Source of the DNA: a virus
IMG/VR virus record: IMGVR_UViG_3300025120_000004
Location: 1 to 61,012 of that record
Length of the DNA: 61,012 bases
Strand: one strand, 5' to 3'
Both the position numbers and the translations under genes were made by a program. Of the stretch, positions 1 to 61,012 are shown piece by piece (the stretch's first letter is position 1; every line of letters starts with the position of its first letter). The notes beneath the pieces are model-generated. The model made no database searches and was not told where the DNA came from. It worked only from the letters and a program-made list of their open reading frames with translations.

Positions 1-127
1 GGACAAAATCAAGTACATCTTTTGAAAGGGCAGGAGTAACGACTATAGATTTTGATCCTATAACAACTGCTTTAAGAGCTACAAGAAATACAGGAATGGA
101 TTATTTTATGAGTAATGAAATATCTAC
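1..127. repeat. Left copy of 127-bp terminal direct repeat
   Basis: This stretch is identical to 60886-61012. It lies in mid-codon inside the giant gene, not between genes. A length of exactly 127 matches a common assembler k-mer size, so it most likely marks closure of a circular or circularly permuted map rather than a biological terminal repeat. The unique genome is therefore 60,885 bp. Confidence 0.95.
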
Positions 128-1778
128 TACTAGACAATCGATGGCTTCTTTAAAAAGAATTACAAAAAATGATGATTCTAAAACAGATAAACAGCAAGAC
201 CAATTAAATCAAGCTGTATTAGATTTAAATACAATATATAGCGAGGCTCTAAATAACGTTGTTACAAACAACATGAGTAGTACGGTATTAGGGGGTAAGT
301 GGTGGAATTACTTCAAAACTTTAGGATATTATTCAACGTTAGCATCTGTTCCAAGAGCTGGAGCGGAATACGCATCTAACCTTACTTTTGCTGCACTATC
401 AGCTCCTGGAGAATTTAGTTTAGGTGCGACAGTATACGCAGATCTTTCTTGGAACAACAAAGGAAGGGCTGTTGTTGAAAATGTAGCATCCACGAACAAC
501 ACAAAATTATATTCAGATGAGCAATTAGGTGGTTCAAAAGCAGATTCTCAGGGAGTTACAAAAAAGAAATCTTCTCCTGAAGCTAGAGGCAAGGCAGGTC
601 AAACATTTGAATATGTTGTAAGAAATACAGGAATAAAATATGTTCCAAAAGTAGTATCAAAAATAGGTGAAACATTAGTTACGAAGCCTGACCAAATGAT
701 AGCACGACCTTTGTGGTTTGGTACTTTTGCAAAAACATTTAAAGCGGAAACAGGTTCAAAAGTAGATTTTGATAAAATAGCTGATAATGATTCAGACTAT
801 ATGAACAAGTATAAAGATGCAATTCAAAAAGCAACATCAAAAGCAGACAATAATGTAACTATGGCTGCCACATCAAATGACCCATTTTCTTCGGTGTTAA
901 AAAACCAAGTCCAAGAAGGGGAGAGTGGGATGAATTTCTACAGAATGATAAACGGATATATGTCTAGATTTAGTCTTAATGAATATGCAACTGCTAGACA
1001 AGCGGTAGCCTCAATGACAGGACAAGGACAGTTAGGAGTAGTTAAAGGTGCGTCAACATTAGCAGGAGTTGGAGTCAGAATGTCTATGTATGTAATGCTA
1101 TTAAGATATCTAAACGGAGCAATGTTTGGAATGCTAGGTATTGGAGATGAAGACGATACGGATTATGAAGAATTAGGTATTCGACAAGGCGTAGGAGCTG
1201 TTACATCATTAATTACAAGAGGTGTATCTGGAAACATACCAATGATTCCGATGAACTATGCCATAGAGTCTTTAAATAAAGAGTATGGATATGATATAGG
1301 GTTAAGGTCAAAAGAAGAGTATAATGGTATGGAAGACGCTCTTGTATACGCTACTATAAATCCATCTAATGCTTCAAGAAATTTAGAAGAAGCTACATTG
1401 ATGCAATTGACAGGCCCTTTTAATCCTTACTTCAAAGCAGGATTTAGAGTTGCCAATCTAACAATTAGAGCTTTAAATAATAAAACAGAAGAAAGTAGAC
1501 AAGAAAATCTAAACAAATTATTTTCAAGTAGGACAGGTATTGAAGTAGCCAATCTGATTGGAGGCGTACCTTTTTATAGAGATATAAGAAAAGGATTCTT
1601 GGAAGAAGAATTTAAAGAAGATGATACAACTGTACCTTTTACTTTAGAAGAATTGAAGATTTATGACTCTAAAGAGTACAACATACAAATGAAACAAAAA
1701 AAAGCACCTAAAAGTCGTGACGAGTTAGATATAGAAAGAGAGCTAAAGGCTTTAGAAAAAGAATTAGAAGATTTATAA
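1..1778 (+). CDS. C-terminal part of the 2500-residue giant ejection-type protein (continues from 61012)
   Basis: Across the circular junction this reading frame is continuous with the gene that starts at 55161. The first whole codon here begins at base 3, and the joined gene has 2501 codons including the TAA at 1776-1778. An apparent start at 96 is only an internal Met. The segment carries hydrophobic, Gly/Ala-rich helices around residues 2245-2330 of the joined protein, with possible membrane-spanning stretches, then a charged C-terminus. Very long proteins with hydrophobic patches downstream of podovirus connector genes are usually internal virion or ejection proteins. That role is inferred from position and size. 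The stop abuts the stop of the leftward gene at 1779 with no intergenic base and no visible terminator. Confidence 0.85.
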   Translation, partial: TKSSTSFERAGVTTIDFDPITTALRATRNTGMDYFMSNEISTTRQSMASLKRITKNDDSKTDKQQDQLNQAVLDLNTIYSEALNNVVTNNMSSTVLGGKWWNYFKTLGYYSTLASVPRAGAEYASNLTFAALSAPGEFSLGATVYADLSWNNKGRAVVENVASTNNTKLYSDEQLGGSKADSQGVTKKKSSPEARGKAGQTFEYVVRNTGIKYVPKVVSKIGETLVTKPDQMIARPLWFGTFAKTFKAETGSKVDFDKIADNDSDYMNKYKDAIQKATSKADNNVTMAATSNDPFSSVLKNQVQEGESGMNFYRMINGYMSRFSLNEYATARQAVASMTGQGQLGVVKGASTLAGVGVRMSMYVMLLRYLNGAMFGMLGIGDEDDTDYEELGIRQGVGAVTSLITRGVSGNIPMIPMNYAIESLNKEYGYDIGLRSKEEYNGMEDALVYATINPSNASRNLEEATLMQLTGPFNPYFKAGFRVANLTIRALNNKTEESRQENLNKLFSSRTGIEVANLIGGVPFYRDIRKGFLEEEFKEDDTTVPFTLEELKIYDSKEYNIQMKQKKAPKSRDELDIERELKALEKELEDL

Positions 1779-2795
1779 CTAAAATATATGTGTTAGTCTA
1801 GCTACTTGCCCATGGTTTTTAGAATGTACAAAACCTTCGACAGCTTTTACTCCTCCAACTCCATATCCTTTTCGATGATGCCAGGAATCAGATCCACTGG
1901 GTGACCTTAAAGATTCAACTGTAATCCCATGATAATCTTTACTTGATTTGTGATGAACGTGATGTGTATATACATATCTATGTTTTGTCTCTGCCCATTC
2001 TTTTGAAAACTCATTAGCCATTATTAGTGGAAGGTCAGCTAACTTTGCTCCATCTCCATGCGTAGTGCCAATTAAATTTTGTCCATACATAAATCCTTTT
2101 CTGTGAGCAATACTACAATCAAATGTTATATTCTTACATTTTCTAAACCAAGACTGTATAGAATCAGATAACATAAATCCAGACATATAATCGTGATTAC
2201 TGGGATTATATACAAAGTGTACATCAGCAACTGATATGAGTAACTCTAATAAATCTACATAGAGTTTTTTAGCTGTAAGAAAATTTTCATACCACATTCC
2301 ATGCGTGTCTTGTGGTGTTCCAGATGTTGTGGTTCTTTTGGGTGTATCAATATGCAAGATATCGTTACCTCCAATGAAAAGTATTTTGTCTATATTAAAT
2401 CCGTTAGACTTTTGTAGTATGCCTTTAACTCCTTTTAAAACTCTTTTTACTGCAATCTGAGAATCATATTCTTCTCCTGTTTCAAAACTAGAAGCAAGCT
2501 TCCCTATATGTATATCTGCAGGATCAATAACTAAGAGGTGACCTTTTTCAGATTTGCTTCTCTTTATTTTTTTATAAGAAGGCGAATGCTCATTCATTGC
2601 CTTTATAATGTCGTCTCTTAATTCTTCAGGAGATACTCCTTTATTTTTTACGTGAAGTGAAAAGTACTTTCCTTTGTGCCAATAGTGATCCACATCTTTC
2701 ATTGGTATTCCACTAATCTCACATTCTTTTTCTAAAGCTCTGTGTTTCTGAATTAATTCGTATTCGTCTTCGTTTAGTCTAGGTCTAAAACTCAT
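1779..2795 (-). CDS. Calcineurin-like metallophosphoesterase
   Basis: A 338-residue protein with the metal-binding motifs of the calcineurin-like phosphoesterase superfamily in order: DIH at 94-96, GGND at 142-145, SNHD at 199-202, THGD at 245-248 and a His cluster HHVHH at 278-282. All metal ligands appear intact, so it is probably an active phosphodiesterase or nuclease-like enzyme. The substrate cannot be told from sequence. The N-terminal 85 residues are charged and helical, without a recognised domain. It is the last gene of the leftward block. Its start overlaps the end of the next upstream gene by 11 bp, so the two are probably translationally coupled. Such enzymes are common beside phage replication genes. 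Confidence 0.8.
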   Translation of the reverse strand: MSFRPRLNEDEYELIQKHRALEKECEISGIPMKDVDHYWHKGKYFSLHVKNKGVSPEELRDDIIKAMNEHSPSYKKIKRSKSEKGHLLVIDPADIHIGKLASSFETGEEYDSQIAVKRVLKGVKGILQKSNGFNIDKILFIGGNDILHIDTPKRTTTSGTPQDTHGMWYENFLTAKKLYVDLLELLISVADVHFVYNPSNHDYMSGFMLSDSIQSWFRKCKNITFDCSIAHRKGFMYGQNLIGTTHGDGAKLADLPLIMANEFSKEWAETKHRYVYTHHVHHKSSKDYHGITVESLRSPSGSDSWHHRKGYGVGGVKAVEGFVHSKNHGQVARLTHIF

Positions 2796-2973
2796 CTTCT
2801 GTTAATTTTTGCGTCTCTCGCAAAACAGACTGAAGCTCTTTGATGGTATTATTTAAAGACTCATGGTCTTCATCCATTAACGATTCGTAAATATCGTCGG
2901 TCAGATTGTTGATTTGTTTCATCAACAAATTAATAAAGTTAATTGAGTTTCTACTGTTTTTTTGAATAGACAT
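2785..2973 (-). CDS. Small acidic helical protein, unknown
   Basis: A 62-residue product rich in Asn, Leu and Glu, predicted helical and possibly coiled-coil, without a recognised domain. It overlaps the metallophosphoesterase start by 11 bp, which supports translation from the same message. The start follows an A/T-rich leader typical of the block. Confidence 0.6.
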   Translation of the reverse strand: MSIQKNSRNSINFINLLMKQINNLTDDIYESLMDEDHESLNNTIKELQSVLRETQKLTEDEF

Positions 2974-3029
2974 TATGAATGGCGTTTACTAAAAATACAA
3001 ATTAAAAGTAATTAATCTATTAAAAGTTA

Positions 3030-3263
3030 TTAACCATCCATATTAACTATTAAATGCTTTCCTATGTTTGAATCTATTTTAGAGATGGCTTTGTATATTT
3101 GTTTAGACATACGTTTTACCTCATCTCTTTCTTTTTTTGTAGACTCACTACCTAAATTTGTGTACATATCACAGTCAATTCTAAACAGTTCATCTAATTT
3201 TTGTTTTATCGTCCAGGTTTTGAACTCAACAATTTTATCTATATTTTCGTAAGTGTATTTCAT
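3030..3263 (-). CDS. Small charged helical protein, unknown
   Basis: A 77-residue product, highly charged (many Lys, Glu and Asp), probably helical. It is co-directional with its neighbours, 56 bp upstream of the 62-residue gene and 20 bp downstream of the DnaA-IV-like gene. An open frame on the opposite strand over the same bases looks like a shadow. No function is assigned. Confidence 0.6.
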   Translation of the reverse strand: MKYTYENIDKIVEFKTWTIKQKLDELFRIDCDMYTNLGSESTKKERDEVKRMSKQIYKAISKIDSNIGKHLIVNMDG

Positions 3264-3283
3264 AATTTATTGTTAAAAACTTT

Positions 3284-3853
3284 TTATCTTAATGATGCTC
3301 TTGCGTCTAAACCTCCACCATTACATATTATTATTTCTGCTTCTTGGTTTTGTTTTTTCCATTTATAACCCTTTATAATTAAAGATGCTCTTTTATCGTA
3401 GTCTTCTTGTTCAGATAATGAAAGCGTTCGGTATTCTTTTTCTATATCAGTTAGCAAGTCATTAGATATTAATCTTTCATTAAGTGATTCTTTATAAGCA
3501 AGAAGCTCATTGTATTTTTGTTTTAAATCCTCATACTGCTGTTCTTTTTTATAATGATCGTCAACTTCATTTTTTAAAACATTCACCTTAAATATATCAT
3601 ACAATCTTGAGAGTCTTTTATTTCTCATTAACTCATCAAATAAATTAGACTTTGCATGTAGCACTGTTGCATGGTCTCTGTTTACCATTTGACCTATTTT
3701 TGATAAAGAAAAATTAGTTGTATCAGTTGCTATTTTAAAGTACAATGTTCTGTAAGAAACTTGTTCTGTATTTCTAGATTTAGTAGATATATCATAACCT
3801 GCACAATCATCTACATATTTTTTAATTACATTTAATTCATTATTTGTTGACAT
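3284..3853 (-). CDS. DnaA domain-IV-like DNA-binding protein with coiled-coil tail
   Basis: Residues about 25-75 resemble the C-terminal DNA-binding domain (domain IV) of bacterial DnaA. The segment NRDHATVLHA at about 58-67 matches the DnaA signature, and a preceding helix sits where DnaA has its arginine-containing helix. There is no AAA+ ATPase: the protein is only 189 residues and continues as a Lys/Glu-rich coiled coil at about 95-160. It may bind DnaA-box-like DNA at a phage origin, or compete with or recruit host DnaA. Both ideas are inference. It sits in the leftward replication block, 5 bp downstream of the preceding gene. A weaker relative may be encoded at 10572-10862. Confidence 0.65.
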   Translation of the reverse strand: MSTNNELNVIKKYVDDCAGYDISTKSRNTEQVSYRTLYFKIATDTTNFSLSKIGQMVNRDHATVLHAKSNLFDELMRNKRLSRLYDIFKVNVLKNEVDDHYKKEQQYEDLKQKYNELLAYKESLNERLISNDLLTDIEKEYRTLSLSEQEDYDKRASLIIKGYKWKKQNQEAEIIICNGGGLDARASLR

Positions 3854-3858
3854 ATTTA

Positions 3859-4170
3859 TTATTGTTTTATATTTAAGTTTAAGTTTATTGAGTCTAAGTA
3901 TTCATCTAGAGTTATCTGATATACATCTACTAGAACTATAGGTCCATCATCTTCTCTATAGTAATCGAATGAAAAGAAAACAGGATTACCTTTATTATCC
4001 ATTACGTTACCAGTCATATTTTTAATAAAACCTTTGGTTGATTCTATACCGTATATTGTATCTATTACTCCTCCTATTTTTTCAGCTGAGCCATTAGTAA
4101 AGTTTCTCATTTGAATAAGGAACATTTCATCTATTTCAAATTCCTCTGTATACTTCTGTTTTACATCCAT
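3859..4170 (-). CDS. Hypothetical protein in replication block
   Basis: A 103-residue acidic protein with no recognised domain. The central part (DGPIVLVDVYQITLDEY) looks like alternating beta strands. Its start lies inside the 3' end of the VRR-NUC gene (35-bp overlap), indicating tight coupling. Confidence 0.6.
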   Translation of the reverse strand: MDVKQKYTEEFEIDEMFLIQMRNFTNGSAEKIGGVIDTIYGIESTKGFIKNMTGNVMDNKGNPVFFSFDYYREDDGPIVLVDVYQITLDEYLDSINLNLNIKQ

Positions 4171-4378
4171 GTTTTTTTAATTCTTTTAGTCTATATTCTT
4201 GTAAGGCAGACACCCTGCCTCTTGGCTTTTTTACTTCTGAAAAAAGAACTTCACAGTTAGGTGGTATAGCTATAATATCAGGTATACCATTCTTATTAGT
4301 TTTAATCAACTTAATAACATAGTAACCTTCAGCTTCTAACTGATCTATTCGTTTTTTCTGAATTTGTTGTTCGGTCAT
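4136..4378 (-). CDS. VRR-NUC domain nuclease
   Basis: An 80-residue stand-alone VRR-NUC (PD-(D/E)XK superfamily) nuclease, the compact phage type. The active-site pattern is visible: GIPDII around residues 31-36 supplies the Asp, and SEVKKPRGRVSALQ around 47-60 gives the E-x-K and the helix with conserved Gln. Such proteins cut branched or flap DNA and accompany phage helicases. It overlaps the genes on both sides: its ATG shares bases with the preceding stop at 4378-4380, and 35 bp overlap the next gene. A role in recombination or replication-intermediate processing is inferred from family and neighbours. Confidence 0.8.
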   Translation of the reverse strand: MTEQQIQKKRIDQLEAEGYYVIKLIKTNKNGIPDIIAIPPNCEVLFSEVKKPRGRVSALQEYRLKELKKHGCKTEVYRGI

Positions 4379-4491
4379 TAATGTTCTGATTCAGGCTTCC
4401 CACAATTTATACACCATCTTGCCTCACCAACGTGATTGTCATAAGTATAAAACATTTCGCACTTAACAGTTTCTTTTTCTTGTTCTTTCAT
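4378..4491 (-). CDS. 37-residue putative zinc-ribbon protein
   Basis: A short reading frame filling the gap between the SF2 helicase and the VRR-NUC gene. It starts at ATG 4491 and its TAA overlaps the next ATG. The product has Cys at position 11 and a CxxC pair (WCINCGKPE) near the C-terminus, so it could bind zinc. Its exact fit between neighbours supports it as a real gene. No function is known. Confidence 0.5.
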   Translation of the reverse strand: MKEQEKETVKCEMFYTYDNHVGEARWCINCGKPESEH

Positions 4492-4496
4492 TATTT

Positions 4497-5735
4497 TTAA
4501 TTTAAAGTTAATAAATCTTTTTTAAAATGCTTTAATGTATAATCTTTCTTTTTGCTTACTGCCTTATATATTTTAGACTCTATACCTCCGTTTGTAAATA
4601 TCCAGAAGATTTCGTTTTCTGGCCTGTCTTTAGTGGTCATTCTATCTCGACTCTGCCAATAACTAGTGGCACTAAAATCAATGTTGTAATATACTAAAAA
4701 TTTAGCTTTCCTCAGGCTAATACCTTCTCGCCCACTTACAATTTGTAAAGCTATAGATTTGTCTGTTTCATTGAAAGTATCTAAATCTGTACATAAATAA
4801 TCTCCATATACTTTTTTAAGAGCATTCAATTCTTCTTTGAATTTATAGAAGATTCCTATTTTGTTTGAACAAAAATTATCATATATATACTGAGCTTTAA
4901 ATGTATCAAGAACCATAGAGTTGCCGCTTTCAAACTTAACTGTTCCACTATACATTTGATGTAGCTTCTGCATTAATTTAACAGACGTATCTGCAAGTAT
5001 TACATCATTCTTTCCCTCAACTACTAAATCTTTTGTAAGCTTCTTACAAAGCCTTAAAACAGATTCTGGGGCATCTACGTTAAGTACTGTTTCTTTTATA
5101 GAAGATTCAAAACCTGCTTCTTTTTGGGTGTAAGAAATCATATAAGGATTCATCTTGTCTAGTATAGACTGCCTGCCATGAGAATAGTCATTTACCATAA
5201 ATGATCCAATGCGTTTTGTTTTAGACACAACATAGTCTCTAGCAAATTTATAGAAGTTTGTATATTCTCTAAATGGATTGCTAGGTATTGAATATATTTG
5301 ATGATATATTTGACTAAATGATTCAGGAGTAGGAGTTCCTGATAGCAATATAACATAGGGGTTGTTTTTTATAACAAACTCTTTTACTTGCTTAGCTCTT
5401 TTGCTAGGCTTTGGAAAAGCACCCATGCTATGAGCTTCATCACATACTATTGCATCCCAACTAGATATGTCTACCTTGTGTAAGGATTCATAGTTTATTA
5501 CATATATTTCGTAACCTGGATTTAAAAGCTCGTAGTCTTTCTCAATACTACTAATAGCTTTCTTCTTTGTGATGAACAACACTTTGTTCACACTCATCAT
5601 TTTATTTAAAATTCCTAAAGAGGTTAGTGTCTTTCCTGTTCTAACCTCCATAGATAGATATACAAATCGTTTCGATTGTAGTATCTCAAATCCTTTTTCA
5701 ATAATTCTGCTTTGATAATCTCTAAATTTAACCAT
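4497..5735 (-). CDS. SF2 DEAH-type helicase
   Basis: A 412-residue superfamily 2 helicase of the compact phage type. Motifs in order: Q-like YQSRII at 7-12, Walker A in MEVRTGKTLTSLG at 29-41, Walker B DEAH at 99-102, motif III SGTPTP at 132-137, and a motif VI region YWQSRDRMT in the C-terminal RecA-like half. It probably unwinds or remodels phage DNA during replication or recombination. The start overlaps the end of the 90-residue gene by 8 bp, and it is followed by the zinc-ribbon and VRR-NUC genes, a helicase-nuclease neighbourhood often seen in phages. Confidence 0.85.
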   Translation of the reverse strand: MVKFRDYQSRIIEKGFEILQSKRFVYLSMEVRTGKTLTSLGILNKMMSVNKVLFITKKKAISSIEKDYELLNPGYEIYVINYESLHKVDISSWDAIVCDEAHSMGAFPKPSKRAKQVKEFVIKNNPYVILLSGTPTPESFSQIYHQIYSIPSNPFREYTNFYKFARDYVVSKTKRIGSFMVNDYSHGRQSILDKMNPYMISYTQKEAGFESSIKETVLNVDAPESVLRLCKKLTKDLVVEGKNDVILADTSVKLMQKLHQMYSGTVKFESGNSMVLDTFKAQYIYDNFCSNKIGIFYKFKEELNALKKVYGDYLCTDLDTFNETDKSIALQIVSGREGISLRKAKFLVYYNIDFSATSYWQSRDRMTTKDRPENEIFWIFTNGGIESKIYKAVSKKKDYTLKHFKKDLLTLN

Positions 5736-6000
5736 ACGTTTCTCTTAAATATTTATATACTTTAGGTAAATTTTCTGTTGCTTGTTTTTGATTTTTATAG
5801 GTTACTGAACCAAGTGTTACACTGCTATATATTACAATGTTTTTTTCTTTACAATATTTTGATGATTTCCCATCTGTAGAAATACCTCCTTTGCGAATGG
5901 CAATATTACACTGGCCACTGTTGTTAAGCATTTTTATATAAACTTGAAAATCATTATCAATACACCATTTAAAATCAGAATACCAATTGATCTCCATCAT
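5728..6000 (-). CDS. Hypothetical protein between primase and helicase
   Basis: A 90-residue protein, Tyr/Lys/Asn-rich, with no recognised domain. It overlaps the 3' end of the primase-helicase gene by 26 bp and the start of the SF2 helicase by 8 bp. It is therefore part of the same message and may be an accessory of either enzyme. A second Met directly follows the first, so the start could be one codon later. Confidence 0.6.
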   Translation of the reverse strand: MMEINWYSDFKWCIDNDFQVYIKMLNNSGQCNIAIRKGGISTDGKSSKYCKEKNIVIYSSVTLGSVTYKNQKQATENLPKVYKYLRETYG

Positions 6001-8401
6001 TATATTCTTTGTTTTTATTTGTTACAAATACTATCCACCTACCATTTAGGTCTCTTCCGTCTTTCGGTTTTGTTTCCGTCTTAAACAAAGCAAACGAATT
6101 TAGCCAACGATAAAACTCTGTTCTAGATATAGTACGTTTTGCTTTAGGTGCAAAGTCAGGATTGTCAGCTATGAATTCTAAATACAATTCATTCTTGTAT
6201 ATCTTTTCATTGAACCTTATACTTTCGTTTTTGTAATCATCATCAAACAGCCCACACCATTCAACAAACTCGTGACAGGTATCTGCTGATAAGTGTCTAA
6301 CAGTTTGGTTCTTGAAGTCTCCTTTTATTAATCCCTTTGATAAGTAGAACATAAGATTCTCAACCATATAGTTGTCAAAGGAACACCACTCTTGTTCATC
6401 CCATTCTGAAAACAATAGCTTACCAAATTCAACAAGTGGAGTAAAGTCTTTGGTATAGAACTGCGAGAACTCAAGTTCCCACTTCCTACGCTCAAAGGAA
6501 TTACCTCTACCCTTTATAGCATAGTTAGTTGTAATAGCTACCTTTGGTGACTTACTGAAAGGAATCTTTATAGCATCCTTGTTTTTCTTTTCTAATGTAA
6601 GCCCTTCGGTTACAACACTAAACAATCTTTCAAAGTCAAAATGTTTCTTTACATCATCAAAGCATAGTACCTGAGTGTCAGCACTTACTAATTGATAAGC
6701 AAAACTTTTCTCAAAATTAAAAGACTTACCATCAATAGTAACGAGCTTCTTCATTTGTGATAGTGCATTCATAAACAAACCCTTACCTGTTCCACCCTCT
6801 GGATTCTCTGATATTACCTCATCATTTAATATTATTGCAGGACAATAAGATAAATTCTTATAAGCATGAAGCATATAACCAATTGTACTACGCATTGATA
6901 ATATTGTTTGCTTGTTTCCTCCTGATATGTTATTTATAAATGTTTTGTAGTCGCAATCAAACGAATCACATAAGTCAAAGTCACGATCAATAACCTGGTC
7001 TTTCCAAACATAACCACCCAAGTCAAGATAATCAATAGTTGTTTTCTTGTCCTTTGTAACTTTTACTGCACAATTTCTATAGTATAAGTACGCACTATCT
7101 TTATCATCTTCTATAAAGTATACATCTACTGTACCTAGTAATGATAAGAACTCTTCCCTAAAGAATCTAGTCTTATCAGCAAAGTAATTATATACAGACA
7201 TATCATCAAGGTCCTCAAGATATCCTAAGATAAAATCTTTTATCTCCTCCTCATTAGTATGGTCAATAAGATTGTTTGTTACTCTAACAAATATAAAATG
7301 TTTACTACCCTCTGGACAGAACTTATAAAACCCATGGTCTTCTAAGAACTGTCTAAATAAGTAATGTATTATTGTTATAACCCCTTTGTCATTTTTATTC
7401 CAAAATCTTTTCTCGCTCTCATCTTCTTCAATGGAAGTAATAACAGAATCAATTACAGCGTCTTCAATTTGGGTTTCAGATAACTGAAGACGAATCTCTT
7501 TTTTTGACACACCTCTTTTAAGTTTCATTCTAACCTGATTTACCTTGTCTTCATCTTCATAATACTTTGAACCAAAGTTTTGTTTTTGTGAGTAGGCTGA
7601 ATTAATAGTGGTCTTTATCTCACTAATTTTAAAGTCACTGCTTTCAAACTGAGACATAATATATTCTGCCAATGACTTGCTTACTCCATAGTCATTGAAT
7701 GCTGCTGCCAATATGTATATGTTATTGTTTCTTTCTCCATCAATAATCCCATACTTCTTAGTCCACCACTTCATAAGAATATCTACTATCTTATTCTCAT
7801 CAGTAACAGGTATAGTTGGTCTAGAAGAATATTTATCTACAACCTTATACTCTTGTTCTTCTATCTTATCCCACAAAAAAGAATTCTTATTTATATATAT
7901 CAATGGATCGTATGATTCATAACATACTCTTGATACATTCTTACTAGTCTTATCAAAGTAGCTTGAATTAAAATACTTTTCTAATGACATAAAGTAATTC
8001 TTATGATTGTTTGGTTCTTTAGGTATCTTAACTAAAGCCTTAAGTCCGTTTCCACTTGGAGATATAAATACTGAATATGTGTATCTATCTTTTGATAGTC
8101 GTTCTTTTTCAGACATCATATCTTTCTTGGTTTTATAACCATCAAAGTCCAGGCATATAAACCCACTGTGTACAGTTATACTATCATCTGCTCTCTTGTT
8201 AAACATTCCTGAGAAACAAATAGCAGGTAGGCTTTTCTTTAAACCCTGCCTAATCTCTTTGTCTTTCTCAGAACGTATTTGCTTTATAAGCTCTTTAGAT
8301 GTTCCATCTTTTATTCTATCTAATATTGATTGTATATCTCTAAAGAATGGAGTAGATGTATCTTTTATATTTCTAAATATAGTAACTTGATTTTCATCCA
8401 T
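5975..8401 (-). CDS. Primase-helicase: primase-like N-terminus plus SF3 (DUF5906-like) helicase
   Basis: An 808-residue multidomain replication protein. Residues 1-180 resemble the BT4734-like/VirE N-terminal or AEP-like primase region, with CLDFDG at 83-88 (acidic pair) and SPSGNGLKALV at 114-124. Residues about 205-272 look like a primase C-terminal helical domain (GERNNNIY at 222-229). Residues 500-660 form an SF3 helicase: Walker A GGTGKG at 536-541, Walker B VLCFDD at 578-583, motif C VAITTN at 621-626 and arginine-finger candidates RR at 638-639. It is expected to prime and unwind phage DNA. With no DNA polymerase in the genome, synthesis presumably relies on the host polymerase. Its start codon overlaps a 26-bp block repeated upstream of groEL. 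Confidence 0.85.
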   Translation of the reverse strand: MDENQVTIFRNIKDTSTPFFRDIQSILDRIKDGTSKELIKQIRSEKDKEIRQGLKKSLPAICFSGMFNKRADDSITVHSGFICLDFDGYKTKKDMMSEKERLSKDRYTYSVFISPSGNGLKALVKIPKEPNNHKNYFMSLEKYFNSSYFDKTSKNVSRVCYESYDPLIYINKNSFLWDKIEEQEYKVVDKYSSRPTIPVTDENKIVDILMKWWTKKYGIIDGERNNNIYILAAAFNDYGVSKSLAEYIMSQFESSDFKISEIKTTINSAYSQKQNFGSKYYEDEDKVNQVRMKLKRGVSKKEIRLQLSETQIEDAVIDSVITSIEEDESEKRFWNKNDKGVITIIHYLFRQFLEDHGFYKFCPEGSKHFIFVRVTNNLIDHTNEEEIKDFILGYLEDLDDMSVYNYFADKTRFFREEFLSLLGTVDVYFIEDDKDSAYLYYRNCAVKVTKDKKTTIDYLDLGGYVWKDQVIDRDFDLCDSFDCDYKTFINNISGGNKQTILSMRSTIGYMLHAYKNLSYCPAIILNDEVISENPEGGTGKGLFMNALSQMKKLVTIDGKSFNFEKSFAYQLVSADTQVLCFDDVKKHFDFERLFSVVTEGLTLEKKNKDAIKIPFSKSPKVAITTNYAIKGRGNSFERRKWELEFSQFYTKDFTPLVEFGKLLFSEWDEQEWCSFDNYMVENLMFYLSKGLIKGDFKNQTVRHLSADTCHEFVEWCGLFDDDYKNESIRFNEKIYKNELYLEFIADNPDFAPKAKRTISRTEFYRWLNSFALFKTETKPKDGRDLNGRWIVFVTNKNKEYNDGDQLVF

Positions 8402-8496
8402 GTCGATTTTATTTGTATATATATACTTTATATAATTATAATTAATTTAATTTTAGTTTGCCATATCTAAGGAAAATAATTGACATTTTCGACATA
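8400..8496 (-). promoter_or_regulatory. Leader of primase-helicase with TGTCG motifs and 26-bp block shared with the groEL upstream region
   Basis: Read on the minus strand, 8425-8400 consists of a ten-base TA run, one variable base, then AAATAAAATCGACAT, ending in the first two bases of the primase ATG. The same block, 25 of 26 identical and in the same orientation relative to transcription, is at 20289-20314. Further upstream a TATGTCGA copy (8489-8496) and a nearby TGTC (8482-8485) echo the TATGTCG repeats at 20131-20234. No TAnnTTTG element was found here. The shared block suggests a common binding protein or origin element. Confidence 0.55.
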
Positions 8497-8510
8497 GATA
8501 AGGTAAAAGA

Positions 8511-8530
8511 AAAGGGGTTTTTACACCCCT
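8511..8530 (-). terminator. Rho-independent terminator after the SSB-like gene
   Basis: On the minus strand AGGGGT, a six-base loop and ACCCCT form a perfect stem followed by a T-rich run. It lies 20 bp after the stop of the SSB-like gene and upstream of the primase-helicase leader, so it divides the leftward block into at least two transcription units. Confidence 0.75.
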
Positions 8531-8550
8531 AATCTTAGCAACACAAACTT

Positions 8551-8814
8551 TTAAAATGGTAAATCAGCTTGTTTTTCAGCCTGAACTTTAGTTACTTCTT
8601 CCTTTTTCTTAGGAACAAAAGTGTCAAGTTCAATGTATGGCTTTCCTCCCTTGCTGTTTAGCACGTTTAGGTTTACCCATCCATTCTTTTGATTGTTAGT
8701 TAAAAACGTAATAGCATCTTCAACCTTTACGCTGATGTTACCAATTACGAACTCTGGTGCGTTCTCTCTTCTCTTGAAAAGAAATCCGTCTGCAAATACT
8801 TTGTCTTGTGACAT
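8551..8814 (-). CDS. Single-stranded DNA-binding protein-like
   Basis: The preferred start is ATG at 8814, giving 87 residues (MSQDKVFADGF...). The body has an alternating hydrophobic pattern consistent with a small OB-fold. The protein ends in an acidic-hydrophobic tip, ADLPF, like the C-terminal tip of bacterial SSB that docks partner proteins. It sits directly downstream of the exonuclease and annealing genes and upstream of the primase, where phage SSBs are often found. An in-frame ATG at 8856 follows an AAAGGAG sequence, but the extra residues lack the domain pattern. Assignment rests on tail, size and context. Confidence 0.6.
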   Translation of the reverse strand: MSQDKVFADGFLFKRRENAPEFVIGNISVKVEDAITFLTNNQKNGWVNLNVLNSKGGKPYIELDTFVPKKKEEVTKVQAEKQADLPF

Positions 8815-8870
8815 AATAATAGTATTAATGTTGAGCGATGAGTTGGAGCATCGCATCTGACTCCTTTACT

Positions 8871-9608
8871 TTAAAACTGTTCGTACTCAATGTACTGTGT
8901 GATGTCCTCTGCTGAATCTTCTGCAAAGAATTTATTATATACTTCAATAGCTTTTAAAACCTTATCTCTACCCCTTAATATTGTTTCAGGAGAAGGCTTT
9001 GCTATCTTTAACTTAAGAGTTGTCTTATCTATTATATAAAACTCTACAGGCTTACCAAACAACTGTTCGTAAACGTAGGCTTGACTATCATAATTATAAT
9101 CATTGGCACTCCATTTAAACTTGTCAACATTACCAGTTGTCTTTATATCTATAACTCTTGTCTGAGTAATTATATCAGCTTTTCCTTTCCAATCTACACC
9201 AAACATATTAGTTACAGCAGGTTTCTCATATACATTTCCTTCTGCATATATATCTGTATACATTACAAAGTTTGACTTCATAGCATCAACCCAAGTGTTG
9301 ATCTTTTCTACTTCTTTTGTAAGCAAGACATCATAAGGATGAAGGTCATTGTCTTTTATATACTCTTTAAAACCTTTGGTTGCTCTACTAGATACATCCA
9401 TTACAGAGTATTCTTTCAGCTTATGTGGCTCTAACATAGCTGTATGAAAATACCCACCCTCTATTAGGGCTAGGCTTTTCTCTTTCTTTCTAAAATTTCT
9501 AGGGTTTTTTAGTAAGCTATAAATATCTGAGTTAGATAAGTATTGCTGACCAACTTTACCATAGTAATTACTATCGTCTTTGAGTTGTTCAATTATATTA
9601 TTTTGCAT
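8871..9608 (-). CDS. RecB-family (PD-(D/E)XK) exonuclease, YqaJ/DUF3799-like
   Basis: A 245-residue nuclease with the RecB/Cas4-type catalytic pattern: Asp145 in GKADII, Asp154 and Lys156 in VIDIKTT, and a QxxxY motif (QAYVY, 176-180). The N-terminal part (YLSNSDIYSLLKNP at 23-36) matches the opening of phage RecE-like and YqaJ-like exonucleases. It is expected to resect double-stranded ends for the single-strand annealing protein encoded just upstream, forming a two-component recombinase pair. Its start overlaps that gene's stop by 11 bp. The active site looks complete. Confidence 0.8.
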   Translation of the reverse strand: MQNNIIEQLKDDSNYYGKVGQQYLSNSDIYSLLKNPRNFRKKEKSLALIEGGYFHTAMLEPHKLKEYSVMDVSSRATKGFKEYIKDNDLHPYDVLLTKEVEKINTWVDAMKSNFVMYTDIYAEGNVYEKPAVTNMFGVDWKGKADIITQTRVIDIKTTGNVDKFKWSANDYNYDSQAYVYEQLFGKPVEFYIIDKTTLKLKIAKPSPETILRGRDKVLKAIEVYNKFFAEDSAEDITQYIEYEQF

Positions 9609-10194
9609 ACGTAGAAAGTTCTTTTTTAATTGCAGCAGTCAATGTAAACTTCTGCTCTACTTTAGATATGGTAGATGCAAATGTTTCATTCTTGTTAGCC
9701 TTTACAAAATTAACTACATCATTCCACTTATCGTGTGTCTTTTTTAGTGTAGTCTTTTTAACTGAAGCAGATACTTTTCTAGGAGCAGTCTCACTTATAT
9801 CAGCAAGGTCTTCACCTGCCCATAAAGATAACCCTAATCCATGCATAGCAATAGCTTTAACTGTACTACGCTGTATAGTTTTATTTACTGCAAATGAAGT
9901 AATCTTATCAATAGATAATGATTGGTTGTTGTGGCCCATAATAGGCAGATAATCTATATGCTCTGTACCACCTATAGTAATACCTACTTTTACATAAGCA
10001 GTAGATCCATCACTAAAGTAATTAAGACCTGTGTGTTCTGATTCATATACAGTCCTGTTTGAATCAGGGTACTTGTCTTTTACTATAGCCCAGGCGTATG
10101 CCCAAGATAAGTAATCAAACCTTCCTTTCTTTTCTACTTTGTCCTTTACATTGATTGATGTAAGTTCCTTAAATGTTGATTTTGTGTTTCCCAT
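9598..10194 (-). CDS. Single-strand annealing protein, Sak/DUF1071-like
   Basis: A 198-residue protein whose first 135 residues fit the phage Sak (DUF1071, Rad52-like) annealing family: a DYLSWAYAWAIVKDKYP segment near 27-43, a beta-rich core and the conserved AVNKTIQRSTVKAIAMHGLGL stretch near 102-122. The C-terminal third is Lys/Thr-rich and probably flexible. It should anneal complementary strands exposed by the adjacent RecB-family nuclease. Order (annealase, exonuclease, SSB) and the 11-bp overlap with the nuclease support one recombination operon. Confidence 0.75.
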   Translation of the reverse strand: MGNTKSTFKELTSINVKDKVEKKGRFDYLSWAYAWAIVKDKYPDSNRTVYESEHTGLNYFSDGSTAYVKVGITIGGTEHIDYLPIMGHNNQSLSIDKITSFAVNKTIQRSTVKAIAMHGLGLSLWAGEDLADISETAPRKVSASVKKTTLKKTHDKWNDVVNFVKANKNETFASTISKVEQKFTLTAAIKKELSTYAK

Positions 10195-10195
10195 T

Positions 10196-10579
10196 TTAAT
10201 TTAATTTAGATATTTGTGTGTATTTATTAATTAGATTTTCTCTTTTTATTTTTAAAGAATCATAGTGCTTTTTATTATTCCTTGTATTGATTTCATTCTT
10301 TATCTTTTTATTTAAGATTGAAATCTTGTCCTTGTAGTTTCCCATTTTTGTAAGGTGAACTCCTTTTATAAAACCGTTATCATACAGAAACTGATATTCA
10401 TCTTCAGTTAATTCTTTGTATGCATATCTTTGTATTCCTGCATTGTATATTTTAATATTATTATTTACATTACAAATCTTAATACCCTTATAAATATATG
10501 ATAACTCTGTCTTATAACTTAAGTTAGTGCATTTTCTACTGGTAGATGCTTCATCCCATAAATCTTTGAGACTATGCAT
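10196..10579 (-). CDS. Hypothetical basic protein
   Basis: With the ATG at 10579 this is about 127 residues. An upstream in-frame ATG at 10591 gives 131 but increases overlap with the preceding gene from 8 to 20 bp. The N-terminal half looks mixed alpha/beta and the C-terminal 50 residues are strongly basic (Lys, Asn, Arg), suggesting nucleic-acid contact. No domain was recognised. It precedes the annealing protein gene by one base. Confidence 0.6.
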   Translation of the reverse strand: MHSLKDLWDEASTSRKCTNLSYKTELSYIYKGIKICNVNNNIKIYNAGIQRYAYKELTEDEYQFLYDNGFIKGVHLTKMGNYKDKISILNKKIKNEINTRNNKKHYDSLKIKRENLINKYTQISKLN

Positions 10580-10862
10580 TGTTAATTGCATCTTTTATAA
10601 AAGACTTAACATCAGAATCAGGTGAAGATTGTATCTTTTCTATCCCATATTCTACACCTTGTCTAGCTATATTGTAGCCATTATCAGCCATAAGATCTAC
10701 TATCTGAACTATAGTCATAGGTCTTTGGTAGCATACAGCATACAATAAAAATCTTGCTGTAGAATATTTTGATGACCTGTCTTTTTTAAATAATAAGTCT
10801 CTTGATACACCTGTTTCTGAACAGATATAATCAACGTATCGATTAAATATTCCTCTCTTCAT
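10572..10862 (-). CDS. Small DNA-binding protein, possibly DnaA domain-IV-like
   Basis: A 96-residue helical protein. The run from VDYICSETGVSRDLLFKK through a Ser/Lys-rich turn, an Ala-Arg helix (ARFLLYAVCY) and a final helix ending GVEYGIEKI has the spacing of DnaA domain IV helices. The diagnostic RDH-(T/A)-V motif is replaced by IARQGV, so this is a structural resemblance only. It may bind origin or promoter DNA. It overlaps both flanking genes by 8-20 bp, inside the replication/recombination operon. Confidence 0.5.
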   Translation of the reverse strand: MKRGIFNRYVDYICSETGVSRDLLFKKDRSSKYSTARFLLYAVCYQRPMTIVQIVDLMADNGYNIARQGVEYGIEKIQSSPDSDVKSFIKDAINNA

Positions 10863-11058
10863 TGGATTTAGTTTTATTTAAGTTAAATTTATCTTCTTCA
10901 CCGAATATTTGTGAAAATGTTACAAATATTTCGTTAAGTATTAGTCGCTGTTTATTAGCGTGGTATTGAGACGACTGGTATGTGTCGTCTAAAAATTCTC
11001 TTAAAGTTTCTGATTGTTGTTCACGCTCTCGGTTGAACATTTCTCTTGATTTTCCCAT
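10843..11058 (-). CDS. Small charged protein at head of recombination operon
   Basis: A 71-residue hydrophilic, helical protein (Glu, Gln, Arg-rich) with no recognised domain. It is the first gene after a well-formed minus-strand promoter at 11084-11115 and overlaps the next gene by 20 bp, so it probably leads the operon that continues through the annealing protein, exonuclease and SSB. Confidence 0.6.
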   Translation of the reverse strand: MGKSREMFNREREQQSETLREFLDDTYQSSQYHANKQRLILNEIFVTFSQIFGEEDKFNLNKTKSNEERNI

Positions 11059-11083
11059 GATAATTAAATTAGATTGTGTTTTG

Positions 11084-11115
11084 CAAATATAATATTTATT
11101 TATTTATTATGCAAC
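11084..11115 (-). promoter_or_regulatory. Bacteroidetes-type promoter of recombination operon
   Basis: On the minus strand GTTG (11115-11112) is followed after 20 bases by TATATTTG (11091-11084), close to the Bacteroidetes consensus TTTG-N19-21-TAnnTTTG. The first gene starts 26 bases downstream at 11058. The upstream methyltransferase gene ends at 11107, inside the promoter. Confidence 0.7.
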
Positions 11116-12150
11116 TTTTATTTGTTTTAATATGTGTTCTATTACTTTAACTGTCCATCCATTTCCTAACATCTTATATCTTTGTGCATTAGATACACCT
11201 TCGGTATAGTTATCAGGAACTGTTTGCAGTCTCTCGCATTCAATTGGAGTTAATTTTCTCCAATTATATTTCTCATTTATGATACCTTGATTTGGTGAAA
11301 TTGTAGTAACGCAATGAGCTTTGTCTTTTATTAGTCTACCTCTTCTAGTATTACTATTAGGAAATGAAAGATCTAATCCCTCTCCAATACCTGCAGCGGC
11401 ATAACCTTTCTTTGTTGCTTCAGGAAAGCAAACCTTATCGTCTATTCTAATCATACTTCGTTGGCTTCTTTCTATACTGTTCCACCATACAGCTCCATCA
11501 TATCTTGCTGTAAGACAATACGCTTTACCTTTATTAGTAACCATCCTCTCATCAACTACTGAACTTTCAAGCTCTCCTTCTGTTTGAATAATATCGCTTA
11601 GCTTTACCCCTAGGTCTATAGGGGCAAATATATAAGGTATATTAGTCCAATAGTATCTCTTCCTGGTTTGTGCAGATACAAGTGCTGAGTCTATGTATAT
11701 TGGCTCAACTCCTAAGAACTCTGATATAGTATCTCTGTGTTCTTTTGTCATCTTTACATTCTCCAACAAGAAATACTTTGGCTTACATTCTTTAACTAAC
11801 CTCACAAACTCAAAAAACAATTTGCTTCTAGGGTCTTCAAAGTTTAAGTTTTTACCTGCTTTACTAAATCCTTGACATGGGCTACCACCCATGATAAGAT
11901 CTATTCGTCTAGATTTTGGTATGTCCTGTATATATTCAGAACTTTTCTCTCTTACCAAACACTTTCTGTAATCAGAATAACTTAGCTTGGTTACATCCCC
12001 AACATGAATCATGTCAGGGAAGTTTTTCTTTGCTATTTTTATAGCATACTTGTCAATCTCTGATGCGTAGTAGTTGTCTACTTTTACACCAAGATTCTTG
12101 AGGGCTATCTGTCCACAGGACATGCCATCGAATAATGATAGTACATTCAT
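11107..12150 (-). CDS. DNA (cytosine-5) methyltransferase
   Basis: A 347-residue C5 methyltransferase with all main motifs: AdoMet-binding LSLFDGMSCGQ near the N-terminus (motif I), the catalytic GGSPCQGFS (motif IV, Cys nucleophile), LLENVKM (motif VI), SAQTRKRYYW (motif VIII) and a C-terminal RKLTPIECERLQ...MLGNGW (motifs IX-X). The motif VIII region resembles the bacterial DNMT3-like subgroup. The target-recognition segment between VIII and IX is short, so the recognition site cannot be read. No restriction enzyme gene is nearby, so a protective role against host restriction, or a regulatory role, is likely. It lies between small accessory genes and the recombination operon. Confidence 0.9.
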   Translation of the reverse strand: MNVLSLFDGMSCGQIALKNLGVKVDNYYASEIDKYAIKIAKKNFPDMIHVGDVTKLSYSDYRKCLVREKSSEYIQDIPKSRRIDLIMGGSPCQGFSKAGKNLNFEDPRSKLFFEFVRLVKECKPKYFLLENVKMTKEHRDTISEFLGVEPIYIDSALVSAQTRKRYYWTNIPYIFAPIDLGVKLSDIIQTEGELESSVVDERMVTNKGKAYCLTARYDGAVWWNSIERSQRSMIRIDDKVCFPEATKKGYAAAGIGEGLDLSFPNSNTRRGRLIKDKAHCVTTISPNQGIINEKYNWRKLTPIECERLQTVPDNYTEGVSNAQRYKMLGNGWTVKVIEHILKQIKVA

Positions 12151-12158
12151 CTTATTAT

Positions 12159-12458
12159 TTATTGATTAATTTTTTCAAGCTCTTCGATTGCTTCTTCGTA
12201 TGTATCAAAGAATTGTTCGTCACCTGTATCGTAATCAGTCACAAGATAATCAACTGACTGGTTAAAACAAGAACAAATTGAAACTCCGTTTTCTAAAGCT
12301 ATATAAACATAGCCTGAACTAGTATTGAAGCCTGTCCCTCCATACATTATGTATTTGTCACTTGAAGGAATGTTTTCGTATGCGTCAATTACTTTGTGCA
12401 TTGAGGCAATATCTGAACTGCCCATTTCGTCTAAATTAAAATTGATTGTGTTTTCCAT
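12159..12458 (-). CDS. Acidic hypothetical protein
   Basis: A 99-residue acidic protein rich in Asp, Glu, Tyr and Ser. The end (a YEEAIEEL helix) suggests a small alpha/beta fold. It is 8 bp upstream of the methyltransferase. No domain was recognised. Confidence 0.6.
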   Translation of the reverse strand: MENTINFNLDEMGSSDIASMHKVIDAYENIPSSDKYIMYGGTGFNTSSGYVYIALENGVSICSCFNQSVDYLVTDYDTGDEQFFDTYEEAIEELEKINQ

Positions 12459-12476
12459 TTATTTATTTATTTATAT

Positions 12477-12746
12477 TTAACATGCGGCCCATCCAATGAA
12501 TACATAGTGCGTATCTGTCTCATAATACACGCACTCTCTCTTGTCTACTCTGTCTAATGCTTCGTCATAAGCATCGTCATCTTTAGGCTCGGATATCTTA
12601 CCCTCTAATGAACAGGTGGCAATAGTACCACTGTACGGATCGTGTCCGTACTCGTACTGTGCATCTTCTCTTAGTTCTTGATACGCATCTCTTGCTGATT
12701 TGTATTGCTTCTTACTCGCTGTGTAATGAATGTTTGTTGCTCCCAT
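12477..12746 (-). CDS. Small conserved-looking phage protein, unknown
   Basis: An 89-residue protein beginning MGATNIHYTA with a central YEYGHDPYSGTIA stretch and ending VFIGWAAC. This resembles short uncharacterised proteins I associate with marine and flavobacterial phages, but I can give no family name. It has many Tyr and acidic residues and was found with no catalytic motif. It is one of a run of small leftward genes with A/T-rich spacers. Confidence 0.6.
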   Translation of the reverse strand: MGATNIHYTASKKQYKSARDAYQELREDAQYEYGHDPYSGTIATCSLEGKISEPKDDDAYDEALDRVDKRECVYYETDTHYVFIGWAAC

Positions 12747-12749
12747 AAT

Positions 12750-12947
12750 TTAATTGTGTTTATTGATTAATGATTCTATGAATTCTTCTGATGCGTTTGC
12801 ACTACAGTTATCTAGCCTCTCTTGATGTATGCTGTCATCAATTATTAGCTTTAGTTTCTTAATGTTTTTTTGCAAGGCTTCAATCCTAGCTTCGTACATA
12901 TCCACTAAGTGTCCTGTACTTTCTTCACTTAAATTTAGTTTTACCAT
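12750..12947 (-). CDS. Small coiled-coil protein
   Basis: A 65-residue helical protein with a probable coiled coil (YEARIEALQKNIKKLK). It is the first gene after the structured 205-bp gap at 12948-13152, so expression may depend on that leader. Function unknown. Confidence 0.55.
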   Translation of the reverse strand: MVKLNLSEESTGHLVDMYEARIEALQKNIKKLKLIIDDSIHQERLDNCSANASEEFIESLINKHN

Positions 12948-13003
12948 TTTTATTTATTATAAGTTACCTCAAAAGAGGGGCGTCTTTCCGTCCTGTCAGT
13001 CTT

Positions 13004-13073
13004 GTTGTAATTTGTGCATGTTAAACCCAATTAAAAAGGTGTGAGTCACACTTTAACTGTTAAGCATTACAAC
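13004..13073 (-). ncRNA. Candidate structured leader: nested stem-loop with central palindrome
   Basis: Inside the gene-free 12948-13152, GTTGTAAT (13004-13011) pairs perfectly with ATTACAAC (13066-13073). After symmetric eight-base internal loops, GTTAAA (13020-13025) pairs with TTTAAC (13052-13057). In the centre GTGTGAGTCACAC (13039-13051) is a perfect dyad. Nested pairing of this kind suggests a folded RNA leader for the genes starting at 12947, or a protein-binding dyad. No TAnnTTTG promoter was found in the gap. Confidence 0.45.
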
Positions 13074-13101
13074 GGCCTACATTAGCGACAACTAAGGATT
13101 C

Positions 13102-13139
13102 AAAAAAAGACTCACTTCATTTTTTTAAAATGATGAGTG
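13102..13139 (-). terminator. Rho-independent terminator after 13153-13497
   Basis: On the minus strand ACTCATCATT pairs with AATGAAGTGAGT through a small internal loop and is followed by CTTTTTTT. It lies just past the stop of the 114-residue gene and overlaps the 30-bp repeat at 13133-13162. Confidence 0.65.
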
Positions 13140-13162
13140 TGAACACCATCACCTAAAGCTCT
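13133..13162. repeat. 30-bp repeat, copy A, spanning a gene's stop codon
   Basis: The plus strand reads ATGAGTGTGAACACCA, four variable bases, then CTAAAGCTCT. A second copy at 17500-17529 is identical at 27 of 30 positions. In both, the minus strand encodes the last codons and TAG of a gene (ending Glu-Leu-stop). The plus strand reads a seven-codon frame MSVNT(I/T)(T/P)-stop. The outer 15 bases TGATGAGTGTGAACA also occur at 58711-58725. Confidence 0.7.
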
Positions 13163-13497
13163 GCTGAAAATTGACATTCTCCGTTTTCTTTTACATGGTC
13201 TAGTATTTTCTTGCCTAAACAATAGTCAGCATAGTTGCTCATCTGTTCACTTGTGATACCTGCGTCTTTTTGTTCTTGTGTACTCCAAGTATCTCTGTCT
13301 TTAAAGAACTCATTGACTACCTCCCAGTCTTTCTTTAGTAAATCCAACTGCTCTTTTATTGTAGGCAGGTGGTCTTCATCAAAGTAATAGTCTAAATAAT
13401 TGTTGTAACCAGCGGATCCAAATCTATCTGCTGCGTCACTTGATTGTACTGCAAACATAAACTTGCCGCTTATGTCTCCATCATAATATCTTCCCAT
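13153..13497 (-). CDS. Acidic conserved-looking phage protein (MGRYYDGDI...)
   Basis: A 114-residue acidic protein. Its opening, MGRYYDGDISGKFMFAVQSS, is of a type I have seen as an uncharacterised protein in marine phages. No catalytic residues stand out. Its last codons lie in a 30-bp repeat shared with the gene ending at 17520, and a terminator follows. Confidence 0.65.
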   Translation of the reverse strand: MGRYYDGDISGKFMFAVQSSDAADRFGSAGYNNYLDYYFDEDHLPTIKEQLDLLKKDWEVVNEFFKDRDTWSTQEQKDAGITSEQMSNYADYCLGKKILDHVKENGECQFSAEL

Positions 13498-13515
13498 AAT
13501 TTCTATTTATTTATA

Positions 13516-13752
13516 TTAGTTAAACTTATTTTCTTGTGCATACTCCCATACTTGTTCATACACTTTGTCCTCATATACAAAATCCCAAAAGAAATCTGTA
13601 ATGTCAATTCCATTTAGCTCCACTAACTGAATCTCCATATCCTCTACAGGGGGGTCTTCGTAAGTCCCACTTGTGTAGTAATACATATACTCTACTAGTA
13701 GTGTATAGGTATCTGTCTTTAATTCGTAAAATCCTTTTTTAGATATACTCAT
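13516..13752 (-). CDS. Acidic, Tyr-rich hypothetical protein
   Basis: A 78-residue acidic protein with many Tyr, Glu and Asp, probably a small beta-rich fold (DTYTLLVEYMYYYTSG). It is co-directional with its neighbours. Function unknown. Confidence 0.6.
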   Translation of the reverse strand: MSISKKGFYELKTDTYTLLVEYMYYYTSGTYEDPPVEDMEIQLVELNGIDITDFFWDFVYEDKVYEQVWEYAQENKFN

Positions 13753-13770
13753 AGTTTATAATTTATTAAG

Positions 13771-13890
13771 TTAATAAAAGTCGTAATATATTTCCATTAC
13801 TTTGTCTCTCTCCTCTTGAGTAAGTTCAGTTCCTTCCTTACCATATAGGTTGAAAGAAATCTTTAAAATTGTTGTACTTGTGTCTGCCAT
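13771..13890 (-). CDS. 39-residue hypothetical protein
   Basis: A short reading frame with ATG at 13890 and TAA at 13771-13773 fills the gap after the amidotransferase fusion gene. The product begins MADTSTTILKISFNL and continues with an acidic helix. Its placement between closely packed genes and the A/T-rich leader support it. Function unknown. Confidence 0.5.
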   Translation of the reverse strand: MADTSTTILKISFNLYGKEGTELTQEERDKVMEIYYDFY

Positions 13891-13893
13891 AGT

Positions 13894-14898
13894 TTAAAAA
13901 TTAAATTGATTAATAATATGTTCATCGTCTATAATATTACCGTAACATATATCACAGTAATGGTCGTTGTAATCTAATACAGGCTCAGGGTTGGCACATT
14001 GGCACTCGTAATATTCACTGCCACCCAACAAAGGATTGTCATAAAATCCATACACCTCTTGAGTAAATGTCTTGTGATGCTCTCCCTCATCTTTTACAGT
14101 ATCATTGAAGTATATATAAGGAGTAAGTACAGTACACATATCTTCTAATATAACCTCTGCCTGTCGTCTCTCATACCAAGTAGGGTGTCCCTCTAGCCTG
14201 TCAATACTTGGTAGGCACGTCTTCCTGTCCACTAAGAATAGTTCAATATCTATGTGGTGTCCTACACCTGGTTTGTCAAGTACATAAGGTATACCTTGTA
14301 TCAACATAGGGTATTTCTCTACAGTGTTTGCCTTGCCTACATATATAGAGTCTGCTAGGTGGTAGTCGTAATTACTACCATACCTCTTGAGTGTGCCATA
14401 CACACCAATCAATACCTTGTCAAGTACATTTGTTTTACTATACCAAATGTCATTTACTTTAGTCCAATCAGACTTGTTGTATAGTGTATACTTCTTAGTC
14501 TTTAGGTTGGCAGTAACAAACCTTGAGTCATTCATCTCCAACACTTCTCTCCATCTATTGGGTGGTACGTCTGAAAGTATCTCGGCTAAGTGCTGAGTGT
14601 CTGTCTTTTTCTTGTTACCTAGTCCGTATACTGTACCATTTTGAAACAGTATGTTGTCCTTGTTGATGTCGAATGGGTGACAGTTAGCCTTGCTGACCTC
14701 ACCGATCGTAGCATACCTAAAGTGTGCAATGTATGGTCGGTTAGTTTTGAGTATCATATAGTCTGTGCTATCGTGATAGGTCACGTTCCACTTGTCTAGC
14801 CACAATACGCCTAGTCCATCTGGGTTCTTGACTGATGATGCAATTAGTGTCTCAGTCTTAATTTGTTTCTTGTTGTCTTTAATAATAATTATACACAT
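13894..14898 (-). CDS. Class II glutamine amidotransferase fused to gamma-glutamylcyclotransferase, with C-terminal zinc ribbon
   Basis: A 334-residue fusion. Residues 1-155 look like a class II (Ntn) glutamine amidotransferase: Cys2 can be the exposed nucleophile (MCIII), and AHFRYATIGEV...CHPF at 58-76 and NGTVYG at 87-92 match the family's Arg-binding and oxyanion segments. Residues 164-290 match the gamma-glutamylcyclotransferase/AIG2 fold: VYGTLK at 167-172 and LEGHPTWYER at 235-244, with Glu236 the likely acid-base residue. A CxC...CxxC ribbon ends the protein (299-318). It lies 2 bp after an amidoligase-like gene. Phage amidoligases linked to amidotransferase and cyclotransferase genes were described from comparative genomics by Aravind's group. 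The likely job is making or trimming a gamma-glutamyl or amide modification. The substrate is unknown. Confidence 0.7.
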   Translation of the reverse strand: MCIIIIKDNKKQIKTETLIASSVKNPDGLGVLWLDKWNVTYHDSTDYMILKTNRPYIAHFRYATIGEVSKANCHPFDINKDNILFQNGTVYGLGNKKKTDTQHLAEILSDVPPNRWREVLEMNDSRFVTANLKTKKYTLYNKSDWTKVNDIWYSKTNVLDKVLIGVYGTLKRYGSNYDYHLADSIYVGKANTVEKYPMLIQGIPYVLDKPGVGHHIDIELFLVDRKTCLPSIDRLEGHPTWYERRQAEVILEDMCTVLTPYIYFNDTVKDEGEHHKTFTQEVYGFYDNPLLGGSEYYECQCANPEPVLDYNDHYCDICYGNIIDDEHIINQFNF

Positions 14899-14900
14899 TG

Positions 14901-16148
14901 TTATTCTTCGTTAGTGTGGTTAATAAATTCATTTATATTTGATGATGTCTCTTCTACAATTAAGTACCTTCTAAAGTGATGTGCTAATTCAAATATAGCA
15001 TCTACTTTTTGGTCATTACCATTGTACATCTTCTTGATAATGTGACGTATGTTTGAAAGAAATACTTCGAAATGTACCCTGCGTTCAAATGAGTGGTGCA
15101 TAATCTTGTACATCAAATCATAACGTAACTTTAATTGTTTTACATTGGCCACTGCCGATGGTATCCTAAGCTCAACCTTACAACCCTTGACGTGAACAGG
15201 TGCATACTTGACATTGTTATCTTTCTTTATGCCCTTGTTACTACAGCAATAGCTACGTTTCAATCGGTATCGGTATAGTGCATACAGTATGGCTAACTTC
15301 TCCCTCATTTTGTCTACCAACTCATAGCCATCTGTCATACCATTTACAGATACAGTAATGTGACCACCACAAGTAATATCTTTAGGGCTGTTAATTACCT
15401 TCGATGCCTCGTCCATCATATCGAATACCTTAAGTCGTGCCTTACTTCTAGGAGAGCCTAAAGGTAGTATGTGAGTCACTGCCTCAACACCACAAGAACT
15501 ATCGGTCTCGAATCCTGCAAACAAATCATACCAACCTACTTGGTCACCTTCGTCAGCAGCATCTCCATTTTCTGTATGGAATACGTTTTTCTCTACCTCA
15601 AAGCCAATGTTAAACTGCGTACTGTGGCAATGATATGGACTGTTAAGGTTTTCTACATAGTCTTTACACGTATGATAGTTTCCAATTTCATTACGTTCAT
15701 ATTCTGAACCTGGCATGTTGTCGGTGTCATAATAATATTGATCATCTGCATCGCAGTAATTCGCATCATCTTCTTGAACATAGCTATCTATGTCAATACA
15801 GTATGTTGTATGGTCACAATGTAACCAATGGTCTGATGCTCTTCCTCTTTCAATCCAATAGTAATCGGACTCACAGAAATTTTCTTCGTGTCCGTAATCA
15901 CCACAATAACTTTCTGAAAAGTCATCATCAGTTGAATAAAACTGTTGTGAAACAGTACAATAATAAACATCATCTTTAGGGTGATATCTATCATCATCTA
16001 CTGTATGCTCATAGTTCTCATCTCTGAACTCTATCGTTACCACGTCGCCATCAACATCGTCTATATCATATACACGATAAGCTTCGTCACTTGGTATGTG
16101 TCTATCCATTACCTTAGACCATACCATTTCTTTTAATTGTGTTTCCAT
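14901..16148 (-). CDS. Amidoligase-like (COOH-NH2 ligase) protein with Cys/His-rich acidic N-terminus
   Basis: A 415-residue protein. Residues 178-400 carry the pattern of the amidoligase/COOH-NH2 ligase family (glutamine-synthetase/gamma-GCS-like fold): IGFEVEK at 181-187, ETDSSCGVEAV at 214-224, CGGHITVSV at 260-268 and VELRIPS at 325-331, giving the expected Glu, His and Arg ligands for Mg-ATP and substrate. Residues 30-175 are very acidic and Tyr-rich with spaced Cys and His pairs (Cys64, 82, 92, 111, 117, 132), perhaps tandem zinc-binding modules that contact a target. It is predicted to join an amine to a carboxyl group with ATP, working with the adjacent amidotransferase/cyclotransferase. 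Local GC is clearly higher than in the structural genes. Confidence 0.65.
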   Translation of the reverse strand: METQLKEMVWSKVMDRHIPSDEAYRVYDIDDVDGDVVTIEFRDENYEHTVDDDRYHPKDDVYYCTVSQQFYSTDDDFSESYCGDYGHEENFCESDYYWIERGRASDHWLHCDHTTYCIDIDSYVQEDDANYCDADDQYYYDTDNMPGSEYERNEIGNYHTCKDYVENLNSPYHCHSTQFNIGFEVEKNVFHTENGDAADEGDQVGWYDLFAGFETDSSCGVEAVTHILPLGSPRSKARLKVFDMMDEASKVINSPKDITCGGHITVSVNGMTDGYELVDKMREKLAILYALYRYRLKRSYCCSNKGIKKDNNVKYAPVHVKGCKVELRIPSAVANVKQLKLRYDLMYKIMHHSFERRVHFEVFLSNIRHIIKKMYNGNDQKVDAIFELAHHFRRYLIVEETSSNINEFINHTNEE

Positions 16149-16151
16149 TTT

Positions 16152-16403
16152 TTAAATAGTATAAATTATATTATAGTTATCCTTACCAGGAATGTCTTCG
16201 TACAAGGCTGCGCCTCCATCGTTACCTTCGTCGTCACTCTGTAATATTATGTAACTCTCATCAGTAAACATAATAATGAGTGGTCTTTTGTACCAACCAA
16301 ACTGATCGGCTTCTTCTCTTGTCATATACCTACAAGAGTCTATCTTCTTTCCTTTTAATAGCTTGTCAAACTCTGCTGAATGTGTTTCGTCTTTTGTTCT
16401 CAT
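16152..16403 (-). CDS. Small protein with conserved-looking YMTREEADQFGWYKRP segment
   Basis: An 83-residue protein. The segments CRYMTREEADQFGWYKRP and SDDEGNDGGA resemble a short uncharacterised protein that I have seen in many marine phages. No enzyme motif is visible. It lies 3 bp upstream of the amidoligase gene and is probably on the same message. Confidence 0.65.
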   Translation of the reverse strand: MRTKDETHSAEFDKLLKGKKIDSCRYMTREEADQFGWYKRPLIIMFTDESYIILQSDDEGNDGGAALYEDIPGKDNYNIIYTI

Positions 16404-16406
16404 AAT

Positions 16407-16727
16407 TTAATTGTTATGTTTTTTAATAAATTCTACTACTGCTTTGTAGGTAGCTTCAAGTCTTGAGCTTGCTGTCACATCAATAAAAATATAATAGTTC
16501 TCTATATCTTCTACAAAGGCACGATTATATTCTATTTTAAATAAAGTGTTCTCATCTGATACTTCATCTATTTTCTCAACCACAGGCATCAGCCAGTCCC
16601 AAGAGGTGTGGTAGCACACTCCTTTGTTACCTGTTTTAATGTAATCATATCCATTTTCTTTTGAATACACTCCCATAAATTCTGCTATAATTATATTGTC
16701 ATTAATAATTAAATTATTTGCTCCCAT
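16407..16727 (-). CDS. Hypothetical protein near the amidoligase cluster
   Basis: A 106-residue protein with an MGANN start like the nearby MGATN gene, alternating beta-type segments and a C-terminal helix (SRLEATYKAVVEFIKKH). No family was recognised. It is 3 bp upstream of the preceding small gene and part of the same operon. Confidence 0.6.
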   Translation of the reverse strand: MGANNLIINDNIIIAEFMGVYSKENGYDYIKTGNKGVCYHTSWDWLMPVVEKIDEVSDENTLFKIEYNRAFVEDIENYYIFIDVTASSRLEATYKAVVEFIKKHNN

Positions 16728-16737
16728 AATTATTTAT

Positions 16738-16995
16738 TTATTTAAAGTTTAGGTGTTCTTTGTCTATTACGTAGATGTACTCACTCCAATCTAACACTAT
16801 CCCCTCTTTGCTGATAGACTTGCATAGGTAATACTTAGGTTCTTTAAGTCTTATATTTTTACGTTCTCCTGAATCTGTGTCTTGTGAGGTAAACAATGCT
16901 CCCTTCACTTTAATAACAAACACTGTGTCTCCCTCTTCTATGTGTCCGAACTTACTGTCGTTTATAGTTGCTTCTAATAAAAATCTGTGTTTCAT
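16738..16995 (-). CDS. Small beta-rich hypothetical protein
   Basis: An 85-residue protein with strands FLLEATIN, GDTVFVIKVKG and YYLCKSI, which would suit a small SH3-like or beta-barrel fold. Function unknown. It is co-transcribed with the neighbouring leftward genes by spacing. Confidence 0.55.
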   Translation of the reverse strand: MKHRFLLEATINDSKFGHIEEGDTVFVIKVKGALFTSQDTDSGERKNIRLKEPKYYLCKSISKEGIVLDWSEYIYVIDKEHLNFK

Positions 16996-17004
16996 AATTA
17001 GTTT

Positions 17005-17280
17005 TTAATATTTTGACAGAATCTCTCTGTCGGTTTCTAATTGTTTTTTGCTCAATACGTTCATCATTGGTGACGTAGTTACTTGACCTAAGTTTTCCGT
17101 AAAAAAAGTATCGTGGTCAAAAAACTGATTTTCATTTGTTTCGTCAATACATCTTATTGATGTGACATTGCGTGAAAGAAAGTCATCTCTTTCGATTACA
17201 TCAAGTACCTTTCTGATGTCATCTGTATTTTGTATTCCATGCTGCACCGGTATCATAACATCTAATATAAATCTTGCCAT
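17005..17280 (-). CDS. Hypothetical protein
   Basis: A 91-residue alpha/beta protein (MARFILDVMIPVQ, then a helix DIRKVLDVIERDDF). No recognised domain. It begins 3 bp after the stop of the 58-residue gene upstream. Confidence 0.55.
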   Translation of the reverse strand: MARFILDVMIPVQHGIQNTDDIRKVLDVIERDDFLSRNVTSIRCIDETNENQFFDHDTFFTENLGQVTTSPMMNVLSKKQLETDREILSKY

Positions 17281-17283
17281 TTT

Positions 17284-17460
17284 CTAGTTTTTAATTGCCC
17301 AAGATGCTCCTGCACCTAAGTCGGTTAATACTCTCTTTGTTCGAGTCCACCAAGTACACTGGTCCTCTCTGTCTTTGTACTCTTGCTCTGTGTATACGTG
17401 AACCTTTCCGTTCTCTGTTATACAATGTAATCCGTTTACTACTACGTGTTTGCGTTCCAT
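17284..17460 (-). CDS. 58-residue basic protein with Cys-Thr-Trp-Trp motif
   Basis: ATG at 17460, TAG at 17284. The product begins MERKHVVVNGLHC and contains DQCTWWTRTKRVLTDLGAGASW. It fits exactly between neighbours, and the opposite-strand frame over the same bases looks like a shadow. Two Trp and a basic helix suggest a small nucleic-acid or partner-binding protein, but no family was recognised. Confidence 0.55.
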   Translation of the reverse strand: MERKHVVVNGLHCITENGKVHVYTEQEYKDREDQCTWWTRTKRVLTDLGAGASWAIKN

Positions 17461-17499
17461 ATCTTATGGGTTTAAATTAATAATATTCTTATGAAAATT

Positions 17500-17529
17500 A
17501 TGAGTGTGAACACCACTCCCTAAAGCTCT
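17500..17529. repeat. 30-bp repeat, copy B, spanning a gene's stop codon
   Basis: The second copy of the element at 13133-13162, 27 of 30 identical. The differences fall in the four central bases. As in copy A, the minus strand supplies the final Glu-Leu-stop codons of a gene (here 17520-17741) and the conserved part continues into the 3' flank. Confidence 0.7.
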
Positions 17530-17741
17530 TGTAAACAATTTAATTCGTTCATCTCTCGCTTTATTGCGTTCTCTAATCTTCTTCTCTTGTAGATTTCTTT
17601 TGCTTCAGTCCAGGTGCATTGGATCTCGTGCATTATGTCTGTGATAACTTCTCCAAACATTTTCTCTTTTCTCTTTTCTCTTGCAGAGATTAACGCACCA
17701 AGCTCTCCCACTTTTATGCGTATTCTTTTACGTTTTCCCAT
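17520..17741 (-). CDS. Small basic helical protein
   Basis: A 73-residue protein with a strongly basic N-terminus (MGKRKRIRIKVGELGAL) and further Lys/Arg-rich helices, possibly binding nucleic acid. It ends in the 30-bp repeat. No family was recognised. Confidence 0.55.
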   Translation of the reverse strand: MGKRKRIRIKVGELGALISAREKRKEKMFGEVITDIMHEIQCTWTEAKEIYKRRRLENAIKREMNELNCLQEL

Positions 17742-17745
17742 TTGT

Positions 17746-17847
17746 TTACTTTTTAATAAATTCTTTTACTATTGTTACTATACAAAATAATAGTAATAAC
17801 ACTATCATTCCTGTGATAGTGTAGTCTGTAAATTGTGTTATTGACAT
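17746..17847 (-). CDS. 33-residue single-pass membrane protein
   Basis: ATG at 17847, TAA at 17746. The product is almost entirely one hydrophobic helix (GMIVLLLLFCIVTIV) flanked by a polar N-terminus and a KEFIKK end, so it should insert in the membrane with a basic tail inside. Tiny membrane proteins of early phage operons can modulate host membranes, but the function here is unknown. Confidence 0.5.
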   Translation of the reverse strand: MSITQFTDYTITGMIVLLLLFCIVTIVKEFIKK

Positions 17848-17854
17848 CTTTTGT

Positions 17855-17989
17855 TTATTTGTTTTTATTTGATTTTTTTCTTATTCTGTCGTAATGTGCT
17901 TGTAGTTCAGCCGTTGATTTGTAAGTTGCTGTTCTCTTTAGTGCAATTCCGAATTCTGAATTCCAATTTAATTTGTCTGTTGCTTCCAT
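17855..17989 (-). CDS. 44-residue basic helical protein
   Basis: ATG at 17989, TAA at 17855. The product has a helical STAELQAHYDRIRKK region and a Lys/Asn tail. It is the first leftward gene after the gene-free structured region (18020-18736). Function unknown. Confidence 0.5.
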   Translation of the reverse strand: MEATDKLNWNSEFGIALKRTATYKSTAELQAHYDRIRKKSNKNK

Positions 17990-18020
17990 AAGCTTTAATT
18001 TAATTTGATTAATAATTCGT

Positions 18021-18052
18021 AAAGGAGGAGGGATTCGAACCCTCTCTCCTCT
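18021..18052 (-). ncRNA. tRNA T-arm/acceptor-like minihelix hairpin
   Basis: On the minus strand, AGAGGAG, one unpaired A, GAGGG, the seven-base loop TTCGAAT, CCCTC and CTCCTTT fold into a 5-bp T-stem stacked on a 7-bp acceptor-like stem (one G-T wobble). The loop matches a tRNA T-loop. No D-arm or anticodon arm can be placed, so it is not an ordinary tRNA. A second compound hairpin lies just upstream on the same strand (GGTTT/AAACC and TATCT/AGATA, 18058-18095). It could be a tRNA remnant, an attachment-site-like tRNA 3' end, or a tRNA-like structure ending a longer RNA. Confidence 0.5.
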
Positions 18053-18180
18053 CTTCTGGTTTTTATCTTTTCAGTCATTCTCAGATAGTCAAACCATACC
18101 CATAGACTTTCTAACCTTGTGCATTTGTTTCTTCCCATTTTCTGCTTTCTCGTTAGATACATTTTCTTTTTTAGCATACA

Positions 18181-18736
18181 TCTGCAAACTATACGATATA
18201 AAACAGGATTTAAAAATGTGCAAATTCCCTCGTATATTTGTTCGCAAATGTGCGTAGCTTGTCCCTTAAGACCGAAATCTCTACGCTAATAAGCCCACTA
18301 TTGGTATTATATAAAATAATAGTACCAACTTGTCAAGGAGCAAACGTATTGTCAGTACGCACCTCGCCTATTGAGTTTTTATTTTAAGTGGTTTAGAATT
18401 GAAATATTATAAGATAATACGTGTTTATCTTTGCCCTACAATTATACTATGTTTGTTCGTTCGCTTCTGATGTCGTAGCAATTTGCGTACGCAGTGGATC
18501 GGCTGTAATATAATACAGCACGTTATACCTTTGAAGGGGTTTCAATATTTCAAAATGTCAAGGAACAAAACCTATTGGAATTAAAATGAGACATTGCTAC
18601 AAATTAATTTTTATCCGTTGCGCCATACGGTCGCCATTATAGGTATTGAAATTTTAGTTTAAAGCCTTTGCACCAACGTCAAGGTATTTCAATAAGCAAA
18701 GGAAAGCAGTTTTAAAACGTGCTTAGGTTTACGCAA
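18181..18736. ncRNA. Gene-free region with dense secondary structure; candidate large non-coding RNA
   Basis: No convincing gene was found here in either direction. Inverted pairs include GCGTAG/CTACGC (18252, 18281), GTGCGTA/TACGCAC (18250, 18356), TTGGTA/TACCAA (18301, 18323) and GCTGTA/TACAGC (18502, 18514). A GTCAAGG core recurs at 18332, 18557 and 18678. Around the third core, TATTGAAAT (18644) pairs with ATTTCAATA (18686), and CCTTTGC (18665) pairs with GCAAAGG (18696). These pairs interleave as an H-type pseudoknot. A weaker version surrounds the second core (18530-18580). TAnnTTTG matches occur at 18233, 18426 and 18526 (plus) and TACGTTTG at 18348-18341 (minus), so the transcribed strand is undecided. 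Confidence 0.5.
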
Positions 18737-19159
18737 TTATTTTGCGCTTTCAACTTTTGCAAGTCTACCAACTGTTTGCAACAATAACCAATAGCTAAAT
18801 TTTATTTTAGGTTCACCCTTTATAAACTTTGCGCCTTTGCTTTTATCGGTATTCGCATTCTTAAATAATTCCCTTTCACTCGCAAGACTTACTATGTTTC
18901 GAATATTAGTTACTTTGCCAAAAGTGACATTTGTACCTTTGTTCGTATTATAATGGTTTATATATTCGTTTAAACCACTTTCGCCTTTGCCCTTTGCATA
19001 GCGTACTAAACCACTCATTGAAAACGTCTCTTCTTTCCATTGGTTATTCAATGCGCTTTTTAAAATTACGGACTTACTTTTTTTAGCTACTTTTTTAATA
19101 GCAACTTTTTTGCTTGTTACAACTTTTTTCACTGAATTTGTTTTAACTGAATTTTTCAT
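18737..19159 (-). CDS. Lys-rich basic protein at the head of the leftward block
   Basis: The preferred start is ATG at 19159, giving 140 residues. An upstream in-frame ATG at 19213 would overlap the promoter. The first 35 residues are a Lys/Val/Ser repeat-like basic tail (KKVAIKKVAKKSKS), followed by a compact domain (WKEETFSMSGLVRYAKGKGESG...). The tail recalls histone-H1-like or nucleoid proteins, suggesting DNA binding, but the family is unknown. It is the first leftward gene from the divergent control region and has a strong promoter, so it is probably early and well expressed. Confidence 0.65.
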   Translation of the reverse strand: MKNSVKTNSVKKVVTSKKVAIKKVAKKSKSVILKSALNNQWKEETFSMSGLVRYAKGKGESGLNEYINHYNTNKGTNVTFGKVTNIRNIVSLASERELFKNANTDKSKGAKFIKGEPKIKFSYWLLLQTVGRLAKVESAK

Positions 19160-19198
19160 TTTATATTTATTTAAATTAATGTTTGGGTTATCCCATTG

Positions 19199-19231
19199 CA
19201 AATATACAAACAAATAATTATATAAAACAAA
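19199..19231 (-). promoter_or_regulatory. Strong leftward Bacteroidetes-type promoter
   Basis: On the minus strand TTTG (19231-19228), 21 bases, then TATATTTG (19206-19199): both consensus boxes at accepted spacing. The start codon at 19159 is 39 bases downstream. This is the best-formed promoter seen in the leftward direction. Confidence 0.75.
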
Positions 19232-19499
19232 TAAATTATAAAAAATAAATAAATAAAATCATTGATCTTTTAAACGAGGTTTTAAAATTGAATAGTTAAA
19301 ATGTTGATTTTCAATAAGTTATGTAAAATTATTGAATACTGGATTTTGCAAAAAAAAATTTAAAATTATTTTTGTCTATTGTAAAAATTGAATAAAAAAC
19401 GATAAATAAATATATCTTTTTAGTATTAAAAAAGTTAAGTATTTGATAAAATTAAGGTGGTTATTACCTCTTATTTATGTTTACGTAAAACAAAAATAT
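19214..19499. other. AT-rich divergent intergenic region
   Basis: No gene is visible. The sequence is very A/T-rich with three loose copies of an AAAATT(ATT)GAATA motif (near 19285, 19327 and 19365) and poly-A/T runs. It separates the leftward and rightward transcription blocks and leads into the G-rich repeats at 19500. Confidence 0.6.
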
Positions 19500-19559
19500 A
19501 AGGGTGTAAGGGTGCAAGGTGTTAAGGGTGTAAGGGTGCAAGGTGCAAGGGTGCAAGGT
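19500..19559. repeat. G-rich tandem direct repeats (iteron-like) in divergent region
   Basis: A 22-bp unit built from AAGGGTG, TAAGGGTG and CAAGGTG steps occurs at 19500-19521 and 19524-19545, with a shortened third copy at 19547-19559. All guanine runs are on the plus strand (five GGG, several GG), so it could form a G-quadruplex. A downstream CACACCCCCCC (19601-19611) can pair with the GGGTGT steps. The position between divergent blocks suits an origin or control element. Confidence 0.75.
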
Positions 19560-19699
19560 AAAAAGCTAAAAAAATTACAGGTAAAAAAATGAAAATAAAA
19601 CACACCCCCCCTATCAAAAACAAAACGACTTCCTATATGATGATCAGTGCGTATATTATATTATTACCCAGAGCCTCTATATAAGTAATATTAATTTTG
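19560..19699. other. Gene-free spacer before first rightward gene
   Basis: It holds poly-A tracts and a run of seven C (19605-19611) complementary to the upstream G-rich repeats. Otherwise nothing was recognised. Confidence 0.6.
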
Positions 19700-19707
19700 T
19701 ATCTTTG
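19700..19707 (+). promoter_or_regulatory. Rightward -7 element TATCTTTG
   Basis: A consensus -7 box sits 8 bases before the 46-residue gene at 19716. No clear TTTG box is visible at the expected upstream distance, and the leader would be very short. Confidence 0.5.
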
Positions 19708-19715
19708 TTTTCTAA

Positions 19716-19856
19716 ATGCTAGAGATAGAAATACATAATCGAATACCTATAGGATTTGCGATTGGTTGGAGTTGGTTTGGCATTGAGGAGAATTATGATT
19801 TCAATGAGGTTATAATTTATTTAGTTATAATAAGTATACATTTTAAATGGAAATAA
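19716..19856 (+). CDS. 46-residue hydrophobic-tailed small protein
   Basis: ATG at 19716 to TAA at 19854-19856. The product reads MLEIEIHNRIPIGFAIGWSW, an acidic middle, then a hydrophobic VIIYLVIISIHFKW end that could be a beta hairpin or membrane segment. Similar short proteins are, to my knowledge, common in flavobacterial phages and hosts, without assigned function. It is the first rightward gene and abuts the next. Confidence 0.55.
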   Translation: MLEIEIHNRIPIGFAIGWSWFGIEENYDFNEVIIYLVIISIHFKWK

Positions 19857-19857
19857 T

Positions 19858-20064
19858 ATGATGAGCAAAAGACCTATTATGAAAGAGTATTTACAAGAAC
19901 GAAACAAGCATGAGCTTGCTGGAGGATTTGATTATTACTCGACAGGAATTAAAAAATTAGCTAGCTTTAAAAAAGCTAAAGATCGTGCTAAGCAGATTAG
20001 TATGATAGCAGAAGGAATTGAATTGGCTGAAGCTAAAAAGAATTTTTTTAGTATTTATAAATAA
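19858..20064 (+). CDS. Small basic helical protein
   Basis: A 68-residue (or 67, using the second Met) basic, helical protein (KKLASFKKAKDRAKQISMIAEGIEL). It starts one base after the previous stop and is followed by a terminator. Possible nucleic-acid binding. Family unknown. Confidence 0.55.
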   Translation: MMSKRPIMKEYLQERNKHELAGGFDYYSTGIKKLASFKKAKDRAKQISMIAEGIELAEAKKNFFSIYK

Positions 20065-20101
20065 CTTTCTTCCCAATAATTAGATTGTGTTTCTCAGAAA
20101 G

Positions 20102-20131
20102 AGGGGTTAAACTTATGTTTGCCCCTTTTTT
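20102..20131 (+). terminator. Rho-independent terminator
   Basis: AGGGG (20102-20106) pairs with CCCCT (20122-20126), extended inside by AAAC/GTTT, and is followed by TTTTT. It closes the short rightward unit 19716-20064 and abuts the first TATGTCG repeat. Confidence 0.7.
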
Positions 20132-20234
20132 ATGTCGGTTTATGTCGAGGGTATGTCGGTTTTATGTCGATTTTTTTTTACCTAAACTATTGATTTTATT
20201 ATACTTTACTTTATTTATGTCGATTATGTCGGTT
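20131..20234. repeat. Six TATGTCG direct repeats, four helically phased
   Basis: TATGTCG starts at 20131, 20141, 20152 and 20163 (spacing 10, 11, 11: one DNA turn each), then at 20216 and 20225. Most are followed by GTT, ATT or a similar end. Phased copies on one face of the helix are typical of iterons or cooperative operator sites. Related copies lie at 8400 and 8489 beside the primase gene, and one inverted copy at 20308-20314. Confidence 0.75.
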
Positions 20235-20275
20235 TTTATTCTAATTATATAGAAAATAAAAAAAGATATAGTAGT

Positions 20276-20314
20276 AATTATATATATATATATATATAGA
20301 AATAAAATCGACAT
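20276..20314. promoter_or_regulatory. AT tract plus 26-bp block shared with the primase leader
   Basis: A (TA)n run (20281-20298) is followed by GAAATAAAATCGACAT. Bases 20289-20314 match 8425-8400 (minus strand) at 25 of 26 positions. Directly next comes GACATTTTGTC (20310-20320), a small dyad overlapping the -33 box of the groEL promoter. Together with the upstream TATGTCG repeats this could be a duplex-unwinding element of an origin, or an operator controlling groEL. Confidence 0.6.
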
Positions 20315-20344
20315 TTTGTCATTGGCATTATTTTTGTATCTTTG
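20315..20344 (+). promoter_or_regulatory. groEL promoter
   Basis: TTTG (20315-20318), 18 bases, then TATCTTTG (20337-20344), close to the Bacteroidetes consensus. The groEL ATG is 24 bases downstream. The -33 box lies inside a GACA/TGTC dyad, so a TGTCG-binding protein would occlude it. Confidence 0.7.
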
Positions 20345-20368
20345 CCTTAAATCTAATTAAACTTAAAT

Positions 20369-21940
20369 ATGAATCCAAAAGAATTATCCTTCGACCAAGA
20401 AGGGAGAGACAAATTATTAAACGGTATAACTACAATTTCAAAAGCCGTTAAAAGTACATTAGGCCCACTAGGTAAGACTGTACTAATCGAATCACAGAAT
20501 CATACACATGGAATAACGGTAACTAAAGATGGAGTTACGGTTGCTAAGTCTATAGATTTAGAAGATGCGGTAGAGAATTTAGCTATACGTATGATGAAGG
20601 AGGCTGCTGAGAGGACTGCTACTTCTGCAGGTGACGGCACTACTACTGCGATTGTTTTAACGGAGGCTATTGTAAAGGAGGGTATGCGTGTTATAGAAAA
20701 AAATCCTGATATCAATACCACTGAATTAATACGAGACATAAATAGTATTACTGATGAATTAATAAAGTCATTAGGTAAGTCTTCTAAAAAGGTAACTGGG
20801 AAAACTTTGCGTGATGTAGCTACGATATCTGCTAACAACGATTCTGTTTTGGGTAAAATGATTGCTAGTGCTTACAAGGAATTGGGTAGAGATGGGGTTC
20901 TTACTGTAGAGAACAGTAAAACTGACGAGACTTATTATGAGGTAACAAAAGGAATTAAGATTGACAGAGGATACAGTTCTAAGTTATTTATCAATAATCA
21001 CAGAAACGATGAATGTATATTAGATGATGTTTATGTCCTGATGACTGATATGGAGATTACTAATATTCTTCAGATTGAAAATATATTAAAACCAATTATT
21101 AATCAGAATAAGAAATTACTGATTATCGGTAACTGCGCACAGAATGTAACTAATACATTAGCTGCCAATGTAGTTCAGAATAATTTAAAGCTTTGTAATA
21201 TTATACCACCATCGTTTGGATACAAGACTAATGAGCTTATGAGTGATATTGCTCTGGCAATAGGTGCGAAATATTTCAGTGAATCACAGGGAGATAACAT
21301 AGGTATGTTGACAATGAGTGATTTAGGTCATGCAGATAAGATTATAGTAGGAAAAGATAGTACTGTTATTATAAATGATGAGGAAAGTAGTAAGGATGCT
21401 AAGATTAGAATAGATGAATTGAAGGTTCAGAAGGATAATAACAAGGATAAGAAGGAAAGGGACTTTATTACTGAGCGTATTGCCCTGTTATCAGGTGCTG
21501 TAGGTGTAATATATGTAGGAGGAAACTCGGATGTAGAGCAAAAAGAGAAGTATGATAGGGTAGAAGATGCTGTTTGTGCAGTAAGATCGGCTATTGAAGA
21601 GGGGATTTTACCAGGCGGAGGCTTGGCTCTGGTAAGATGTGCAGAGAATTTAAGGGATGGACACGCTAATGACGTGTTATATTTAGGATTATTAGCTCCA
21701 TTTGAGCAAATATTAGTAAATGCAGGTGAAGATATAGCAAATGTAAGAGATAAAACGTGTAGTTGCTCTAAAGTTCCATATAATTACGGATATGATGTAA
21801 AAAACAAAGTATTTGGAGATATGTATAAGATGGGAGTTATAGATCCTGCAAAAGTTACAAAGAATGCACTAAAAAATGCAGTAAGTGTAGCGACAACAAT
21901 ACTAAGTACTAATGCAATAGTAACAATGAAAAGAAAATAA
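20369..21940 (+). CDS. groEL: Phage chaperonin GroEL (Cpn60)
   Basis: A 523-residue chaperonin, near the usual 540. The ATP site GDGTTT is at 88-93, STLGPLGKTV at 29-38 matches the N-terminal nucleotide contact, and the Asp of DRVEDA (residue 400) corresponds to catalytic Asp398 of E. coli GroEL. GGGLALVR follows at 417-424. Equatorial, intermediate and apical domains are all present. The flexible Gly-Gly-Met tail is absent: the protein ends AIVTMKRK. It probably folds phage proteins such as the capsid or the very large virion proteins. It is followed after one base by groES and has its own promoter. Phages encoding both chaperonin partners are uncommon. Confidence 0.95.
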   Translation: MNPKELSFDQEGRDKLLNGITTISKAVKSTLGPLGKTVLIESQNHTHGITVTKDGVTVAKSIDLEDAVENLAIRMMKEAAERTATSAGDGTTTAIVLTEAIVKEGMRVIEKNPDINTTELIRDINSITDELIKSLGKSSKKVTGKTLRDVATISANNDSVLGKMIASAYKELGRDGVLTVENSKTDETYYEVTKGIKIDRGYSSKLFINNHRNDECILDDVYVLMTDMEITNILQIENILKPIINQNKKLLIIGNCAQNVTNTLAANVVQNNLKLCNIIPPSFGYKTNELMSDIALAIGAKYFSESQGDNIGMLTMSDLGHADKIIVGKDSTVIINDEESSKDAKIRIDELKVQKDNNKDKKERDFITERIALLSGAVGVIYVGGNSDVEQKEKYDRVEDAVCAVRSAIEEGILPGGGLALVRCAENLRDGHANDVLYLGLLAPFEQILVNAGEDIANVRDKTCSCSKVPYNYGYDVKNKVFGDMYKMGVIDPAKVTKNALKNAVSVATTILSTNAIVTMKRK

Positions 21941-21941
21941 T

Positions 21942-22199
21942 ATGAAAGCAGTAGGAAAATACATTGTAATTACAGAAATTAAAGAACAACAAAAAACACA
22001 GTCAGGAATATTATTGACTTCAGATGATACAAACTTGCAAAGATACAAAAAAGGATTAATAGTTATTCCAGGCACTGATGTGTCCGTTGTATCAAAAGGT
22101 GACGCTATTTATTACGATAAAAACGCAGGTCATAAAATGATGTTAGAAGAAGAGGTGGTTACAATTATATCTGAAAGAGATATTGTAGTGGTACTATAG
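21942..22199 (+). CDS. groES: Phage co-chaperonin GroES (Cpn10)
   Basis: An 85-residue GroES, shorter than the usual 97. The mobile loop spans about 14-30, and SGILL (21-25) takes the place of the GroEL-binding Gly-Ile-Val-Leu tripeptide region. GD with YYDKNAGHK at 53-65 and a final SERDIVVVL strand match the fold. It forms the lid for the adjacent GroEL. Both are probably one operon because only one base separates them. Its stop overlaps the stop of the opposing winged-helix gene by 6 bp. Confidence 0.9.
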   Translation: MKAVGKYIVITEIKEQQKTQSGILLTSDDTNLQRYKKGLIVIPGTDVSVVSKGDAIYYDKNAGHKMMLEEEVVTIISERDIVVVL

Positions 22200-22661
22200 T
22201 TTCTTTTTAATTTCTTTATTCATTTTCTTTATTATCTTACGATATACTTTGTGAGAATAATCAGCATTGGTATCAAACATAGGATTCCGTCTTCTATCTT
22301 CGGAGACGGTTTCTTCCATGTTTAGTTTTTTATAAATTGAAGCGCATACGCGCTTACCTTTAAATCCAAGCTCATATAAAGTAGCTTCTTTTCCTTTTCG
22401 TTTTCTCCAGACAATAATCCATTTTTCTTTTTTTAGATTGTGGAATCTGTTTCTATCCCAAGACATAATTTCATTATATTCTTCAAATTGTTTTTGAGTA
22501 AACAACCCTTCGCTATATAAGAATAGCATCATTTCAATGTCAGCAGTACCTAGATCGTACTTAGCTTTAGCCCATTGTTTTACTACTTTCCAATATTTTA
22601 GATAATCATTTTTAGGCTCATATCTTTCGTAAATTCTCTTTACTTTTCTTAAAATTTTCAT
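22194..22661 (-). CDS. Putative winged-helix (MarR-like) regulator
   Basis: A 155-residue protein and the only leftward gene inside the rightward block. Residues about 40-100 (DIEMMLFLYSEGLFTQKQFEEYN...RFHNLKKEKWIIVWRKRKGKEATLYEL) read as helices followed by a two-stranded wing, a MarR-type arrangement that I associate with proteins of marine flavobacterial phages. It is basic overall and ends in a Lys-rich helix. The promoter faces, and shares bases with, the promoter of the structural genes at 22701, so it is well placed to control them or itself. DNA binding is inferred. Confidence 0.55.
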   Translation of the reverse strand: MKILRKVKRIYERYEPKNDYLKYWKVVKQWAKAKYDLGTADIEMMLFLYSEGLFTQKQFEEYNEIMSWDRNRFHNLKKEKWIIVWRKRKGKEATLYELGFKGKRVCASIYKKLNMEETVSEDRRRNPMFDTNADYSHKVYRKIIKKMNKEIKKKL

Positions 22662-22674
22662 TTAATTAAATTTG

Positions 22675-22690
22675 TATCTTTGCAAATATA
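22675..22690. promoter_or_regulatory. Back-to-back divergent promoter pair
   Basis: TATCTTTG on the plus strand (22675-22682) is immediately followed by CAAATATA (22683-22690), which is TATATTTG on the minus strand. The two -7 boxes form a near-perfect inverted repeat. They serve 22701 rightward and 22661 leftward. Neither has an obvious TTTG upstream box. Confidence 0.65.
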
Positions 22691-22700
22691 ATCTTTTATT

Positions 22701-23012
22701 ATGGCATTAAGCAGAACTGCTAAGTTTTATAGGGACAATCCTAAAGCACGAAAGAAACATCGAGCTTATCAAGCCAAGTATAATAAAAAGAAAAAATCAA
22801 TAAAACAAAGAGTAGCTGATAACAAAGCTAATAGGCGTTTTGGAACTTACGGAAACTATGATGGACTTGATGTTTCTCACAGAAAAGGTAGGGTAGTATT
22901 AGAAAAAGCATCTAAAAATAGAGGAAGTAAAACAAATACTCCAGGAGATAGAAGAGCTAGAGGTAAAAAAGGTAAAGGAAGAAAAAATAAAGGTAACACA
23001 GGAGGCAAATAA
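22701..23012 (+). CDS. Small very basic phage protein
   Basis: A 103-residue protein, strongly Lys/Arg-rich, starting MALSRTAKFYRDNPKARKK with a DVSHRKGRVVLE segment in the middle. The layout resembles an uncharacterised family common near phage structural genes. The DVSH-K region faintly recalls an HNH core, but the catalytic set is incomplete. It could bind DNA in the virion or during packaging. It is the first gene after the divergent promoter. Confidence 0.6.
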   Translation: MALSRTAKFYRDNPKARKKHRAYQAKYNKKKKSIKQRVADNKANRRFGTYGNYDGLDVSHRKGRVVLEKASKNRGSKTNTPGDRRARGKKGKGRKNKGNTGGK

Positions 23013-23015
23013 ATT

Positions 23016-23165
23016 ATGGCACTAGGAATAGGAATAGCAAACGGAATACCGTTTTTAGAAGAAAGACAACCAATTATTATAACCGATTTCATCATTACAG
23101 AGATTGATGAATTTTGTATACAAGAAACAGGAGGAGCTAATGCAAGAATGCTACCTGAAAACTAA
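23016..23165 (+). CDS. 49-residue hypothetical protein
   Basis: ATG at 23016, TAA at 23163. The product MALGIGIANGIPFLEERQPI is followed by a beta-like IIITDFIITEIDEF stretch. It sits 3 bp after the basic protein and 11 bp before the first fibre-type gene. Function unknown. Confidence 0.5.
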   Translation: MALGIGIANGIPFLEERQPIIITDFIITEIDEFCIQETGGANARMLPEN

Positions 23166-23176
23166 TAAATAAAAAA

Positions 23177-24103
23177 ATGGCAAATTTAAAATTTTCACAA
23201 TTCGAAACCAAAACAGTAATAACTGACGTAAATTTTCTAGTCGGATATACTGACTTAGAAAATGTACAAATAAGTACTAGTAATTTGTTCGCTGGATTTG
23301 GTACAGGAACTGCTAATACTATTACCATGTGGAATGCCACAGGAACAGGTATAGTTGATAGTATAATTACTCAACAACCTAATAACACAGAGATTCGAAT
23401 AACAGGTGCTCTTGATGTTACCACTGGAATAACTACTGCTGGTGATATAGAAATGAGTCTTGGTAGTATTAGTATATCGGCAGGAGATGTTACAGCTAAT
23501 TCAGGTATTGCGTCTTTTAATAGTTTTGTAAAAACAGGTGGTACAGCACTAGAGTATTTAATGGCTGACGGTTCTGTTACTACAGCTCCACCAACAGGAG
23601 TTACTGAGTTTATAGAGTTAACAGACACTCCAAATAATTATATATGTCAACCAGACAATACATTTGGTAGAGGAAAGAATGTTAAGGTAAACTCTGCAGG
23701 TAGTGCATTAGAATTTACTCCTGATTATTTTGATTTTGCTTGTAGCGATGAAGAAACTAATTTGACCGCAGGTAACAAAAAATTTACTATTGTTTTTACT
23801 AGAGCTTTTAATTGTGTATCAGAAATTAGATTTTCCGTTACTCAAGCTCCAATAGGTGCAGACATTATTTTAGAAGTTTCAAAAAATGGAACTAGTATTT
23901 TTGCAGGAACTAATTATCCTACGATAGATGCAGGTACAAATACAACAAATGTATCAGCATCATCTCAATTTATATCTGGAGGTTATGTAGATTTTGCTGT
24001 TGGAGATGAGATGAAAGTAGGAATAACACAGGTAGGAGCTGCTACTTCTGCAGGAACAGGACTAAAAGCAAGTATGGTATATAATAATTGTCCATGTTTC
24101 TAA
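23177..24103 (+). CDS. Tail-fibre/spike-type protein
   Basis: A 308-residue Gly/Thr/Ser-rich protein. The N-terminus (KFSQFETKTVITDVNFLVGYTD) looks like the short anchoring module of the fibre genes at 25618 and 31962. The middle is repeat-like beta structure, and the last 110 residues (from about FACSDEETNLT) read as a beta-sandwich, often the receptor-binding head. It opens an array of fibre genes. The receptor is unknown. Confidence 0.6.
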   Translation: MANLKFSQFETKTVITDVNFLVGYTDLENVQISTSNLFAGFGTGTANTITMWNATGTGIVDSIITQQPNNTEIRITGALDVTTGITTAGDIEMSLGSISISAGDVTANSGIASFNSFVKTGGTALEYLMADGSVTTAPPTGVTEFIELTDTPNNYICQPDNTFGRGKNVKVNSAGSALEFTPDYFDFACSDEETNLTAGNKKFTIVFTRAFNCVSEIRFSVTQAPIGADIILEVSKNGTSIFAGTNYPTIDAGTNTTNVSASSQFISGGYVDFAVGDEMKVGITQVGAATSAGTGLKASMVYNNCPCF

Positions 24104-24116
24104 AATAAAATAAAAT

Positions 24117-25547
24117 ATGAATTTTTTAAATACATTTTGGTATAATACTTCAGGAGCTTCTAGTTTTGAAACTAAATGGAGAACAAGTGCTAACAACCAA
24201 TCAATTACTTTACCTTATGAAAGCAGTGGTACTTACTCTGGAACTATTGATTGGGGAGATGGAACTGTTGTAGCAAATACTTATGCTAACAGAACTCATA
24301 CTTACGCGACTGGTGCAGATTACAACGTAATAATTGATGGAGAATGTTCAAAATGGAACTTTCAGGCAGTAAATACTTCTAAATCAAAAATAATTGAAGT
24401 ATTAGGTTGGGGGACGTATAGTTTTGAAACCTGTAATTTTACTAATTGTAATAGTTTTATTGGAGGTCCTGTTTGTAGGGATTTAATAAACTTATCTCCT
24501 AGTGCTAATCTTTCATTTAAGAGTTGTAATAAATTAACTACCATTCAAAATATAGAGTTTTGGGATATTAGTAATTTGACTAACACTTCATTTATGTTTC
24601 AAAGCTGCACACAATTTACTGCAGACTTATCTAATTGGGATATGAGCAATGTAACTAATGCATTTTTTATGTTTACAACTGCTAAAGCTTTTAATTCAGA
24701 TGTGAGTTCTTGGGATACTTCTTCAATAACAAATTTTACATACATGTTTGCTAATGCTGAAAGTTTTAATAGCGATATAAATTTTGATCTTACTTCAGCA
24801 ACTAATAATGCTTATGGATTGTTTAATGGATGTATTTCTTTTAATAGTGATGTTAGTGGAATGGATACAAGTACATTAACTGCTATGAACTTTATGTTTA
24901 ATGGTTGTACATCTTTAAATAATAATTCTATGATGGGTTGGGATGTGAGTAATGTAGAAAATATGACTAATATGTTTGCAAGTTGTGATTCTTTCGACCA
25001 AGATTTTACAACTTGGGATACATCTAATGTAAAGTATTGGTTTCGTATGTTTAGTAATGCTAAAGTTTTTAATGGTACGGTTAGTGTATTTGATACAAGT
25101 TCTGCAATAAGGATGACTTCTATGTTTCAGGGTGCTGATTTATTTAATCAACCAATAGGTAATTGGGATGTGAGTAATGTGACACAAATGGACCAAATGT
25201 TTTATTTTGCTCAAGATTTTAACCAAGATATTAGTAATTGGGATGTGAGCAAAGTACATAATTTCAAAGGAATGTTTCAAAATGCTGATGATTTTGATAA
25301 GCCCTTAACAAATTGGGATATTGTTTCGACTAATTCATTAACAATGGAGGATTTTATGCTTAATAAAACATTTAACAATTACAGTGCTACTAATTATGAC
25401 ATTTTACTTTCAAGATGTGAGCAAGGAGGGTTGTCAAATGTTACTTTAGATATGGGAACTATTAAATATACAATAGGAGGTCAACAACGTAAAAATTATT
25501 TAGTAAATACTAAAGGTTGGACAATAAGTGATGGAGGACTCGTTTAA
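24117..25547 (+). CDS. BspA-like (DUF285) repeat adhesin
   Basis: A 476-residue protein. After a PKD-like N-terminal segment (IDWGDGT...HTYA, about 44-67) come roughly ten repeats of about 25 residues with the form NWDxSNVTxMxxMFxxAxxFN, the DUF285/BspA-type repeat known from bacterial surface adhesins. No signal peptide is visible, which fits a virion component rather than a secreted host protein. It lies between fibre genes, so it probably mediates host attachment. It was likely acquired from a Bacteroidetes host (inference). Confidence 0.8.
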   Translation: MNFLNTFWYNTSGASSFETKWRTSANNQSITLPYESSGTYSGTIDWGDGTVVANTYANRTHTYATGADYNVIIDGECSKWNFQAVNTSKSKIIEVLGWGTYSFETCNFTNCNSFIGGPVCRDLINLSPSANLSFKSCNKLTTIQNIEFWDISNLTNTSFMFQSCTQFTADLSNWDMSNVTNAFFMFTTAKAFNSDVSSWDTSSITNFTYMFANAESFNSDINFDLTSATNNAYGLFNGCISFNSDVSGMDTSTLTAMNFMFNGCTSLNNNSMMGWDVSNVENMTNMFASCDSFDQDFTTWDTSNVKYWFRMFSNAKVFNGTVSVFDTSSAIRMTSMFQGADLFNQPIGNWDVSNVTQMDQMFYFAQDFNQDISNWDVSKVHNFKGMFQNADDFDKPLTNWDIVSTNSLTMEDFMLNKTFNNYSATNYDILLSRCEQGGLSNVTLDMGTIKYTIGGQQRKNYLVNTKGWTISDGGLV

Positions 25548-25617
25548 GCATAAAATAATGTTAGCAGCTACATTATTAGGAATGGTAATTATTGCAATAA
25601 TAACAGCAAAAAAATAA
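25531..25617 (+). CDS. 28-residue single-pass membrane peptide
   Basis: ATG at 25531, overlapping the end of the BspA-like gene by 17 bp, or an internal ATG at 25558 giving 19 residues. Both end at TAA 25615-25617. The product is one hydrophobic helix (MLAATLLGMVIIAIITAKK) with a basic end. The next gene starts one base later, so it fits the packed array. Function unknown. Confidence 0.4.
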   Translation: MEDSFKHKIMLAATLLGMVIIAIITAKK

Positions 25618-26307
25618 ATGGCTAGAATACAAACATATCCAATAGATTTTAATGTAACAGGTGATGATTTACTTATAGGTACTGATGTTATAACAGGGAA
25701 ACCTACTAAAAATTATACTGTTGAATCTTTAAGAAGTTATATAGCTTCATCAGATGTTTTAAAATTTAAGTATATTGAGCAGCCATTATATGGAACAGGT
25801 GCTATTTCTCCTGCAGCAGGAGGAACTGAAGACAAACCTTTTAGTACAGTAACTAATTTTGTTATTTCTATAGAGGATTTATCACAACAAAATACCGTTC
25901 CATTTATGTCTTATTTAGTAGGATCAGAAATTATAATAATTAAACAATCTGATATTTCTCAGTTTGGACATTATAAAGTAGATAGTTATAATGTAAATCC
26001 TACTCATAGTTCTTTTTATGATTTAATACTTACTTATATTGGAGGTAATGGAGTATTAGAGTTAGATGAATTTTATAATATTTCTAATTTTGTAAAAGGT
26101 GGAGACGTAGGTGATAAGACATTTATATTTGAACAGATTACTCCATCAGCAACATGGAGCATTACGCATACATTAAATAAATTTCCATCAGTTTCTGTAG
26201 TAGATACTGCAGGCACTCAAGTGTTTACTGATGTAAATTATATAGATAATAATAATATAACATTGACTTTTTCTACAGGATTTGCAGGAAAAGCATTTTT
26301 AAACTAA
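25618..26307 (+). CDS. Tail-fibre-type protein with shared N-terminal module
   Basis: A 229-residue protein. The N-terminus PIDFNVTGDDLLIGTDVITG is an anchoring module also recognisable at 31962 (EDYLIGTDG). The last 60 residues (ATWSITHTLNKFPSVSVVDTAG) form a beta-rich head of a type repeated at the end of the next gene. A structural role in the adsorption apparatus is inferred. Confidence 0.6.
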   Translation: MARIQTYPIDFNVTGDDLLIGTDVITGKPTKNYTVESLRSYIASSDVLKFKYIEQPLYGTGAISPAAGGTEDKPFSTVTNFVISIEDLSQQNTVPFMSYLVGSEIIIIKQSDISQFGHYKVDSYNVNPTHSSFYDLILTYIGGNGVLELDEFYNISNFVKGGDVGDKTFIFEQITPSATWSITHTLNKFPSVSVVDTAGTQVFTDVNYIDNNNITLTFSTGFAGKAFLN

Positions 26308-26313
26308 GAAATC

Positions 26314-27897
26314 ATGCCAGTATTTTACGACCCAATTAATTTAGCAACTAATCAATTAGAGCAAGCTCGAATTGAAAATTTAGGTTCTGACCCAGGAACA
26401 GGTGTTTCAGGACAGATATACTATAATACAGTAAGTAATAAACTAAAGTTTTATGATGGTTCAGCTTGGGCTAACATAGGTGGAGGTTCTGCAGCTAATG
26501 ATTTTTTAACAGGATTAAGTTTTAATACTATCGATGGAGTATTGACTGCTACTGTTCAAAATCAAAGTAATGTTACTGTAGATTTAGACGGCAGATATGC
26601 ATTAACTGGAGATGTTGGAAACGGAACTTTAACGGTTCAGGGAACAGGAGCTTTAGGAGGGACAGGAACATTTACTGCCAATCAGGCAACAGCTACTACT
26701 ATATCTGTAACGCATGATTCTTTTAGTGATTCACAGACTACAGCTGCATCTACTTTAACATTTGGAGGAACATTCCAAGCTTATACAGATGTAACTTCAA
26801 ATTCAACAGGGCATGTAATAGGTCATGAGTTAACTACTTTCACACTTCCTGCAGCACCAACTGATGTAGATAACTATGTGGATTCCGTAGCTTTTAGTAC
26901 AAATAATGGTGTGTTGACACTAGGAAGAACAGGAGCGTTAGCTGATTTAACTGTAGATTTAGATGGAAGGTACATAGAAAGCTTTACTCTTACAGGTGAT
27001 TCAGGAACTAACCAAACAATCGTTAGTGGCGATACTTTAGATATAGCAGGCGGAACAAATATATCAACAGTAGTTGGAGCAACTGATACCGTAACAGTAA
27101 GCTTAAACCCTAGTGTTACTTTAGCAGGTCAACTTACTGTAAGTGGCAATGGACAAAATGCATTCACAGGTCAAGTAACTATTCCAACAACACCGAGTGC
27201 AGGGACTGATGCAGCTTCTAAAAACTATGTAGATACAACATTGGCAGGCTCAGGAGCTTTGATATTCCAAGGAGGTTACGATGCTACAACTACACCGCCA
27301 TCAACAGGTGTAAAAAAAGGATGGACTTATGTAGTAACCACTGGAGGTAATGCTTCAGGATTTTGGACTGTTCCATTAGAAATTGGAGATTTAATTATTT
27401 CTAATCAAGATACTCCAGTAGATGATGGCGATTGGACAGAGGTAAATAAAAATGTTGACCTAGCGAGTTTAACTCAAGTAGGTATAGGTAATGTAAATGC
27501 TTCAGTGTCTAACACATTAGATGGTTTAAATGTATCTTATTCTGCAGGTACTGCTACTATAGGATTAGACGTAGTTGGTTTAACAGCGTTAACTACTATT
27601 GCAGAAGGGGACTCCTTAATAATTTATGACACAGATGGAGTTAAAAATCATAAAGTATCTGTAGGAACGTTAAACACAAAGGTTAATTCAGCTAATACTT
27701 TTGCAGACACTATATCAGCAACCGCTACGGTAACTCATGACTTAGGAACTAAAGATGTAATAGTGCAGTTGTATGATACGGTAACAGATTTAACTGTTTA
27801 TGCTAGAGTAGATAGAGCTTCTAATAATACAGTTACAGTAACATTTGGAACTACACCTGCTAATAATGTAAGAGTTCTAATACAAAAAATAGGATAA
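26314..27897 (+). CDS. Large tail-fibre protein
   Basis: A 527-residue Gly/Thr/Asp-rich protein with repeated NGVLT...VDLDGRY segments (about 65-95 and 185-220), a typical fibre shaft, then a SKNYVDTTLAGSGALIFQGGYD stretch (about 302-323) also common in phage fibres. The C-terminal ATVTHDLGTKDVIVQLYDTVT resembles the head of the previous gene. It is very probably a trimeric adsorption fibre. Confidence 0.7.
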   Translation: MPVFYDPINLATNQLEQARIENLGSDPGTGVSGQIYYNTVSNKLKFYDGSAWANIGGGSAANDFLTGLSFNTIDGVLTATVQNQSNVTVDLDGRYALTGDVGNGTLTVQGTGALGGTGTFTANQATATTISVTHDSFSDSQTTAASTLTFGGTFQAYTDVTSNSTGHVIGHELTTFTLPAAPTDVDNYVDSVAFSTNNGVLTLGRTGALADLTVDLDGRYIESFTLTGDSGTNQTIVSGDTLDIAGGTNISTVVGATDTVTVSLNPSVTLAGQLTVSGNGQNAFTGQVTIPTTPSAGTDAASKNYVDTTLAGSGALIFQGGYDATTTPPSTGVKKGWTYVVTTGGNASGFWTVPLEIGDLIISNQDTPVDDGDWTEVNKNVDLASLTQVGIGNVNASVSNTLDGLNVSYSAGTATIGLDVVGLTALTTIAEGDSLIIYDTDGVKNHKVSVGTLNTKVNSANTFADTISATATVTHDLGTKDVIVQLYDTVTDLTVYARVDRASNNTVTVTFGTTPANNVRVLIQKIG

Positions 27898-27901
27898 TTA
27901 A

Positions 27902-28615
27902 ATGGCAATACAATATTACGATGGAGTAAACATAGTAGGAGGTTTTAAAGTAGGAGATAGCCTTGCCTCATCATCATTTGAAGTAGAATCAGGTGGGGAC
28001 ATTTTAGTTAATACTGTATTAAAAGTTTCTGATGATTTTGAATTAAGCGGAGCTTTTTACGATAGCAGTAATCAAAGCGGTACATCTGGTCAGATATTGA
28101 GTTCTACATCTAATGGAACTGATTGGATAGATGCACCAAGTGGAGGAAGTAGCCCTTGGACTACTGACACTAACGGTATAACATATACTGCAGGTAATGT
28201 AGGTATAGGTATGGCTTCTGTAGCTGGCATAGATTTAGCTGTAGATGGTTTTGTAAGACTTTATGATGAGCTTAGAGTTAATGGCAATACGCAAATGGAT
28301 GGTGAACTAAGTGTTCTTAACAGCACTAGCTTAAGTGGGGATTTGTCTATGAACGGTAATGATATTTTAACAGAAGGTGGTGATATTTTAGACAACACTG
28401 ATTCGGCTGGAGCTATTAATTCGTTTTTAATGTCAAAAGGAACAGGCAACGGAGTAAGATGGATTCCTGTTAACGCTGCGTCGTTTGATGCAGTAACTTC
28501 TGTAACCACAGGCGAACCAAGTGGTTCTGACTCAGTTATAAATATAGTTAGTTTAACACAAGCGGAATATGATGCTGGAACACCAGTAGCAACCACTTTA
28601 TATATAATAACTTAA
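27902..28615 (+). CDS. Tail-fibre/spike protein
   Basis: A 237-residue fibre-like protein with short repeats (GNVGIGMAS, DGELSVLNSTSLSGDLSMNG) typical of phage spike shafts and a C-terminal SVINIVSLTQAEYDAGTP segment common at fibre ends. It starts 4 bp after the previous gene. Confidence 0.6.
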   Translation: MAIQYYDGVNIVGGFKVGDSLASSSFEVESGGDILVNTVLKVSDDFELSGAFYDSSNQSGTSGQILSSTSNGTDWIDAPSGGSSPWTTDTNGITYTAGNVGIGMASVAGIDLAVDGFVRLYDELRVNGNTQMDGELSVLNSTSLSGDLSMNGNDILTEGGDILDNTDSAGAINSFLMSKGTGNGVRWIPVNAASFDAVTSVTTGEPSGSDSVINIVSLTQAEYDAGTPVATTLYIIT

Positions 28616-28616
28616 A

Positions 28617-28985
28617 ATGGCTATTTCATTAGGAAGCGGAAGTATAAGTGCTTTAAAACTAGGTTCAACTGCAGTAACCAAAGCATACCTGGGAAGTACT
28701 CAGGTTTTTCCTGTAGCTTCAGGAGTTGCTTCAGGCAGTATTACGGCTGGGCAAGTTCGTACACAGAACGGAACTTTTGCTTGTACTCAATTTTCAACAT
28801 CAGGAAGTGGAACAGGTGCAACTTTTAATATAACATTTGTTGACAAAACACCCACTGCTATTTCATCAATTACTAATGGAGGAAGTGGTTATGCAGTTAA
28901 TGACACAATAGATTTACAAGTTGGATCATTACCTGGTTCGTTTCAAAACCCAAGAGTTGAAATAACAGTTAACAGTTTAGGATAA
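28617..28985 (+). CDS. Small Gly/Ser-rich virion protein
   Basis: A 122-residue Gly/Ser/Thr-rich beta protein. The opening (ISLGSGSISALKLGSTAVTKAYLGSTQVF) is a pattern seen in phage structural proteins, where a residue ladder builds a shaft. It starts one base after the preceding fibre gene. Confidence 0.55.
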   Translation: MAISLGSGSISALKLGSTAVTKAYLGSTQVFPVASGVASGSITAGQVRTQNGTFACTQFSTSGSGTGATFNITFVDKTPTAISSITNGGSGYAVNDTIDLQVGSLPGSFQNPRVEITVNSLG

Positions 28986-28991
28986 ATAAAT

Positions 28992-29150
28992 ATGGCAAAA
29001 AAAGGTAGAACAAAAGGAAATAAGATTTGTCCAGCAGGAATAGCATGGGCAAAGAGAACATTTGATAAGTATCCATCTGCATACGCAAACATGGCTGCTA
29101 GTAAATATTGTAAAGACCCCAACTATGGAAAGGGTAAAAATAAAAAATAA
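28992..29150 (+). CDS. 52-residue basic protein with Cys pair
   Basis: ATG at 28992, TAA at 29148. A Lys/Gly-rich protein with Cys12 and Cys40 (KGNKICPAGIAWAKRTF...ASKYCKDPNYGKG). It opens a run of four tiny basic genes. Such proteins may bind packaged DNA or be processed virion parts. Family unknown. Confidence 0.5.
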   Translation: MAKKGRTKGNKICPAGIAWAKRTFDKYPSAYANMAASKYCKDPNYGKGKNKK

Positions 29151-29161
29151 AAACAAAAGTT

Positions 29162-29236
29162 ATGGCAAAATACGGTAAAAAAATAAAAGCAAAGTCAAAA
29201 GTAAAGACTAAAGTAATGTACAAAAAGAAAAAATAA
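29162..29236 (+). CDS. 24-residue Lys-rich peptide
   Basis: ATG at 29162 with the stop overlapping the next ATG (29236). The product is nearly all Lys (MAKYGKKIKAKSKVKTKV...). The stop-start overlap suggests translation, but it is short and could be only a leader for the next gene. Confidence 0.35.
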   Translation: MAKYGKKIKAKSKVKTKVMYKKKK

Positions 29237-29484
29237 TGGGTGAGTTAGCTAAATGGAGGAATGAAAAGTGGGTTCGTATAGGAACGGATGGATCTATAAA
29301 AGGTGCATGCGGTACTAGCAAAAACAAAAAAAATCCTGATAGGTGTCTTCCTTTAGCAAAGGCTAAAGCATTAAGTAAAAGACAACGAGCTAAAACCGCT
29401 AGAAAAAAGAAAGCATCAGGTGGAAAGAAACAATTTGTTTCAAATACGAAGGCGGCAAAAGTAACTAAAAAATATACTAAGTAA
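29236..29484 (+). CDS. Small basic protein (DUF5872-like)
   Basis: An 82-residue protein: an N-terminal WRNEKWVRIGTDGSIKGACGTS, then NPDRCLPLAKAKALSKRQRAKTARKKK. This resembles a phage family I recall as DUF5872, of unknown function. The Lys/Arg C-terminus probably binds nucleic acid. The stop overlaps the next start. Confidence 0.6.
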   Translation: MGELAKWRNEKWVRIGTDGSIKGACGTSKNKKNPDRCLPLAKAKALSKRQRAKTARKKKASGGKKQFVSNTKAAKVTKKYTK

Positions 29485-29774
29485 TGGCAGATAAAAGTAA
29501 GATGGCTTGCAATAAGCCTAAAAGTTCTGATAGAGCAGGTAAAAAGAAAATGGTAAAAGCCTGTGAAGGCGGTAAGGAAAAGCTTATTCACTTTGGAGCT
29601 AAAGGATATGGTCATAATTATTCTGCAGCTGCACGTAAAAGTTTTAAAGCTAGACATAAATGTGGAACTGCTAAATCTAAATTAACAGCTAGATATTGGG
29701 CATGTAAAAATTTATGGGCAGGAAAAGGAGGCTCAACTAAATCTTCTCCCAAAAGTAGACAAGGAAAATATTAG
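29484..29774 (+). CDS. Small Cys/Lys-rich phage protein
   Basis: A 96-residue protein with Cys residues at regular spacing (KMACNKPKSS, VKACEGGKEKLIHFG, RHKCGTAKSKL, YWACKNLWAG). I recognise the same layout in uncharacterised proteins of marine phages. Five Cys and one His cluster could form a metal site. It immediately follows its neighbour with a one-base overlap. Confidence 0.6.
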   Translation: MADKSKMACNKPKSSDRAGKKKMVKACEGGKEKLIHFGAKGYGHNYSAAARKSFKARHKCGTAKSKLTARYWACKNLWAGKGGSTKSSPKSRQGKY

Positions 29775-29782
29775 TATATTTG
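29775..29782 (+). promoter_or_regulatory. -7 element TATATTTG
   Basis: A consensus -7 box one base after the stop of the preceding gene and 22 bases before the next start at 29805. No upstream TTTG box was seen. Confidence 0.45.
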
Positions 29783-29804
29783 TAAAATATAAAAATCAAT
29801 AATT

Positions 29805-30023
29805 ATGGCACAAGGATATAATGCTCGATTAGATGAATCAATCGGTGCAAGAAACGGAAAAAAATCTCAATCTTTAAAAGATCGTAGAGATGAGTCAAAA
29901 GCAATGTCTAAAAAAGATTACGGACATTCTTATGGAGCAGATAGTGGAATGTCTTACAGACATCACCACAAAGAATGTGTTCACTATGTGAAAAAACATT
30001 TAAGCGGTTTAATAAAAAAATAA
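29805..30023 (+). CDS. Small phage protein (MAQGYNARLDES...)
   Basis: A 72-residue hydrophilic protein starting MAQGYNARLDESIGARNGKK, with a His-rich YRHHHKECVHYVKKH end. I have seen the same opening in short phage structural-region proteins without an assigned role. It probably has its own promoter at 29775. Confidence 0.6.
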   Translation: MAQGYNARLDESIGARNGKKSQSLKDRRDESKAMSKKDYGHSYGADSGMSYRHHHKECVHYVKKHLSGLIKK

Positions 30024-30164
30024 ATGGGTAGACTATTAGTAAAGCTAGGTCTCTGGATGCAAGGCCTCTGGTGTAAGTTTCAATGTGGGTGGAATTGGTT
30101 AATAGGCAAACTAATGTTTAAGGTTGCTTTATGCCCTCATAAACTATGTACTTGTAAAAAATAA
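30024..30164 (+). CDS. 46-residue Trp/Cys-rich protein
   Basis: ATG at 30024 directly after the preceding stop, TAA at 30162. The product has an amphipathic hydrophobic body (LLVKLGLWMQGLWCKFQCGW) and ends HKLCTCKK. It may associate with membranes. Function unknown. Confidence 0.5.
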   Translation: MGRLLVKLGLWMQGLWCKFQCGWNWLIGKLMFKVALCPHKLCTCKK

Positions 30165-30169
30165 ATAAA

Positions 30170-30325
30170 ATGAAATCAAAAGGATTAGGAGATACAATAG
30201 AGAAAGTAACTACAGCAACAGGAATAAAAGCAGTTGTTGACACAGTAAGCAAAGTAACAGGAAGAGATTGCGGTTGCTCAAAAAGAAAAGATAGTTTAAA
30301 CAGAATATTCCCTTATAATAAATAA
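30170..30325 (+). CDS. 51-residue protein ending in a Cys-Gly-Cys/FPYN motif
   Basis: ATG at 30170, TAA at 30323. A helical, amphipathic N-terminus (GLGDTIEKVTTATGIKAVVDTV) is followed by GRDCGCSKRKDSLNRIFPYN. This ending is familiar to me from small Bacteroidetes-phage proteins. Its position upstream of the lysis genes hints at a virion or lysis accessory role, but that is not established. Confidence 0.55.
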   Translation: MKSKGLGDTIEKVTTATGIKAVVDTVSKVTGRDCGCSKRKDSLNRIFPYNK

Positions 30326-30328
30326 AAA

Positions 30329-30592
30329 ATGGCTTATCAAAAATTACAAGCAAATAGAGCGGCAGCGGTAACACCAAGTGACACTGCTGATATACCATCT
30401 GTAAATGGAGCAACAGGAACTAATAACGGATGCTCTTTATATATAGGTTCAGCAGGAGCAGTAAAATTAAAAACAGTAGGTGGAGATGTTTTAACATTTG
30501 TAGGATGTTATGCAGGACAGTTTCTACCAATTAATGTTTTACAGGTTTTTAATACTGGTACAACTGCAAGTGATATTGTTGCATTATGGTAA
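30329..30592 (+). CDS. Small beta-rich virion-type protein
   Basis: An 87-residue protein with VTPSDTADIPSVNG near the start and ending PINVLQVFNTGTTASDIVALW. Short proteins with this ending are common in marine phage structural regions and may decorate the capsid or spike (inference). Its stop overlaps the next start. Confidence 0.55.
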   Translation: MAYQKLQANRAAAVTPSDTADIPSVNGATGTNNGCSLYIGSAGAVKLKTVGGDVLTFVGCYAGQFLPINVLQVFNTGTTASDIVALW

Positions 30593-30663
30593 AAGAAAAT
30601 TACACACAGACTAATAGTGCTTTAATGGATATTGAAGTTACTTACGAAATTATTAAACAATAA
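30586..30663 (+). CDS. 25-residue peptide
   Basis: ATG at 30586, overlapping the previous gene by 7 bp, and TAA at 30661 overlapping the ATG of the next gene. It may be a coupling peptide. Evidence is only its fit between two genes. Confidence 0.3.
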   Translation: MVKENYTQTNSALMDIEVTYEIIKQ

Positions 30664-30830
30664 TGAACACACAGGATTTGAAAATTTACGCATTTAACTT
30701 TTTGAGCCTAGCTGTCTCATTTTCTCAAGTTGAGATGGCTTTAAAACTAATTTTATTAATAGCTTCTATAATATATACGGCTCAAAGAATATGGATTAGT
30801 TATAATGAAAGAAGAAAAACTAACAAATAA
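30663..30830 (+). CDS. 55-residue holin-like membrane protein
   Basis: ATG at 30663, TAA at 30828. Two hydrophobic stretches (about 8-22 and 26-44) are followed by a basic C-terminus (SYNERRKTNK), the layout of small phage holins. It overlaps the start of the M15 peptidase by 26 bp, the classical holin-endolysin arrangement. A second membrane protein lies just after the peptidase, so either could be the holin. Confidence 0.55.
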   Translation: MNTQDLKIYAFNFLSLAVSFSQVEMALKLILLIASIIYTAQRIWISYNERRKTNK

Positions 30831-31200
30831 TTTTAATAAATCTGAATTTGAATGTAAATGTGGTTGTGAAATGCCTCAAGATGTTTTGTTTGAAATACAA
30901 AAACTTGCAGCTCAGTTACAAACAATAAGAGATTTTATAAGAAAACCTATAAAACTTACTAATGCATATAGGTGTGCTAAGCACAATAAAGCAGTTGGTG
31001 GAGTTTCCAATTCACAACATATTTTAGGAAAAGCTGCTGATATTCAAGTTACAGACATTCCTCCTTCTGAAATCTATAAAACTATAGATAATTTAACTGA
31101 GCATGGACATATACTTCAAGGAGGTCTCGGTAAGTACAATACATTTACACATTACGATATAAGAAAAACAAGATCTCGTTGGGATAAAACAATAGAATAG
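30805..31200 (+). CDS. Endolysin: M15-type D-Ala-D-Ala carboxypeptidase/L,D-endopeptidase
   Basis: A 131-residue peptidase of the M15 family (compact phage type). The zinc site is visible: SQHILGKAADI at 70-80 supplies His72 and Asp79, and FTHYDIR at 114-120 supplies His116. Cys-rich FECKCGCEMP at 15-24 and LTNAYRCAKHNKAVGG at 51-66 match the family's N-terminal part. It should cleave peptide bonds in host peptidoglycan at the end of infection. No signal peptide is present, so a holin is needed. Both neighbours are membrane-protein genes. Confidence 0.85.
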   Translation: MKEEKLTNNFNKSEFECKCGCEMPQDVLFEIQKLAAQLQTIRDFIRKPIKLTNAYRCAKHNKAVGGVSNSQHILGKAADIQVTDIPPSEIYKTIDNLTEHGHILQGGLGKYNTFTHYDIRKTRSRWDKTIE

Positions 31201-31202
31201 TT

Positions 31203-31682
31203 ATGAGCGATAATCCTAAATTAAGAAAAAACGGAGGAGAAGGTACTTTTGTTGGTAATTTATTACGAACAATAGCAGGAGTAAGTCCTGAGATATTAAA
31301 TATATTAGGTACAGTAACAGGTGTAGAAGGTTTAAATAAACTAGGAGATGCTATACGTGGTAATTCTAGTATTTCACAAACAGATAAAGATTTACTTCTT
31401 AAAGAGTTAGAAAAAGATATTGTAGTAGAACAAGAAATATCTAAACGTGAAATAGAAATAAGCAAACGTTGGGAGTACGATATGAAGTTTGGAAGCAGAC
31501 TAACAAGAAACATAAGACCTTTAGTTGTTGCTAATTTTACTATTCTTATAGATATTGTTATTATAACTTCTCAATGGGGCATGCCCTTGGGAGAGGCATA
31601 TTTGCCCTTATTAACTACTATGGGAATTACTGCAATCGGAGGGTATTTTACCTTAAGAGAGTACGGTAAAACCAAACAATAA
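31203..31682 (+). CDS. Holin-like protein of the 3TM phage type
   Basis: A 159-residue protein. Its N-terminal half is polar with a charged helix (LLLKELEKDIVVEQEISKREIEISKRWEYD, about 63-92). The C-terminal half has hydrophobic segments near 105-122 and 128-147 after the RNIRPLVVANFT turn, a layout known from phage holins. It begins 3 bp after the endolysin, completing a lysis cassette with the 55-residue protein upstream. Confidence 0.6.
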   Translation: MSDNPKLRKNGGEGTFVGNLLRTIAGVSPEILNILGTVTGVEGLNKLGDAIRGNSSISQTDKDLLLKELEKDIVVEQEISKREIEISKRWEYDMKFGSRLTRNIRPLVVANFTILIDIVIITSQWGMPLGEAYLPLLTTMGITAIGGYFTLREYGKTKQ

Positions 31683-31699
31683 TATTTATTTTTTTTTAC

Positions 31700-31707
31700 T
31701 ACCTTTG
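31700..31707 (+). promoter_or_regulatory. -7 element TACCTTTG
   Basis: A TAnnTTTG box 23 bases before the start at 31731, in a short A/T-rich gap. The upstream box is not evident because the region is a T run. Confidence 0.5.
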
Positions 31708-31730
31708 CATATAACTTTAATTATAATAAA

Positions 31731-31958
31731 ATGAAATCAGTTACAAAAAAAGAATTAGATCGTTTACAAGAATTAAACACTAAATTCGGAGGTTTAAAAA
31801 ACCAACTAGGAGATTTAGCATTACAAAAAGATGTAGTGCTTAAAGAAATAAATACTGTAAGAACAGACTTTACTTCTTTAGAAAAAAAACTTATTAAAAA
31901 ATACGGAGAAGATTCCGTTATAAATCTCCAGACTGGAGAGATAAAAGAAAAAGAATAG
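31731..31958 (+). CDS. Small coiled-coil protein
   Basis: A 75-residue protein predicted to be one long coiled coil (LDRLQELNTKFGGLKNQLGDL and beyond) with a short beta tail (SVINLQTGEI). It is the first gene after a promoter and 3 bp before the large adhesin, so it may be a chaperone or connector for it. Function unknown. Confidence 0.55.
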   Translation: MKSVTKKELDRLQELNTKFGGLKNQLGDLALQKDVVLKEINTVRTDFTSLEKKLIKKYGEDSVINLQTGEIKEKE

Positions 31959-31961
31959 AAG

Positions 31962-34361
31962 ATGGCAAAAATTAGCAATACTTTAGCTTACCCCAATCAA
32001 AATCCAATTAATCCAGAGGATTATTTAATTGGAACAGATGGATTATCAAGTCCGATTGAGTTACAAACTAAAACGTTTACCATAGCTGGTCTTGCTGATT
32101 ATATATTAAATATTGTTACTCCTCCTGCTTCATCAGAAACATTTATTGTAAATGGGATGTTTAAAGCAATAGGAAGTAATACAGGTGGTGGAGTTGGTCC
32201 TGAATTTTCAAAAGATTTTTTAGAATGGACATCTGCCGTTGCACCTAGTACACAAGTTCCTTTATGGAGAGTTCCTGTAACTCTAAAATTAAAATTAGTT
32301 ACATGGGCTTGGGTTTCGGATACTGTTATGAGTATTGCACCAGGAGATACAATGACTGTATCTATAGGTGAAGTTGCTAATAATGCTATTTCTAATTATG
32401 CTAACTATTCTAAAAAAGAAGATTTATTTGTTATATCTGATCTTTATGATAAATCATATCCAAGAGGGGAAGTTGATGTTTCTGATTTAAATATTGTTTT
32501 AAACGCATTTCAAAATATTGGTGTAGTATGTGAAGGCAGTTTAAATTCAACAATATCTCCAACAGATGGAGATATGGAATTATCATTCTATTTTGAAAAA
32601 ACAAACTCTATAGCGCCTATACTTCCTGTAACAGTAACTTTAAATCCTTTTAATAATAACATTATAGATAATACCGCAGGCGCACCAAACTATACTTTGG
32701 CAGGTAATCAGTTAAATGACATTAAACAAGGACAACCAGGAGTTAGCTATCAGTTTATAACAAACGGACTAGCTAATACAGGATATCAGTTTAAAGCATC
32801 CGCTCCTTTTACTGCGACTAATCCAGGAGGAATATTTACAGTAGATGGAACTGAAACTCAGACATTAACAGGTGAGATAGAGTTAGTACCAATTGTTCCT
32901 AACCCCCCAGAATGGACATCTACAAACCCTGTAGATGCAGGAACATATCCTAATTTGCAACCAAACGACACTTGGACATATAACTGGACAACAAGTGATG
33001 ATAATACACCATGTGCAGATTTAGATTATGTTATTACAGTAGATGGGGTAGAGATATTCCCTGCTGCAGGAGCTAGTTGGTTAGTTTTTACAGATAATGA
33101 TGATTGCACAGGAACGCTAACAGGAACATATCCTGGAGGAAATATTAATGTAGTGATGACAGTAACAGATAATGATGGATTATCAGCAACTCAAGATTTT
33201 ACAATATCAGGATTAACAGTAACAGGAGATACTTACTTTACTTTTTGGCAAGATACTAGTGGTTCTTTTAATGCCTCCATTATAGAAATGGCTAAAATGA
33301 CAAGTGTTCCTGAAATTTATGTAGATATGAATAAAGGATGGAACCTGGGGGATAGTTTAATAGAAATGTCAAGTTCAATATTCACACAAACAGGTTATGT
33401 AACTAATCCCAACGGACTAACAGCTCAAACATCCATGCTTGTTGAACCTGGGATGCTTATTGAAGGAACTGGTATTCCTGCTAATACATTCGTAGGAACA
33501 ATAAATTACGTTGCCTTTCAATTAGACGTTACTTTAGTTGATGCTAATGGGGCAACTGTTGTCACAACTTCAGGTGATGGAGGAAATTCAGTTTGTAAAT
33601 TTACACGAACAGACGCTCAGAAATCTGTAGATTATTTGAATACAACTAATTTAAGAAACTTACTTCAAGATTTCTATGCAACAGGAGCAACGGAAGGAAG
33701 TGGTAATACAGATAGAGCTACTAACGGTAGTGATGAGTATGATACTCATATACTTTGGGGGATGAGTGCTGAAGAAAGACAACTAGGAATGCTTGCTAAC
33801 AAAGGTTTTGGTCAAGGAACAGGACCTGGAGGAATATTTGAAAACGCAGATAATGTAGTAATCTTTGGATTTGGAGATGAATCTGGAGGTAACCAATTTG
33901 TATCTGACAATTATCAAATGTCCTCTAACGACACTGATGCTGATTCATGGAAAAACAGAAATAATGCTACGAATCAATCGATAATTGATGATATAACTCT
34001 TGTAAGGAATTTTATTGGAGATGCTACATTTACATATAGGTCTCAATTTTTCTGTGCTGTACCGAATACTATAGGAGCACCTCTTGTTGATTTACTTGGA
34101 CCTAATTCTTTAGTTCCAGCAGCGAATATTAGCAATCCTCCAGTTAGTGATAGTTACCCTGCAGGAACTCAAGGTTTTCCTGCTAGTATACCTGCTACTG
34201 CTTATTCTAATGTAACAATGTTAGATGATTACACAACGAGCACTCCTCAATTAATGAGATGGAGTAACGAGTTGACCGTGCCAAATGGAAGTGCAGCTAT
34301 ACAACAATTTTGGTACGACCAAATAGAAGCTTCATTACAAGATATGGGCTTTAATGTATAA
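31962..34361 (+). CDS. Large adhesin: fibre anchor, PKD/Ig-like domain and possible vWFA domain
   Basis: A 799-residue virion-type adhesin. Residues 1-50 carry the fibre-anchoring module (EDYLIGTDGLSSPIEL). About 313-425 reads as a PKD/cadherin-like Ig fold (NTPCADLDYVITVDG, VMTVTDNDGLSAT). From about 425 to 720 a possible von Willebrand A-like domain starts with a hydrophobic strand and the MIDAS-like DTSGS at about 431-435. VVIFGFGDESGG follows later, consistent with a metal-binding edge. A metal-dependent protein-binding head on a phage fibre would be unusual. The vWFA call is by motif only. Confidence 0.6.
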   Translation: MAKISNTLAYPNQNPINPEDYLIGTDGLSSPIELQTKTFTIAGLADYILNIVTPPASSETFIVNGMFKAIGSNTGGGVGPEFSKDFLEWTSAVAPSTQVPLWRVPVTLKLKLVTWAWVSDTVMSIAPGDTMTVSIGEVANNAISNYANYSKKEDLFVISDLYDKSYPRGEVDVSDLNIVLNAFQNIGVVCEGSLNSTISPTDGDMELSFYFEKTNSIAPILPVTVTLNPFNNNIIDNTAGAPNYTLAGNQLNDIKQGQPGVSYQFITNGLANTGYQFKASAPFTATNPGGIFTVDGTETQTLTGEIELVPIVPNPPEWTSTNPVDAGTYPNLQPNDTWTYNWTTSDDNTPCADLDYVITVDGVEIFPAAGASWLVFTDNDDCTGTLTGTYPGGNINVVMTVTDNDGLSATQDFTISGLTVTGDTYFTFWQDTSGSFNASIIEMAKMTSVPEIYVDMNKGWNLGDSLIEMSSSIFTQTGYVTNPNGLTAQTSMLVEPGMLIEGTGIPANTFVGTINYVAFQLDVTLVDANGATVVTTSGDGGNSVCKFTRTDAQKSVDYLNTTNLRNLLQDFYATGATEGSGNTDRATNGSDEYDTHILWGMSAEERQLGMLANKGFGQGTGPGGIFENADNVVIFGFGDESGGNQFVSDNYQMSSNDTDADSWKNRNNATNQSIIDDITLVRNFIGDATFTYRSQFFCAVPNTIGAPLVDLLGPNSLVPAANISNPPVSDSYPAGTQGFPASIPATAYSNVTMLDDYTTSTPQLMRWSNELTVPNGSAAIQQFWYDQIEASLQDMGFNV

Positions 34362-34377
34362 TTAAATTAAATAAATA

Positions 34378-34608
34378 ATGGATATAAGAAAAATATCTGT
34401 CGGTGCAGATTATAAGTCTAGTGCTATGCACTACATAGTAAATCAAGAGATTTTTAATGGAAGTTATCGTATTCATTTAATAAAGCATATAAACGAAAGC
34501 AACTCTATAAAAGTTTGGATTGAAAACAAACAAGGAGAAATATTTCTTTGGAAAGAATTTAATTCTAATATGCCTATATCAATTGAATATAATATAAATT
34601 TTGAATGA
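34378..34608 (+). CDS. Hypothetical small protein
   Basis: A 76-residue beta-rich protein (MDIRKISVGADYKSSAMHYIV, ending EYNINFE) of a sort often seen just before phage packaging genes. Function unknown. It overlaps the next gene by 4 bp. Confidence 0.6.
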   Translation: MDIRKISVGADYKSSAMHYIVNQEIFNGSYRIHLIKHINESNSIKVWIENKQGEIFLWKEFNSNMPISIEYNINFE

Positions 34609-35168
34609 AATCACCTTTTTATTTCATTGTAAAACCATGCAATGACAAAAGGTATGATAACACAAAAAAAATTGGAAATGTTGATTTTATAACAAGCACA
34701 TCCAAAGAAGATCATACCGCATCAAATAGATACGCAGAAGTTGTATCAGTTCCTATAAACTACAAAGGAGAAATATCTTCTGGAGATATACTTTTAGTTC
34801 ATCATAATGTTTTTAAATATTATAATGACATGAAAGGAAAAGAAAGAAGTGGTAAGAGTTTTTTTAAAGACGATTTGTTTTTTATAGACTTTGACCAATT
34901 TTATATGTATAAACACAACAACAAATGGTTATGTCATTCAAAGTATTGTATGGTAAAGCCTATACCTAAAGAACAAAAGTACTTAAAGACTCATCAAGAT
35001 GAAGAGCCATTAGTAGGTATAATTAAATATTCAAATAAAATTCTTACAGAAAAAGGTATTGTTGAAGGAACTAAAGTTTCGTTTCAACCAGATAGTGAAT
35101 ATGAATTTACTGTAGAAGATGAAAAACTTTACAGAATGTTTGATAAAAACATAACATTAGTATTATGA
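34605..35168 (+). CDS. Tandem Cpn10-like (gp31/GroES-like) protein
   Basis: A 187-residue protein that can be read as two GroES-like units. In the first, VVSVPINYKGEISSGDILLVHHNVF (46-70) matches the GroES strand-turn with the GD motif and an extended, charged loop. In the second, MVKPIP (116-121), a GIIKYSN strand, EGTKVSFQPDSEYEFTVEDEKL (154-175) and the end DKNITLVL mimic GroES in order. It could be a co-chaperonin for capsid assembly like T4 gp31. This is fold-level resemblance; sequence identity is low. It sits just before the terminase genes, overlapping both neighbours by 4 bp. Confidence 0.45.
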   Translation: MKSPFYFIVKPCNDKRYDNTKKIGNVDFITSTSKEDHTASNRYAEVVSVPINYKGEISSGDILLVHHNVFKYYNDMKGKERSGKSFFKDDLFFIDFDQFYMYKHNNKWLCHSKYCMVKPIPKEQKYLKTHQDEEPLVGIIKYSNKILTEKGIVEGTKVSFQPDSEYEFTVEDEKLYRMFDKNITLVL

Positions 35169-35452
35169 ATAATACTGAATTAAAATTAGAAATAATAAAA
35201 GCAGGTAAAAAAGCTGTAAAAGAACTTATAAAAGTTGCTAATGAAGGTATACTAAAAAAAGACCTAGATGGATTAGCTCCTGATATAGCAGCAGACAGAT
35301 TAAAAAATGCAGCGGCATCTAAGAAGCTTGCAATATTTGATGCTTTTGAAATCTTAACAAAGATTGAAGAAGAAAATAATATGATAGACATTAATAAAAA
35401 AGAAAGTAAAGCATCTTCATTTAAAGGATTTGCTGAAGGTAGATCAAAATAA
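35165..35452 (+). CDS. Putative small terminase subunit or terminase partner
   Basis: A 95-residue helical protein (LKLEIIKAGKKAVKELIKVA...ADRLKNAAASKKLAIFDAFEIL) directly before the large terminase, overlapping its ATG by one base. Small terminase subunits occupy this place and are helical DNA-binding proteins, but no HTH is obvious. Assignment is mainly positional. Confidence 0.45.
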   Translation: MNNTELKLEIIKAGKKAVKELIKVANEGILKKDLDGLAPDIAADRLKNAAASKKLAIFDAFEILTKIEEENNMIDINKKESKASSFKGFAEGRSK

Positions 35453-37677
35453 TGTACGAACAAACTTTATATAAAATACTAGATGATATTATACCTGAAA
35501 AGGAATTAAAGTCTAATAATAAAAAAAAGGCTTGGGTATACGGATATAATAAAGAATATGATATTGTTGTTATATCAAAAGATGGTACAATTGGTGAGGT
35601 TTATGAAATACAAAATTTAAAGATTGCATTACCAAAACAAAAAAATGTTTATCGTTTTAATAAAAATCATTGGGGTCAAATAGAATATCCTAAAGAACTA
35701 AGTAAAATAAAAAGTGTTTTTGATTGGGATAAATATCCAGATAATTTTAAGGAAAAGTGGTATGACTATATTGACAAAGAGTTTGAAAGAAGGGAAGAAG
35801 GTTTTTGGTTTAATAACAAAAACAATCCTACTTACATTACTGGTTCTCATTACATGTACTTGCGGTGGACAAAAATTGATGTTGGGCAGCCAAACTTTAG
35901 GGAATCAAATAGATTATTCTTTATATTCTGGGAAGCTTGCAAAGCAGACTCAAGAAGCTATGGAATGTGTTACCTTAAAAATAGACGATCAGGATTTAGT
36001 TTTATGTCATCATCAGAATTGGTTCATCTTGCAACCACATCAAAAGATTCACGTTATGGAATTTTATCCAAAACAGGTTCTGATGCAAAAAAAATGTTTA
36101 CAGACAAAGTTGTTCCCATATCGCTCAATTATCCGTTTTTCTTCAAACCTATTCAAGATGGAATGGATAGGCCAAAAACGGAGCTTGCGTATAGAGTTCC
36201 TGCGTCAAAACTTACAAGAAAAAAACTTGATGCAAATGAATCTATTAAAGAGCTTGAAGGATTAGATACTACTATTGATTGGAAAAATACAGGAGATAAC
36301 TCTTATGATGGAGAAAAGTTAAAATTACTAGCTCATGATGAAAGTGGTAAATGGGAAAGACCAGACAATATACTTAATAATTGGAGAGTAACAAAAACTT
36401 GTCTTAGATTAGGAAGTAGAGTTATAGGAAAATGTATGATGGGAAGTACATCTAATTCTATTGAAAAAGGTGGTGGTAATTTTAAAAAATTATACTCAGA
36501 TTCTAACGTAAAAAAAAGAAATAGAAATGGACAAACTAAATCAGGTTTATATTCATTGTTTATACCTATGGAATGGAATTATGAGGGTTTTATTGATATT
36601 TATGGTCATCCTGTATTTGATGTTCCAGAAAAAGAAATAGAAGGTCCATTTGGAGATATTATAGACCAAGGTGTTATAGAGCATTGGACTAACGAGGTAG
36701 ATGGATTGAAGTCAGATCCTGATGGATTAAACGAATACTATAGACAATTTCCTAGAACAGAGTCTCATGCATTTAGAGATGAAAGTAAACAATCATTATT
36801 TAATCTTCAAAAATTATATCAACAAATAGATTACAATGATTCTTTAATAAAAGATAGAGTTGTCACAAGAGGTTCTTTTAGTTGGAATAATGGAATAAAA
36901 GATACTACAGTTATTTTTACTCCTAATAATTCAGGAAGATTTTATGTTTCTTGGACTCCTAATAAAAATTTACAAAACAATTATTACTTTAAGAATGGAA
37001 TTAAATATCCTGGAAATGACCACATGGGAGCTTTTGGATGTGATAGTTACGATATTAGTGGTACTGTTGGTGGCGGTGGAAGTAACGGTGCTTTACATGG
37101 AATGACTAAGTTTCACATGGATGAAGGTCCTACAAACCATTTTTTTTTAGAATATATAGCAAGACCTCAAACAGCAGAGATATTTTTTGAAGATGTATTA
37201 ATGGCTTGTGTGTTTTATGGAATGCCAATATTAATAGAAAATAATAAACCTAGATTATTATATCATTTTAAGAATAGAGGATATAGAGGGTATAGTATGA
37301 ATAGGCCTGATAGACAGTATAATAAACTATCCAAAACAGAAAAAGAATTAGGAGGAATGCCTAATAGTTCTGAAGACATTAAACAAGCTCATGCAGCTGC
37401 TATAGAATCTTACATTGAAAAACATGTAGGATTTGATTTATCTGGAGCTTTTAGAGCTGAAGATGAAATAGGTTCTATGTATTTTACAAGAACATTAACA
37501 GATTGGGCAAGATTTAATATTAATAACAGAACAAAGTTTGATGCTTCTATTAGTTCAGGTTTAGCTATAATGGCTACACAAAAAAACCTGTATCAGCCCA
37601 TTAAAAAGAAATCAAAAATAAAACTTAACTTTGCAAGATATGACAATAAGGGAAGTTATAGCCAAATTATACAATAA
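35452..37677 (+). CDS. terL: Terminase large subunit
   Basis: A 741-residue packaging motor. The ATPase has a deviant Walker A, LKNRRSGFSFMSS at 175-187, where the expected Gly-Lys-Ser is Gly-Phe-Ser. Walker B LLAHDE is at 292-297 and coupling motif MGSTSN at 330-335. The RNase H-like nuclease domain follows with Asp531 (GCDSYD), Glu in LIENN near 597 and an acidic residue in SSEDIKQAH near 648. It packages phage DNA into procapsids. It is flanked by a putative small subunit and the portal, in the order common to podoviruses and crAss-like phages. Confidence 0.85.
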   Translation: MYEQTLYKILDDIIPEKELKSNNKKKAWVYGYNKEYDIVVISKDGTIGEVYEIQNLKIALPKQKNVYRFNKNHWGQIEYPKELSKIKSVFDWDKYPDNFKEKWYDYIDKEFERREEGFWFNNKNNPTYITGSHYMYLRWTKIDVGQPNFRESNRLFFIFWEACKADSRSYGMCYLKNRRSGFSFMSSSELVHLATTSKDSRYGILSKTGSDAKKMFTDKVVPISLNYPFFFKPIQDGMDRPKTELAYRVPASKLTRKKLDANESIKELEGLDTTIDWKNTGDNSYDGEKLKLLAHDESGKWERPDNILNNWRVTKTCLRLGSRVIGKCMMGSTSNSIEKGGGNFKKLYSDSNVKKRNRNGQTKSGLYSLFIPMEWNYEGFIDIYGHPVFDVPEKEIEGPFGDIIDQGVIEHWTNEVDGLKSDPDGLNEYYRQFPRTESHAFRDESKQSLFNLQKLYQQIDYNDSLIKDRVVTRGSFSWNNGIKDTTVIFTPNNSGRFYVSWTPNKNLQNNYYFKNGIKYPGNDHMGAFGCDSYDISGTVGGGGSNGALHGMTKFHMDEGPTNHFFLEYIARPQTAEIFFEDVLMACVFYGMPILIENNKPRLLYHFKNRGYRGYSMNRPDRQYNKLSKTEKELGGMPNSSEDIKQAHAAAIESYIEKHVGFDLSGAFRAEDEIGSMYFTRTLTDWARFNINNRTKFDASISSGLAIMATQKNLYQPIKKKSKIKLNFARYDNKGSYSQIIQ

Positions 37678-40134
37678 ATGGAGGATGTAAAAATTTCATT
37701 AAACCCAACAGGATTTCCTAGTCAATTTGTTTCTGACTCAGAAAAAAAATCTTATGAGTTCGGTTTACAAATAGGCCAGGCTATTCAATACGAATGGTTT
37801 AGAAAAGATGGTCGTCAAAGTAGATTTTATAGTCAATGGGCAGAGTTTCATAGATTACGATTGTATGCTCGTGGAGAACAATCTGTACAAAAATATAAAA
37901 ATGAATTAGCTATTGATGGAGATTTAAGTTATTTAAATCTGGACTGGACTCCTGTTCCTATTATTCCAAAATTTGTAGATATAGTAGTCAATGGAATGGC
38001 TGATAGAATATTTAAAGTAAATGCTTATGCTCAGGATAGCATGTCTTTAGATAAAAGAAGTGAATATCAAAAACAACTTCAAAAAGATATGTTAGCTAAG
38101 CCTGTAATGAAACAGGTTCAACAAGATTTAGGAATAAATACTTTTGCTACATCAGAAGAAGATGTGCCTAATAGTTCTGAAGAACTAGCTTTGCACATGC
38201 AACTTAAATATAAGCCTTCAATAGAAATAGCTGAAGAAGAAGCTATAAATACAGTTTTATCTGAAAATAGATATTATGAAATACAAAAGCAATTGTATTA
38301 TGACCAGACAATATTGGGAGTTTCAATGTGTAAAAACACCTTTAAGCCAGGTTCAGGTATTTCTATAGAATATGTAGACCCTGCTAATGTAGTATATAGT
38401 TATACTGAAGATCCTCATTTTGATGATTGTTTTTACTGGGGAGAAATTAAAACAATTCCTATTGTAGAGTTAAAAAAAATAGATACTAGTTTGACTAGAC
38501 AAGATATGGATGAAATATCTAAATATAGTCAAAGTTGGTATAATTACAATAATACTGCTCAATATTATAACAATAGTTTATTTAGTAGAGATAGTGCTAC
38601 AGTTTTATTTTTTAATTATAAGACTACAAATACTTTTACTTATAAGAAAAAAGTAAATGCCTCTGGAGCTGAAAAAGTTATTGAAAAAGAAGATACTTTT
38701 AATCCTACTTCAGAAATGCAAGAAGAAGGTAATTTTAAAAAAGTTTCTAAAACAATAGATGTATGGTATGAGGGGGTTATGGTTATGGGTACTAATATTC
38801 TTCTAAAATGGGAAATGTCTGAAAATATGGCTAGACCTCAATCTGCATCTCAAGAAGTTTATCCTGAATATGTAGCTTGTGCGCCTAGAATGTATAAAGG
38901 TGTTTTTGAATCATTAGTTAGACGTATGATTACGTTTGCAGATTTAATACAAATTACTCATTTAAAATTACAACAAGTAATATCTAGAGTAGTTCCTGAT
39001 GGTGTATTTATAGATGCAGATGGATTAAATGAAGTAGACTTAGGAACAGGGCAGGCATATAATCCTGAAGATGCATTAAGAATGTTTTTTCAAACAGGTT
39101 CTGTTATTGGTAGAAGCTATACACAGGATGGAGATTTTAACCAAGCTAAAGTACCAATACAACAATTAAACAGTAATTCAGGACAAGGTAAAATAAATAG
39201 CTTAATAGGTTCATATAATCATTATATGCAAATGCTAAGAGATGTTACAGGCCTCAATGAAGCTAGAGATGGATCAACACCAGATTCTTATTCATTAGTT
39301 GGATTGCAAAAATTAGCTGCTTTAAGTAGTAATACTGCAACCAGACATATTTTAGATGCAGGTTTACAAATAAGCCAAAGGCTATGTACTGCTTTATCTA
39401 GTAGAATTGCTGATTTATTAGAGTATTCAGAATTTAAAGATGAATTAACTAATCAGATAGGAAGATTTAATGTTTCTATAATTGATGAAATTAGTAAATT
39501 ATATTTAAGTGACTTTGGAATATTTATAGAAATAGAACCTGACGAAGAAGAAAGAAAAATGCTAGAACAAAATATTCAAATGGCATTACAAAGAGATTCT
39601 ATAAATTTAGAAGATGCTATTGATATAAGAGAAATAAGAAATTTAAAGTTAGCTAATCAAATACTTAAGTTAAAAAGAATAGGTAAACAAGATAGAGAGC
39701 AAAAAGAAAAAGCTGCTGCTGCACAGCAACAAGCTCAGATTAATGCTCAGTCTCAACAGATGGCAGCTCAATCAAAAATGCAACAATTCCAAATGGAAAA
39801 TCAAGCTGCTGTACAATTAGAGCAAGCTAAAAGTCAGTTTGCAGTTCAAAAAATGCAAGGTGAAGCTGCGATAAAAGCAGAGCTTATGAATCTTGAGTTT
39901 TCACTTCAAATGAAATTAAAAGGAGTAGATATAGATTTAAAAAAGATGGAGCAGGAAGGTTTGCAAAAACGAGAAACTGAAAGAGAAAATGCTAAATCAA
40001 ATAGAATATCTCAAGCTAATACAGAGCAATCAAAACTTATAGAGCAAAGAAAAAATAATCTACCTTCAGTTAGTTTTGAATCAAATGAAGATAGTTTAGA
40101 TGGATTTGACTTAGCAGAATTTGAGCCTAGATAG
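37678..40134 (+). CDS. Portal protein
   Basis: An 818-residue protein immediately after terL. The size, the long helical core (FESLVRRMITFADLIQITHL) and a Gln/Ala/Lys-rich coiled-coil C-terminus (about 675-780) fit the large portals of Bacteroidetes podoviruses. It would form the dodecameric DNA gate at the capsid vertex and bind terminase. No enzymatic motif is expected. Identity rests on order, length and architecture. Confidence 0.75.
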   Translation: MEDVKISLNPTGFPSQFVSDSEKKSYEFGLQIGQAIQYEWFRKDGRQSRFYSQWAEFHRLRLYARGEQSVQKYKNELAIDGDLSYLNLDWTPVPIIPKFVDIVVNGMADRIFKVNAYAQDSMSLDKRSEYQKQLQKDMLAKPVMKQVQQDLGINTFATSEEDVPNSSEELALHMQLKYKPSIEIAEEEAINTVLSENRYYEIQKQLYYDQTILGVSMCKNTFKPGSGISIEYVDPANVVYSYTEDPHFDDCFYWGEIKTIPIVELKKIDTSLTRQDMDEISKYSQSWYNYNNTAQYYNNSLFSRDSATVLFFNYKTTNTFTYKKKVNASGAEKVIEKEDTFNPTSEMQEEGNFKKVSKTIDVWYEGVMVMGTNILLKWEMSENMARPQSASQEVYPEYVACAPRMYKGVFESLVRRMITFADLIQITHLKLQQVISRVVPDGVFIDADGLNEVDLGTGQAYNPEDALRMFFQTGSVIGRSYTQDGDFNQAKVPIQQLNSNSGQGKINSLIGSYNHYMQMLRDVTGLNEARDGSTPDSYSLVGLQKLAALSSNTATRHILDAGLQISQRLCTALSSRIADLLEYSEFKDELTNQIGRFNVSIIDEISKLYLSDFGIFIEIEPDEEERKMLEQNIQMALQRDSINLEDAIDIREIRNLKLANQILKLKRIGKQDREQKEKAAAAQQQAQINAQSQQMAAQSKMQQFQMENQAAVQLEQAKSQFAVQKMQGEAAIKAELMNLEFSLQMKLKGVDIDLKKMEQEGLQKRETERENAKSNRISQANTEQSKLIEQRKNNLPSVSFESNEDSLDGFDLAEFEPR

Positions 40135-40161
40135 CCTTAAAAATCAATTATAATTATATAT

Positions 40162-40169
40162 TAACTTTG
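40162..40169 (+). promoter_or_regulatory. -7 element TAACTTTG before scaffold/capsid genes
   Basis: A TAnnTTTG match 15 bases before the start at 40185, in the only gap between the portal and scaffold genes. It would give the capsid genes their own transcript. No clear upstream box. Confidence 0.5.
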
Positions 40170-40184
40170 TAAAAATTAAATTAA

Positions 40185-41285
40185 ATGGAAATTAAAGTAA
40201 AATCATTAGATTCTGTTCCAGAAAAATCTGTGCAGGAAGTAGAAGAAACTCTACTTAAAAAACACGAAGAAGAATTGAATGATAAATCTGACGATGTTGT
40301 TGAAGAGCAGCCTGTAGAAAATTTATCAGAACAAGTTGAAGTTGAAAGTCCAACTATAAAAGACGAAGACGTTCTTTCATATATTAAAAATAGATATAAT
40401 AAAGATATATCTTCAGTTGATGATTTGTTTGCTGAAAGAGAGCAATCAGAAAGTTTACCAGAGGATGTATCAAAATATTTAGATTATAAAAAAAACACAG
40501 GGCGTGGATTTGAAGATTTCGTAAAAATAAACAAAAATTACGATGACTTAAATGAAGACCAGGTGTTATCAGAGTATTATTCTTTAACAGAATCAGATTT
40601 AGATAATGAAGATATTCGTTATTTAATGGACGAAAAGTTTTCGTATGATGAAGAAATTGATGACGAAAATGAAATAAAGAAAAAGAATATTGCTAAAAAA
40701 AGAGAACTTTCAAAAGCTAAAAAGTATCTTAATGATGTAAAAGAACAATACAAAATTCCTCTTGAGTCAAGTGGGAGTTCGTTGTCTGAAGATCAACAAA
40801 AAGATATTGAAGCTTATAGAAGTTATATAGAAGAATCTAAATCTACTTTAGAGGCTCACGAAAGAAAAAATAAATTTTTCTTAAAGAAAACAAATGAAGT
40901 TTTTAATCCTGAATTCAAAGGTTTTGAGTTCAATGTAGGAGATAAAACCGTTAAGTATTCTTACGGTGATGTTAATGAAATGAAATCTAAGCAAAGTGAT
41001 TTAAACAATTTAGTCAAAAAATATGTTGACGACGATGGTTTGATTTCAAATGCTAAAGGGTGGCATACAGCATTAAGTGCTGCTATGGATCCTCAAAGAT
41101 TTGCTAATTATTTTTATGAGCAAGGTAAAGCTGATGCTATAGAAGATGTTACTAAAAAAAGTAAAAACATTAATATGAGCATGAGACAAACTCCTCAAGC
41201 AATTGGCGACACTGGATTTAAAGCTAGACCAGTTTCAGATACAAGTGGAAAAGGATTAAAAATTAGAAGTAAAAAAAATAGTTAA
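40185..41285 (+). CDS. Putative scaffolding protein
   Basis: A 366-residue, highly acidic protein (Glu/Asp/Ser-rich N-terminal 160 residues), helical in the middle with coiled-coil tendency, and a short basic C-terminus (ISM-like RQT, GKGLKIRSKKNS). Placed between portal and major capsid protein, these are hallmarks of phage scaffolds, whose basic tail binds the capsid protein. No protease motif is visible. Confidence 0.6.
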   Translation: MEIKVKSLDSVPEKSVQEVEETLLKKHEEELNDKSDDVVEEQPVENLSEQVEVESPTIKDEDVLSYIKNRYNKDISSVDDLFAEREQSESLPEDVSKYLDYKKNTGRGFEDFVKINKNYDDLNEDQVLSEYYSLTESDLDNEDIRYLMDEKFSYDEEIDDENEIKKKNIAKKRELSKAKKYLNDVKEQYKIPLESSGSSLSEDQQKDIEAYRSYIEESKSTLEAHERKNKFFLKKTNEVFNPEFKGFEFNVGDKTVKYSYGDVNEMKSKQSDLNNLVKKYVDDDGLISNAKGWHTALSAAMDPQRFANYFYEQGKADAIEDVTKKSKNINMSMRQTPQAIGDTGFKARPVSDTSGKGLKIRSKKNS

Positions 41286-41303
41286 GAATTAAAAACAAAA
41301 ATT

Positions 41304-42725
41304 ATGGCAGTAGATGCAGTACCTGGGTTTGACTTACAACCAAGTTCAGAACAGGTTTTATTACAGACAAATTATATTACTAACTTCGATTTCTTAAATC
41401 AGTATTTACCAGATACTTACGAAAAAGAATTCGAACGTTATGGAAACAGAACAGTAGCTTCATTCTTACGAATGGTTGGTGCTGAAATGCCTTCTAACTC
41501 TGACCTTATCAAATGGGCTGAGCAAGGAAGATTACACACGAAGTATACAAATGTTACTTCTCAAGCAGCGGCAGCTCAAGACATTGCAACTTTAGATATT
41601 AATGATGCTTTAGTTCCTGGAACAGGAGATATCGCATTAAGAGTTGGTCAAACAGTTATGCTTTCTGATAGCTCTATAAATTCAACAAATAGTAACAAAG
41701 CAATAATTACAGCAGTAGATACTGCAAATGCTACTATTGATGTTGCATATTATGAAGCAGGTGGTCAAACAATGGCTGCAAATGTTCAGTGTTCATTATT
41801 TATCTATGGTTCTGAGTTCCAAAAAGGAACTAACGGAATGCAAGGTCAATTAGAAGCTGACGATCAGATATTTTCTAATTCACCAATTATCATAAAAGAC
41901 CATTACGCAGTAAGCGGTTCTGATATGGCTCAAATTGGATGGATTGAAGTAACTACTGAAAACGGTGCAACTGGATTCTTGTGGTATCTAAAATCAGAAC
42001 ACGAAACTCGTTTACGTTTTGAGGATTATTTAGAGACAGCAATGGTTGAGGCAGTACCAGCTGAAGCACTCAGTGGTGTAGCAGCAATTGCAGCAGGAGT
42101 TGCAAGTGGAGTAGGTAACAAAGGTTCTGAAGGACTTTTTTACGTAGTTGAGCAAAGAGGAAATGTATGGAGTGGTGGAAACCCAACAGCTCTTACAGAC
42201 TTTGACGACATTATTCAAAGATTAGACAAGCAAGGTTCTATTGAAGAAAATGTTATTTTCTTAAACAGACAGTTTGGATTTGATATTGATGATATGTTAG
42301 CTGCTCAAAACTCTTATGGTAACCCAGGAGGTACATCATACGGTCTTTTTGACAATGATGAAGAGATGGCTCTTAACTTAGGATTCTCAGGATTCCGTAG
42401 AGGTTATGACTTCTATAAGACAGACTGGAAATACTTAAACGACCCAACAATGCGTGGTGATATTGTAGGTGGTGCAATCAATGGAATTTTAGTTCCTGCA
42501 GGTTCTACTACTGTATATGACCAAGTATTAGGAAAGAACGCTAAGCGACCTTTCTTACATGTTCGTTATAGAGCTTCTGAAACAGAAGACAGACGTTACA
42601 AGACTTGGATTACAGGTTCAGCAGGTGGAGCAGCTACTTCTAGCTTAGATGCTATGGAAGTAAACTTCTTATCTGAAAGAGCTTTATGTACTTTAGGTGC
42701 TAACAACTTCTTTATCTTTAAATAA
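41304..42725 (+). CDS. Major capsid protein (HK97-fold)
   Basis: A 473-residue protein after the putative scaffold. Its C-terminal RPFLHVRYRASETEDRRYKTW and SLDAMEVNFLSERALCTLGANNF resemble the ends of capsid proteins of flavobacterial and crAss-like phages. It uses more C-ending codons (AAC, TTC, GAC) than neighbouring genes, as expected for the most abundant protein. A terminator follows at 42746. It is probably assembled with help from the putative scaffold and possibly the phage chaperonins (inference). Confidence 0.8.
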   Translation: MAVDAVPGFDLQPSSEQVLLQTNYITNFDFLNQYLPDTYEKEFERYGNRTVASFLRMVGAEMPSNSDLIKWAEQGRLHTKYTNVTSQAAAAQDIATLDINDALVPGTGDIALRVGQTVMLSDSSINSTNSNKAIITAVDTANATIDVAYYEAGGQTMAANVQCSLFIYGSEFQKGTNGMQGQLEADDQIFSNSPIIIKDHYAVSGSDMAQIGWIEVTTENGATGFLWYLKSEHETRLRFEDYLETAMVEAVPAEALSGVAAIAAGVASGVGNKGSEGLFYVVEQRGNVWSGGNPTALTDFDDIIQRLDKQGSIEENVIFLNRQFGFDIDDMLAAQNSYGNPGGTSYGLFDNDEEMALNLGFSGFRRGYDFYKTDWKYLNDPTMRGDIVGGAINGILVPAGSTTVYDQVLGKNAKRPFLHVRYRASETEDRRYKTWITGSAGGAATSSLDAMEVNFLSERALCTLGANNFFIFK

Positions 42726-42745
42726 GATATAGAATAATTTCAATA

Positions 42746-42777
42746 AAGGGGATAGTTAATCCTGTCCCCTTTTTTTA
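42746..42777 (+). terminator. Rho-independent terminator after the capsid gene
   Basis: AAGGGGA (42746-42752) and TCCCCTT (42765-42771) form a stem followed by a T run. It probably limits read-through and insulates the abundant capsid message. Confidence 0.75.
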
Positions 42778-42798
42778 TTAAATTTAAATTAAAATCAA

Positions 42799-43542
42799 AT
42801 GAAAAAAAAGAAACAAGCTTTTGTTACTAAAAGCTATAAGCTCACACAAGATAGAGCGCCATTAAGCTACACAATACCATCTAGAAATACTAAAAGAAGT
42901 GCCTTACTTTATTTTGATGAGGAAACTGGAACAAATAGGTCCTTGCGTTATGCTAGAAATCAAAAAAGTATTTTTGAAGATGAACAAGATGGAAATGTAA
43001 TATTAGAACCAATTATTTTTGAAGATGGATTTTTATCTGTAGATAAAACTAATCAAGTACTACAGAAATTTTTATCTTTTCACCCATTAAATGGAAAAGC
43101 ATTTGTTGAGGTTGATAATGAAAAAGATGCAACAAATATAGTTGAGTCTATGGATTTAGAATTAGAAGCTCAAATATTAGCTAAAGACTTAGATATTGAA
43201 ATGTTAGAAACTGTAGCTCGTGTAGTTATAGGTTTAAAAGTAGATAGATTAACATCATCAGAATTAAAAAGAGATGTTAGATTATTTGCACAAAGATATC
43301 CTGTTGAGTTTTTAGATTCAATTAATGACCCATTACTATCCTTACAAAACAAATGTGCTAAATTTTTTAGCGAAGGATTATTAATTATAAAAAATAAAAA
43401 AGATATTTATTATAATTTAAAAGGTAATAAAAATAAACTAATGACAATTCCTTATGGAGAAGACCCATTATTTATATTGGCATCTTTTCTTCAAAGTGAT
43501 GAAGGGTTAGAAGTTTTAAGTATATTAGAAGACAAGCTATAA
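42799..43542 (+). CDS. Hypothetical protein in the structural module
   Basis: A 247-residue protein with a basic N-terminus (MKKKKQAFVTKSYKLTQDRAP) and a helical C-terminal half (TVARVVIGLKVDRLTSSELKRDV). No recognised domain. It lies between two terminators, so it may be a separate transcription unit, and the position suggests a head-closure or virion role. Confidence 0.55.
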   Translation: MKKKKQAFVTKSYKLTQDRAPLSYTIPSRNTKRSALLYFDEETGTNRSLRYARNQKSIFEDEQDGNVILEPIIFEDGFLSVDKTNQVLQKFLSFHPLNGKAFVEVDNEKDATNIVESMDLELEAQILAKDLDIEMLETVARVVIGLKVDRLTSSELKRDVRLFAQRYPVEFLDSINDPLLSLQNKCAKFFSEGLLIIKNKKDIYYNLKGNKNKLMTIPYGEDPLFILASFLQSDEGLEVLSILEDKL

Positions 43543-43572
43543 CCAATTTAAAAATTAGGCTATTTAGTAAAG

Positions 43573-43603
43573 AGGGGTTCAAAAAAATGAAACCCCTTTT
43601 TTT
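43573..43603 (+). terminator. Rho-independent terminator overlapping the next promoter
   Basis: AGGGGTT (43573-43579) pairs with AACCCCT (43591-43597), then a T run. The T run also provides the upstream part of the promoter at 43605, an economical stop-then-start arrangement. Confidence 0.75.
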
Positions 43604-43604
43604 G

Positions 43605-43612
43605 TATCTTTG
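43605..43612 (+). promoter_or_regulatory. Promoter -7 element TATCTTTG for connector genes
   Basis: A consensus -7 box directly after a terminator, 18 bases before the start at 43631. It should launch the connector/tail operon. Confidence 0.6.
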
Positions 43613-43630
43613 TAAAAAGATTAAATAATT

Positions 43631-44608
43631 ATGAGTTTAATAAATACAGTTAGAGCAACTGTTTTGTCAATAGCAAATAAAAATAATTTTGGTTATATAA
43701 CACCTGCTGATTTTAATTTATATGCAAAGCAAGCGCAATTAGATATTTTTGAAGACTATTTTTATCAATATAACTCTCAAATAGTTAAGCAAAATGCTAG
43801 GGTGTCAGGATCAGGATATGCAGATATTGTAAAAGGAATAGAAGAAGTAATAGATACTTTTACAGTTTTTGCTCCTTTATCTAAAAGCATTGTAAGTTAT
43901 CCTAGTAGTTTATATATTCTTCCTAATCAAGAAAAAAATGGAAGTGATTACTATATTATAAATAAAATTTTAGTTTATCAAAAACAAAAAACTTCAGGAA
44001 CTAATACTCAAATTCAAGGTGGTCAAAATAGATTAATTGATTCTAGTGCTGATTTTTTTGCTAGTGGAGTTGTTGTAGGCGATATAGTTTCGTACCGAAT
44101 AAATGCAATAACTTATAATCAAAAGGTAATAGCAATTAATAGCTCTACTAAACTAACTATAGATGCTAATAATTTAAGCAGTATTAACATACCTTATATA
44201 ATATATGATTACTCTAAATTAAAAGAAGCAGAAAAAGTTACTCATAGTAAAATAACTATGCTTTCTAATTCAATGCTTACAAAACCAACTTTACCTTACC
44301 CTGCTTACACTCAAAATTCTTTAGATGCACAAATATATCCAGATACTATTACTGATATAGGTCAAGTAACATCTCAGTATATAAGATACCCAAAAGATCC
44401 TAACTGGACATATTTTAATATCATAACAGGAGGAGAGCCTAGTTTTGATGAAACAGCATTAGATTATCAAGATTTTGAACTTCCTTTATCTGATGAAACT
44501 AATATTATAAATAAAATATTACAGTATGCAGGAATGTCAATAAGAGAAGCTGCTTTAGTACAGTTTGGAAAGACAGAAGAAAAAGAAGCAACAACACAAG
44601 AAGGATAG
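43631..44608 (+). CDS. Putative head-tail connector/ring protein
   Basis: A 325-residue protein. The N-terminal helices (ADFNLYAKQAQLDIFEDYFYQY) and the later PNWTYFNIITGGEPSFDETALDYQDFELP segment resemble connector or ring proteins that follow the capsid gene in podoviruses of Bacteroidetes. The role is inferred from order. It is 3 bp before the next gene. Confidence 0.55.
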   Translation: MSLINTVRATVLSIANKNNFGYITPADFNLYAKQAQLDIFEDYFYQYNSQIVKQNARVSGSGYADIVKGIEEVIDTFTVFAPLSKSIVSYPSSLYILPNQEKNGSDYYIINKILVYQKQKTSGTNTQIQGGQNRLIDSSADFFASGVVVGDIVSYRINAITYNQKVIAINSSTKLTIDANNLSSINIPYIIYDYSKLKEAEKVTHSKITMLSNSMLTKPTLPYPAYTQNSLDAQIYPDTITDIGQVTSQYIRYPKDPNWTYFNIITGGEPSFDETALDYQDFELPLSDETNIINKILQYAGMSIREAALVQFGKTEEKEATTQEG

Positions 44609-44611
44609 ATT

Positions 44612-45538
44612 ATGGCATATATAACAGAATATCAATACTATGAAAACACAGGCAACCCTCATACTGAACAAGAGAATTGGGGTTCTTATCAATATGTAAC
44701 ATTAGAAAATATAGTTAACAATTTTATGTTAATGTATGTTGGTAATGATAAACTTATAAATAATGCTGAAAGATATAATGTTCTTTTTCATGCAAAGAGA
44801 GCTATTCAAGAGCTTAATTATGATGCTGTAAAGGAAATAAAAATTTTAGAATTAGAGGTTTGTGATATATTAAGATTTGTATTGCCTCCAGACTATGTAA
44901 ATTGGGTTAGAGTTTCATTATATAAAAATGGAGTTTTAAGGCCATTAAGTGAAAATATCCAAACAAATTGGAGTGATGCTTATCTTCAAGACAATACATG
45001 TAGAATATTATTTGACCATGATGGAAATATATTAAAACCTTCAACATCGTTTTTAGATTTACAAAGAATTACAGGTGGTAAAACTAGCATTTATTTAAAT
45101 GAAAATAGTCCTTACAATGGACAAGAAGGTTATTGCGTAGATGGGTTGTGGTATTTTGAATATCCAATTGGAGGGAGATATGGACTTAATACAGAAACTG
45201 CAAATCAAAACCCTACTTTTAGTATAAATAAAAAAGGAGGAGTTATTAATTTTAGCTCAGGTATGGCAGGAGAGTTTTGTGTTGTAGAATATGTTTCTGA
45301 TGGAATGGAAAATGGAGATGATTCTGAAATAAGTATAAATAAATTATTTGAAGAATATGTGTATGCATATATGAAATATGTAATTCTTTCTAGTAAGTAT
45401 GGTATTCAAGAATACATAATAAATAGAACTAGAAAAGAGAAATCAGCCCTTCTAAGGAACGCAAAAATAAGATTGAGTAATATACATCCAGGTAGACTTT
45501 TAATGAATCTAAGAGGTCAAAACAAGCTTATAAAGTAA
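44612..45538 (+). CDS. Putative tail adaptor/ring protein
   Basis: A 308-residue protein with helical N-terminus (NNAERYNVLFHAKRAIQELNYD), a beta middle (VCDILRFVLPPDYVNWVRVSLYKNGVLRPLS) and a basic C-terminus. It matches in outline the adaptor/ring genes upstream of the large nozzle-type gene in crAss-like and marine podoviruses. It overlaps no gene and is 1 bp from the next. Confidence 0.55.
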   Translation: MAYITEYQYYENTGNPHTEQENWGSYQYVTLENIVNNFMLMYVGNDKLINNAERYNVLFHAKRAIQELNYDAVKEIKILELEVCDILRFVLPPDYVNWVRVSLYKNGVLRPLSENIQTNWSDAYLQDNTCRILFDHDGNILKPSTSFLDLQRITGGKTSIYLNENSPYNGQEGYCVDGLWYFEYPIGGRYGLNTETANQNPTFSINKKGGVINFSSGMAGEFCVVEYVSDGMENGDDSEISINKLFEEYVYAYMKYVILSSKYGIQEYIINRTRKEKSALLRNAKIRLSNIHPGRLLMNLRGQNKLIK

Positions 45539-45539
45539 T

Positions 45540-48500
45540 ATGGCAAAAATTCAAAAGAATTTTATATCAGGTAAAATGAATAAAAGTGTTGATGAACGTT
45601 TAGTTCCTCAAGGACAATATATTGATGCTTTAAATGTTCGTTTAGGTTCTACAGAGGGAACAGAGATTGGTGCTGTAGAAAATTCAAAAGGGAATGAACT
45701 TTTAGTTGAATTAAAATTTTTAAATCAACCATTAAGTGCTTCTGCTAGATGTATTGGTGCTTATGAAGATGGAGCAAATGAAACTATATATTGGTTTGTT
45801 AGTGATGAAAACAATAGTTTGTCTGCAACAGGGAAAGTTGATTTAATTGTTTCTTTTAATACTAGATTAAATATATTGTTTTATCATGTTATTTCTACTT
45901 CTGTATTAAACTTTGATAAAGAATATTTAATAAATGGAATAAATTTAATTGGAGACCTTTTATTTTTTACAGATAACTTAAATGCTCCTAGAAAAATAAA
46001 TATAAATAGGAATTATTTAGACCCAAATGTGCCTTCAACTGTTGATAGAATAACAGAACAAGATATAGGTGTTATTGTAGCACCTCCATTAAACGCTCCT
46101 GAAATAGAGTCTTATCAAATTGGTGGGGGAGAAGATTACATGAATGAGATTTTTTTAAGTTTTGCATATAGATGGCAATACGAGGATGGAGAATATTCTG
46201 CATTATCTCCTTTTAGTAGAGTAGCATTTACCCCAGGATTATTTGATTTGAATTATCAAACTTATGATAATGATGGAATGTCTAATATTTTTAATACAAC
46301 AGATATTACATTTGATACAGGAGGTAGAAATGTAAAAGATATAGATGTTATATTTAAATTTAGTACTAGCCAATCTGTTAATATTATAGAAAAATTCAAT
46401 AAAGAAAATGAAGGATGGCTTGATAATGTACCTCAAACATTAACATTTAATAATAAAAAAATATATACTACACTTCCTGAAGCTCAATTGCTTAGGTTAT
46501 TTGATAATGTTCCTAGAATTGCACAAAGTCAAACAATAATGGGTAACCGTTTAATGTATGGCAATTATGTTGATGGATATGATATTAAAGGAGCAGATGG
46601 AAGAGATATATATTTAGATTACGATTTATCTTTAATTTCAGAGCCGATTCAAGATGAAGAAATACAGGGGTTTTTAAGTGATTATACTTATACCTTCGGA
46701 GGCGTTAGTGTTGATGTTAATAATGCTAAAATTACAATAGATTTTGGTGGAGTAGATTTAATAAATGGTTCTCAAATAGGAGTTATATTTAATTACCAAA
46801 GTACTTTGTATACAGATACTAGTGGTACTTATGAAGATGGGACTCAGCCTGAAAATACTTTTGAAAATACTTTTATTTTTAATATACAGCAAGATTATTC
46901 AAGTGTTTACGAATTATCTATAAGTTCTGAATTTATAAATGCAGTAAGTGAATTTGTAGCTATCCAAGACTCAAGTTGTTTTGATTTTTGTACAGCTAAT
47001 TGCACCTCTGGAAGTAGTCAAACTGATGTTTTTAATTGTGGTATTTCCACTAAAAATGGTTGGAAACATGTAGGTTTTGGATTTACAGGTTCGCCACAGG
47101 GAATAATAATAGAGTCAGCACAAGGTAGTGATGAAATTAGTTTTGTTTTACCAGCAATTCAATTTGAAGAATATGACCCTACACAAAACCCTCCTGGAAC
47201 AGGAATATATGCTTACGAATATTTATCTTCAATAGACTCGGTAGGTTTATATTCTAAAGATGAATCAAAACAAAGTTTACATAGTAATAGAGATTATGAG
47301 GTAGCTATAGTTTACATGGATGATTATGGTAGAAGTAGTACTGCGTTAGTAGATACTTCCAATACTGTTTTTATTCCTTGCGAAAAATCTATAACTAAAA
47401 ATAATATTAGAGTACAATTAAACAGTTATCCTCCATATTGGGCTACTAAATATAAATTTGTAATTAAAGAATCTAAAGGCCTTTATAGAACTGTTTATTC
47501 AAATGTATTTTTTCAAGAAGAATCCACAGGTATTTATTACTTTAAATTAGAAGGAGACAACAGAGATAAAGTAGAGGATAATAGTATTTTACACGTAAAA
47601 AAAGATACAAGTGGAGCTGTATTAAATTGTGCTAAAACAAAAGTATTAGGTTTTGGTGTTGAGGTTGATGATTTTCTTTGTGATAAAAACGCAGATGGAG
47701 AGGTTTTAGATACTTCTCAACCATGTGGTCAATTTTCAGGTACTTATATGCAACTAAAGCCAAGTGGGTTTGTTGCTTCAGCACCTGAAAATGCTTTTAT
47801 ACAAGCTGATGGAAGTTGTGGTGATGGTAATTATTGTGAAGCTATTGCTGATGTAAGTATTCCAAATCCTGATTATGATCCAAATGCTCCTTTATGCCCA
47901 ACTCCAGGGTCTGTAAATACTGAGTTTATTCCTGCTGACATTCCTGCAGGTAGTATTATAAATATAAAATTACGCACAAATAGAAGAAGTAACAACTTTA
48001 CAAATTGTGACGCTATTTATTATGATTATGATAAACGATTTGTTGCTAATAATGATTATAGAAGTTTATATGATTTTGTTATAGGAGACAATATAAATTT
48101 GGCTAATGGAGTATCTAGTGGTGACAGAGAAAATACTATTGTTTTTGTAGAAAATTTAATTGATTGGCCAAATCAAAATAGAGGAGGAGGAAGTCCTGAC
48201 AGTAATCCTCCAGGTGGTGTAGGTAGAAACGGAACTACTTTTATATATTTTCAAGAAGACACTTGCAATAACCCAACCACAACGCCAGGAGCTAGTTATA
48301 ACGGAAAACAATATCTTACTATTCAAACAGGAACTCCAAAATGTGGAGGAATTGGTCCTAGATATTCATACGCTGAGGTTATAGTAGATATTCAAAGAGC
48401 GCCATCATTAATGGTTTTTGAAACAGACCCATTAGAAGCAAATGATGAATTGTATTATGAAAACGAACAAACATTTGATATTGAAAACGGATTTCATTTA

Positions 48501-50033
48501 TCAGGAGATGCAGGTGCTGACCAAAATCAAACTGCAACGCTTCCTGCAATTATAGATTTAAGTTTTTTTAATTGCTATACATTTGGAAATGGAGTAGAAA
48601 GTATGGCTATTTTAGATGCATTAACTTCTCCTACATTAAATTTAGGAGAAAAAGTTACTTCAGTTTCTGAGGAAGAATTTAAAGAAGCTCATAGGTTTTC
48701 AGATGTAACATATAGTGGTGTATTTAATCAAGAGACAAACTTAAACAAGTTAAATCAATTTAATTTGTCTTTAACTAATTTTAAAACACTTGAAGCATCT
48801 TATGGCGCTATAAGAAAAATGCACTCAAGACAAACAGATATATTAATACTTCAAGAAGATAAAATATCTTATTTACAAGTAGGTAAGAACTTATTATCTG
48901 ATGCTGCTGCAGGTGGAGCTATTACTTCAGTACCTGAAGTATTAGGTAAGCAGATAGCAAGAATTGAAGAATATGGAATTAGTAATAATCCTGAAAGCTT
49001 TACAGCTTATGGATATGATATTTTCTTTACTGATGCTAAACGAAATGCTGTTTTACAGATTAAAGGAGGAAGCGCTCAAGCAGATAGACTTAGTGTTATA
49101 TCTGAAGTAGGAATGAGGTCTTGGTTTAGAGATTTATTTAGAGAGTCTTTTGAAACTCAAAAATTAGGAGGTTTTGATCCTTATATGAACGAGTATGTTT
49201 TAGGTTCTAGTAATGTAACTATACCTCAACCTTTAGATGAAAGAGAATGTGGATTTGTTTTAGAAATGAATGAATTAAGCTCTAGTTATTCTTTTATGTT
49301 AGATTTAACTAGTATCATAGGAGATGTTCAATTTGACTATAATGTTACAGAAGGAAGTTTAAATATATTAGTAGAATGGAATAATAATGCTGTTATTGCT
49401 GACCTTGTAACAGGTACAGGGAATGTATCTTTTAATAAATCTGAATCTTTTCCTACTCAAGCAAAGGTTACATTGTTTCCTAATACAGGTGATAAACCTA
49501 GTTTTACATTAAATTTAAACTGTCCTGTAGGAGATGAATTAACAGTAAAAGAAATAGTTATAAACTTTAATGGAGATGTTAGCTTAACTACTACTTGCAG
49601 ATATAGATGGCAGCTTTCAAATACTTTAAGTCCTTATAGTACAAATTTAGTTACTTTAGATTCAGATGGTGTATCTTTATTTACAGAACAAACAGGTACT
49701 AGCTCTTTTGGTACGATACCTGCGTTGGGTTCTACTGTTATTATGCAGAATAGACAAAATCCAGGACAAACATTTGAGTTTGATGCTAATTCAGATAAAT
49801 TCAAATATCTAACTACTAATGTAGATTATGACGAAGTAGATTTAAACACATTAATACCTTTATTAAATACAGCAACACCTATAACAGGAAGTTTCCCTGA
49901 ATATCAAGCTAGTTTTACATATAGCACACAAGCTACTTATATGTATTTAGTTTGGGATTTAAGAGAGTCAGATTTATTACAATTTTGTTATGACTCATCT
50001 ACTCCTGAAGAAGCTTGTTGTGAATGCGATTAA
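45540..50033 (+). CDS. Giant tail nozzle/stabilisation-type protein
   Basis: A 1497-residue protein. The start (FISGKMNKSVDERLVPQGQYIDALNVRLGS) matches the N-terminus of podovirus nozzle or stabilisation proteins (muzzle in crAss-like phages). The body is beta-rich with several Cys-rich stretches (CFDFCTANCTSG near 480, CGDGNYCEAIAD near 757). The C-terminus ends in a CCECD cluster. The Cys content is high for a phage tail protein and may reflect metal or disulfide sites. It would form the outer tail barrel and plug. One base separates it from the adaptor gene. Confidence 0.7.
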   Translation: MAKIQKNFISGKMNKSVDERLVPQGQYIDALNVRLGSTEGTEIGAVENSKGNELLVELKFLNQPLSASARCIGAYEDGANETIYWFVSDENNSLSATGKVDLIVSFNTRLNILFYHVISTSVLNFDKEYLINGINLIGDLLFFTDNLNAPRKININRNYLDPNVPSTVDRITEQDIGVIVAPPLNAPEIESYQIGGGEDYMNEIFLSFAYRWQYEDGEYSALSPFSRVAFTPGLFDLNYQTYDNDGMSNIFNTTDITFDTGGRNVKDIDVIFKFSTSQSVNIIEKFNKENEGWLDNVPQTLTFNNKKIYTTLPEAQLLRLFDNVPRIAQSQTIMGNRLMYGNYVDGYDIKGADGRDIYLDYDLSLISEPIQDEEIQGFLSDYTYTFGGVSVDVNNAKITIDFGGVDLINGSQIGVIFNYQSTLYTDTSGTYEDGTQPENTFENTFIFNIQQDYSSVYELSISSEFINAVSEFVAIQDSSCFDFCTANCTSGSSQTDVFNCGISTKNGWKHVGFGFTGSPQGIIIESAQGSDEISFVLPAIQFEEYDPTQNPPGTGIYAYEYLSSIDSVGLYSKDESKQSLHSNRDYEVAIVYMDDYGRSSTALVDTSNTVFIPCEKSITKNNIRVQLNSYPPYWATKYKFVIKESKGLYRTVYSNVFFQEESTGIYYFKLEGDNRDKVEDNSILHVKKDTSGAVLNCAKTKVLGFGVEVDDFLCDKNADGEVLDTSQPCGQFSGTYMQLKPSGFVASAPENAFIQADGSCGDGNYCEAIADVSIPNPDYDPNAPLCPTPGSVNTEFIPADIPAGSIINIKLRTNRRSNNFTNCDAIYYDYDKRFVANNDYRSLYDFVIGDNINLANGVSSGDRENTIVFVENLIDWPNQNRGGGSPDSNPPGGVGRNGTTFIYFQEDTCNNPTTTPGASYNGKQYLTIQTGTPKCGGIGPRYSYAEVIVDIQRAPSLMVFETDPLEANDELYYENEQTFDIENGFHLSGDAGADQNQTATLPAIIDLSFFNCYTFGNGVESMAILDALTSPTLNLGEKVTSVSEEEFKEAHRFSDVTYSGVFNQETNLNKLNQFNLSLTNFKTLEASYGAIRKMHSRQTDILILQEDKISYLQVGKNLLSDAAAGGAITSVPEVLGKQIARIEEYGISNNPESFTAYGYDIFFTDAKRNAVLQIKGGSAQADRLSVISEVGMRSWFRDLFRESFETQKLGGFDPYMNEYVLGSSNVTIPQPLDERECGFVLEMNELSSSYSFMLDLTSIIGDVQFDYNVTEGSLNILVEWNNNAVIADLVTGTGNVSFNKSESFPTQAKVTLFPNTGDKPSFTLNLNCPVGDELTVKEIVINFNGDVSLTTTCRYRWQLSNTLSPYSTNLVTLDSDGVSLFTEQTGTSSFGTIPALGSTVIMQNRQNPGQTFEFDANSDKFKYLTTNVDYDEVDLNTLIPLLNTATPITGSFPEYQASFTYSTQATYMYLVWDLRESDLLQFCYDSSTPEEACCECD

Positions 50034-50048
50034 ACTTAAAATTAAATT

Positions 50049-51041
50049 ATGGCAACTATTGTAGATAAATATATAGATTCATCAAGTTTTGAAACAGCAA
50101 GCGCTGTGTTTGATGATGTTCATTTAACAATAAAATCTGTTGATGGCGTATATCAGCATAACAACCAATATAGAATTCAGTTAAACGGTTTATTAGGGCC
50201 TTTATTTAATTGTGAAATATGTGGTATTCCTTGTGGAGAAAACATAACGCCTCCTGGAGGTGGCCCTGGGTTATATCAATTAGAGTTTTCAGCAGGAGGA
50301 ACTCAAGCAGATGTGGGGGCTATAGTTATTTATTTTAATCCTCAGACTATTCCTGATGGAATTAGAGTGTTATATGATGGTGTATATTATAATAGATTGT
50401 CAGTTCCTGCAACCCCTGCTTATGTAGCTCCATCCCCTTATCCTCAACCTGCAGATCCTGGTGGAAACAGACAGAGTACAAGTGGTGTAGCAGATGCATT
50501 TACTATAATAGGTAGTCCTACATACGCAACATCAAGTAATTGTCCTAATATATTTAATGCTCCTACTACTGATCCTATTACTGATTTTTATGATGGATAT
50601 AGTGGTGCTGATTGGAATGTTGGTTCTCCTCCAACTCAATCCACAACAATAAATACTGGTGATTTAGTTTATGGAGGCAGAGAGGTATATAGTACATTGG
50701 TAGTGCCAAAGCCAAATGCAAGTCCTGCTATTGTTACAATACAAGTATTAGGACCTTGTGATAGTACAGGGTGGAATATAAAGGTGAATTGCGCAGAACC
50801 TTTGCCTTCTTTTAGCGCTCAAGCTATAGGAAGCAGTACATCATGTGGTACAACTACAGTAACATTATATTTTGCTAGATTTCAAGGAGATACAACTAGT
50901 AGTTATCCTCAGTCTAATGCTCCTGTTTTTTTAGATGCTAATGGCGCTAGTCGTGTTGCAGACCAAAATTATTTAATGGATAACAATCAGGTAATAACAG
51001 TAACAAACGGTGTGGTTTCAAATACTCAATCGTGTACATAA
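50049..51041 (+). CDS. Tail-associated beta-rich protein
   Basis: A 330-residue Gly/Pro/Thr-rich protein with conserved-looking Cys pairs (NCEICGIPCGEN near 57-68) and beta segments. It is 15 bp after the nozzle gene and probably part of the tail tip or a fibre socket. No enzyme motif. Confidence 0.55.
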   Translation: MATIVDKYIDSSSFETASAVFDDVHLTIKSVDGVYQHNNQYRIQLNGLLGPLFNCEICGIPCGENITPPGGGPGLYQLEFSAGGTQADVGAIVIYFNPQTIPDGIRVLYDGVYYNRLSVPATPAYVAPSPYPQPADPGGNRQSTSGVADAFTIIGSPTYATSSNCPNIFNAPTTDPITDFYDGYSGADWNVGSPPTQSTTINTGDLVYGGREVYSTLVVPKPNASPAIVTIQVLGPCDSTGWNIKVNCAEPLPSFSAQAIGSSTSCGTTTVTLYFARFQGDTTSSYPQSNAPVFLDANGASRVADQNYLMDNNQVITVTNGVVSNTQSCT

Positions 51042-51051
51042 AATAATATAA

Positions 51052-51825
51052 ATGACATTAAATATACCAACATATACATTAACATTTAGTGAATCAGTAA
51101 AAGGATGGCCTTCTTTTTATAGCTACAAACCTGAGTTTATATTAGGTATGAATCAATACTTATATACTTTTAAAAATGGTAAGTTATTCAGGCACAATAC
51201 TAATCCTATTAGAAATCAATATTATGGAGTAAATTATACATCTACAATAACAAGTGTTTTTAATCAAGAGCCTACTAAGGTAAAAGTATTTAAAACAATT
51301 GAACTAGAGAGTGATGATTCGTGGGATTGTCAAATAACAACAGATTTAGGTGCAGGAATTATAGACCAATCATATTTTGAGAAAAAAGAAGGTGCTTGGT
51401 TTTCTTTTATTAGAAGAATAACAGGTAGTCAAGACTTTTCTTTAAGGTCAACACAGGGTATAGGTACTTTTCTTTTAGCGACAGGTGTATCTCCTGATCC
51501 AATAACATTAGATTTTAGTGTGTCTATAAGCAATATAATTAACTATGGAGATGAAGTTTTTTATAGTGATGGAACTACTACTGATAAAATAGGTTTAATA
51601 ACAGCTATAGGAGAAGGCAGAAAGTCTATTACAATCGATAGCACTTCTTTTACACCTGTGGGTTCAGGTGTTCCAGCAGGAGCATATATATTCACTTCAA
51701 AAAACAGTATAGCAGAATCTTACGGAACAACAGGTTACTATATGGAGTTTAAATTAACCAATGACAGTCAGGATGCAGTTGAATTATTTACTGTTGACTC
51801 TGACGTCTTTCAAAGTTATCCATAG
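51052..51825 (+). CDS. Tail-associated hypothetical protein
   Basis: A 257-residue beta-rich protein (ESVKGWPSFYSYKPEFILGMNQYLYTF near the start) that I associate with the genes following nozzle proteins in podoviruses. The C-terminal half resembles a fibre-like domain. The role is inferred from position. Confidence 0.5.
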   Translation: MTLNIPTYTLTFSESVKGWPSFYSYKPEFILGMNQYLYTFKNGKLFRHNTNPIRNQYYGVNYTSTITSVFNQEPTKVKVFKTIELESDDSWDCQITTDLGAGIIDQSYFEKKEGAWFSFIRRITGSQDFSLRSTQGIGTFLLATGVSPDPITLDFSVSISNIINYGDEVFYSDGTTTDKIGLITAIGEGRKSITIDSTSFTPVGSGVPAGAYIFTSKNSIAESYGTTGYYMEFKLTNDSQDAVELFTVDSDVFQSYP

Positions 51826-51832
51826 ATTTTTG

Positions 51833-51840
51833 TATCTTTG
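51833..51840 (+). promoter_or_regulatory. Promoter -7 element TATCTTTG
   Basis: A consensus box just after the stop of the previous gene and only 5 bases before the start at 51846, so the transcript would be nearly leaderless for that gene. It can serve all downstream ejection-protein genes. Confidence 0.55.
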
Positions 51841-51845
51841 CGTTA

Positions 51846-52256
51846 ATGAAATTTAATATAAGAAAATTAAACGATTCGGATTACGAATTGATTTTAAGAA
51901 AATGGTGGAAAGATTGGAGATGGACACCACCTTCAAAAGATTTTTTACCAGAGGATGGTGAAGGAGGATTTATTGTTTATGACAAAGATATTCCTGTATG
52001 TGCAGGTTATATATATATAACTAATTCGTCAGTAGGTTGGTGTGATTGGATTATATCTAACTTTGAATATAAACATAAGCAAAAAAGAAAAAAGGCTATA
52101 ATAGAGCTTGTAAGGGTATTAACAGAGTCATTAAAGCTATCAGGATGTAAATATTCATACGCTTTAATAAAATCTGAATCATTAATAAAACATTACGAAA
52201 GTAATGGTTATATACAAGGAGATAGTTATAATAAAGAAATGATAAAAAAATTATAG
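51846..52256 (+). CDS. GNAT-like acetyltransferase
   Basis: A 136-residue protein with the GNAT fold pattern: strand MKFNIRKL, GGFIVYDKDIPVCAGYIY as beta2-beta4, then KRKKAIIELVRVLTESLKLSGCKYSYALIKSESLIKHYESNGYI resembling the acetyl-CoA-binding and C-terminal parts. The usual Q/RxxGxG/A loop is degenerate (HKQKRKKA), so it may be inactive or bind differently. A small GNAT is often found near phage tail genes. Substrate unknown. Confidence 0.6.
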   Translation: MKFNIRKLNDSDYELILRKWWKDWRWTPPSKDFLPEDGEGGFIVYDKDIPVCAGYIYITNSSVGWCDWIISNFEYKHKQKRKKAIIELVRVLTESLKLSGCKYSYALIKSESLIKHYESNGYIQGDSYNKEMIKKL

Positions 52257-52257
52257 T

Positions 52258-53229
52258 ATGGCAGCATTTACAACAATAGCAATGGCAACAGTTGCAGTGG
52301 GTTCATCTGTATATAAAGGAGTACAAGCTTCGAATGCCGCAAGTGCAGCTTCTCGTAAATCAGGACAGTTAGCTTTAGAACAACAAAAACTAGAAAGAGA
52401 ATCAGTTGCTCGGTTAGAAGCTAATTATTATGATGCTGTGAGAGCTACCACTGATATATATGATAAGCAACTACAACTTTCTAATGTTCAGGGTAGTCAG
52501 ATTTTAGAAGCAGCTCAAGAGGGAGACCAACGAGGTGTAGCAGCAACGGCAGGTAAAGTAAAATTAGCTCAAGATATAGCTTCAGGTCAAGTTGCCGATA
52601 AAATGGCTCAGCAAAAACTAGATATAGATTTAAAGCGTGCTGAAGCTTCAGAGAAAGATGCTTCAGAAATAGCAGCTATGTTTGATGATAGAGCAGCAGC
52701 AGCAGGATTACAATCTATGGCATTAGCTCAGCAAGCAGAAGATTTAAAAGGAGAAGCAACAGGTGCGTTTATGGATGCAGGGGTAGCGGCTTTATCAGCA
52801 GGAGTAACAGCTTTTGGAGGTGGTAAAGCAAAAAAAGACCTTATTGGTGATTATGTAGACAAAGGGTATAGTTTAGAAGATGCTAATAGAGCTGTTGATG
52901 GATTAGGTTTTACTAAAGGAAAACAATATAGACAATTTGATAGAAATTCAATAGGGTTAGGAAGCGGTTCTATGACTGGTGGATCTAGTGTTAAAACAAC
53001 TACACCTCAAGTTAGTGCTTATGAAGAAAATTTTAATGCTTTACAAGGTGTAAATGCGTTTAATAATAAACCTGAAGTGCCTGTTAATGATAGTGTACAA
53101 GCTGCGATAAATGCTGCTGCAGAAAAAATGTTAAAAGAACAGCAAGGTTCAAATCCGATTTTAAGTGGGACATTTGGAAGTAACTTTACGAATATATTCG
53201 AATCGTTAGGAACATATACAGGAAAATAG
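52258..53229 (+). CDS. Ala-rich internal virion (ejection) protein candidate
   Basis: A 323-residue protein with a hydrophobic start (FTTIAMATVAVGSSVYKGV), long Ala/Gln-rich helices (30-165) and a second hydrophobic stretch (AGVAALSAGVTAFGGG). This resembles small ejection proteins of podoviruses (T7 gp14-like in layout), which enter the host envelope during DNA delivery. Assignment is by composition and position before two larger internal proteins. Confidence 0.55.
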   Translation: MAAFTTIAMATVAVGSSVYKGVQASNAASAASRKSGQLALEQQKLERESVARLEANYYDAVRATTDIYDKQLQLSNVQGSQILEAAQEGDQRGVAATAGKVKLAQDIASGQVADKMAQQKLDIDLKRAEASEKDASEIAAMFDDRAAAAGLQSMALAQQAEDLKGEATGAFMDAGVAALSAGVTAFGGGKAKKDLIGDYVDKGYSLEDANRAVDGLGFTKGKQYRQFDRNSIGLGSGSMTGGSSVKTTTPQVSAYEENFNALQGVNAFNNKPEVPVNDSVQAAINAAAEKMLKEQQGSNPILSGTFGSNFTNIFESLGTYTGK

Positions 53230-53238
53230 CATAGTTAA

Positions 53239-55161
53239 ATGGGAAATAAATTAGATTCAATAAGATATGCATTAGGTCAAGGCCTTACAGGTGTAGCAAA
53301 GCCAACAAAAACTTTAGAGGCTGTTGATAATTTTGTAGAGGATGTAGAAGCTTGGAAAAAAAACATAGACGATCAACGTCTTAAGTTAAAAACTGATACT
53401 GAAACAAAAGTAAGAGAAGCTGAAAAAGAAGCTTATGCTAATTTACCTAATACTAAGACAGAAAGAGACCTTGTAATACAAGGTCTAGCTAATTATAAGG
53501 ATATGCTTTATAATAATATGTCTATGGTTCAGAATGGTGTTTTAAAACCAGAAGATAATCTTATATTTCAGGAAAACGGAAAGCAATCATTTGAAATAGC
53601 TGCTGATTTAATAAATAACTATAGCACTAGAAAAGAACAAGCCATGAAAGAGGCTAGTGGATATTATGATGATGAAGGAAATTTTGTAGAACCTACAGCA
53701 GGAGATTATCAAGCTGCTCTTCAACGAATAAATGATGAGTTTATGATTCCAGGGGGACAGGAATTTAAATTTATGAGCAATGGAATGGGTAATATTACTA
53801 TGTTCAAAACTAAAATTGATGAAGAAACAAAAACAAAAGTTTTAGATTTAGATGCTGACGGAAATCCAATTCCAATAGAGGGTCTGTCTAACGTTCCTAT
53901 GTTAGCTTATCAAAACAACAGAAATGCTAATGCCCCTATGTTCGTTCTTGCTAATGAGGTTACTAAGTTCACAAGAAAAGATGGTCTTTTAGCTACTTCT
54001 TATCAGGAGCTGATTGATGTTGAAGGCATGGTGGGTGGTGTTAAGGATAATATGAGTCAAAGCCCAGGGTTTCAGGAGTCAGTAAAACAGGCATCAAGTT
54101 CTCTTACTAATACTGTTCCTAAAGTTGTTAGTATGTTAGCAGACAATGGACCTGATGCACAACAAACAACAACATTGACTCCTTCAGAATGGGATGCTTT
54201 ATCTGATGCACAAAAAAACGAAACTATATCTTTTGAATATACTGATTTTGATGGTTCAACTAAAAAAGGAGTTAAAAGTAAATATCTACAGGTTAAGCTT
54301 GCTACTAATAATTCAATGGTCGCTGTACTAAGTGACCGAGATCAATTGGCAGCAGAACAAATAGCACAGACAGCTCTTATATCTTCATTAGAGCAAACCA
54401 TAGACCCAGGAGTAAAGGTTGGTGATTTCGCTGCACGAGTAGACCCAAACAAGGATAAGCAAGTAGATACTTTTACACTTATTGACCAAGTAGTGATAGA
54501 TGGAAATTCCAACAGCTTAGAAGCTATAGTTAGGCAAGACCAAAATATAAATGATTACAAAGTTACTAAAGAAGGTATTGTCTTTGTAAAGACAGATGGA
54601 ACTCTAACAGCTCCTATTGACGTTAGCTCAGGTTCTGCTGTTGATGTAGGTAAGCTGTTTGCTTCAGAGCTAGGATATAATGCAGAAACATACGCTAATA
54701 AATCTAAAGCAGGCTCAGTAATTATTAACACAAAAGTTAAAGATTTCACAGGCTTTACGTCTCCTAGAGAAGAATACGGAGGTCTAGGTAGATTAGCTAT
54801 TAGTAAGGATAAAAATAAAATTACCTATGCGTCTGAATATATTAAAAAAGCTGATGAAAGATTGATGGCAGCTCAAGCTCAGGTTGTAGTTGATAAGGCT
54901 CGTGCAAGGTATGGGAATATACCTAATATAAGAGTAAGTTTTGATGACTTATCTAAGCCGAATGGAGAAGATGAGATAAATCTAACTATAGATGGAGTGA
55001 AATACAAAAACGTAGGTTATACATCAGATAATTATCAATGGTTAATGGAGAATATAGATAGAGCGTTAATAGGAGAAACACCAGAGGGGAAAATTAGTGG
55101 AGGTAGTACAAATAGTGGAGGTGGAGGTTTAGATAATCTAGGTAAAAAAGAAGGTGAATAA
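53239..55161 (+). CDS. Putative internal virion protein
   Basis: A 640-residue charged helical protein (long coiled coil near 30-70: VEDVEAWKKNIDDQRLKLK) without enzyme motifs. It ends in a Gly/Ser-rich tail, and its stop codon shares a base with the start of the giant gene (TAATG). With the 323-residue protein and the giant protein it forms a three-gene ejection set like T7 gp14-gp15-gp16 (inference). Confidence 0.55.
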   Translation: MGNKLDSIRYALGQGLTGVAKPTKTLEAVDNFVEDVEAWKKNIDDQRLKLKTDTETKVREAEKEAYANLPNTKTERDLVIQGLANYKDMLYNNMSMVQNGVLKPEDNLIFQENGKQSFEIAADLINNYSTRKEQAMKEASGYYDDEGNFVEPTAGDYQAALQRINDEFMIPGGQEFKFMSNGMGNITMFKTKIDEETKTKVLDLDADGNPIPIEGLSNVPMLAYQNNRNANAPMFVLANEVTKFTRKDGLLATSYQELIDVEGMVGGVKDNMSQSPGFQESVKQASSSLTNTVPKVVSMLADNGPDAQQTTTLTPSEWDALSDAQKNETISFEYTDFDGSTKKGVKSKYLQVKLATNNSMVAVLSDRDQLAAEQIAQTALISSLEQTIDPGVKVGDFAARVDPNKDKQVDTFTLIDQVVIDGNSNSLEAIVRQDQNINDYKVTKEGIVFVKTDGTLTAPIDVSSGSAVDVGKLFASELGYNAETYANKSKAGSVIINTKVKDFTGFTSPREEYGGLGRLAISKDKNKITYASEYIKKADERLMAAQAQVVVDKARARYGNIPNIRVSFDDLSKPNGEDEINLTIDGVKYKNVGYTSDNYQWLMENIDRALIGETPEGKISGGSTNSGGGGLDNLGKKEGE

Positions 55162-58100
55162 TGGAAGAGTTATATAATGCACTTGTTGAACAAGGAAAAT
55201 ACACAAAATCTTTTGAGGATTTTAAAGTACAGTTTGGAGAGCCTGAAAAAACTAAACTTCTTTATGATGCATTAAATTCTTCAGGAGATTACACTAAATC
55301 TTTTGAAGACTTTACGTATCAATTTGGATTCGCTGAAAAAAAAAATCAAGTCGTTACTCCTTCCACTTCAGAAGAGGTCGTTACGGAATCCACTACAGAA
55401 ATCACGCAACCAACAATTCCTGGCTCTTCGGATTCTTCCGAAAATATTCCTGATGTACAGATTGAAAACAATGTAGAAATTAAAGAGGATTTAGAAGTTA
55501 CAGATATACCTGAACAAAAATACTCTAATGAGTTATTTGATGAATTAACTTCTCAAGTACAAATAGCTCAACAAATAAATACCGAACAAAATAAAAGAAA
55601 CTTTTATAAAAATAAAGCTGAATCTTCTTTTGTTAGAAGAAAACCGAAACCAAAAAAGAAAAATCCTGATGCCTTATTAGAAATAGATAACGATTTAAAA
55701 GAAAAAATATTAAGCGATTTTAATATTAGAAAATCTATTGAATATGGAATTGTTAGCGAAACAGATGTAGATAATGCTCTTAAAGGAGATATTAATTTAA
55801 TAAATAAATTAAAAGAAATATCTGTAAAAAATCCAAAGGAATACAAAAAATTATTAAGCGAAAAAAGATTAGATAAAACTTATGCTTTTGAAGAAACATC
55901 TGAATTAAATGAATACCAAGTTAATCAAGATGAAGAATCTAGAAGTTTAGATTTAAAGAAAAAGATTGAAGCTTATGATTTAGAGACACAAAGACTTTTA
56001 GCTGAAAATCCTAATGCAACTGAACAAGAAATAAATGAATTAGTTTATAGGCCTAACGACCCTAACACTTATACAGATGAAGAATTTGAAATTTATGAGA
56101 ATATGGATTATTCTCCAACTGGATTTGAAGATTCTAACATACATAAAATGTATGACAGTGAAAAGTTAAAGTCAATTGAAGGATTTAATGTAAAAGATTT
56201 TGATGGGTACTTAAAAGAGCAGGGATACATGGACAGATACGTGGAGCTTCTTGATGACGAAACTATATCTGAAGATGGAAGATATCAAGATTATTCAGGG
56301 AACTACAATCCAACTCTTGCAGCCGAAAGATTAAAAGCACAATATTTAACAAACTACATAAATAATCAAGTAGAAAGAAATGTAGAGTTTCAAGTTTTAG
56401 ATTATCAATTAAAAAATAAAGGCCGACACCCTTCTTTAGATGGTGTAGAAATTAGTTTTAATACAGGGGTAGATGATATTGCTATGGCTTCTTACATAGA
56501 GGAACAATTTCCTACATTAACTGCAAAGCTTAAAAACCAAGATGTTGAAAATCAAGAAAACTATCAAAGATATTTAGATGGAGATAACCCTTGGTTTACA
56601 CAATCGGTAAAACAAGGTTGGCGTTCTGTAGAAGATAGATTACATAGCTCTTCTAAAGGAGTTTATGGATTTATTGGAATGAATAGTGTGGCTGATGAAA
56701 TACGAATGCGAGATGCTCAAGATGATTTAGAGAGAGATGATTTTATGAGATATGCATATACGTCAGGTAAAAAATCTTTTTATAATGGTAGAGAGTACGG
56801 AATAGATGAAAGAGGTCAGATATTTGATTTAGAAATAAAGAAAAACGTAACAAACGTTTTAACAGATACTATGGCTGATGCTATAAGAAAAAAGGTAGCT
56901 GGAAGCAGTGAGACATTTAAAAGTTTTAGTGGCTCAGGTACGGTAATAGCAACAACAGGTATAGCTGCTGATATGTTATTGCAAATATCTCTTACTCGTG
57001 GAGTAGGTAATTTAGGTAGAGGTGGTGCGGCTTTTTTAGGTAGTTTCGATAAAGGTAAAAAAGTTGTTAGTGGATTATCTAGTATACCAATGAAAGCAAC
57101 TACAGCTTCGGCTATGATTGCTCAAGGAACATTATTTTCAACTAATTTAGCTAGTAGCACTTATGACCAGGCTATTGCTAATGGATTAGATCAAGCTACA
57201 GCTATAGAACTAAGGCAAAAGGCAGGTATGCAGGGATTTGGATTAGGGTCATTAACAGCTCCAATATCTACACAGACTCTAGCCATGAATAAAATATTTG
57301 GTAAAAAGGGAACTGAAAAACTAAGTAGAGGACTTGTTGATGCTTATCAAAAAGCAGGAGATAAAGGTTTTGCTGCATACATTCAAAGGGTTAAAGGAAC
57401 AATAATACAAAACTATCCTTCTTATTTAAAAGAAGGAGGTAAAGAGATATTTCAGGAAAATGTACAGCAGGCAGGTCAAGCTTTTGTGATTGCAGAAAAT
57501 GTAAATGAGATTGCACAAAAAGAAATAATGAATAACACCATTACAGGTGCGGAGTACACAAACACAACAATACTAGCAGGTCTTGCAGGTTTATTAATGC
57601 CTTTTGGTGGTGATCTTAAATCAGCCACATCTAAATCTATTAAGGCTAACTTTAGTCCAGGGGAAGCCGCAATTGACAGATTAGAAGCTTTACATGGTTT
57701 ATCTAAAGATGTAGATAAAACAAAAGAGTTTTTAAATAGTATGGTAACCAAAGGTGTTTATACTGAGGAACAAGTTTCTAATCTATTGTCTGATATTGAT
57801 TTGTATGTAAACACTATAAACAGTATACCAACAAACTTGAGTCCTGAAACTTCATTGTTTGTAATGCAGTCAATTAACGACATTCAAAAACAAGAGGAGT
57901 TAAAAAAGAAAAGAGATAAATCATTTCATCCAGAGATAGATGAAAAAATACAAGAACTTAGAAACGAAATAACAACACGAACTCAATTTGATTATGTTAA
58001 TGCACAAGGCAAGTTAAGGCTAAAGGACCAAGCAGCCAAAGAACTTACTAGAGAAGCAGAAGAAAGAGGAGAAAAGAATTTTACTATAGATGATGGAGCT

Positions 58101-61012
58101 ATAACTCAGAGAGCTGTAGACAACTTTAGTATAATGGATGTAGATGAAAAGTTAGAATATACAGACTTAAATAAACAAGATTTAAAAACCGATAAAAAAC
58201 AAGACGATGCCATTCAAAAGCCAAGCACAGAGGAGCAAGTGTTACAAGATGATGCAGGAAGCGAAAAAGAGGGGGGAGACTCCCAAGTGGAACTGCGACA
58301 AGTGGGAGAAGGAGACATTGAGTCAGACACTACCCAAACGAAAGAAGAAGAAAGTGAAACGCAAACCGATACAACTAGCGACACGACTACGCAGACAGAT
58401 ACTGAACAGTTAGTAACTGAAGAGACATATACGCTACCTGAAACAGAAAAGGGGAGGGAAGAAGACTTTGAGATTATAGACAATCGACAAGGTAAAGCGG
58501 ATCTAGAAATATTTGAGGATGGTGAAGGAAAATGGTATGTTGAAAACAAAAAAACAGGTAGAACTGTCGCACTTAGAACAAAGGCTCAGGCTAAGGCTGA
58601 AGTAAAAAACCCAACTTATGATTATGGTGAGGGAGATGTTATTCAGGTAACTCAAGAAACAACTAAATCAACACCTTCCCCCACAGTAGACACATCCACT
58701 GATGAGGAAGTGATGAGTGTGAACAATAAGATTGAGTCATTTGCAAATCGTATTGTTGAAGGAGGAAATCAAGAATCTTTTTCAGATGATGCAATTCAGT
58801 TTTATGCCGAAAATAGAGAAGCAATTGATAAAGCCGTTGCTCAAAAGAAAAAGAATATTCCTAAAGATAAGTCACGAGAAAGAACTTTAGCTATCAAAAT
58901 TGCTAGAGGAGATACAGAGTTCAGTAATGCAGATATAGATTTATACGCAGGTTCTGAAGCTGATGTTCAAGCTGAGGTAGAAGCTATTGCTAAAACAAAT
59001 AGTCAAACCGTAACAGCCGACACATACAAAGCCATATTAGCTTCAACAAAAAGCACTACCAATAAAGATATGGCAAAGCCTGAAACGGAAAATGCACAAA
59101 GAAAAAGATTTTGGAAATCGTGGAATCAATCTGCTAAAGAAAAGAAAATGGACTTGAAGCAGAAAAGAAAAAGTCTAAATGATGGTATAAAAGCCTATGC
59201 AAAAAAGAGAAAAGGTAAAATTACTGTTCCTCAACTTAGAGCTGTTTTAAACAAAATAAATAATGAAAAATTCAATTTAGATAATCCTGCTGCTGTCAAA
59301 GAAATTCAGCAGTATGTAGAAAAAGTTTTTTCTGATGCAGATTTTGCAAATGATATTGATATAGCAAACAAACTAAAAACAAGAGCTACTAAAAAACTAA
59401 ACTCAGGGAAACTAGGAGATAACGGAAACTTAAATGGAGCTGTGTCTCAAATAATTTTAGCTCCTGTAACTGATTTAACTCCTTCTCAACTAAAATCATA
59501 CAATGAGTTTTTACAAAAAATAGCTAAACGAGACAAAAAAACAAAATTAGATAGAGAGTTAATTCAAGAAGCAAATGATTTACTTAACTCTATAACTCCT
59601 AAGGCAGAAACTGAACAGGCGCTAGCTAAAATTGAAAAGCAAAAAGAAAGTGATAAAAAAGTAGTAAATAAAATTCTTAACCCAGAGGTAAGTGGAGAAA
59701 CTATTATAGAAGAAAACTCTGATTTCATTCAAAATAAATTAGATGCTTTAGACTCTGGCACATTAGAAATTCTTGTTGATAAAGTAAATGCAGCAGAAAA
59801 CGAAAGCAACTCAGAGCTTGTTCAAGAGTTAAATGATTATGCAGAGAATAGACAAAAGCTTATAAATAACACTACTAAAAAGTCTAGAAACGTAAACTTA
59901 AATAACCTAAGCAAAATTTCTTTAGAACAAAGTGTTGGCCCTAGAACTTTAAAAGGTTTAAATAAAGGTCAGTTAGCGATGCTTACAGGAACAGAGCTTT
60001 CTCAGCTAGATGTTTATTTAGATAATATGTCTGAAGGTTTTTATACTCATTTCACAAATAATATAGCTCAAAAAGTAGCTGCTAATGATAGGTCTGTTAA
60101 TATGAAACCTATTTTAGATAAAATGTTTACAGTAAAAGGTAAGTTTTCTACCATGAGACAGTATGCAGCTGCTAGTGTAAAAAATGAATTAGGAAAGGTT
60201 GGCTTTGGTTCTTCAAAAGCGGCTAGACAGATAGGTATTAGAGGTCAAATGATTAGGTCTAACCCACTAAGTGTCATGGATCAAATGTTTGGGAACTATA
60301 AAAACAATACTATATATGAAAATGCTATACGACCTACTGCACAAGCGCACGCTAGATTTAAAAATTGGATTAACGGACAGACTGATACTATTGATACAAT
60401 AGAGTCTTTAATAGCACCTAGTAGAACAGAAGGTATAAATCAATCGGTAAAAAGAAGATTTGAATTAACGACATACTTGCTACAATTAGAATATGAATCT
60501 AACCCAAACAAAAGGGGAACTAACCCAGCTATAAAGTTTATAGAAGATACTATAGACAGATATAATTCTGATAAAAGAGGTAGTAAGTATAATGAAAATA
60601 GTATAGCTATACTTAAGAAAATAGCAAAACAGTACAGTCAGAATGGGCAAATATCTCTCAAAAAGATGGATGATGCTATGTCTACAAAAACTAAAAAAGC
60701 ATTAAAACTATTACAAGGCATTTATTCAGGTTTAGGAGAGCTTCAATCTTATGCAACTAGAATTGTTAGAGGTAATGAACTTGACTTAGTAAATAATTAT
60801 GTTCATCATAAAGCGGATTTTAAAGGTGAAGAAATAGACGATGCTAATTTTCAAAACGCAATAAGTTTTTTAAGTTTGAAGCCAGGGACAAAATCAAGTA
60901 CATCTTTTGAAAGGGCAGGAGTAACGACTATAGATTTTGATCCTATAACAACTGCTTTAAGAGCTACAAGAAATACAGGAATGGATTATTTTATGAGTAA
61001 TGAAATATCTAC
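55161..61012 (+). CDS. N-terminal 1950 residues of the 2500-residue giant ejection-type protein (continues at 1-1778)
   Basis: ATG at 55161 opens a frame that runs off the window and continues across the circular junction to 1778. Residues 1-55 hold two near-identical modules (LYNALVEQGKYTKSFEDF and LYDALNSSGDYTKSFEDF). Two hydrophobic regions (about 590-700 and 794-816) could be membrane-active. Residues about 1010-1090 are a low-complexity Thr/Glu/Asp linker, exactly where another gene is encoded in the +1 frame. The rest is mostly charged helix. No lytic transglycosylase or RNA polymerase motif was found. Size and place suggest a large ejection protein that crosses the envelope with the genome. 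Confidence 0.75.
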   Translation, partial: MEELYNALVEQGKYTKSFEDFKVQFGEPEKTKLLYDALNSSGDYTKSFEDFTYQFGFAEKKNQVVTPSTSEEVVTESTTEITQPTIPGSSDSSENIPDVQIENNVEIKEDLEVTDIPEQKYSNELFDELTSQVQIAQQINTEQNKRNFYKNKAESSFVRRKPKPKKKNPDALLEIDNDLKEKILSDFNIRKSIEYGIVSETDVDNALKGDINLINKLKEISVKNPKEYKKLLSEKRLDKTYAFEETSELNEYQVNQDEESRSLDLKKKIEAYDLETQRLLAENPNATEQEINELVYRPNDPNTYTDEEFEIYENMDYSPTGFEDSNIHKMYDSEKLKSIEGFNVKDFDGYLKEQGYMDRYVELLDDETISEDGRYQDYSGNYNPTLAAERLKAQYLTNYINNQVERNVEFQVLDYQLKNKGRHPSLDGVEISFNTGVDDIAMASYIEEQFPTLTAKLKNQDVENQENYQRYLDGDNPWFTQSVKQGWRSVEDRLHSSSKGVYGFIGMNSVADEIRMRDAQDDLERDDFMRYAYTSGKKSFYNGREYGIDERGQIFDLEIKKNVTNVLTDTMADAIRKKVAGSSETFKSFSGSGTVIATTGIAADMLLQISLTRGVGNLGRGGAAFLGSFDKGKKVVSGLSSIPMKATTASAMIAQGTLFSTNLASSTYDQAIANGLDQATAIELRQKAGMQGFGLGSLTAPISTQTLAMNKIFGKKGTEKLSRGLVDAYQKAGDKGFAAYIQRVKGTIIQNYPSYLKEGGKEIFQENVQQAGQAFVIAENVNEIAQKEIMNNTITGAEYTNTTILAGLAGLLMPFGGDLKSATSKSIKANFSPGEAAIDRLEALHGLSKDVDKTKEFLNSMVTKGVYTEEQVSNLLSDIDLYVNTINSIPTNLSPETSLFVMQSINDIQKQEELKKKRDKSFHPEIDEKIQELRNEITTRTQFDYVNAQGKLRLKDQAAKELTREAEERGEKNFTIDDGAITQRAVDNFSIMDVDEKLEYTDLNKQDLKTDKKQDDAIQKPSTEEQVLQDDAGSEKEGGDSQVELRQVGEGDIESDTTQTKEEESETQTDTTSDTTTQTDTEQLVTEETYTLPETEKGREEDFEIIDNRQGKADLEIFEDGEGKWYVENKKTGRTVALRTKAQAKAEVKNPTYDYGEGDVIQVTQETTKSTPSPTVDTSTDEEVMSVNNKIESFANRIVEGGNQESFSDDAIQFYAENREAIDKAVAQKKKNIPKDKSRERTLAIKIARGDTEFSNADIDLYAGSEADVQAEVEAIAKTNSQTVTADTYKAILASTKSTTNKDMAKPETENAQRKRFWKSWNQSAKEKKMDLKQKRKSLNDGIKAYAKKRKGKITVPQLRAVLNKINNEKFNLDNPAAVKEIQQYVEKVFSDADFANDIDIANKLKTRATKKLNSGKLGDNGNLNGAVSQIILAPVTDLTPSQLKSYNEFLQKIAKRDKKTKLDRELIQEANDLLNSITPKAETEQALAKIEKQKESDKKVVNKILNPEVSGETIIEENSDFIQNKLDALDSGTLEILVDKVNAAENESNSELVQELNDYAENRQKLINNTTKKSRNVNLNNLSKISLEQSVGPRTLKGLNKGQLAMLTGTELSQLDVYLDNMSEGFYTHFTNNIAQKVAANDRSVNMKPILDKMFTVKGKFSTMRQYAAASVKNELGKVGFGSSKAARQIGIRGQMIRSNPLSVMDQMFGNYKNNTIYENAIRPTAQAHARFKNWINGQTDTIDTIESLIAPSRTEGINQSVKRRFELTTYLLQLEYESNPNKRGTNPAIKFIEDTIDRYNSDKRGSKYNENSIAILKKIAKQYSQNGQISLKKMDDAMSTKTKKALKLLQGIYSGLGELQSYATRIVRGNELDLVNNYVHHKADFKGEEIDDANFQNAISFLSLKPGTKSSTSFERAGVTTIDFDPITTALRATRNTGMDYFMSNEIS
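58207..58413 (+). CDS. Nested gene in +1 frame: small basic MPFKSQAQ-type phage protein
   Basis: A 68-residue frame wholly inside the giant gene, shifted by one base. It starts MPFKSQAQRSKCYKMMQ and continues with PKWNCDKWEKET, LPKRKKKKVKRKP. This is the layout of a small phage family that I recognise from isolated genes (MPFKSKAQ..., then Trp-Cys, then KWEKET-LP). The host frame at the same place is a Thr/Glu-rich linker, as expected where the second frame is the constrained one. Lys codons here are mostly AAG, unlike the AAA-rich genome. The start has an A-rich leader but no own promoter. Function is unknown, and its basic nature suggests nucleic-acid binding. Confidence 0.6.
   Translation: MPFKSQAQRSKCYKMMQEAKKRGETPKWNCDKWEKETLSQTLPKRKKKKVKRKPIQLATRLRRQILNS
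60886..61012. repeat. Right copy of 127-bp terminal direct repeat
   Basis: Identical to bases 1-127. See the left copy for interpretation. Any count of genes or bases should treat this stretch once. Confidence 0.95.

Follow-up and report, generated by a model that had tools for sequence, protein, structure and literature searches.

Organisation of the locus

The stretch of DNA examined here (hereafter the window) comprises 61,012 bases, i.e. positions 1 to 61,012 of virus record IMGVR_UViG_3300025120_000004. Two adjacent genes on the minus strand, located in the replication/early region, are predicted to encode a carboxylate-amine ligase and a fusion of a class II glutaminase, a cyclotransferase-like domain and a zinc ribbon. 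These two ORFs and a third, shorter one occupy the positions and strand given in an initial annotation of the sequence. The features are as follows:

13894 to 14898, minus strand: whole gene for the predicted GAT-II/GGACT/zinc-ribbon fusion, 334 aa (ORF, Pfam, AlphaFold model and fold match)
13945 to 14004, minus strand: putative zinc ribbon, residues 299-318 of the fusion (four conserved Cys)
14050 to 14418, minus strand: gamma-glutamylamine-cyclotransferase-like domain, residues 161-283 (Pfam, fold and profile matches)
14419 to 14898, minus strand: predicted class II glutaminase (Ntn) domain, residues 1-160 (fold match and invariant residues)
14899 to 14900, minus strand: 2-base spacer separating the stop codon of the ligase from the ATG of the fusion (junction sequence)
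14901 to 16148, minus strand: whole gene for the predicted amidoligase (GS/GCS-fold carboxylate-amine ligase), 415 aa (ORF, fold, profile and conservation)
14997 to 15623, minus strand: predicted ligase catalytic core, residues 176-384 (VIA alignment and residue counts)
15624 to 16148, minus strand: acidic Cys/His/Tyr-rich beta-hairpin extension of the ligase, residues 1-175 (model and comparison among relatives)
16152 to 16403, minus strand: third ORF, 83 aa (ORF list)

Given the junction sequence, translational coupling of the ligase and fusion genes across the 2-base gap is likely. The 83-aa ORF was considered as a third member of the unit and rejected; a homologue was found in 12 of 99 related loci and in L004 follows the fusion at a distance of 2 kb, and since the homologue sits elsewhere in related phages the gene is not regarded as part of the unit. 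Assignment to a defence system was also rejected, there being no relevant PADLOC match for the ligase or the fusion.

The fusion protein

A Pfam scan of the fusion detected the GGACT family (PF06094) with an E-value of 4e-13 and GATase_6 at 3e-4, the latter under its cut-off. The protein was modelled using AlphaFold (mean pLDDT of 88). Residues 2-160 of the model matched the glutaminase domain of GlmS (1xff; Z 11.4, 156 residues aligned), and residues 161-283 matched the mouse and human GGACT structures (3jud, Z 19.2; 1vkb, Z 19.3) with lower scores against GGCT (Z 12.2) and ChaC2 (Z 9.6). The cyclotransferase domain is closest to the gamma-glutamylamine enzyme GGACT and not to the glutathione-type enzymes; GGACT was likewise retrieved from PDB sequences by a profile of the fusion family (1.9e-16).

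Conservation was examined in 51 relatives. Residues C2, R61, T64, H74, N87, G88 and D100, which from GAT-II biochemistry we take to be the GlmS-type catalytic residues with C2 as the nucleophile, were invariant (51/51), as were the YGTL motif (residues 167-170) and E236 (i.e. the Glu of the LEG motif), which corresponds to the catalytic Glu E82 of human GGACT. Four Cys of the zinc ribbon were present in 49 of the 51, in a CxC...CxxC arrangement in the window and as CxxC...CxxC in most relatives. The fusion is predicted from these data to consist of a GlmS-type class II glutaminase, a GGACT-like domain and a zinc ribbon, in agreement with the three-part architecture proposed in the initial annotation.

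A divergent GS/GCS-fold ligase

Identification of the ligase depended on structure and on profile-profile comparison. Amidoligase_2 (PF12224) never exceeded its gathering cut-off in a Pfam scan of the ligase and 54 relatives (55 members), gave no match in a search of the window's own record, and PDB sequences searched directly with the profile of the ligase likewise yielded no match. The AlphaFold model (pLDDT of 91) returned glutamine synthetase (GS), gamma-glutamylmethylamide synthetase (GmaS) and YbdK as the top rows in Foldseek. In VIA, residues 174-385 matched 1r8g best (Z 9.3, rmsd 4.0, 192 residues aligned) followed by 1tt4 (Z 9.2), and the matches listed were all GS/GCS proteins. Phage proteins labelled 'Amidoligase enzyme' in a viral library were also matched. 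A GS-like fold in 14901-16148 and an Ntn fold in the fusion, on which the initial annotation had staked its reading, were both seen in the predicted structures.

The ligase family was aligned by hhalign with 12 phage Amidoligase_2-type proteins (11 of these, i.e. 10 + 1, confirmed as such), giving an E-value of 1.9e-8 and a probability of 95%; controls gave 0.14 (best of 30 column shuffles), 0.22 (reversed) and 0.07 (unrelated family). The match was weak with five amidoligases alone (E 0.0037, probability 9%) and became clear after seven were added.

The core contains the residues GFEVE (E184, E186), E214/D216/S218, E222, H263, R295, C301, Y315 and E326/R328. Complete conservation (55/55) was observed for G182, E184, E186, E214, D216 and E222, corresponding to the GhExE motif of strand 1 and the acidic residues of strands 2 and 3, and for H263 and E326-x-R328 (i.e. 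the Ex[RK] motif of strand 6), bearing out the earlier statement that key residues of both proteins are intact. In the Amidoligase_2 family (PF12224), the GhExE, DxS, E, H, RxxxxxC, Y and ExR elements correspond one to one with invariant positions of the ligase, but the second His of the HxH motif is mostly Thr in the window's family. This strand-4 position (after H263-x), defined for the superfamily as [HD]x[NH], is occupied by T in 44 of the 55 members, by N in 7 and by C/S in 4. As H-x-T mostly replaces H-x-[NH], the handling of metal or phosphate may differ from that of known members. The phiEco32 'COOH.NH2 ligase' family (PF14395) was rejected as an identity for the ligase due to the lack of a profile match. 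The protein is predicted to be a GS/GCS-fold carboxylate-amine ligase, representing a distant sister group of Amidoligase_2 and not a member of the Pfam family.

The N-terminal extension of the ligase carries a net charge of approximately -20 per 100 residues. The initial annotation had described a long acidic Cys/His-rich extension; this element is real, and is restricted to the window's ligase subclade (12/55 relatives), to which it was also essentially confined among the fetched loci. The extension of the window's ligase has no CxxC pair and metal binding is doubtful. A tblastn search of phage records with the extension gave no match. In comparisons of the window with a near relative (L001), dN/dS values were 0.065 for the ligase core, 0.13 for GAT and 0.07 for GGACT, and 0.63 for the extension; the catalytic domains are under purifying selection and the extension evolves fast. 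In another virus (L002 2934-4180, on a contig also represented as L011 and L090), with a ligase identical to the window's over the matched segment, the ligase frame is broken into ORFs 2934-3293 and 3365-4180. The break falls between extension and core and is either an assembly error or real.

Conservation of the gene pair in related viruses

A scan of viral contigs yielded 228 relatives of the ligase and 202 of the fusion. All 102 distinct related pairs had the ligase first, followed by its fusion partner on the same strand. Within the window's subclade, near relatives included, most pairs are separated by 1-3 bases, and nearly all other pairs by 0.4-4.9 kb. Loci with a single gene all ended within 2.5 kb of it in the direction in which the partner would be expected, with the exception of phage C75C1. 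Many of the related loci also shared genes for SSAP (83/99) and GroEL (74/99), so the phages compared are kin, the 102 pairs are not independent events and the co-occurrence of the two genes partly reflects shared ancestry. The pair exposes a divergent amidoligase family (228 ligase relatives in this one scan) that is missed by Pfam, and such systems are therefore undercounted.

The initial annotation had regarded the three-part chain as unusual. This was not supported; GAT and GGACT domains were encoded in one ORF 155 times among the fetched loci, as against two GAT-only ORFs, and with the zinc ribbon present at the frequency given above the three-part fusion is the rule in the window's clade. 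One of the GAT-only ORFs is a 90-aa piece (L049) and the other a complete 247-aa gene (L020). In the latter locus (7578-9709), a ligase with the extension accompanies a GAT-only partner that lacks GGACT and has Cys pairs of its own, representing an unfused or a reduced form. A protein of about 214 aa (cluster 4), acidic in several members, is encoded directly upstream of the ligase in 78 of the 99 loci (e.g. L007 9088-9696); it has no Pfam match and was not found in the window.

Relation to predicted phage cassettes

Comparative work from 2008 noted amidoligase genes adjoining a glutamine-amidotransferase-like gene or an Aig2-type cyclotransferase gene (PMC2588565), and a peptidoglycan modification cassette has been predicted in marine and other podoviruses (PMC5498523); the link to such partners made in the initial annotation is supported by both papers. 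The cassette (phiEco32, Pseudoalteromonas phages RIO-1 and PSA-HP1, Salinivibrio phage CW02 and Pseudomonas phage tf; PMC5498523) resembles the window's locus in bringing together an amidoligase, a class II GAT and a GGCT in the early/replication region, but differs in using separate genes and in adding a second COOH-NH2 ligase and an ATP-grasp enzyme of the RimK type. Searches for the ATP-grasp family PF08443 and for the second ligase (PF14395) found neither in the window record, which may be a fragment. Absence of these two partners makes it less secure simply to equate the locus with the wall cassette; several smaller phage sets likewise lack them. An amidoligase (PF12224) and GATase (PF13522) pair, without a reported cyclotransferase fusion, occurs in the OM43 phages MEP401/402 (PMC10580990).

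Examination of gene orders showed that ligase, GAT and cyclotransferase are separate genes in phiEco32, RIO-1, CW02, BroderSalsa and Vibrio phage 1.293.O, and that partial sets exist in Arthrobacter phages (ligase and GAT) and in Bacillus/Geobacillus phages (ligase and GGCT). As these activities occur separately and in various subsets in other phages, the window's form is a fused, compact version of a kind already predicted. Comparable pairs were seen in two phages. Phage C75C1 (OQ984151) has a GAT-II/GGCT fusion, 37% identical overall, downstream of an amidoligase, but this fusion has no zinc ribbon and its partner ligase scores as an ordinary member of Pfam Amidoligase_2 (3.5e-30). In MW202828 (Podoviridae sp. 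ctfjg026), both genes are adjacent and in the same order with GroEL/GroES nearby and a zinc ribbon in the fusion, whereas the ligase shares ~35% identity across the core, its N-terminal region is unrelated and the fusion has a longer tail. On these sequence comparisons, the pair is a compact, widespread and fused version of the predicted phage cassette, built on a divergent ligase. The literature surveyed contained no biochemistry on the pair or any close relative and no experimental test of the predicted phage cassette.

Proposed function of the pair

The pair was observed to combine the folds described above with intact active sites, purifying selection on the catalytic domains, a strict gene order and tight spacing. 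The suggestion in the initial annotation that it could add and remove gamma-glutamyl or amide groups is a reasonable inference. We favour, with a probability of roughly 0.55, a two-gene module that forms, supplies and reverses gamma-glutamyl (iso)amide bonds in the course of infection, with the host wall or surface as the likeliest target. The ligase would phosphorylate a carboxylate with ATP, as do GS and GCS enzymes, and couple it with an amine or ammonia. The class II domain would hydrolyse glutamine to provide ammonia and/or glutamate, making the pair a glutamine-dependent amidotransferase split over two chains in an arrangement similar to that of GS-fold GatB with its amidase partner; alternatively, this domain might hydrolyse a gamma-glutamyl amide in the manner of EgtC. 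The GGACT-like domain would cleave gamma-glutamyl from a gamma-glutamyl-amine in the form of 5-oxoproline, so that the product is reset or trimmed, and the zinc ribbon, together with the ligase's variable acidic extension, may recruit a substrate or partner.

The module would most likely act on host wall peptides, at amino or carboxyl groups, or on other molecules of the host surface; the alternatives are host proteins and small metabolites. Wall or surface molecules are placed first because of published predictions for related phage cassettes, for which wall modification and superinfection exclusion have been proposed (PMC5498523, PMC10580990), the latter role being cited for the amidoligase and GATase pair (PMC10580990). 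No wall-synthesis or wall-hydrolysis gene was identified adjoining the pair.

The substrate could instead be small, and we view as possible, if rather unlikely, a gamma-glutamyl protection cycle for an amine, an amino acid or a glutathione-like thiol, in which the ligase adds gamma-Glu and the EgtC-like GAT-II and GGACT domains remove it. Small gamma-glutamyl compounds are the substrates of GGACT and EgtC type enzymes. Weak NCBIfam matches, for the ligase with glutamate-cysteine ligase (PRK13517, 4e-4) and for the GAT domains of fusion relatives with EgtC (0.0045), point in the same direction, but both are far below the cut-offs, and both the extension of the ligase and the conservation of the zinc ribbon suggest contacts with macromolecules. 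Glutathione-like peptide metabolites have been proposed for amidoligases encoded beside GATase or Aig2 genes (PMC2588565).

Another reading is a system that would tag host or virion proteins with peptides or glutamyl groups, with the GGACT domain as the eraser, by analogy with pupylation and depupylation. GGACT acts on gamma-glutamyl-epsilon-lysine, which is the form taken by an isopeptide, and the fast-evolving acidic extension fits a partner-binding surface. PafA, the ligase of Pup, shares its fold with the amidoligases (PMC2588565). A tag was sought among small conserved ORFs of the neighbourhood and none had a conserved C-terminal Glu, Gln or Gly; the window has no small ORF between the ligase and fusion genes, and clusters 23, 40, 37 and 4, which in other phages lie upstream of the pair or separate its members, were rejected as a Pup-like tag for want of such a conserved C-terminus, that of the small intervening ORFs being variable. 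Tagging of this kind is considered improbable. A similarly low weight is given to the speculative proposal of a reversible two-protein conjugation of a protein or surface, wherein the ligase would write the (iso)amide, the single chain would both feed and erase it, and the acidic extension would act as an adaptor that picks the target. As a minimal two-protein form with intact active-site residues, the pair should be easy to express and assay and could show what phage amidoligases modify.

Genomic setting

The window contains genes for terminase, portal, a Sak-type annealing protein and a BT4734-like primase. A C5 cytosine methyltransferase gene (11107-12150, minus strand; Pfam 3e-50) was detected and no restriction partner for it was identified among the window genes scanned. 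Proximity of the pair to this methylase and to DNA-metabolism genes raises the idea of DNA or nucleotide modification using the amide nitrogen of glutamine, as in Gat-QueC systems, and phage base-modification enzymes do include GAT-II domains. This function is very improbable; the methylase was the sole base-modification enzyme recognised among the proteins scanned, and GS-fold amidoligases are not known from such pathways.

A megablast search of phage records with the first 25 kb of the window gave no match, and a genome scan produced one hit in total, on a contig binned as Cytophagales. This single hit and the BT4734-like primase suggest a Bacteroidota host. An ORF of 1950 aa (55161-61010, plus strand) is open at the end of the record, which is therefore probably cut inside a large gene. 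Chaperonin genes groEL and groES (20369-22199, plus strand), identified by sequence and by homology to MW202828, are divergent from the early operon; the ORF at 20369-21940 (MNPKELSFD...) has a counterpart annotated as groEL in that related phage.

Follow-up and report, generated by a model that had tools for sequence, protein, structure and literature searches.

What does a virus encode where it leaves a gap between its genes? The question is raised by one locus of a 61-kb virus record (all 61,012 nucleotides of which are hereafter called the window) from a Bacteroidetes virus. To the left of its GroEL/GroES genes (20369-22199) lies a block of small genes on the minus strand, and the gap that separates the minus-strand gene with its end at 18737 from the next genes holds no credible open reading frame (ORF). 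The initial annotation had described 18181-18736 as free of credible genes. This was borne out: overlapping ORFs span only 33-60 aa, most of them have a TTG or GTG start, most are at the left edge, and the single one compared with families had no match. It had also seen in this interval a large functional RNA, perhaps of a new family. From the comparison of sequences presented below, the gap most likely encodes a large folded RNA on the minus strand (Table 1). Compensatory changes in relatives speak for the functional RNA, whereas its strand, its extent and the meaning given to its repeated cores had to be revised. No strand had been assigned, and the features found point to the minus strand. 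The interval was too short at its low end: the conserved unit reaches to about 18020, and its strongest feature, a tRNA-like 3' end, lies outside 18181-18736.

Table 1. Positions of the proposed RNA, its parts and the associated elements in the window.
Feature	Position	Strand	Remark
Putative promoter: -7-like element TATATTTG with TTTG 20-21 nt upstream	19199..19206	-	consensus match
Basic-protein gene, directly before the RNA	18737..19159	-	stop codon 18737-18739
Proposed large structured RNA	18020..18736	-	5' end not exact
Possible pseudoknot	18644..18702	-	between protein stop codon and boxA
boxA-like signal GTTCCTTGACATTTTG	18551..18566	-	14/16 to GTTCTTTGACATATTG
Helix CGAGG/CCTTG with inner GCGTA/TACGT	18334..18366	-	one double change, one unpaired cell (inner)
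Helix GCGTAG/CTACGC with inner GTC/GAC	18252..18286	-	compensatory changes versus L014, L018
Hairpin TCTAAC/GTTAGA around conserved AATGGGAAGA and CAAG	18110..18157	-	compensatory changes versus L008, L027, L049
tRNA-like 3' hairpin	18020..18052	-	acceptor/T-arm pairing, no broken pair in nine sequences

Counterparts of the gap in related contigs

Relatives were collected by a GroEL scan, which gave 58 loci (designated by L numbers). The gap has a counterpart within the same gene order in ten distinct contigs (L008, L012, L014, L016, L018, L020, L025, L027, L049 and L059) and in an eleventh, L028, where it is reached at the contig edge; L019 repeats L018 and is not a separate member. The homologous regions that the initial annotation had proposed to look for in related phages are thus found, in synteny, in 11 distinct contigs. 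On the minus strand, all counterparts present a basic-protein gene, 500-800 nt without genes, a terminal hairpin and then the next gene. L003 is 99.4% identical to the window over 5.3 kb, and in the interval compared base by base the differences cluster in the protein gene and at the 5' end of the gap. Searches in named phages returned no protein homologues, and their only DNA matches were to tRNA T-arms at 18.0 kb, and it was these that drew attention to the tRNA-like end. Beside groEL, no gap of such size is found in MW202828.1, the nearest annotated phage, and no counterpart in Elemovirus, also among the nearest annotated records. Profile scans of viral contigs for further members of types A and B, described below, retrieved no new ones.

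Several other features were observed in the surroundings. Slightly downstream of the tRNA-like end, 17746-17847 (minus strand) encodes a 33-aa peptide with a single membrane span (MSITQFTDYTITGMIVLLLLFCIVTIVKEFIKK), and small membrane peptides of differing sequences also follow the hairpin in L008, L012, L035, L038, L043 and L047. Short G-rich tandem repeats (AAGGGTGC-like) are located between the divergent transcription units at 19499-19559; the corresponding site of L027 (9111-9189) carries other G-rich repeats, and further ones in other relatives are suggested by translated ORFs. Further along the minus strand, the protein encoded by 13894-14898 matches glutamine amidotransferase-type families N-terminally and gamma-glutamyl cyclotransferase in its C-terminal part.

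Stems, repeated cores and compensatory changes

The gap is rich in perfect stems, as the initial annotation had noticed: 18181-18736 contains 29 stems of at least 7 bp, against a mean of 15.3 in shuffled sequences, and none of 100 shuffles reached 29. The threefold occurrence of the CCTTGAC/GTCAAGG core was likewise seen in none of 5000 shuffles. A reading of these three cores as one repeated structural motif is not supported. The middle copy (18558-18564) is part of the boxA-like signal, the copy at 18329-18335 is kept in two relatives and partly paired, a portion of it being taken into one of the helices listed in Table 1, and the copy at 18678-18684 has mutated even in L003, a contig of 99% identity. 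The pseudoknot described earlier is exact, with 18665-18671/18696-18702 (7 bp) interleaved with 18644-18652/18686-18694 (9 bp). It is only mildly unusual, because 71 of 2000 shuffles (3.6%) hold one as strong, and it belongs to the least conserved part of the gap; L014 may form another pseudoknot there. The weaker copy said to surround the second core was absent from a search for exact stems; pseudoknots at a looser threshold were not taken as evidence, as most shuffles reach that threshold. The alternative pairing of TTTCAATA (18540-18547) with TATTGAAA (18644-18651) is indeed complementary.

Compensatory changes, the test proposed for the stems, were looked for in three alignments of relatives (A4, A5 and A6), and changes on both sides of pairs were found in each. 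They are most pronounced in A4, the core of type B, where 6 of 9 pairs have changed on both sides, a count that none of 500 shuffles and none of the slid controls reached. A covariance model of this core matches only its own six source sequences and misses the window, so the type-B core is not universal. A5, which includes the window, has two such pairs out of six, and 38 of 500 shuffles do as well. The window's own type, A, consists of three divergent sequences (the window, L014 and L018, aligned in A6). Here 4 of 19 pairs are compensatory and 1 of 57 cells is unpaired, which beats shuffles moderately (16 of 500 reach it). Pair support in type A thus appears consistent but modest, and the strongest statistics come from the relatives. 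In the gap, folding is unremarkable for the plus strand (z = -0.92) and of moderate stability for the minus strand (z = -2.38). Over the whole unit, z is negative on the RNA strand in 12 of 12 members (-1.4 to -5.1), the reverse strand being often negative too. A 31-nt hairpin insertion (18301-18331) is present in the window RNA and missing in L014 and L018; it resembles (89% over 28 nt) 17768-17795, which belongs to the ORF of the small membrane peptide.

A tRNA-like hairpin at the 3' end

The gap ends, in the window and eight relatives, with an acceptor and a T-arm carrying a TTCGAAT-type loop (TTCRANY), in which acceptor plus T-stem amount to about 12 bp (11 bp in L012); its form is that of a tRNA's upper half. 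In the window, the minus strand reads AGAGGAG-A-GAGGG-TTCGAAT-CCCTC-CTCCTTT-A from 18052 to 18020. The 7-bp acceptor AGAGGAG/CTCCTTT pairs 18046-18052 with 18021-18027 and is followed by a bulged A, the 5-bp T-stem GAGGG/CCCTC and the T-loop TTCGAAT, with an unpaired A at 18020. Among the nine sequences the pairs vary at 7 of 7 acceptor positions and 3 of 5 T-stem positions. Since acceptor pairing was one of the criteria by which the hairpin was found, the independent support lies in its fixed location, its T-loop and the Rfam tRNA score. When the loci were scanned on both strands, all complete matches (7/7 acceptor and 5/5 T-stem) fell in this slot and on this strand. The Rfam tRNA model gives the tRNA-like end of L020 31.3 bits, for a cut-off of 29, and that of L027 28.5 bits.

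The spacing from acceptor to T-arm is 0-1 nt in the window, L008, L012, L014 and L028, and 14-32 nt in L016, L020, L025 and L027; the distant relatives L035, L039 and L047 have extra arms between the two. In L018, L049 and L059, a terminal hairpin of 11-12 bp and a CTA tail are retained, but the loop is another one and not a T-loop, so recognition as a tRNA cannot be universal. The next start codon is mostly found 18-46 nt past the hairpin, whatever the gene (31 nt in the window). This downstream gene is not the same in all relatives, whereas the tRNA-like end persists.

A boxA-like signal and a putative promoter

The middle core copy lies in an element that differs from the 16-mer GTTCTTTGACATATTG at 2 of 16 positions. 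Strong matches to this 16-mer are present in 6 of 12 members, 137-191 nt past the protein stop codon. Such matches arose in 0 of 1000 shuffles for the window, L012, L014, L016 and L027 and in 1 of 1000 for L018. The signal is marginal in L028 and L059 and not above chance in L008, L020, L025 and L049, and no boxA-like match was found on the other strand. L016 and L027 match at 16 of 16 positions; the 16-mer was in part derived from these two sequences, so their perfect scores are not independent, in contrast to the following result from rRNA loci. A scan of bacterial genomes for the 16-mer gave at least 121 matches in at least 119 stretches, mostly from Bacteroidetes among the matches listed. 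Forty-two of the 121 matches listed are located 275-877 nt downstream of the 3' end of a 16S rRNA on the same strand, i.e. in the 16S-23S spacer. The boxA of E. coli also occurs in that spacer. Because of this position and its likeness to E. coli boxA, we infer that the element in the window is a boxA.

Upstream of the basic-protein gene, a promoter-like pair is found that corresponds to the promoter consensus TTTG / TAnnTTTG. From 23.2 to 11.1 kb, the minus strand has no such pair other than this one at 19206, so the RNA would head the minus-strand operon. The distant relatives L035, L038, L039, L043 and L047 display a promoter-like element, then after 68-146 nt a boxA-like element, the RNA and a tRNA-like hairpin, without a protein gene in front of the RNA.

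A basic protein linked to the RNA

The gene before the RNA encodes a protein of 140 aa with a disordered, lysine-rich N-terminus and a helical C-terminal domain. The upstream proteins of relatives share a lysine-rich, KTNSVKK-like N-terminus and differ in their C-terminal domains. The basic protein has one viral homologue, to which no name is assigned. It had no significant match in Pfam and none to an N-type PHROG, so that neither collection relates it to lambda N. The structural model of the type-A protein of the window is poor (mean pLDDT 58.6); that of a type-B protein (mean pLDDT 74.5) had no match in the PDB at E<=0.001. In L059, L016 and L027, an ORF located after the RNA, as the second gene past the tRNA-like end, begins with MRTRIRTNSVAKVV / MRKRIKTNSVTVVI, like the KTNSVKK N-terminus of the basic protein.

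RNA similarity and protein similarity correlate between members (Spearman 0.77), and the partial correlation given GroEL similarity is 0.79 (0 of 5000 permutations). The type of basic protein tracks the type of RNA beyond GroEL relatedness. This link reveals a cassette and not binding, since linkage of neighbouring DNA (hitchhiking) would give the same pattern.

Comparison with known RNAs

The suggestion of a new family agrees with the Rfam covariance search, which matched no family of large RNA. At gathering score, no GOLLD/ROOL or tmRNA match was obtained in the window and eight relatives, and at E<=10 no large-RNA family matched 17.9-19.5 kb of the window. At E<=5 in L012, L020 and L027, the only relevant match was that of the tRNA model to the tRNA-like ends of L020 and L027. 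GOLLD and ROOL were rejected by these model tests in the window and its relatives. A tmRNA was rejected as well, ARAGORN detecting none in the window or 25 loci and Rfam none at gathering score, and so was a tRNA, for there is no cloverleaf with an anticodon arm and ARAGORN reported none. An attP site in a tRNA gene was discarded: the tRNA-like hairpin is not the 3' end of a tRNA gene, and the record has no tyrosine integrase, the integrase type searched for (no PF00589 match). The RNA of a type III toxin-antitoxin system was not retained as an explanation, given the lack of tandem repeats and a protein gene that precedes the RNA. A literature search, with subscription papers outside its scope, found no description of this RNA.

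GOLLD and ROOL are phage-encoded RNAs of about 600-800 nt with many helices and pseudoknots, of unknown function, and with tRNAs nearby or inside (PMC12286853). The window RNA would likewise be phage-encoded, large and many-helixed with a tRNA-type element, and, as in GOLLD, one of its regions is less conserved than the other. It differs from both in that the tRNA-like hairpin forms its 3' end and that it has a boxA-like signal near the 5' end and a linked basic-protein gene. As proposed, it would thus fit in a loose class of large phage RNAs near tRNAs, with features that are absent from PMC12286853. With the bacterial rRNA operon it shares a promoter, a boxA, a long untranslated structured RNA and a tRNA-type element, down to the same 16-mer of Bacteroidetes spacers, although it is a phage gene and not ribosomal RNA. 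Like tmRNA, it carries a tRNA-like domain without anticodon on a non-coding body with possible pseudoknots, but the 5' strand of the acceptor adjoins the T-arm instead of being at the 5' end of the RNA. The lambda N/nut system resembles it in combining a small basic protein with a boxA-bearing RNA in an early operon, as linked types; here the RNA is much longer and has a tRNA-like tail, and no boxB was noticed.

What the gap may encode

The account that we favour, and consider just on the probable side, is that of an excised, large structured non-coding RNA of about 540-720 nt, encoded on the minus strand at about 18736-18020 at the head of an early operon. Its strand, extent, helices, boxA-like signal, tRNA-like hairpin and linkage with the protein type are supported by the sequences compared, and its transcription, processing and protein binding can be predicted from them. 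Host polymerase would start near 19.2 kb, as the match to the promoter consensus suggests, and read the basic-protein gene. The nascent boxA, if its consensus match is a guide, would recruit host NusB-S10 (binding reviewed in PMC10931766), and polymerase would then be protected from Rho along the long untranslated part, as happens in rRNA operons. The RNA would fold into its multi-helix structure. Judging from the anatomy, the tRNA-like hairpin, with its 12 bp of acceptor and T-stem, may be recognised by RNase P and/or RNase Z, which would give the RNA a defined 3' end and leave the downstream early mRNA with a short 5' leader. The same anatomy suggests that the basic protein encoded just upstream could bind the RNA. 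Taken together, antitermination signal, long untranslated structured RNA and tRNA-type processing signal resemble the transcription unit of a stable RNA.

The main rival, which we judge rather unlikely, is a cis-acting, nut-like antitermination leader for the long minus-strand early operon. The basic protein would be its N-like factor and the RNA would act while attached to the polymerase, without a stable product. The boxA fits this explanation, as does the fact that a single promoter-like pair precedes the minus-strand genes lying from 19.2 down to 11.1 kb. So does the variation of basic protein and RNA as linked types, since lambdoid N proteins and nut sites also vary in that manner. However, the RNA is about ten times the length of a nut site, antitermination needs neither compensatory structure throughout nor a tRNA-like tail, the boxA is undetected in four members and the protein matches no N family in the two collections. 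We find it less probable still that the gap consists of two structured untranslated regions, a 3' UTR belonging to the basic-protein gene and a 5' UTR belonging to the gene that follows, which would influence the stability or translation of these mRNAs and be processed at the tRNA-like hairpin. The gap does lie directly between two same-strand genes, and the closeness of the next start codon to the hairpin would suit such an arrangement, but its length and structure are beyond those of ordinary UTRs. Moreover, the tRNA-like end stays while the gene behind it changes identity between relatives, and the distant relatives have the boxA/tRNA-like arrangement without the protein gene.

A DNA element, i.e. 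a replication origin or a packaging or attachment site whose inverted repeats would be protein-binding sites or cruciforms, seems highly improbable. The many inverted repeats, the divergent, gene-poor neighbourhood and a folding z that differs little between the strands of several members would be compatible with it. Against this, the T-loop, the boxA and the promoter-like element all point along the minus strand, no boxA-like match exists on the other, no tyrosine integrase was found, and the acceptor 5' strand adjoins the T-arm, unlike in an attachment site within a tRNA gene.

Going back to the excised RNA, we tentatively suggest, as a possible though doubtful extension, that it represents an undescribed class of phage ribonucleoprotein, with rRNA-type antitermination, a 3' end that is tRNA-like and might carry CCA or be charged, a dedicated basic protein, and several protein-RNA types that phages exchange as cassettes. 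Large structured phage RNAs such as GOLLD and ROOL are recurrent, occur near tRNAs and have no known function. The present unit would provide handles that these two lack: its tRNA-like 3' end predicts where the RNA is cut, its boxA-like signal how it is transcribed, and its linked protein type what binds it. Should the RNA be an antitermination leader, it would constitute an unusually elaborate nut-like system in Bacteroidetes, from which, to our knowledge, no nut-like system is known. If the module is a ribonucleoprotein that passes between phages as a cassette, phages would have a component of a new kind.

Follow-up and report, generated by a model that had tools for sequence, protein, structure and literature searches.

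A small basic-protein gene nested in the +1 frame of a giant phage gene has probably moved between virion genes as a dual-coding unit

The analyzed stretch of viral DNA (61,012 nucleotides; hereafter, the window) carries a small gene for a 68-aa basic protein (58207 to 58413, plus strand; ATG to TAG) that lies wholly in the +1 frame of a giant virion-type gene (55161 to 61010, plus strand; 1,950 codons, with no stop before the window ends). We consider it highly probable that this is a real small gene, that it is dual coding with an acidic linker of its host protein, and that it has moved as a unit between giant-gene, scaffold-gene, and free positions.

A conserved small gene out of frame within a giant gene

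The product of the nested open reading frame (ORF) is MPFKSQAQRSKCYKMMQEAKKRGETPKWNCDKWEKETLSQTLPKRKKKKVKRKPIQLATRLRRQILNS, with the layout MPFKSQAQ...KWNCDKWEKET...K-rich. An earlier note on this DNA had described the basic +1-frame ORF together with a local rise in G+C content and an increased use of AAG, and the sequence confirms all of these features. The G+C content is 0.485 at 58200 to 58399 (versus 0.27 to 0.40 in 200-bp intervals that do not overlap the ORF), and AAG accounts for 9 of the 15 Lys codons. Over 54 nested copies, the AAG share of Lys codons is 0.73, compared with 0.35 in the host genes outside the overlap.

The length of the ORF is weak evidence because, when the host gene is shuffled synonymously, 25 of 500 replicates yield a +1 ORF of at least 68 aa (0 of 500 for the +2 frame); therefore, its relatives must decide. 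This intrinsic openness of the +1 frame is what would favor a chance open frame with a meaningless product, derived from a linker rich in Thr, Glu, and Asp. Such an origin is scarcely credible given the homologs at 95 nested and 21 free viral loci, in annotated phage genes, and in an unrelated host gene, as well as the frame-specific constraint in the overlap (see below), and the free-standing homologs refute it. Judged from these relatives, the ORF at 58207 to 58413 is a real conserved protein-coding gene.

Searches of Pfam and PHROGs with the window protein returned no usable match, and no Rfam family matched at the nested region. The homologs were instead found by tblastn, which gave 94 confirmed stretches in viral contigs, from which 80 loci were kept; in most of these 80, the gene is nested (+1) within either a giant gene or one of approximately 400 codons. 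Two scans combined yielded 153 distinct loci, bacterial contigs included. The viral loci comprised 95 nested in the +1 frame, none nested in the +2 frame, 21 free, and 4 in longer ORFs; these are counts of phylogenetically related sequences rather than independent events, and many of the records are fragments. Free-standing phage homologs, to which the earlier note had pointed, thus exist, and they include members annotated as genes of their own in phage 023Pt_psg01 and Streptomyces phage FlowerPower.

The nested product is a member of a family that we denote MPFKSQAQ...LPKR...K. In an alignment of 34 sequences, M1, P2, S5, and Q8 are invariant, F3 and A7 are conserved in at least 90%, and L42 is nearly invariant. 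The window copy carries the N-terminal MPFKSQAQ, the KWEKET-like region, the LP[KER] motif, and the Lys/Arg-rich tail (i.e., KWEKET...LPKRKKKK). Among phage records, the nested product matched 68 Flavobacterium records (Elemovirus) by tblastn; among the matches listed, each lies within a gene annotated as "structural protein." One record examined in detail has a 42-aa ORF in the +1 frame of a 3,694-codon gene, and the nested gene is unannotated. Annotation has therefore overlooked a conserved gene in 68 Elemovirus isolate records and probably in many metagenomic phages too.

Several other sequences touch on this family. A related family (MPFKSQAQRRKFAQLLVEGKISNETFEEWNRETG...) occurs, apparently free-standing, in contigs of metagenome-assembled genomes (MAGs) of Acidobacteria, Chloroflexi, and Gemmatimonadales (L273 to L302). 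"Nested" calls in GC-rich bacterial contigs, some of them in the +2 frame, were rejected by judgment as by-products of long chance ORFs; these copies look like ordinary free-standing genes. At four loci (L063 764, L068 6001, L083 326, and L230 1941), MPFKSQAQ forms the N terminus of a longer ORF (122 to 299 residues), and these ORFs are possible fusions. A divergent member, MPFKS[KQ]KQEKYLMINNPKLYKKWK... (MPFKSKKQEKYLMINNPKLYKKW...), is nested (+1) in a giant gene at L091 8016, L103 7914, and L140 2009; the L091 and L103 copies line up with the same giant-gene linker. The Cellulophaga and Tenacibaculum relatives (Calle_3, phi13:2, and Gundel_1) contained no family member in the stretches read. 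The phage family phrog_1375, which has no recorded function, was matched weakly by 7 of 31 alignment members (best E value, 0.00075), though not by the window copy.

Constraint in the nested frame and acidity in the host frame

In four groups of relatives, variation within the overlap is greatest at the third positions of the nested codons. Of the codons that differ in the overlap, 10 to 11% are synonymous in the host frame and 35 to 61% in the nested frame, while the corresponding values for the host flanks are 36 to 56% (four groups). Among loci chosen regardless of the nested gene, 12% and 8% of the differing host codons in the overlap are synonymous. The earlier proposal that the nested frame is the constrained one finds support in this per-frame comparison (host, 8 to 12%; nested, 35 to 61%), which indicates that purifying selection acts in the nested frame. 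The same substitutions bear on whether the region could instead be a conserved DNA or RNA element (e.g., a packaging or recombination site) with the ORF as its by-product. The high nucleotide identity between giant- and scaffold-located copies would suit such an element, which is nevertheless highly improbable, as substitutions cluster at nested third positions, free-standing copies differ in wobble composition, and Rfam gave no match.

The host-frame reading of the overlap (58206 to 58412, plus strand) is an acidic linker of Glu, Asp, Thr, and Gln near host residue 1016 (DAIQKPSTEEQVLQDDAGSEKEGG...). In a wobble test, the nested gene was recoded synonymously by exact sampling with the codon usage of the host and with host stops disallowed, and the host frame was then read. 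Over 52 nested copies, the net acidity of the host linker was +10.6, versus an expected -7.8 (mean z, 5.7); for the window linker, it was +16, versus an expected -13.9 (z = 8.3). With the Lys codons locked, the mean z of the nested copies was still 4.9, and free-standing copies, tested without the stop rule, had a mean z of 0.34. The share of AAG is 84% where this codon turns the host residue from Lys into Glu and 32% where a C starts the following codon. The host frame in the overlap is not idle: the wobble bases of the nested gene are biased toward an acidic linker.

We propose that the first and second positions of the nested codons hold the basic protein and that the third position, equivalent to position 1 of a giant-frame codon, is chosen for acidity; the giant protein would thereby gain an acidic, probably disordered linker. 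Lys and Arg codons read one base on would give Glu if the wobble base were G, while a +2 reading would give Lys and Arg or stops. The best attainable host acidity ranges from +14 to +30 in the +1 frame and from -11 to +8 in the +2 frame, and a +2 reading of the window protein would also force a host stop. Only the +1 frame permits an acidic linker, which explains why nesting at the viral loci is always in that frame. The wobble bias thus shows how two oppositely charged proteins share one sequence, and the same-frame rule follows.

Probable separate initiation of the nested gene

The start context of the nested ATG (58187 to 58206, plus strand) is A rich and G poor and contains no Shine-Dalgarno sequence, resembling ordinary starts elsewhere in these phages. 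In the sequences preceding 54 nested ATGs, which are related copies and not independent sites, the mean A and G contents are 0.66 and 0.08, respectively, and no Shine-Dalgarno-like site was found; the means are 0.37 and 0.21 for other +1 ATGs of the same genes and 0.53 and 0.08 for real gene starts. Genes of Bacteroidota phages commonly lack Shine-Dalgarno sites. The A-rich, G-poor context fits separate initiation in such phages, and the nested protein may well initiate on its own inside the giant-gene message. Alternatively, ribosomes translating the giant gene might shift by +1, in which case the product would be a shortened giant protein ending in a basic tail instead of a separate small protein. 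Although the frame is indeed +1 and the upstream region is A rich, as slippery sites can be, frameshifting is very unlikely: conservation starts precisely at M-P-F-K-S, whether members are nested or free-standing, the upstream context resembles that of gene starts, and frameshifting in the scaffold-nested copies would cut the scaffold short at about 50 residues.

The giant host gene and turnover of the nested copy

The size of 2,500 residues that the earlier note gave for the giant gene, of which the window shows 1,950 codons, is correct by way of a relative, L088, whose frame has 2,501 codons and whose C-terminal region is 99% identical. At the corresponding position, Elemovirus has a gene annotated as "structural protein," and Pfam searches with the giant proteins gave nothing solid. 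Seventy-eight loci were picked by the giant C terminus alone, regardless of the nested gene. By our tally, the small gene is nested in the +1 frame in 55 of these, free a few bases after the giant stop in 6, a broken remnant in 2, beside a split giant ORF in 1, and absent from the stretch in 14, half of which are cut by a contig end. In six records with a giant homolog (L110, L112, L113, L114, L125, and L133), no copy was found anywhere in the whole record.

The earlier note had named, as an observation that would count against it, giant-gene homologs that keep the linker and carry stops in the +1 frame. Such a case occurs in one lineage (L102/L122 8082 to 8192, equivalent to L021/L022), in which the nested start is lost, an internal stop is present, and the giant frame keeps part of the linker; the 43-kb record L122 has no other copy besides this broken gene. 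Given the 55 intact copies, the broken copy reads as a secondary loss. On the genomes compared, the gene is not universally needed, as six giant-bearing records lack it and one lineage has it broken. A second, truncated copy (MPFQSQAQRSKLL, followed by a stop) lies at 6222 to 6260 in L104 and at 6218 to 6256 in L105; in each record, the same giant gene also holds the intact nested gene, approximately 675 bases farther downstream. Together with the broken copies in L102/L122, this partial second copy reveals turnover.

Just after the nested gene, window host residues 1100 to 1161 are 46% identical to L078 residues 571 to 637, compared with about 26% for the giants otherwise, which suggests that modules have been shuffled around the linker. 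The giant frame of L153 (ORF from 9344) and L156 (ORF from 7859) is reduced in length or split, reflecting a gene break or an assembly error.

Three locations in related phages

The head region of the window provided synteny anchors on the plus strand: the terminase large subunit (35452 to 37677; phrog_6681; E value, 2.4e-172), the portal protein (37678 to 40134; phrog_6547; E value, 2e-147), from which the tree of relatives was built, a 366-aa gene at the scaffold position that lacks the nested gene (40185 to 41285; phrog_16786; 38% identity to L035 over 277 aa), and a 473-aa gene at the capsid position (41304 to 42725; phrog_13704, a head and packaging family; E value, 5.4e-102). In the scaffold-nested relatives, the homolog of the gene at 40185 to 41285 carries the nested gene. 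This host gene of about 400 codons sits between the portal and capsid-position genes; PHROGs gives it no function, and we name it a putative scaffold from its position. In related phages that share the order terminase-portal-scaffold-capsid, the small gene is either nested in the giant gene, nested in the putative scaffold gene, or located immediately after the giant gene.

With the overlap masked, the host genes fall into three groups without cross-group similarity at an E value of 1e-5 (the giants, the approximately 400-codon genes, and a smaller giant group). The portals are homologous in 31 of the 32 records searched. The portal tree groups the scaffold-located copies in a single clade, places the free copies among the giant-located ones, and leaves Elemovirus (giant-located) outside both. 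Six changes of location are needed on this tree when "none" and the outgroup are included as labels, with the direction of the moves unrooted. One full copy was found per record, with no second full copy in any record searched, the record of the window included.

The best-matching pairs of giant- and scaffold-located copies share 85 to 90% identity in the nested DNA, while identity in the flanks is 0.49 to 0.64, near the background medians of 0.54 to 0.58. The earlier note had proposed that an existing gene landed in a linker and that the giant frame stayed open through it. Acquisition by the host gene is probable, since the small gene is also present in an unrelated host gene. A single landing through which the frame merely stayed open does not agree with the wobble bias toward acidity or with at least three locations in related phages. 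One specific form of the history, to which we give even chances, is a portable dual-coding cassette copied as a unit between unrelated virion genes, always in the frame that yields the linker, with a basic product that may bind the acidic linker specified by these very bases (e.g., during head assembly). Being tolerated in linkers, the cassette could have moved as a unit among the giant gene, the putative scaffold gene, and free positions. The free gene might instead have landed independently in the giant and scaffold genes, its wobble bases being reshaped in parallel with no ready-made cassette. Free copies do lie immediately after giant genes and, in other phages (L053 and L062), right behind the portal gene, and acidity pressure from the host could make wobble bases converge. 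We nevertheless regard independent landings as rather unlikely, because 85 to 90% identity that includes wobble positions, between flanks at background level, is explained more simply by transfer of dual-coding DNA.

Comparison with known overlapping genes

The Rz1 gene of lambda lies inside Rz in the +1 frame, and spanin genes can be embedded, overlapped, or separated; a survey found no spanin family that mixes embedded members with overlapped or separated ones (PMC6139136). Embedded outer-membrane spanins (o-spanins) such as Rz1 are likewise small phage genes wholly inside another gene, in the +1 frame and often unannotated. However, the o-spanin partners are lysis proteins that form one complex, while the MPFKSQAQ family occurs in two unrelated hosts or free, with no lysis role indicated. 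An Rz1-like identity was rejected, as inspection of the nested protein sequence revealed neither the hydrophobic signal nor the lipobox of an outer-membrane lipoprotein.

In viruses, new frames arise inside old genes, and disorder has been noted among their products (PMC8227390). The present case resembles overprinting in that two frames share one stretch and one product is probably disordered, but an overprinted newcomer is taxonomically restricted, whereas here the nested frame is widespread and the host linker looks newer. The nested gene does not fit a de novo overprinted gene, as its family is also free-standing in unrelated phages and in bacterial contigs. Overlapping genes are usually explained as new genes arising inside old ones; here, the inner gene is widespread and the outer linker appears to be fitted around it. 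The presence of the same inner gene in two unrelated outer genes and alone opens its entry, residence, and exit to comparison.

Another close parallel is the giant structural gene of Elemovirus (Flavobacterium phages; e.g., MT497069.1), which has the same +1 nesting of a 42-aa MPFKSKAQ gene and lies at the end of the virion module. Outside the overlap, the Elemovirus giants have no strong direct BLASTP similarity to the window giant, and they belong to one homology group with it through intermediates. A literature search covering few subscription journals found no widespread small gene in two unrelated hosts with a fitted linker.

Predicted structure and possible roles

The AlphaFold2 model of the nested protein has helices at residues 6 to 22 and 30 to 38 (pLDDT, 81; pTM, 0.45), and the gene product, a small, basic phage protein, may have a two-helix core. 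In the unrelated phages L053 and L062, the free gene lies directly after the portal gene and is followed by the genes for the scaffold and/or major head protein. Because free copies in other phages often adjoin portal and scaffold genes, head assembly or DNA packaging is the most likely role of the protein, although we suggest it only tentatively. The FlowerPower copy adjoins a holin gene, and this copy and those in bacterial MAG contigs are compatible with other roles as well. A PDB search by sequence gave chance matches only, and Foldseek returned no PDB match. Against predicted viral structures, Foldseek gave weak matches (E values, 0.007 to 0.24), two of them to giant-virus proteins (Terrestrivirus and Harvfovirus; 34 to 35% identity), hinting at a wider family.
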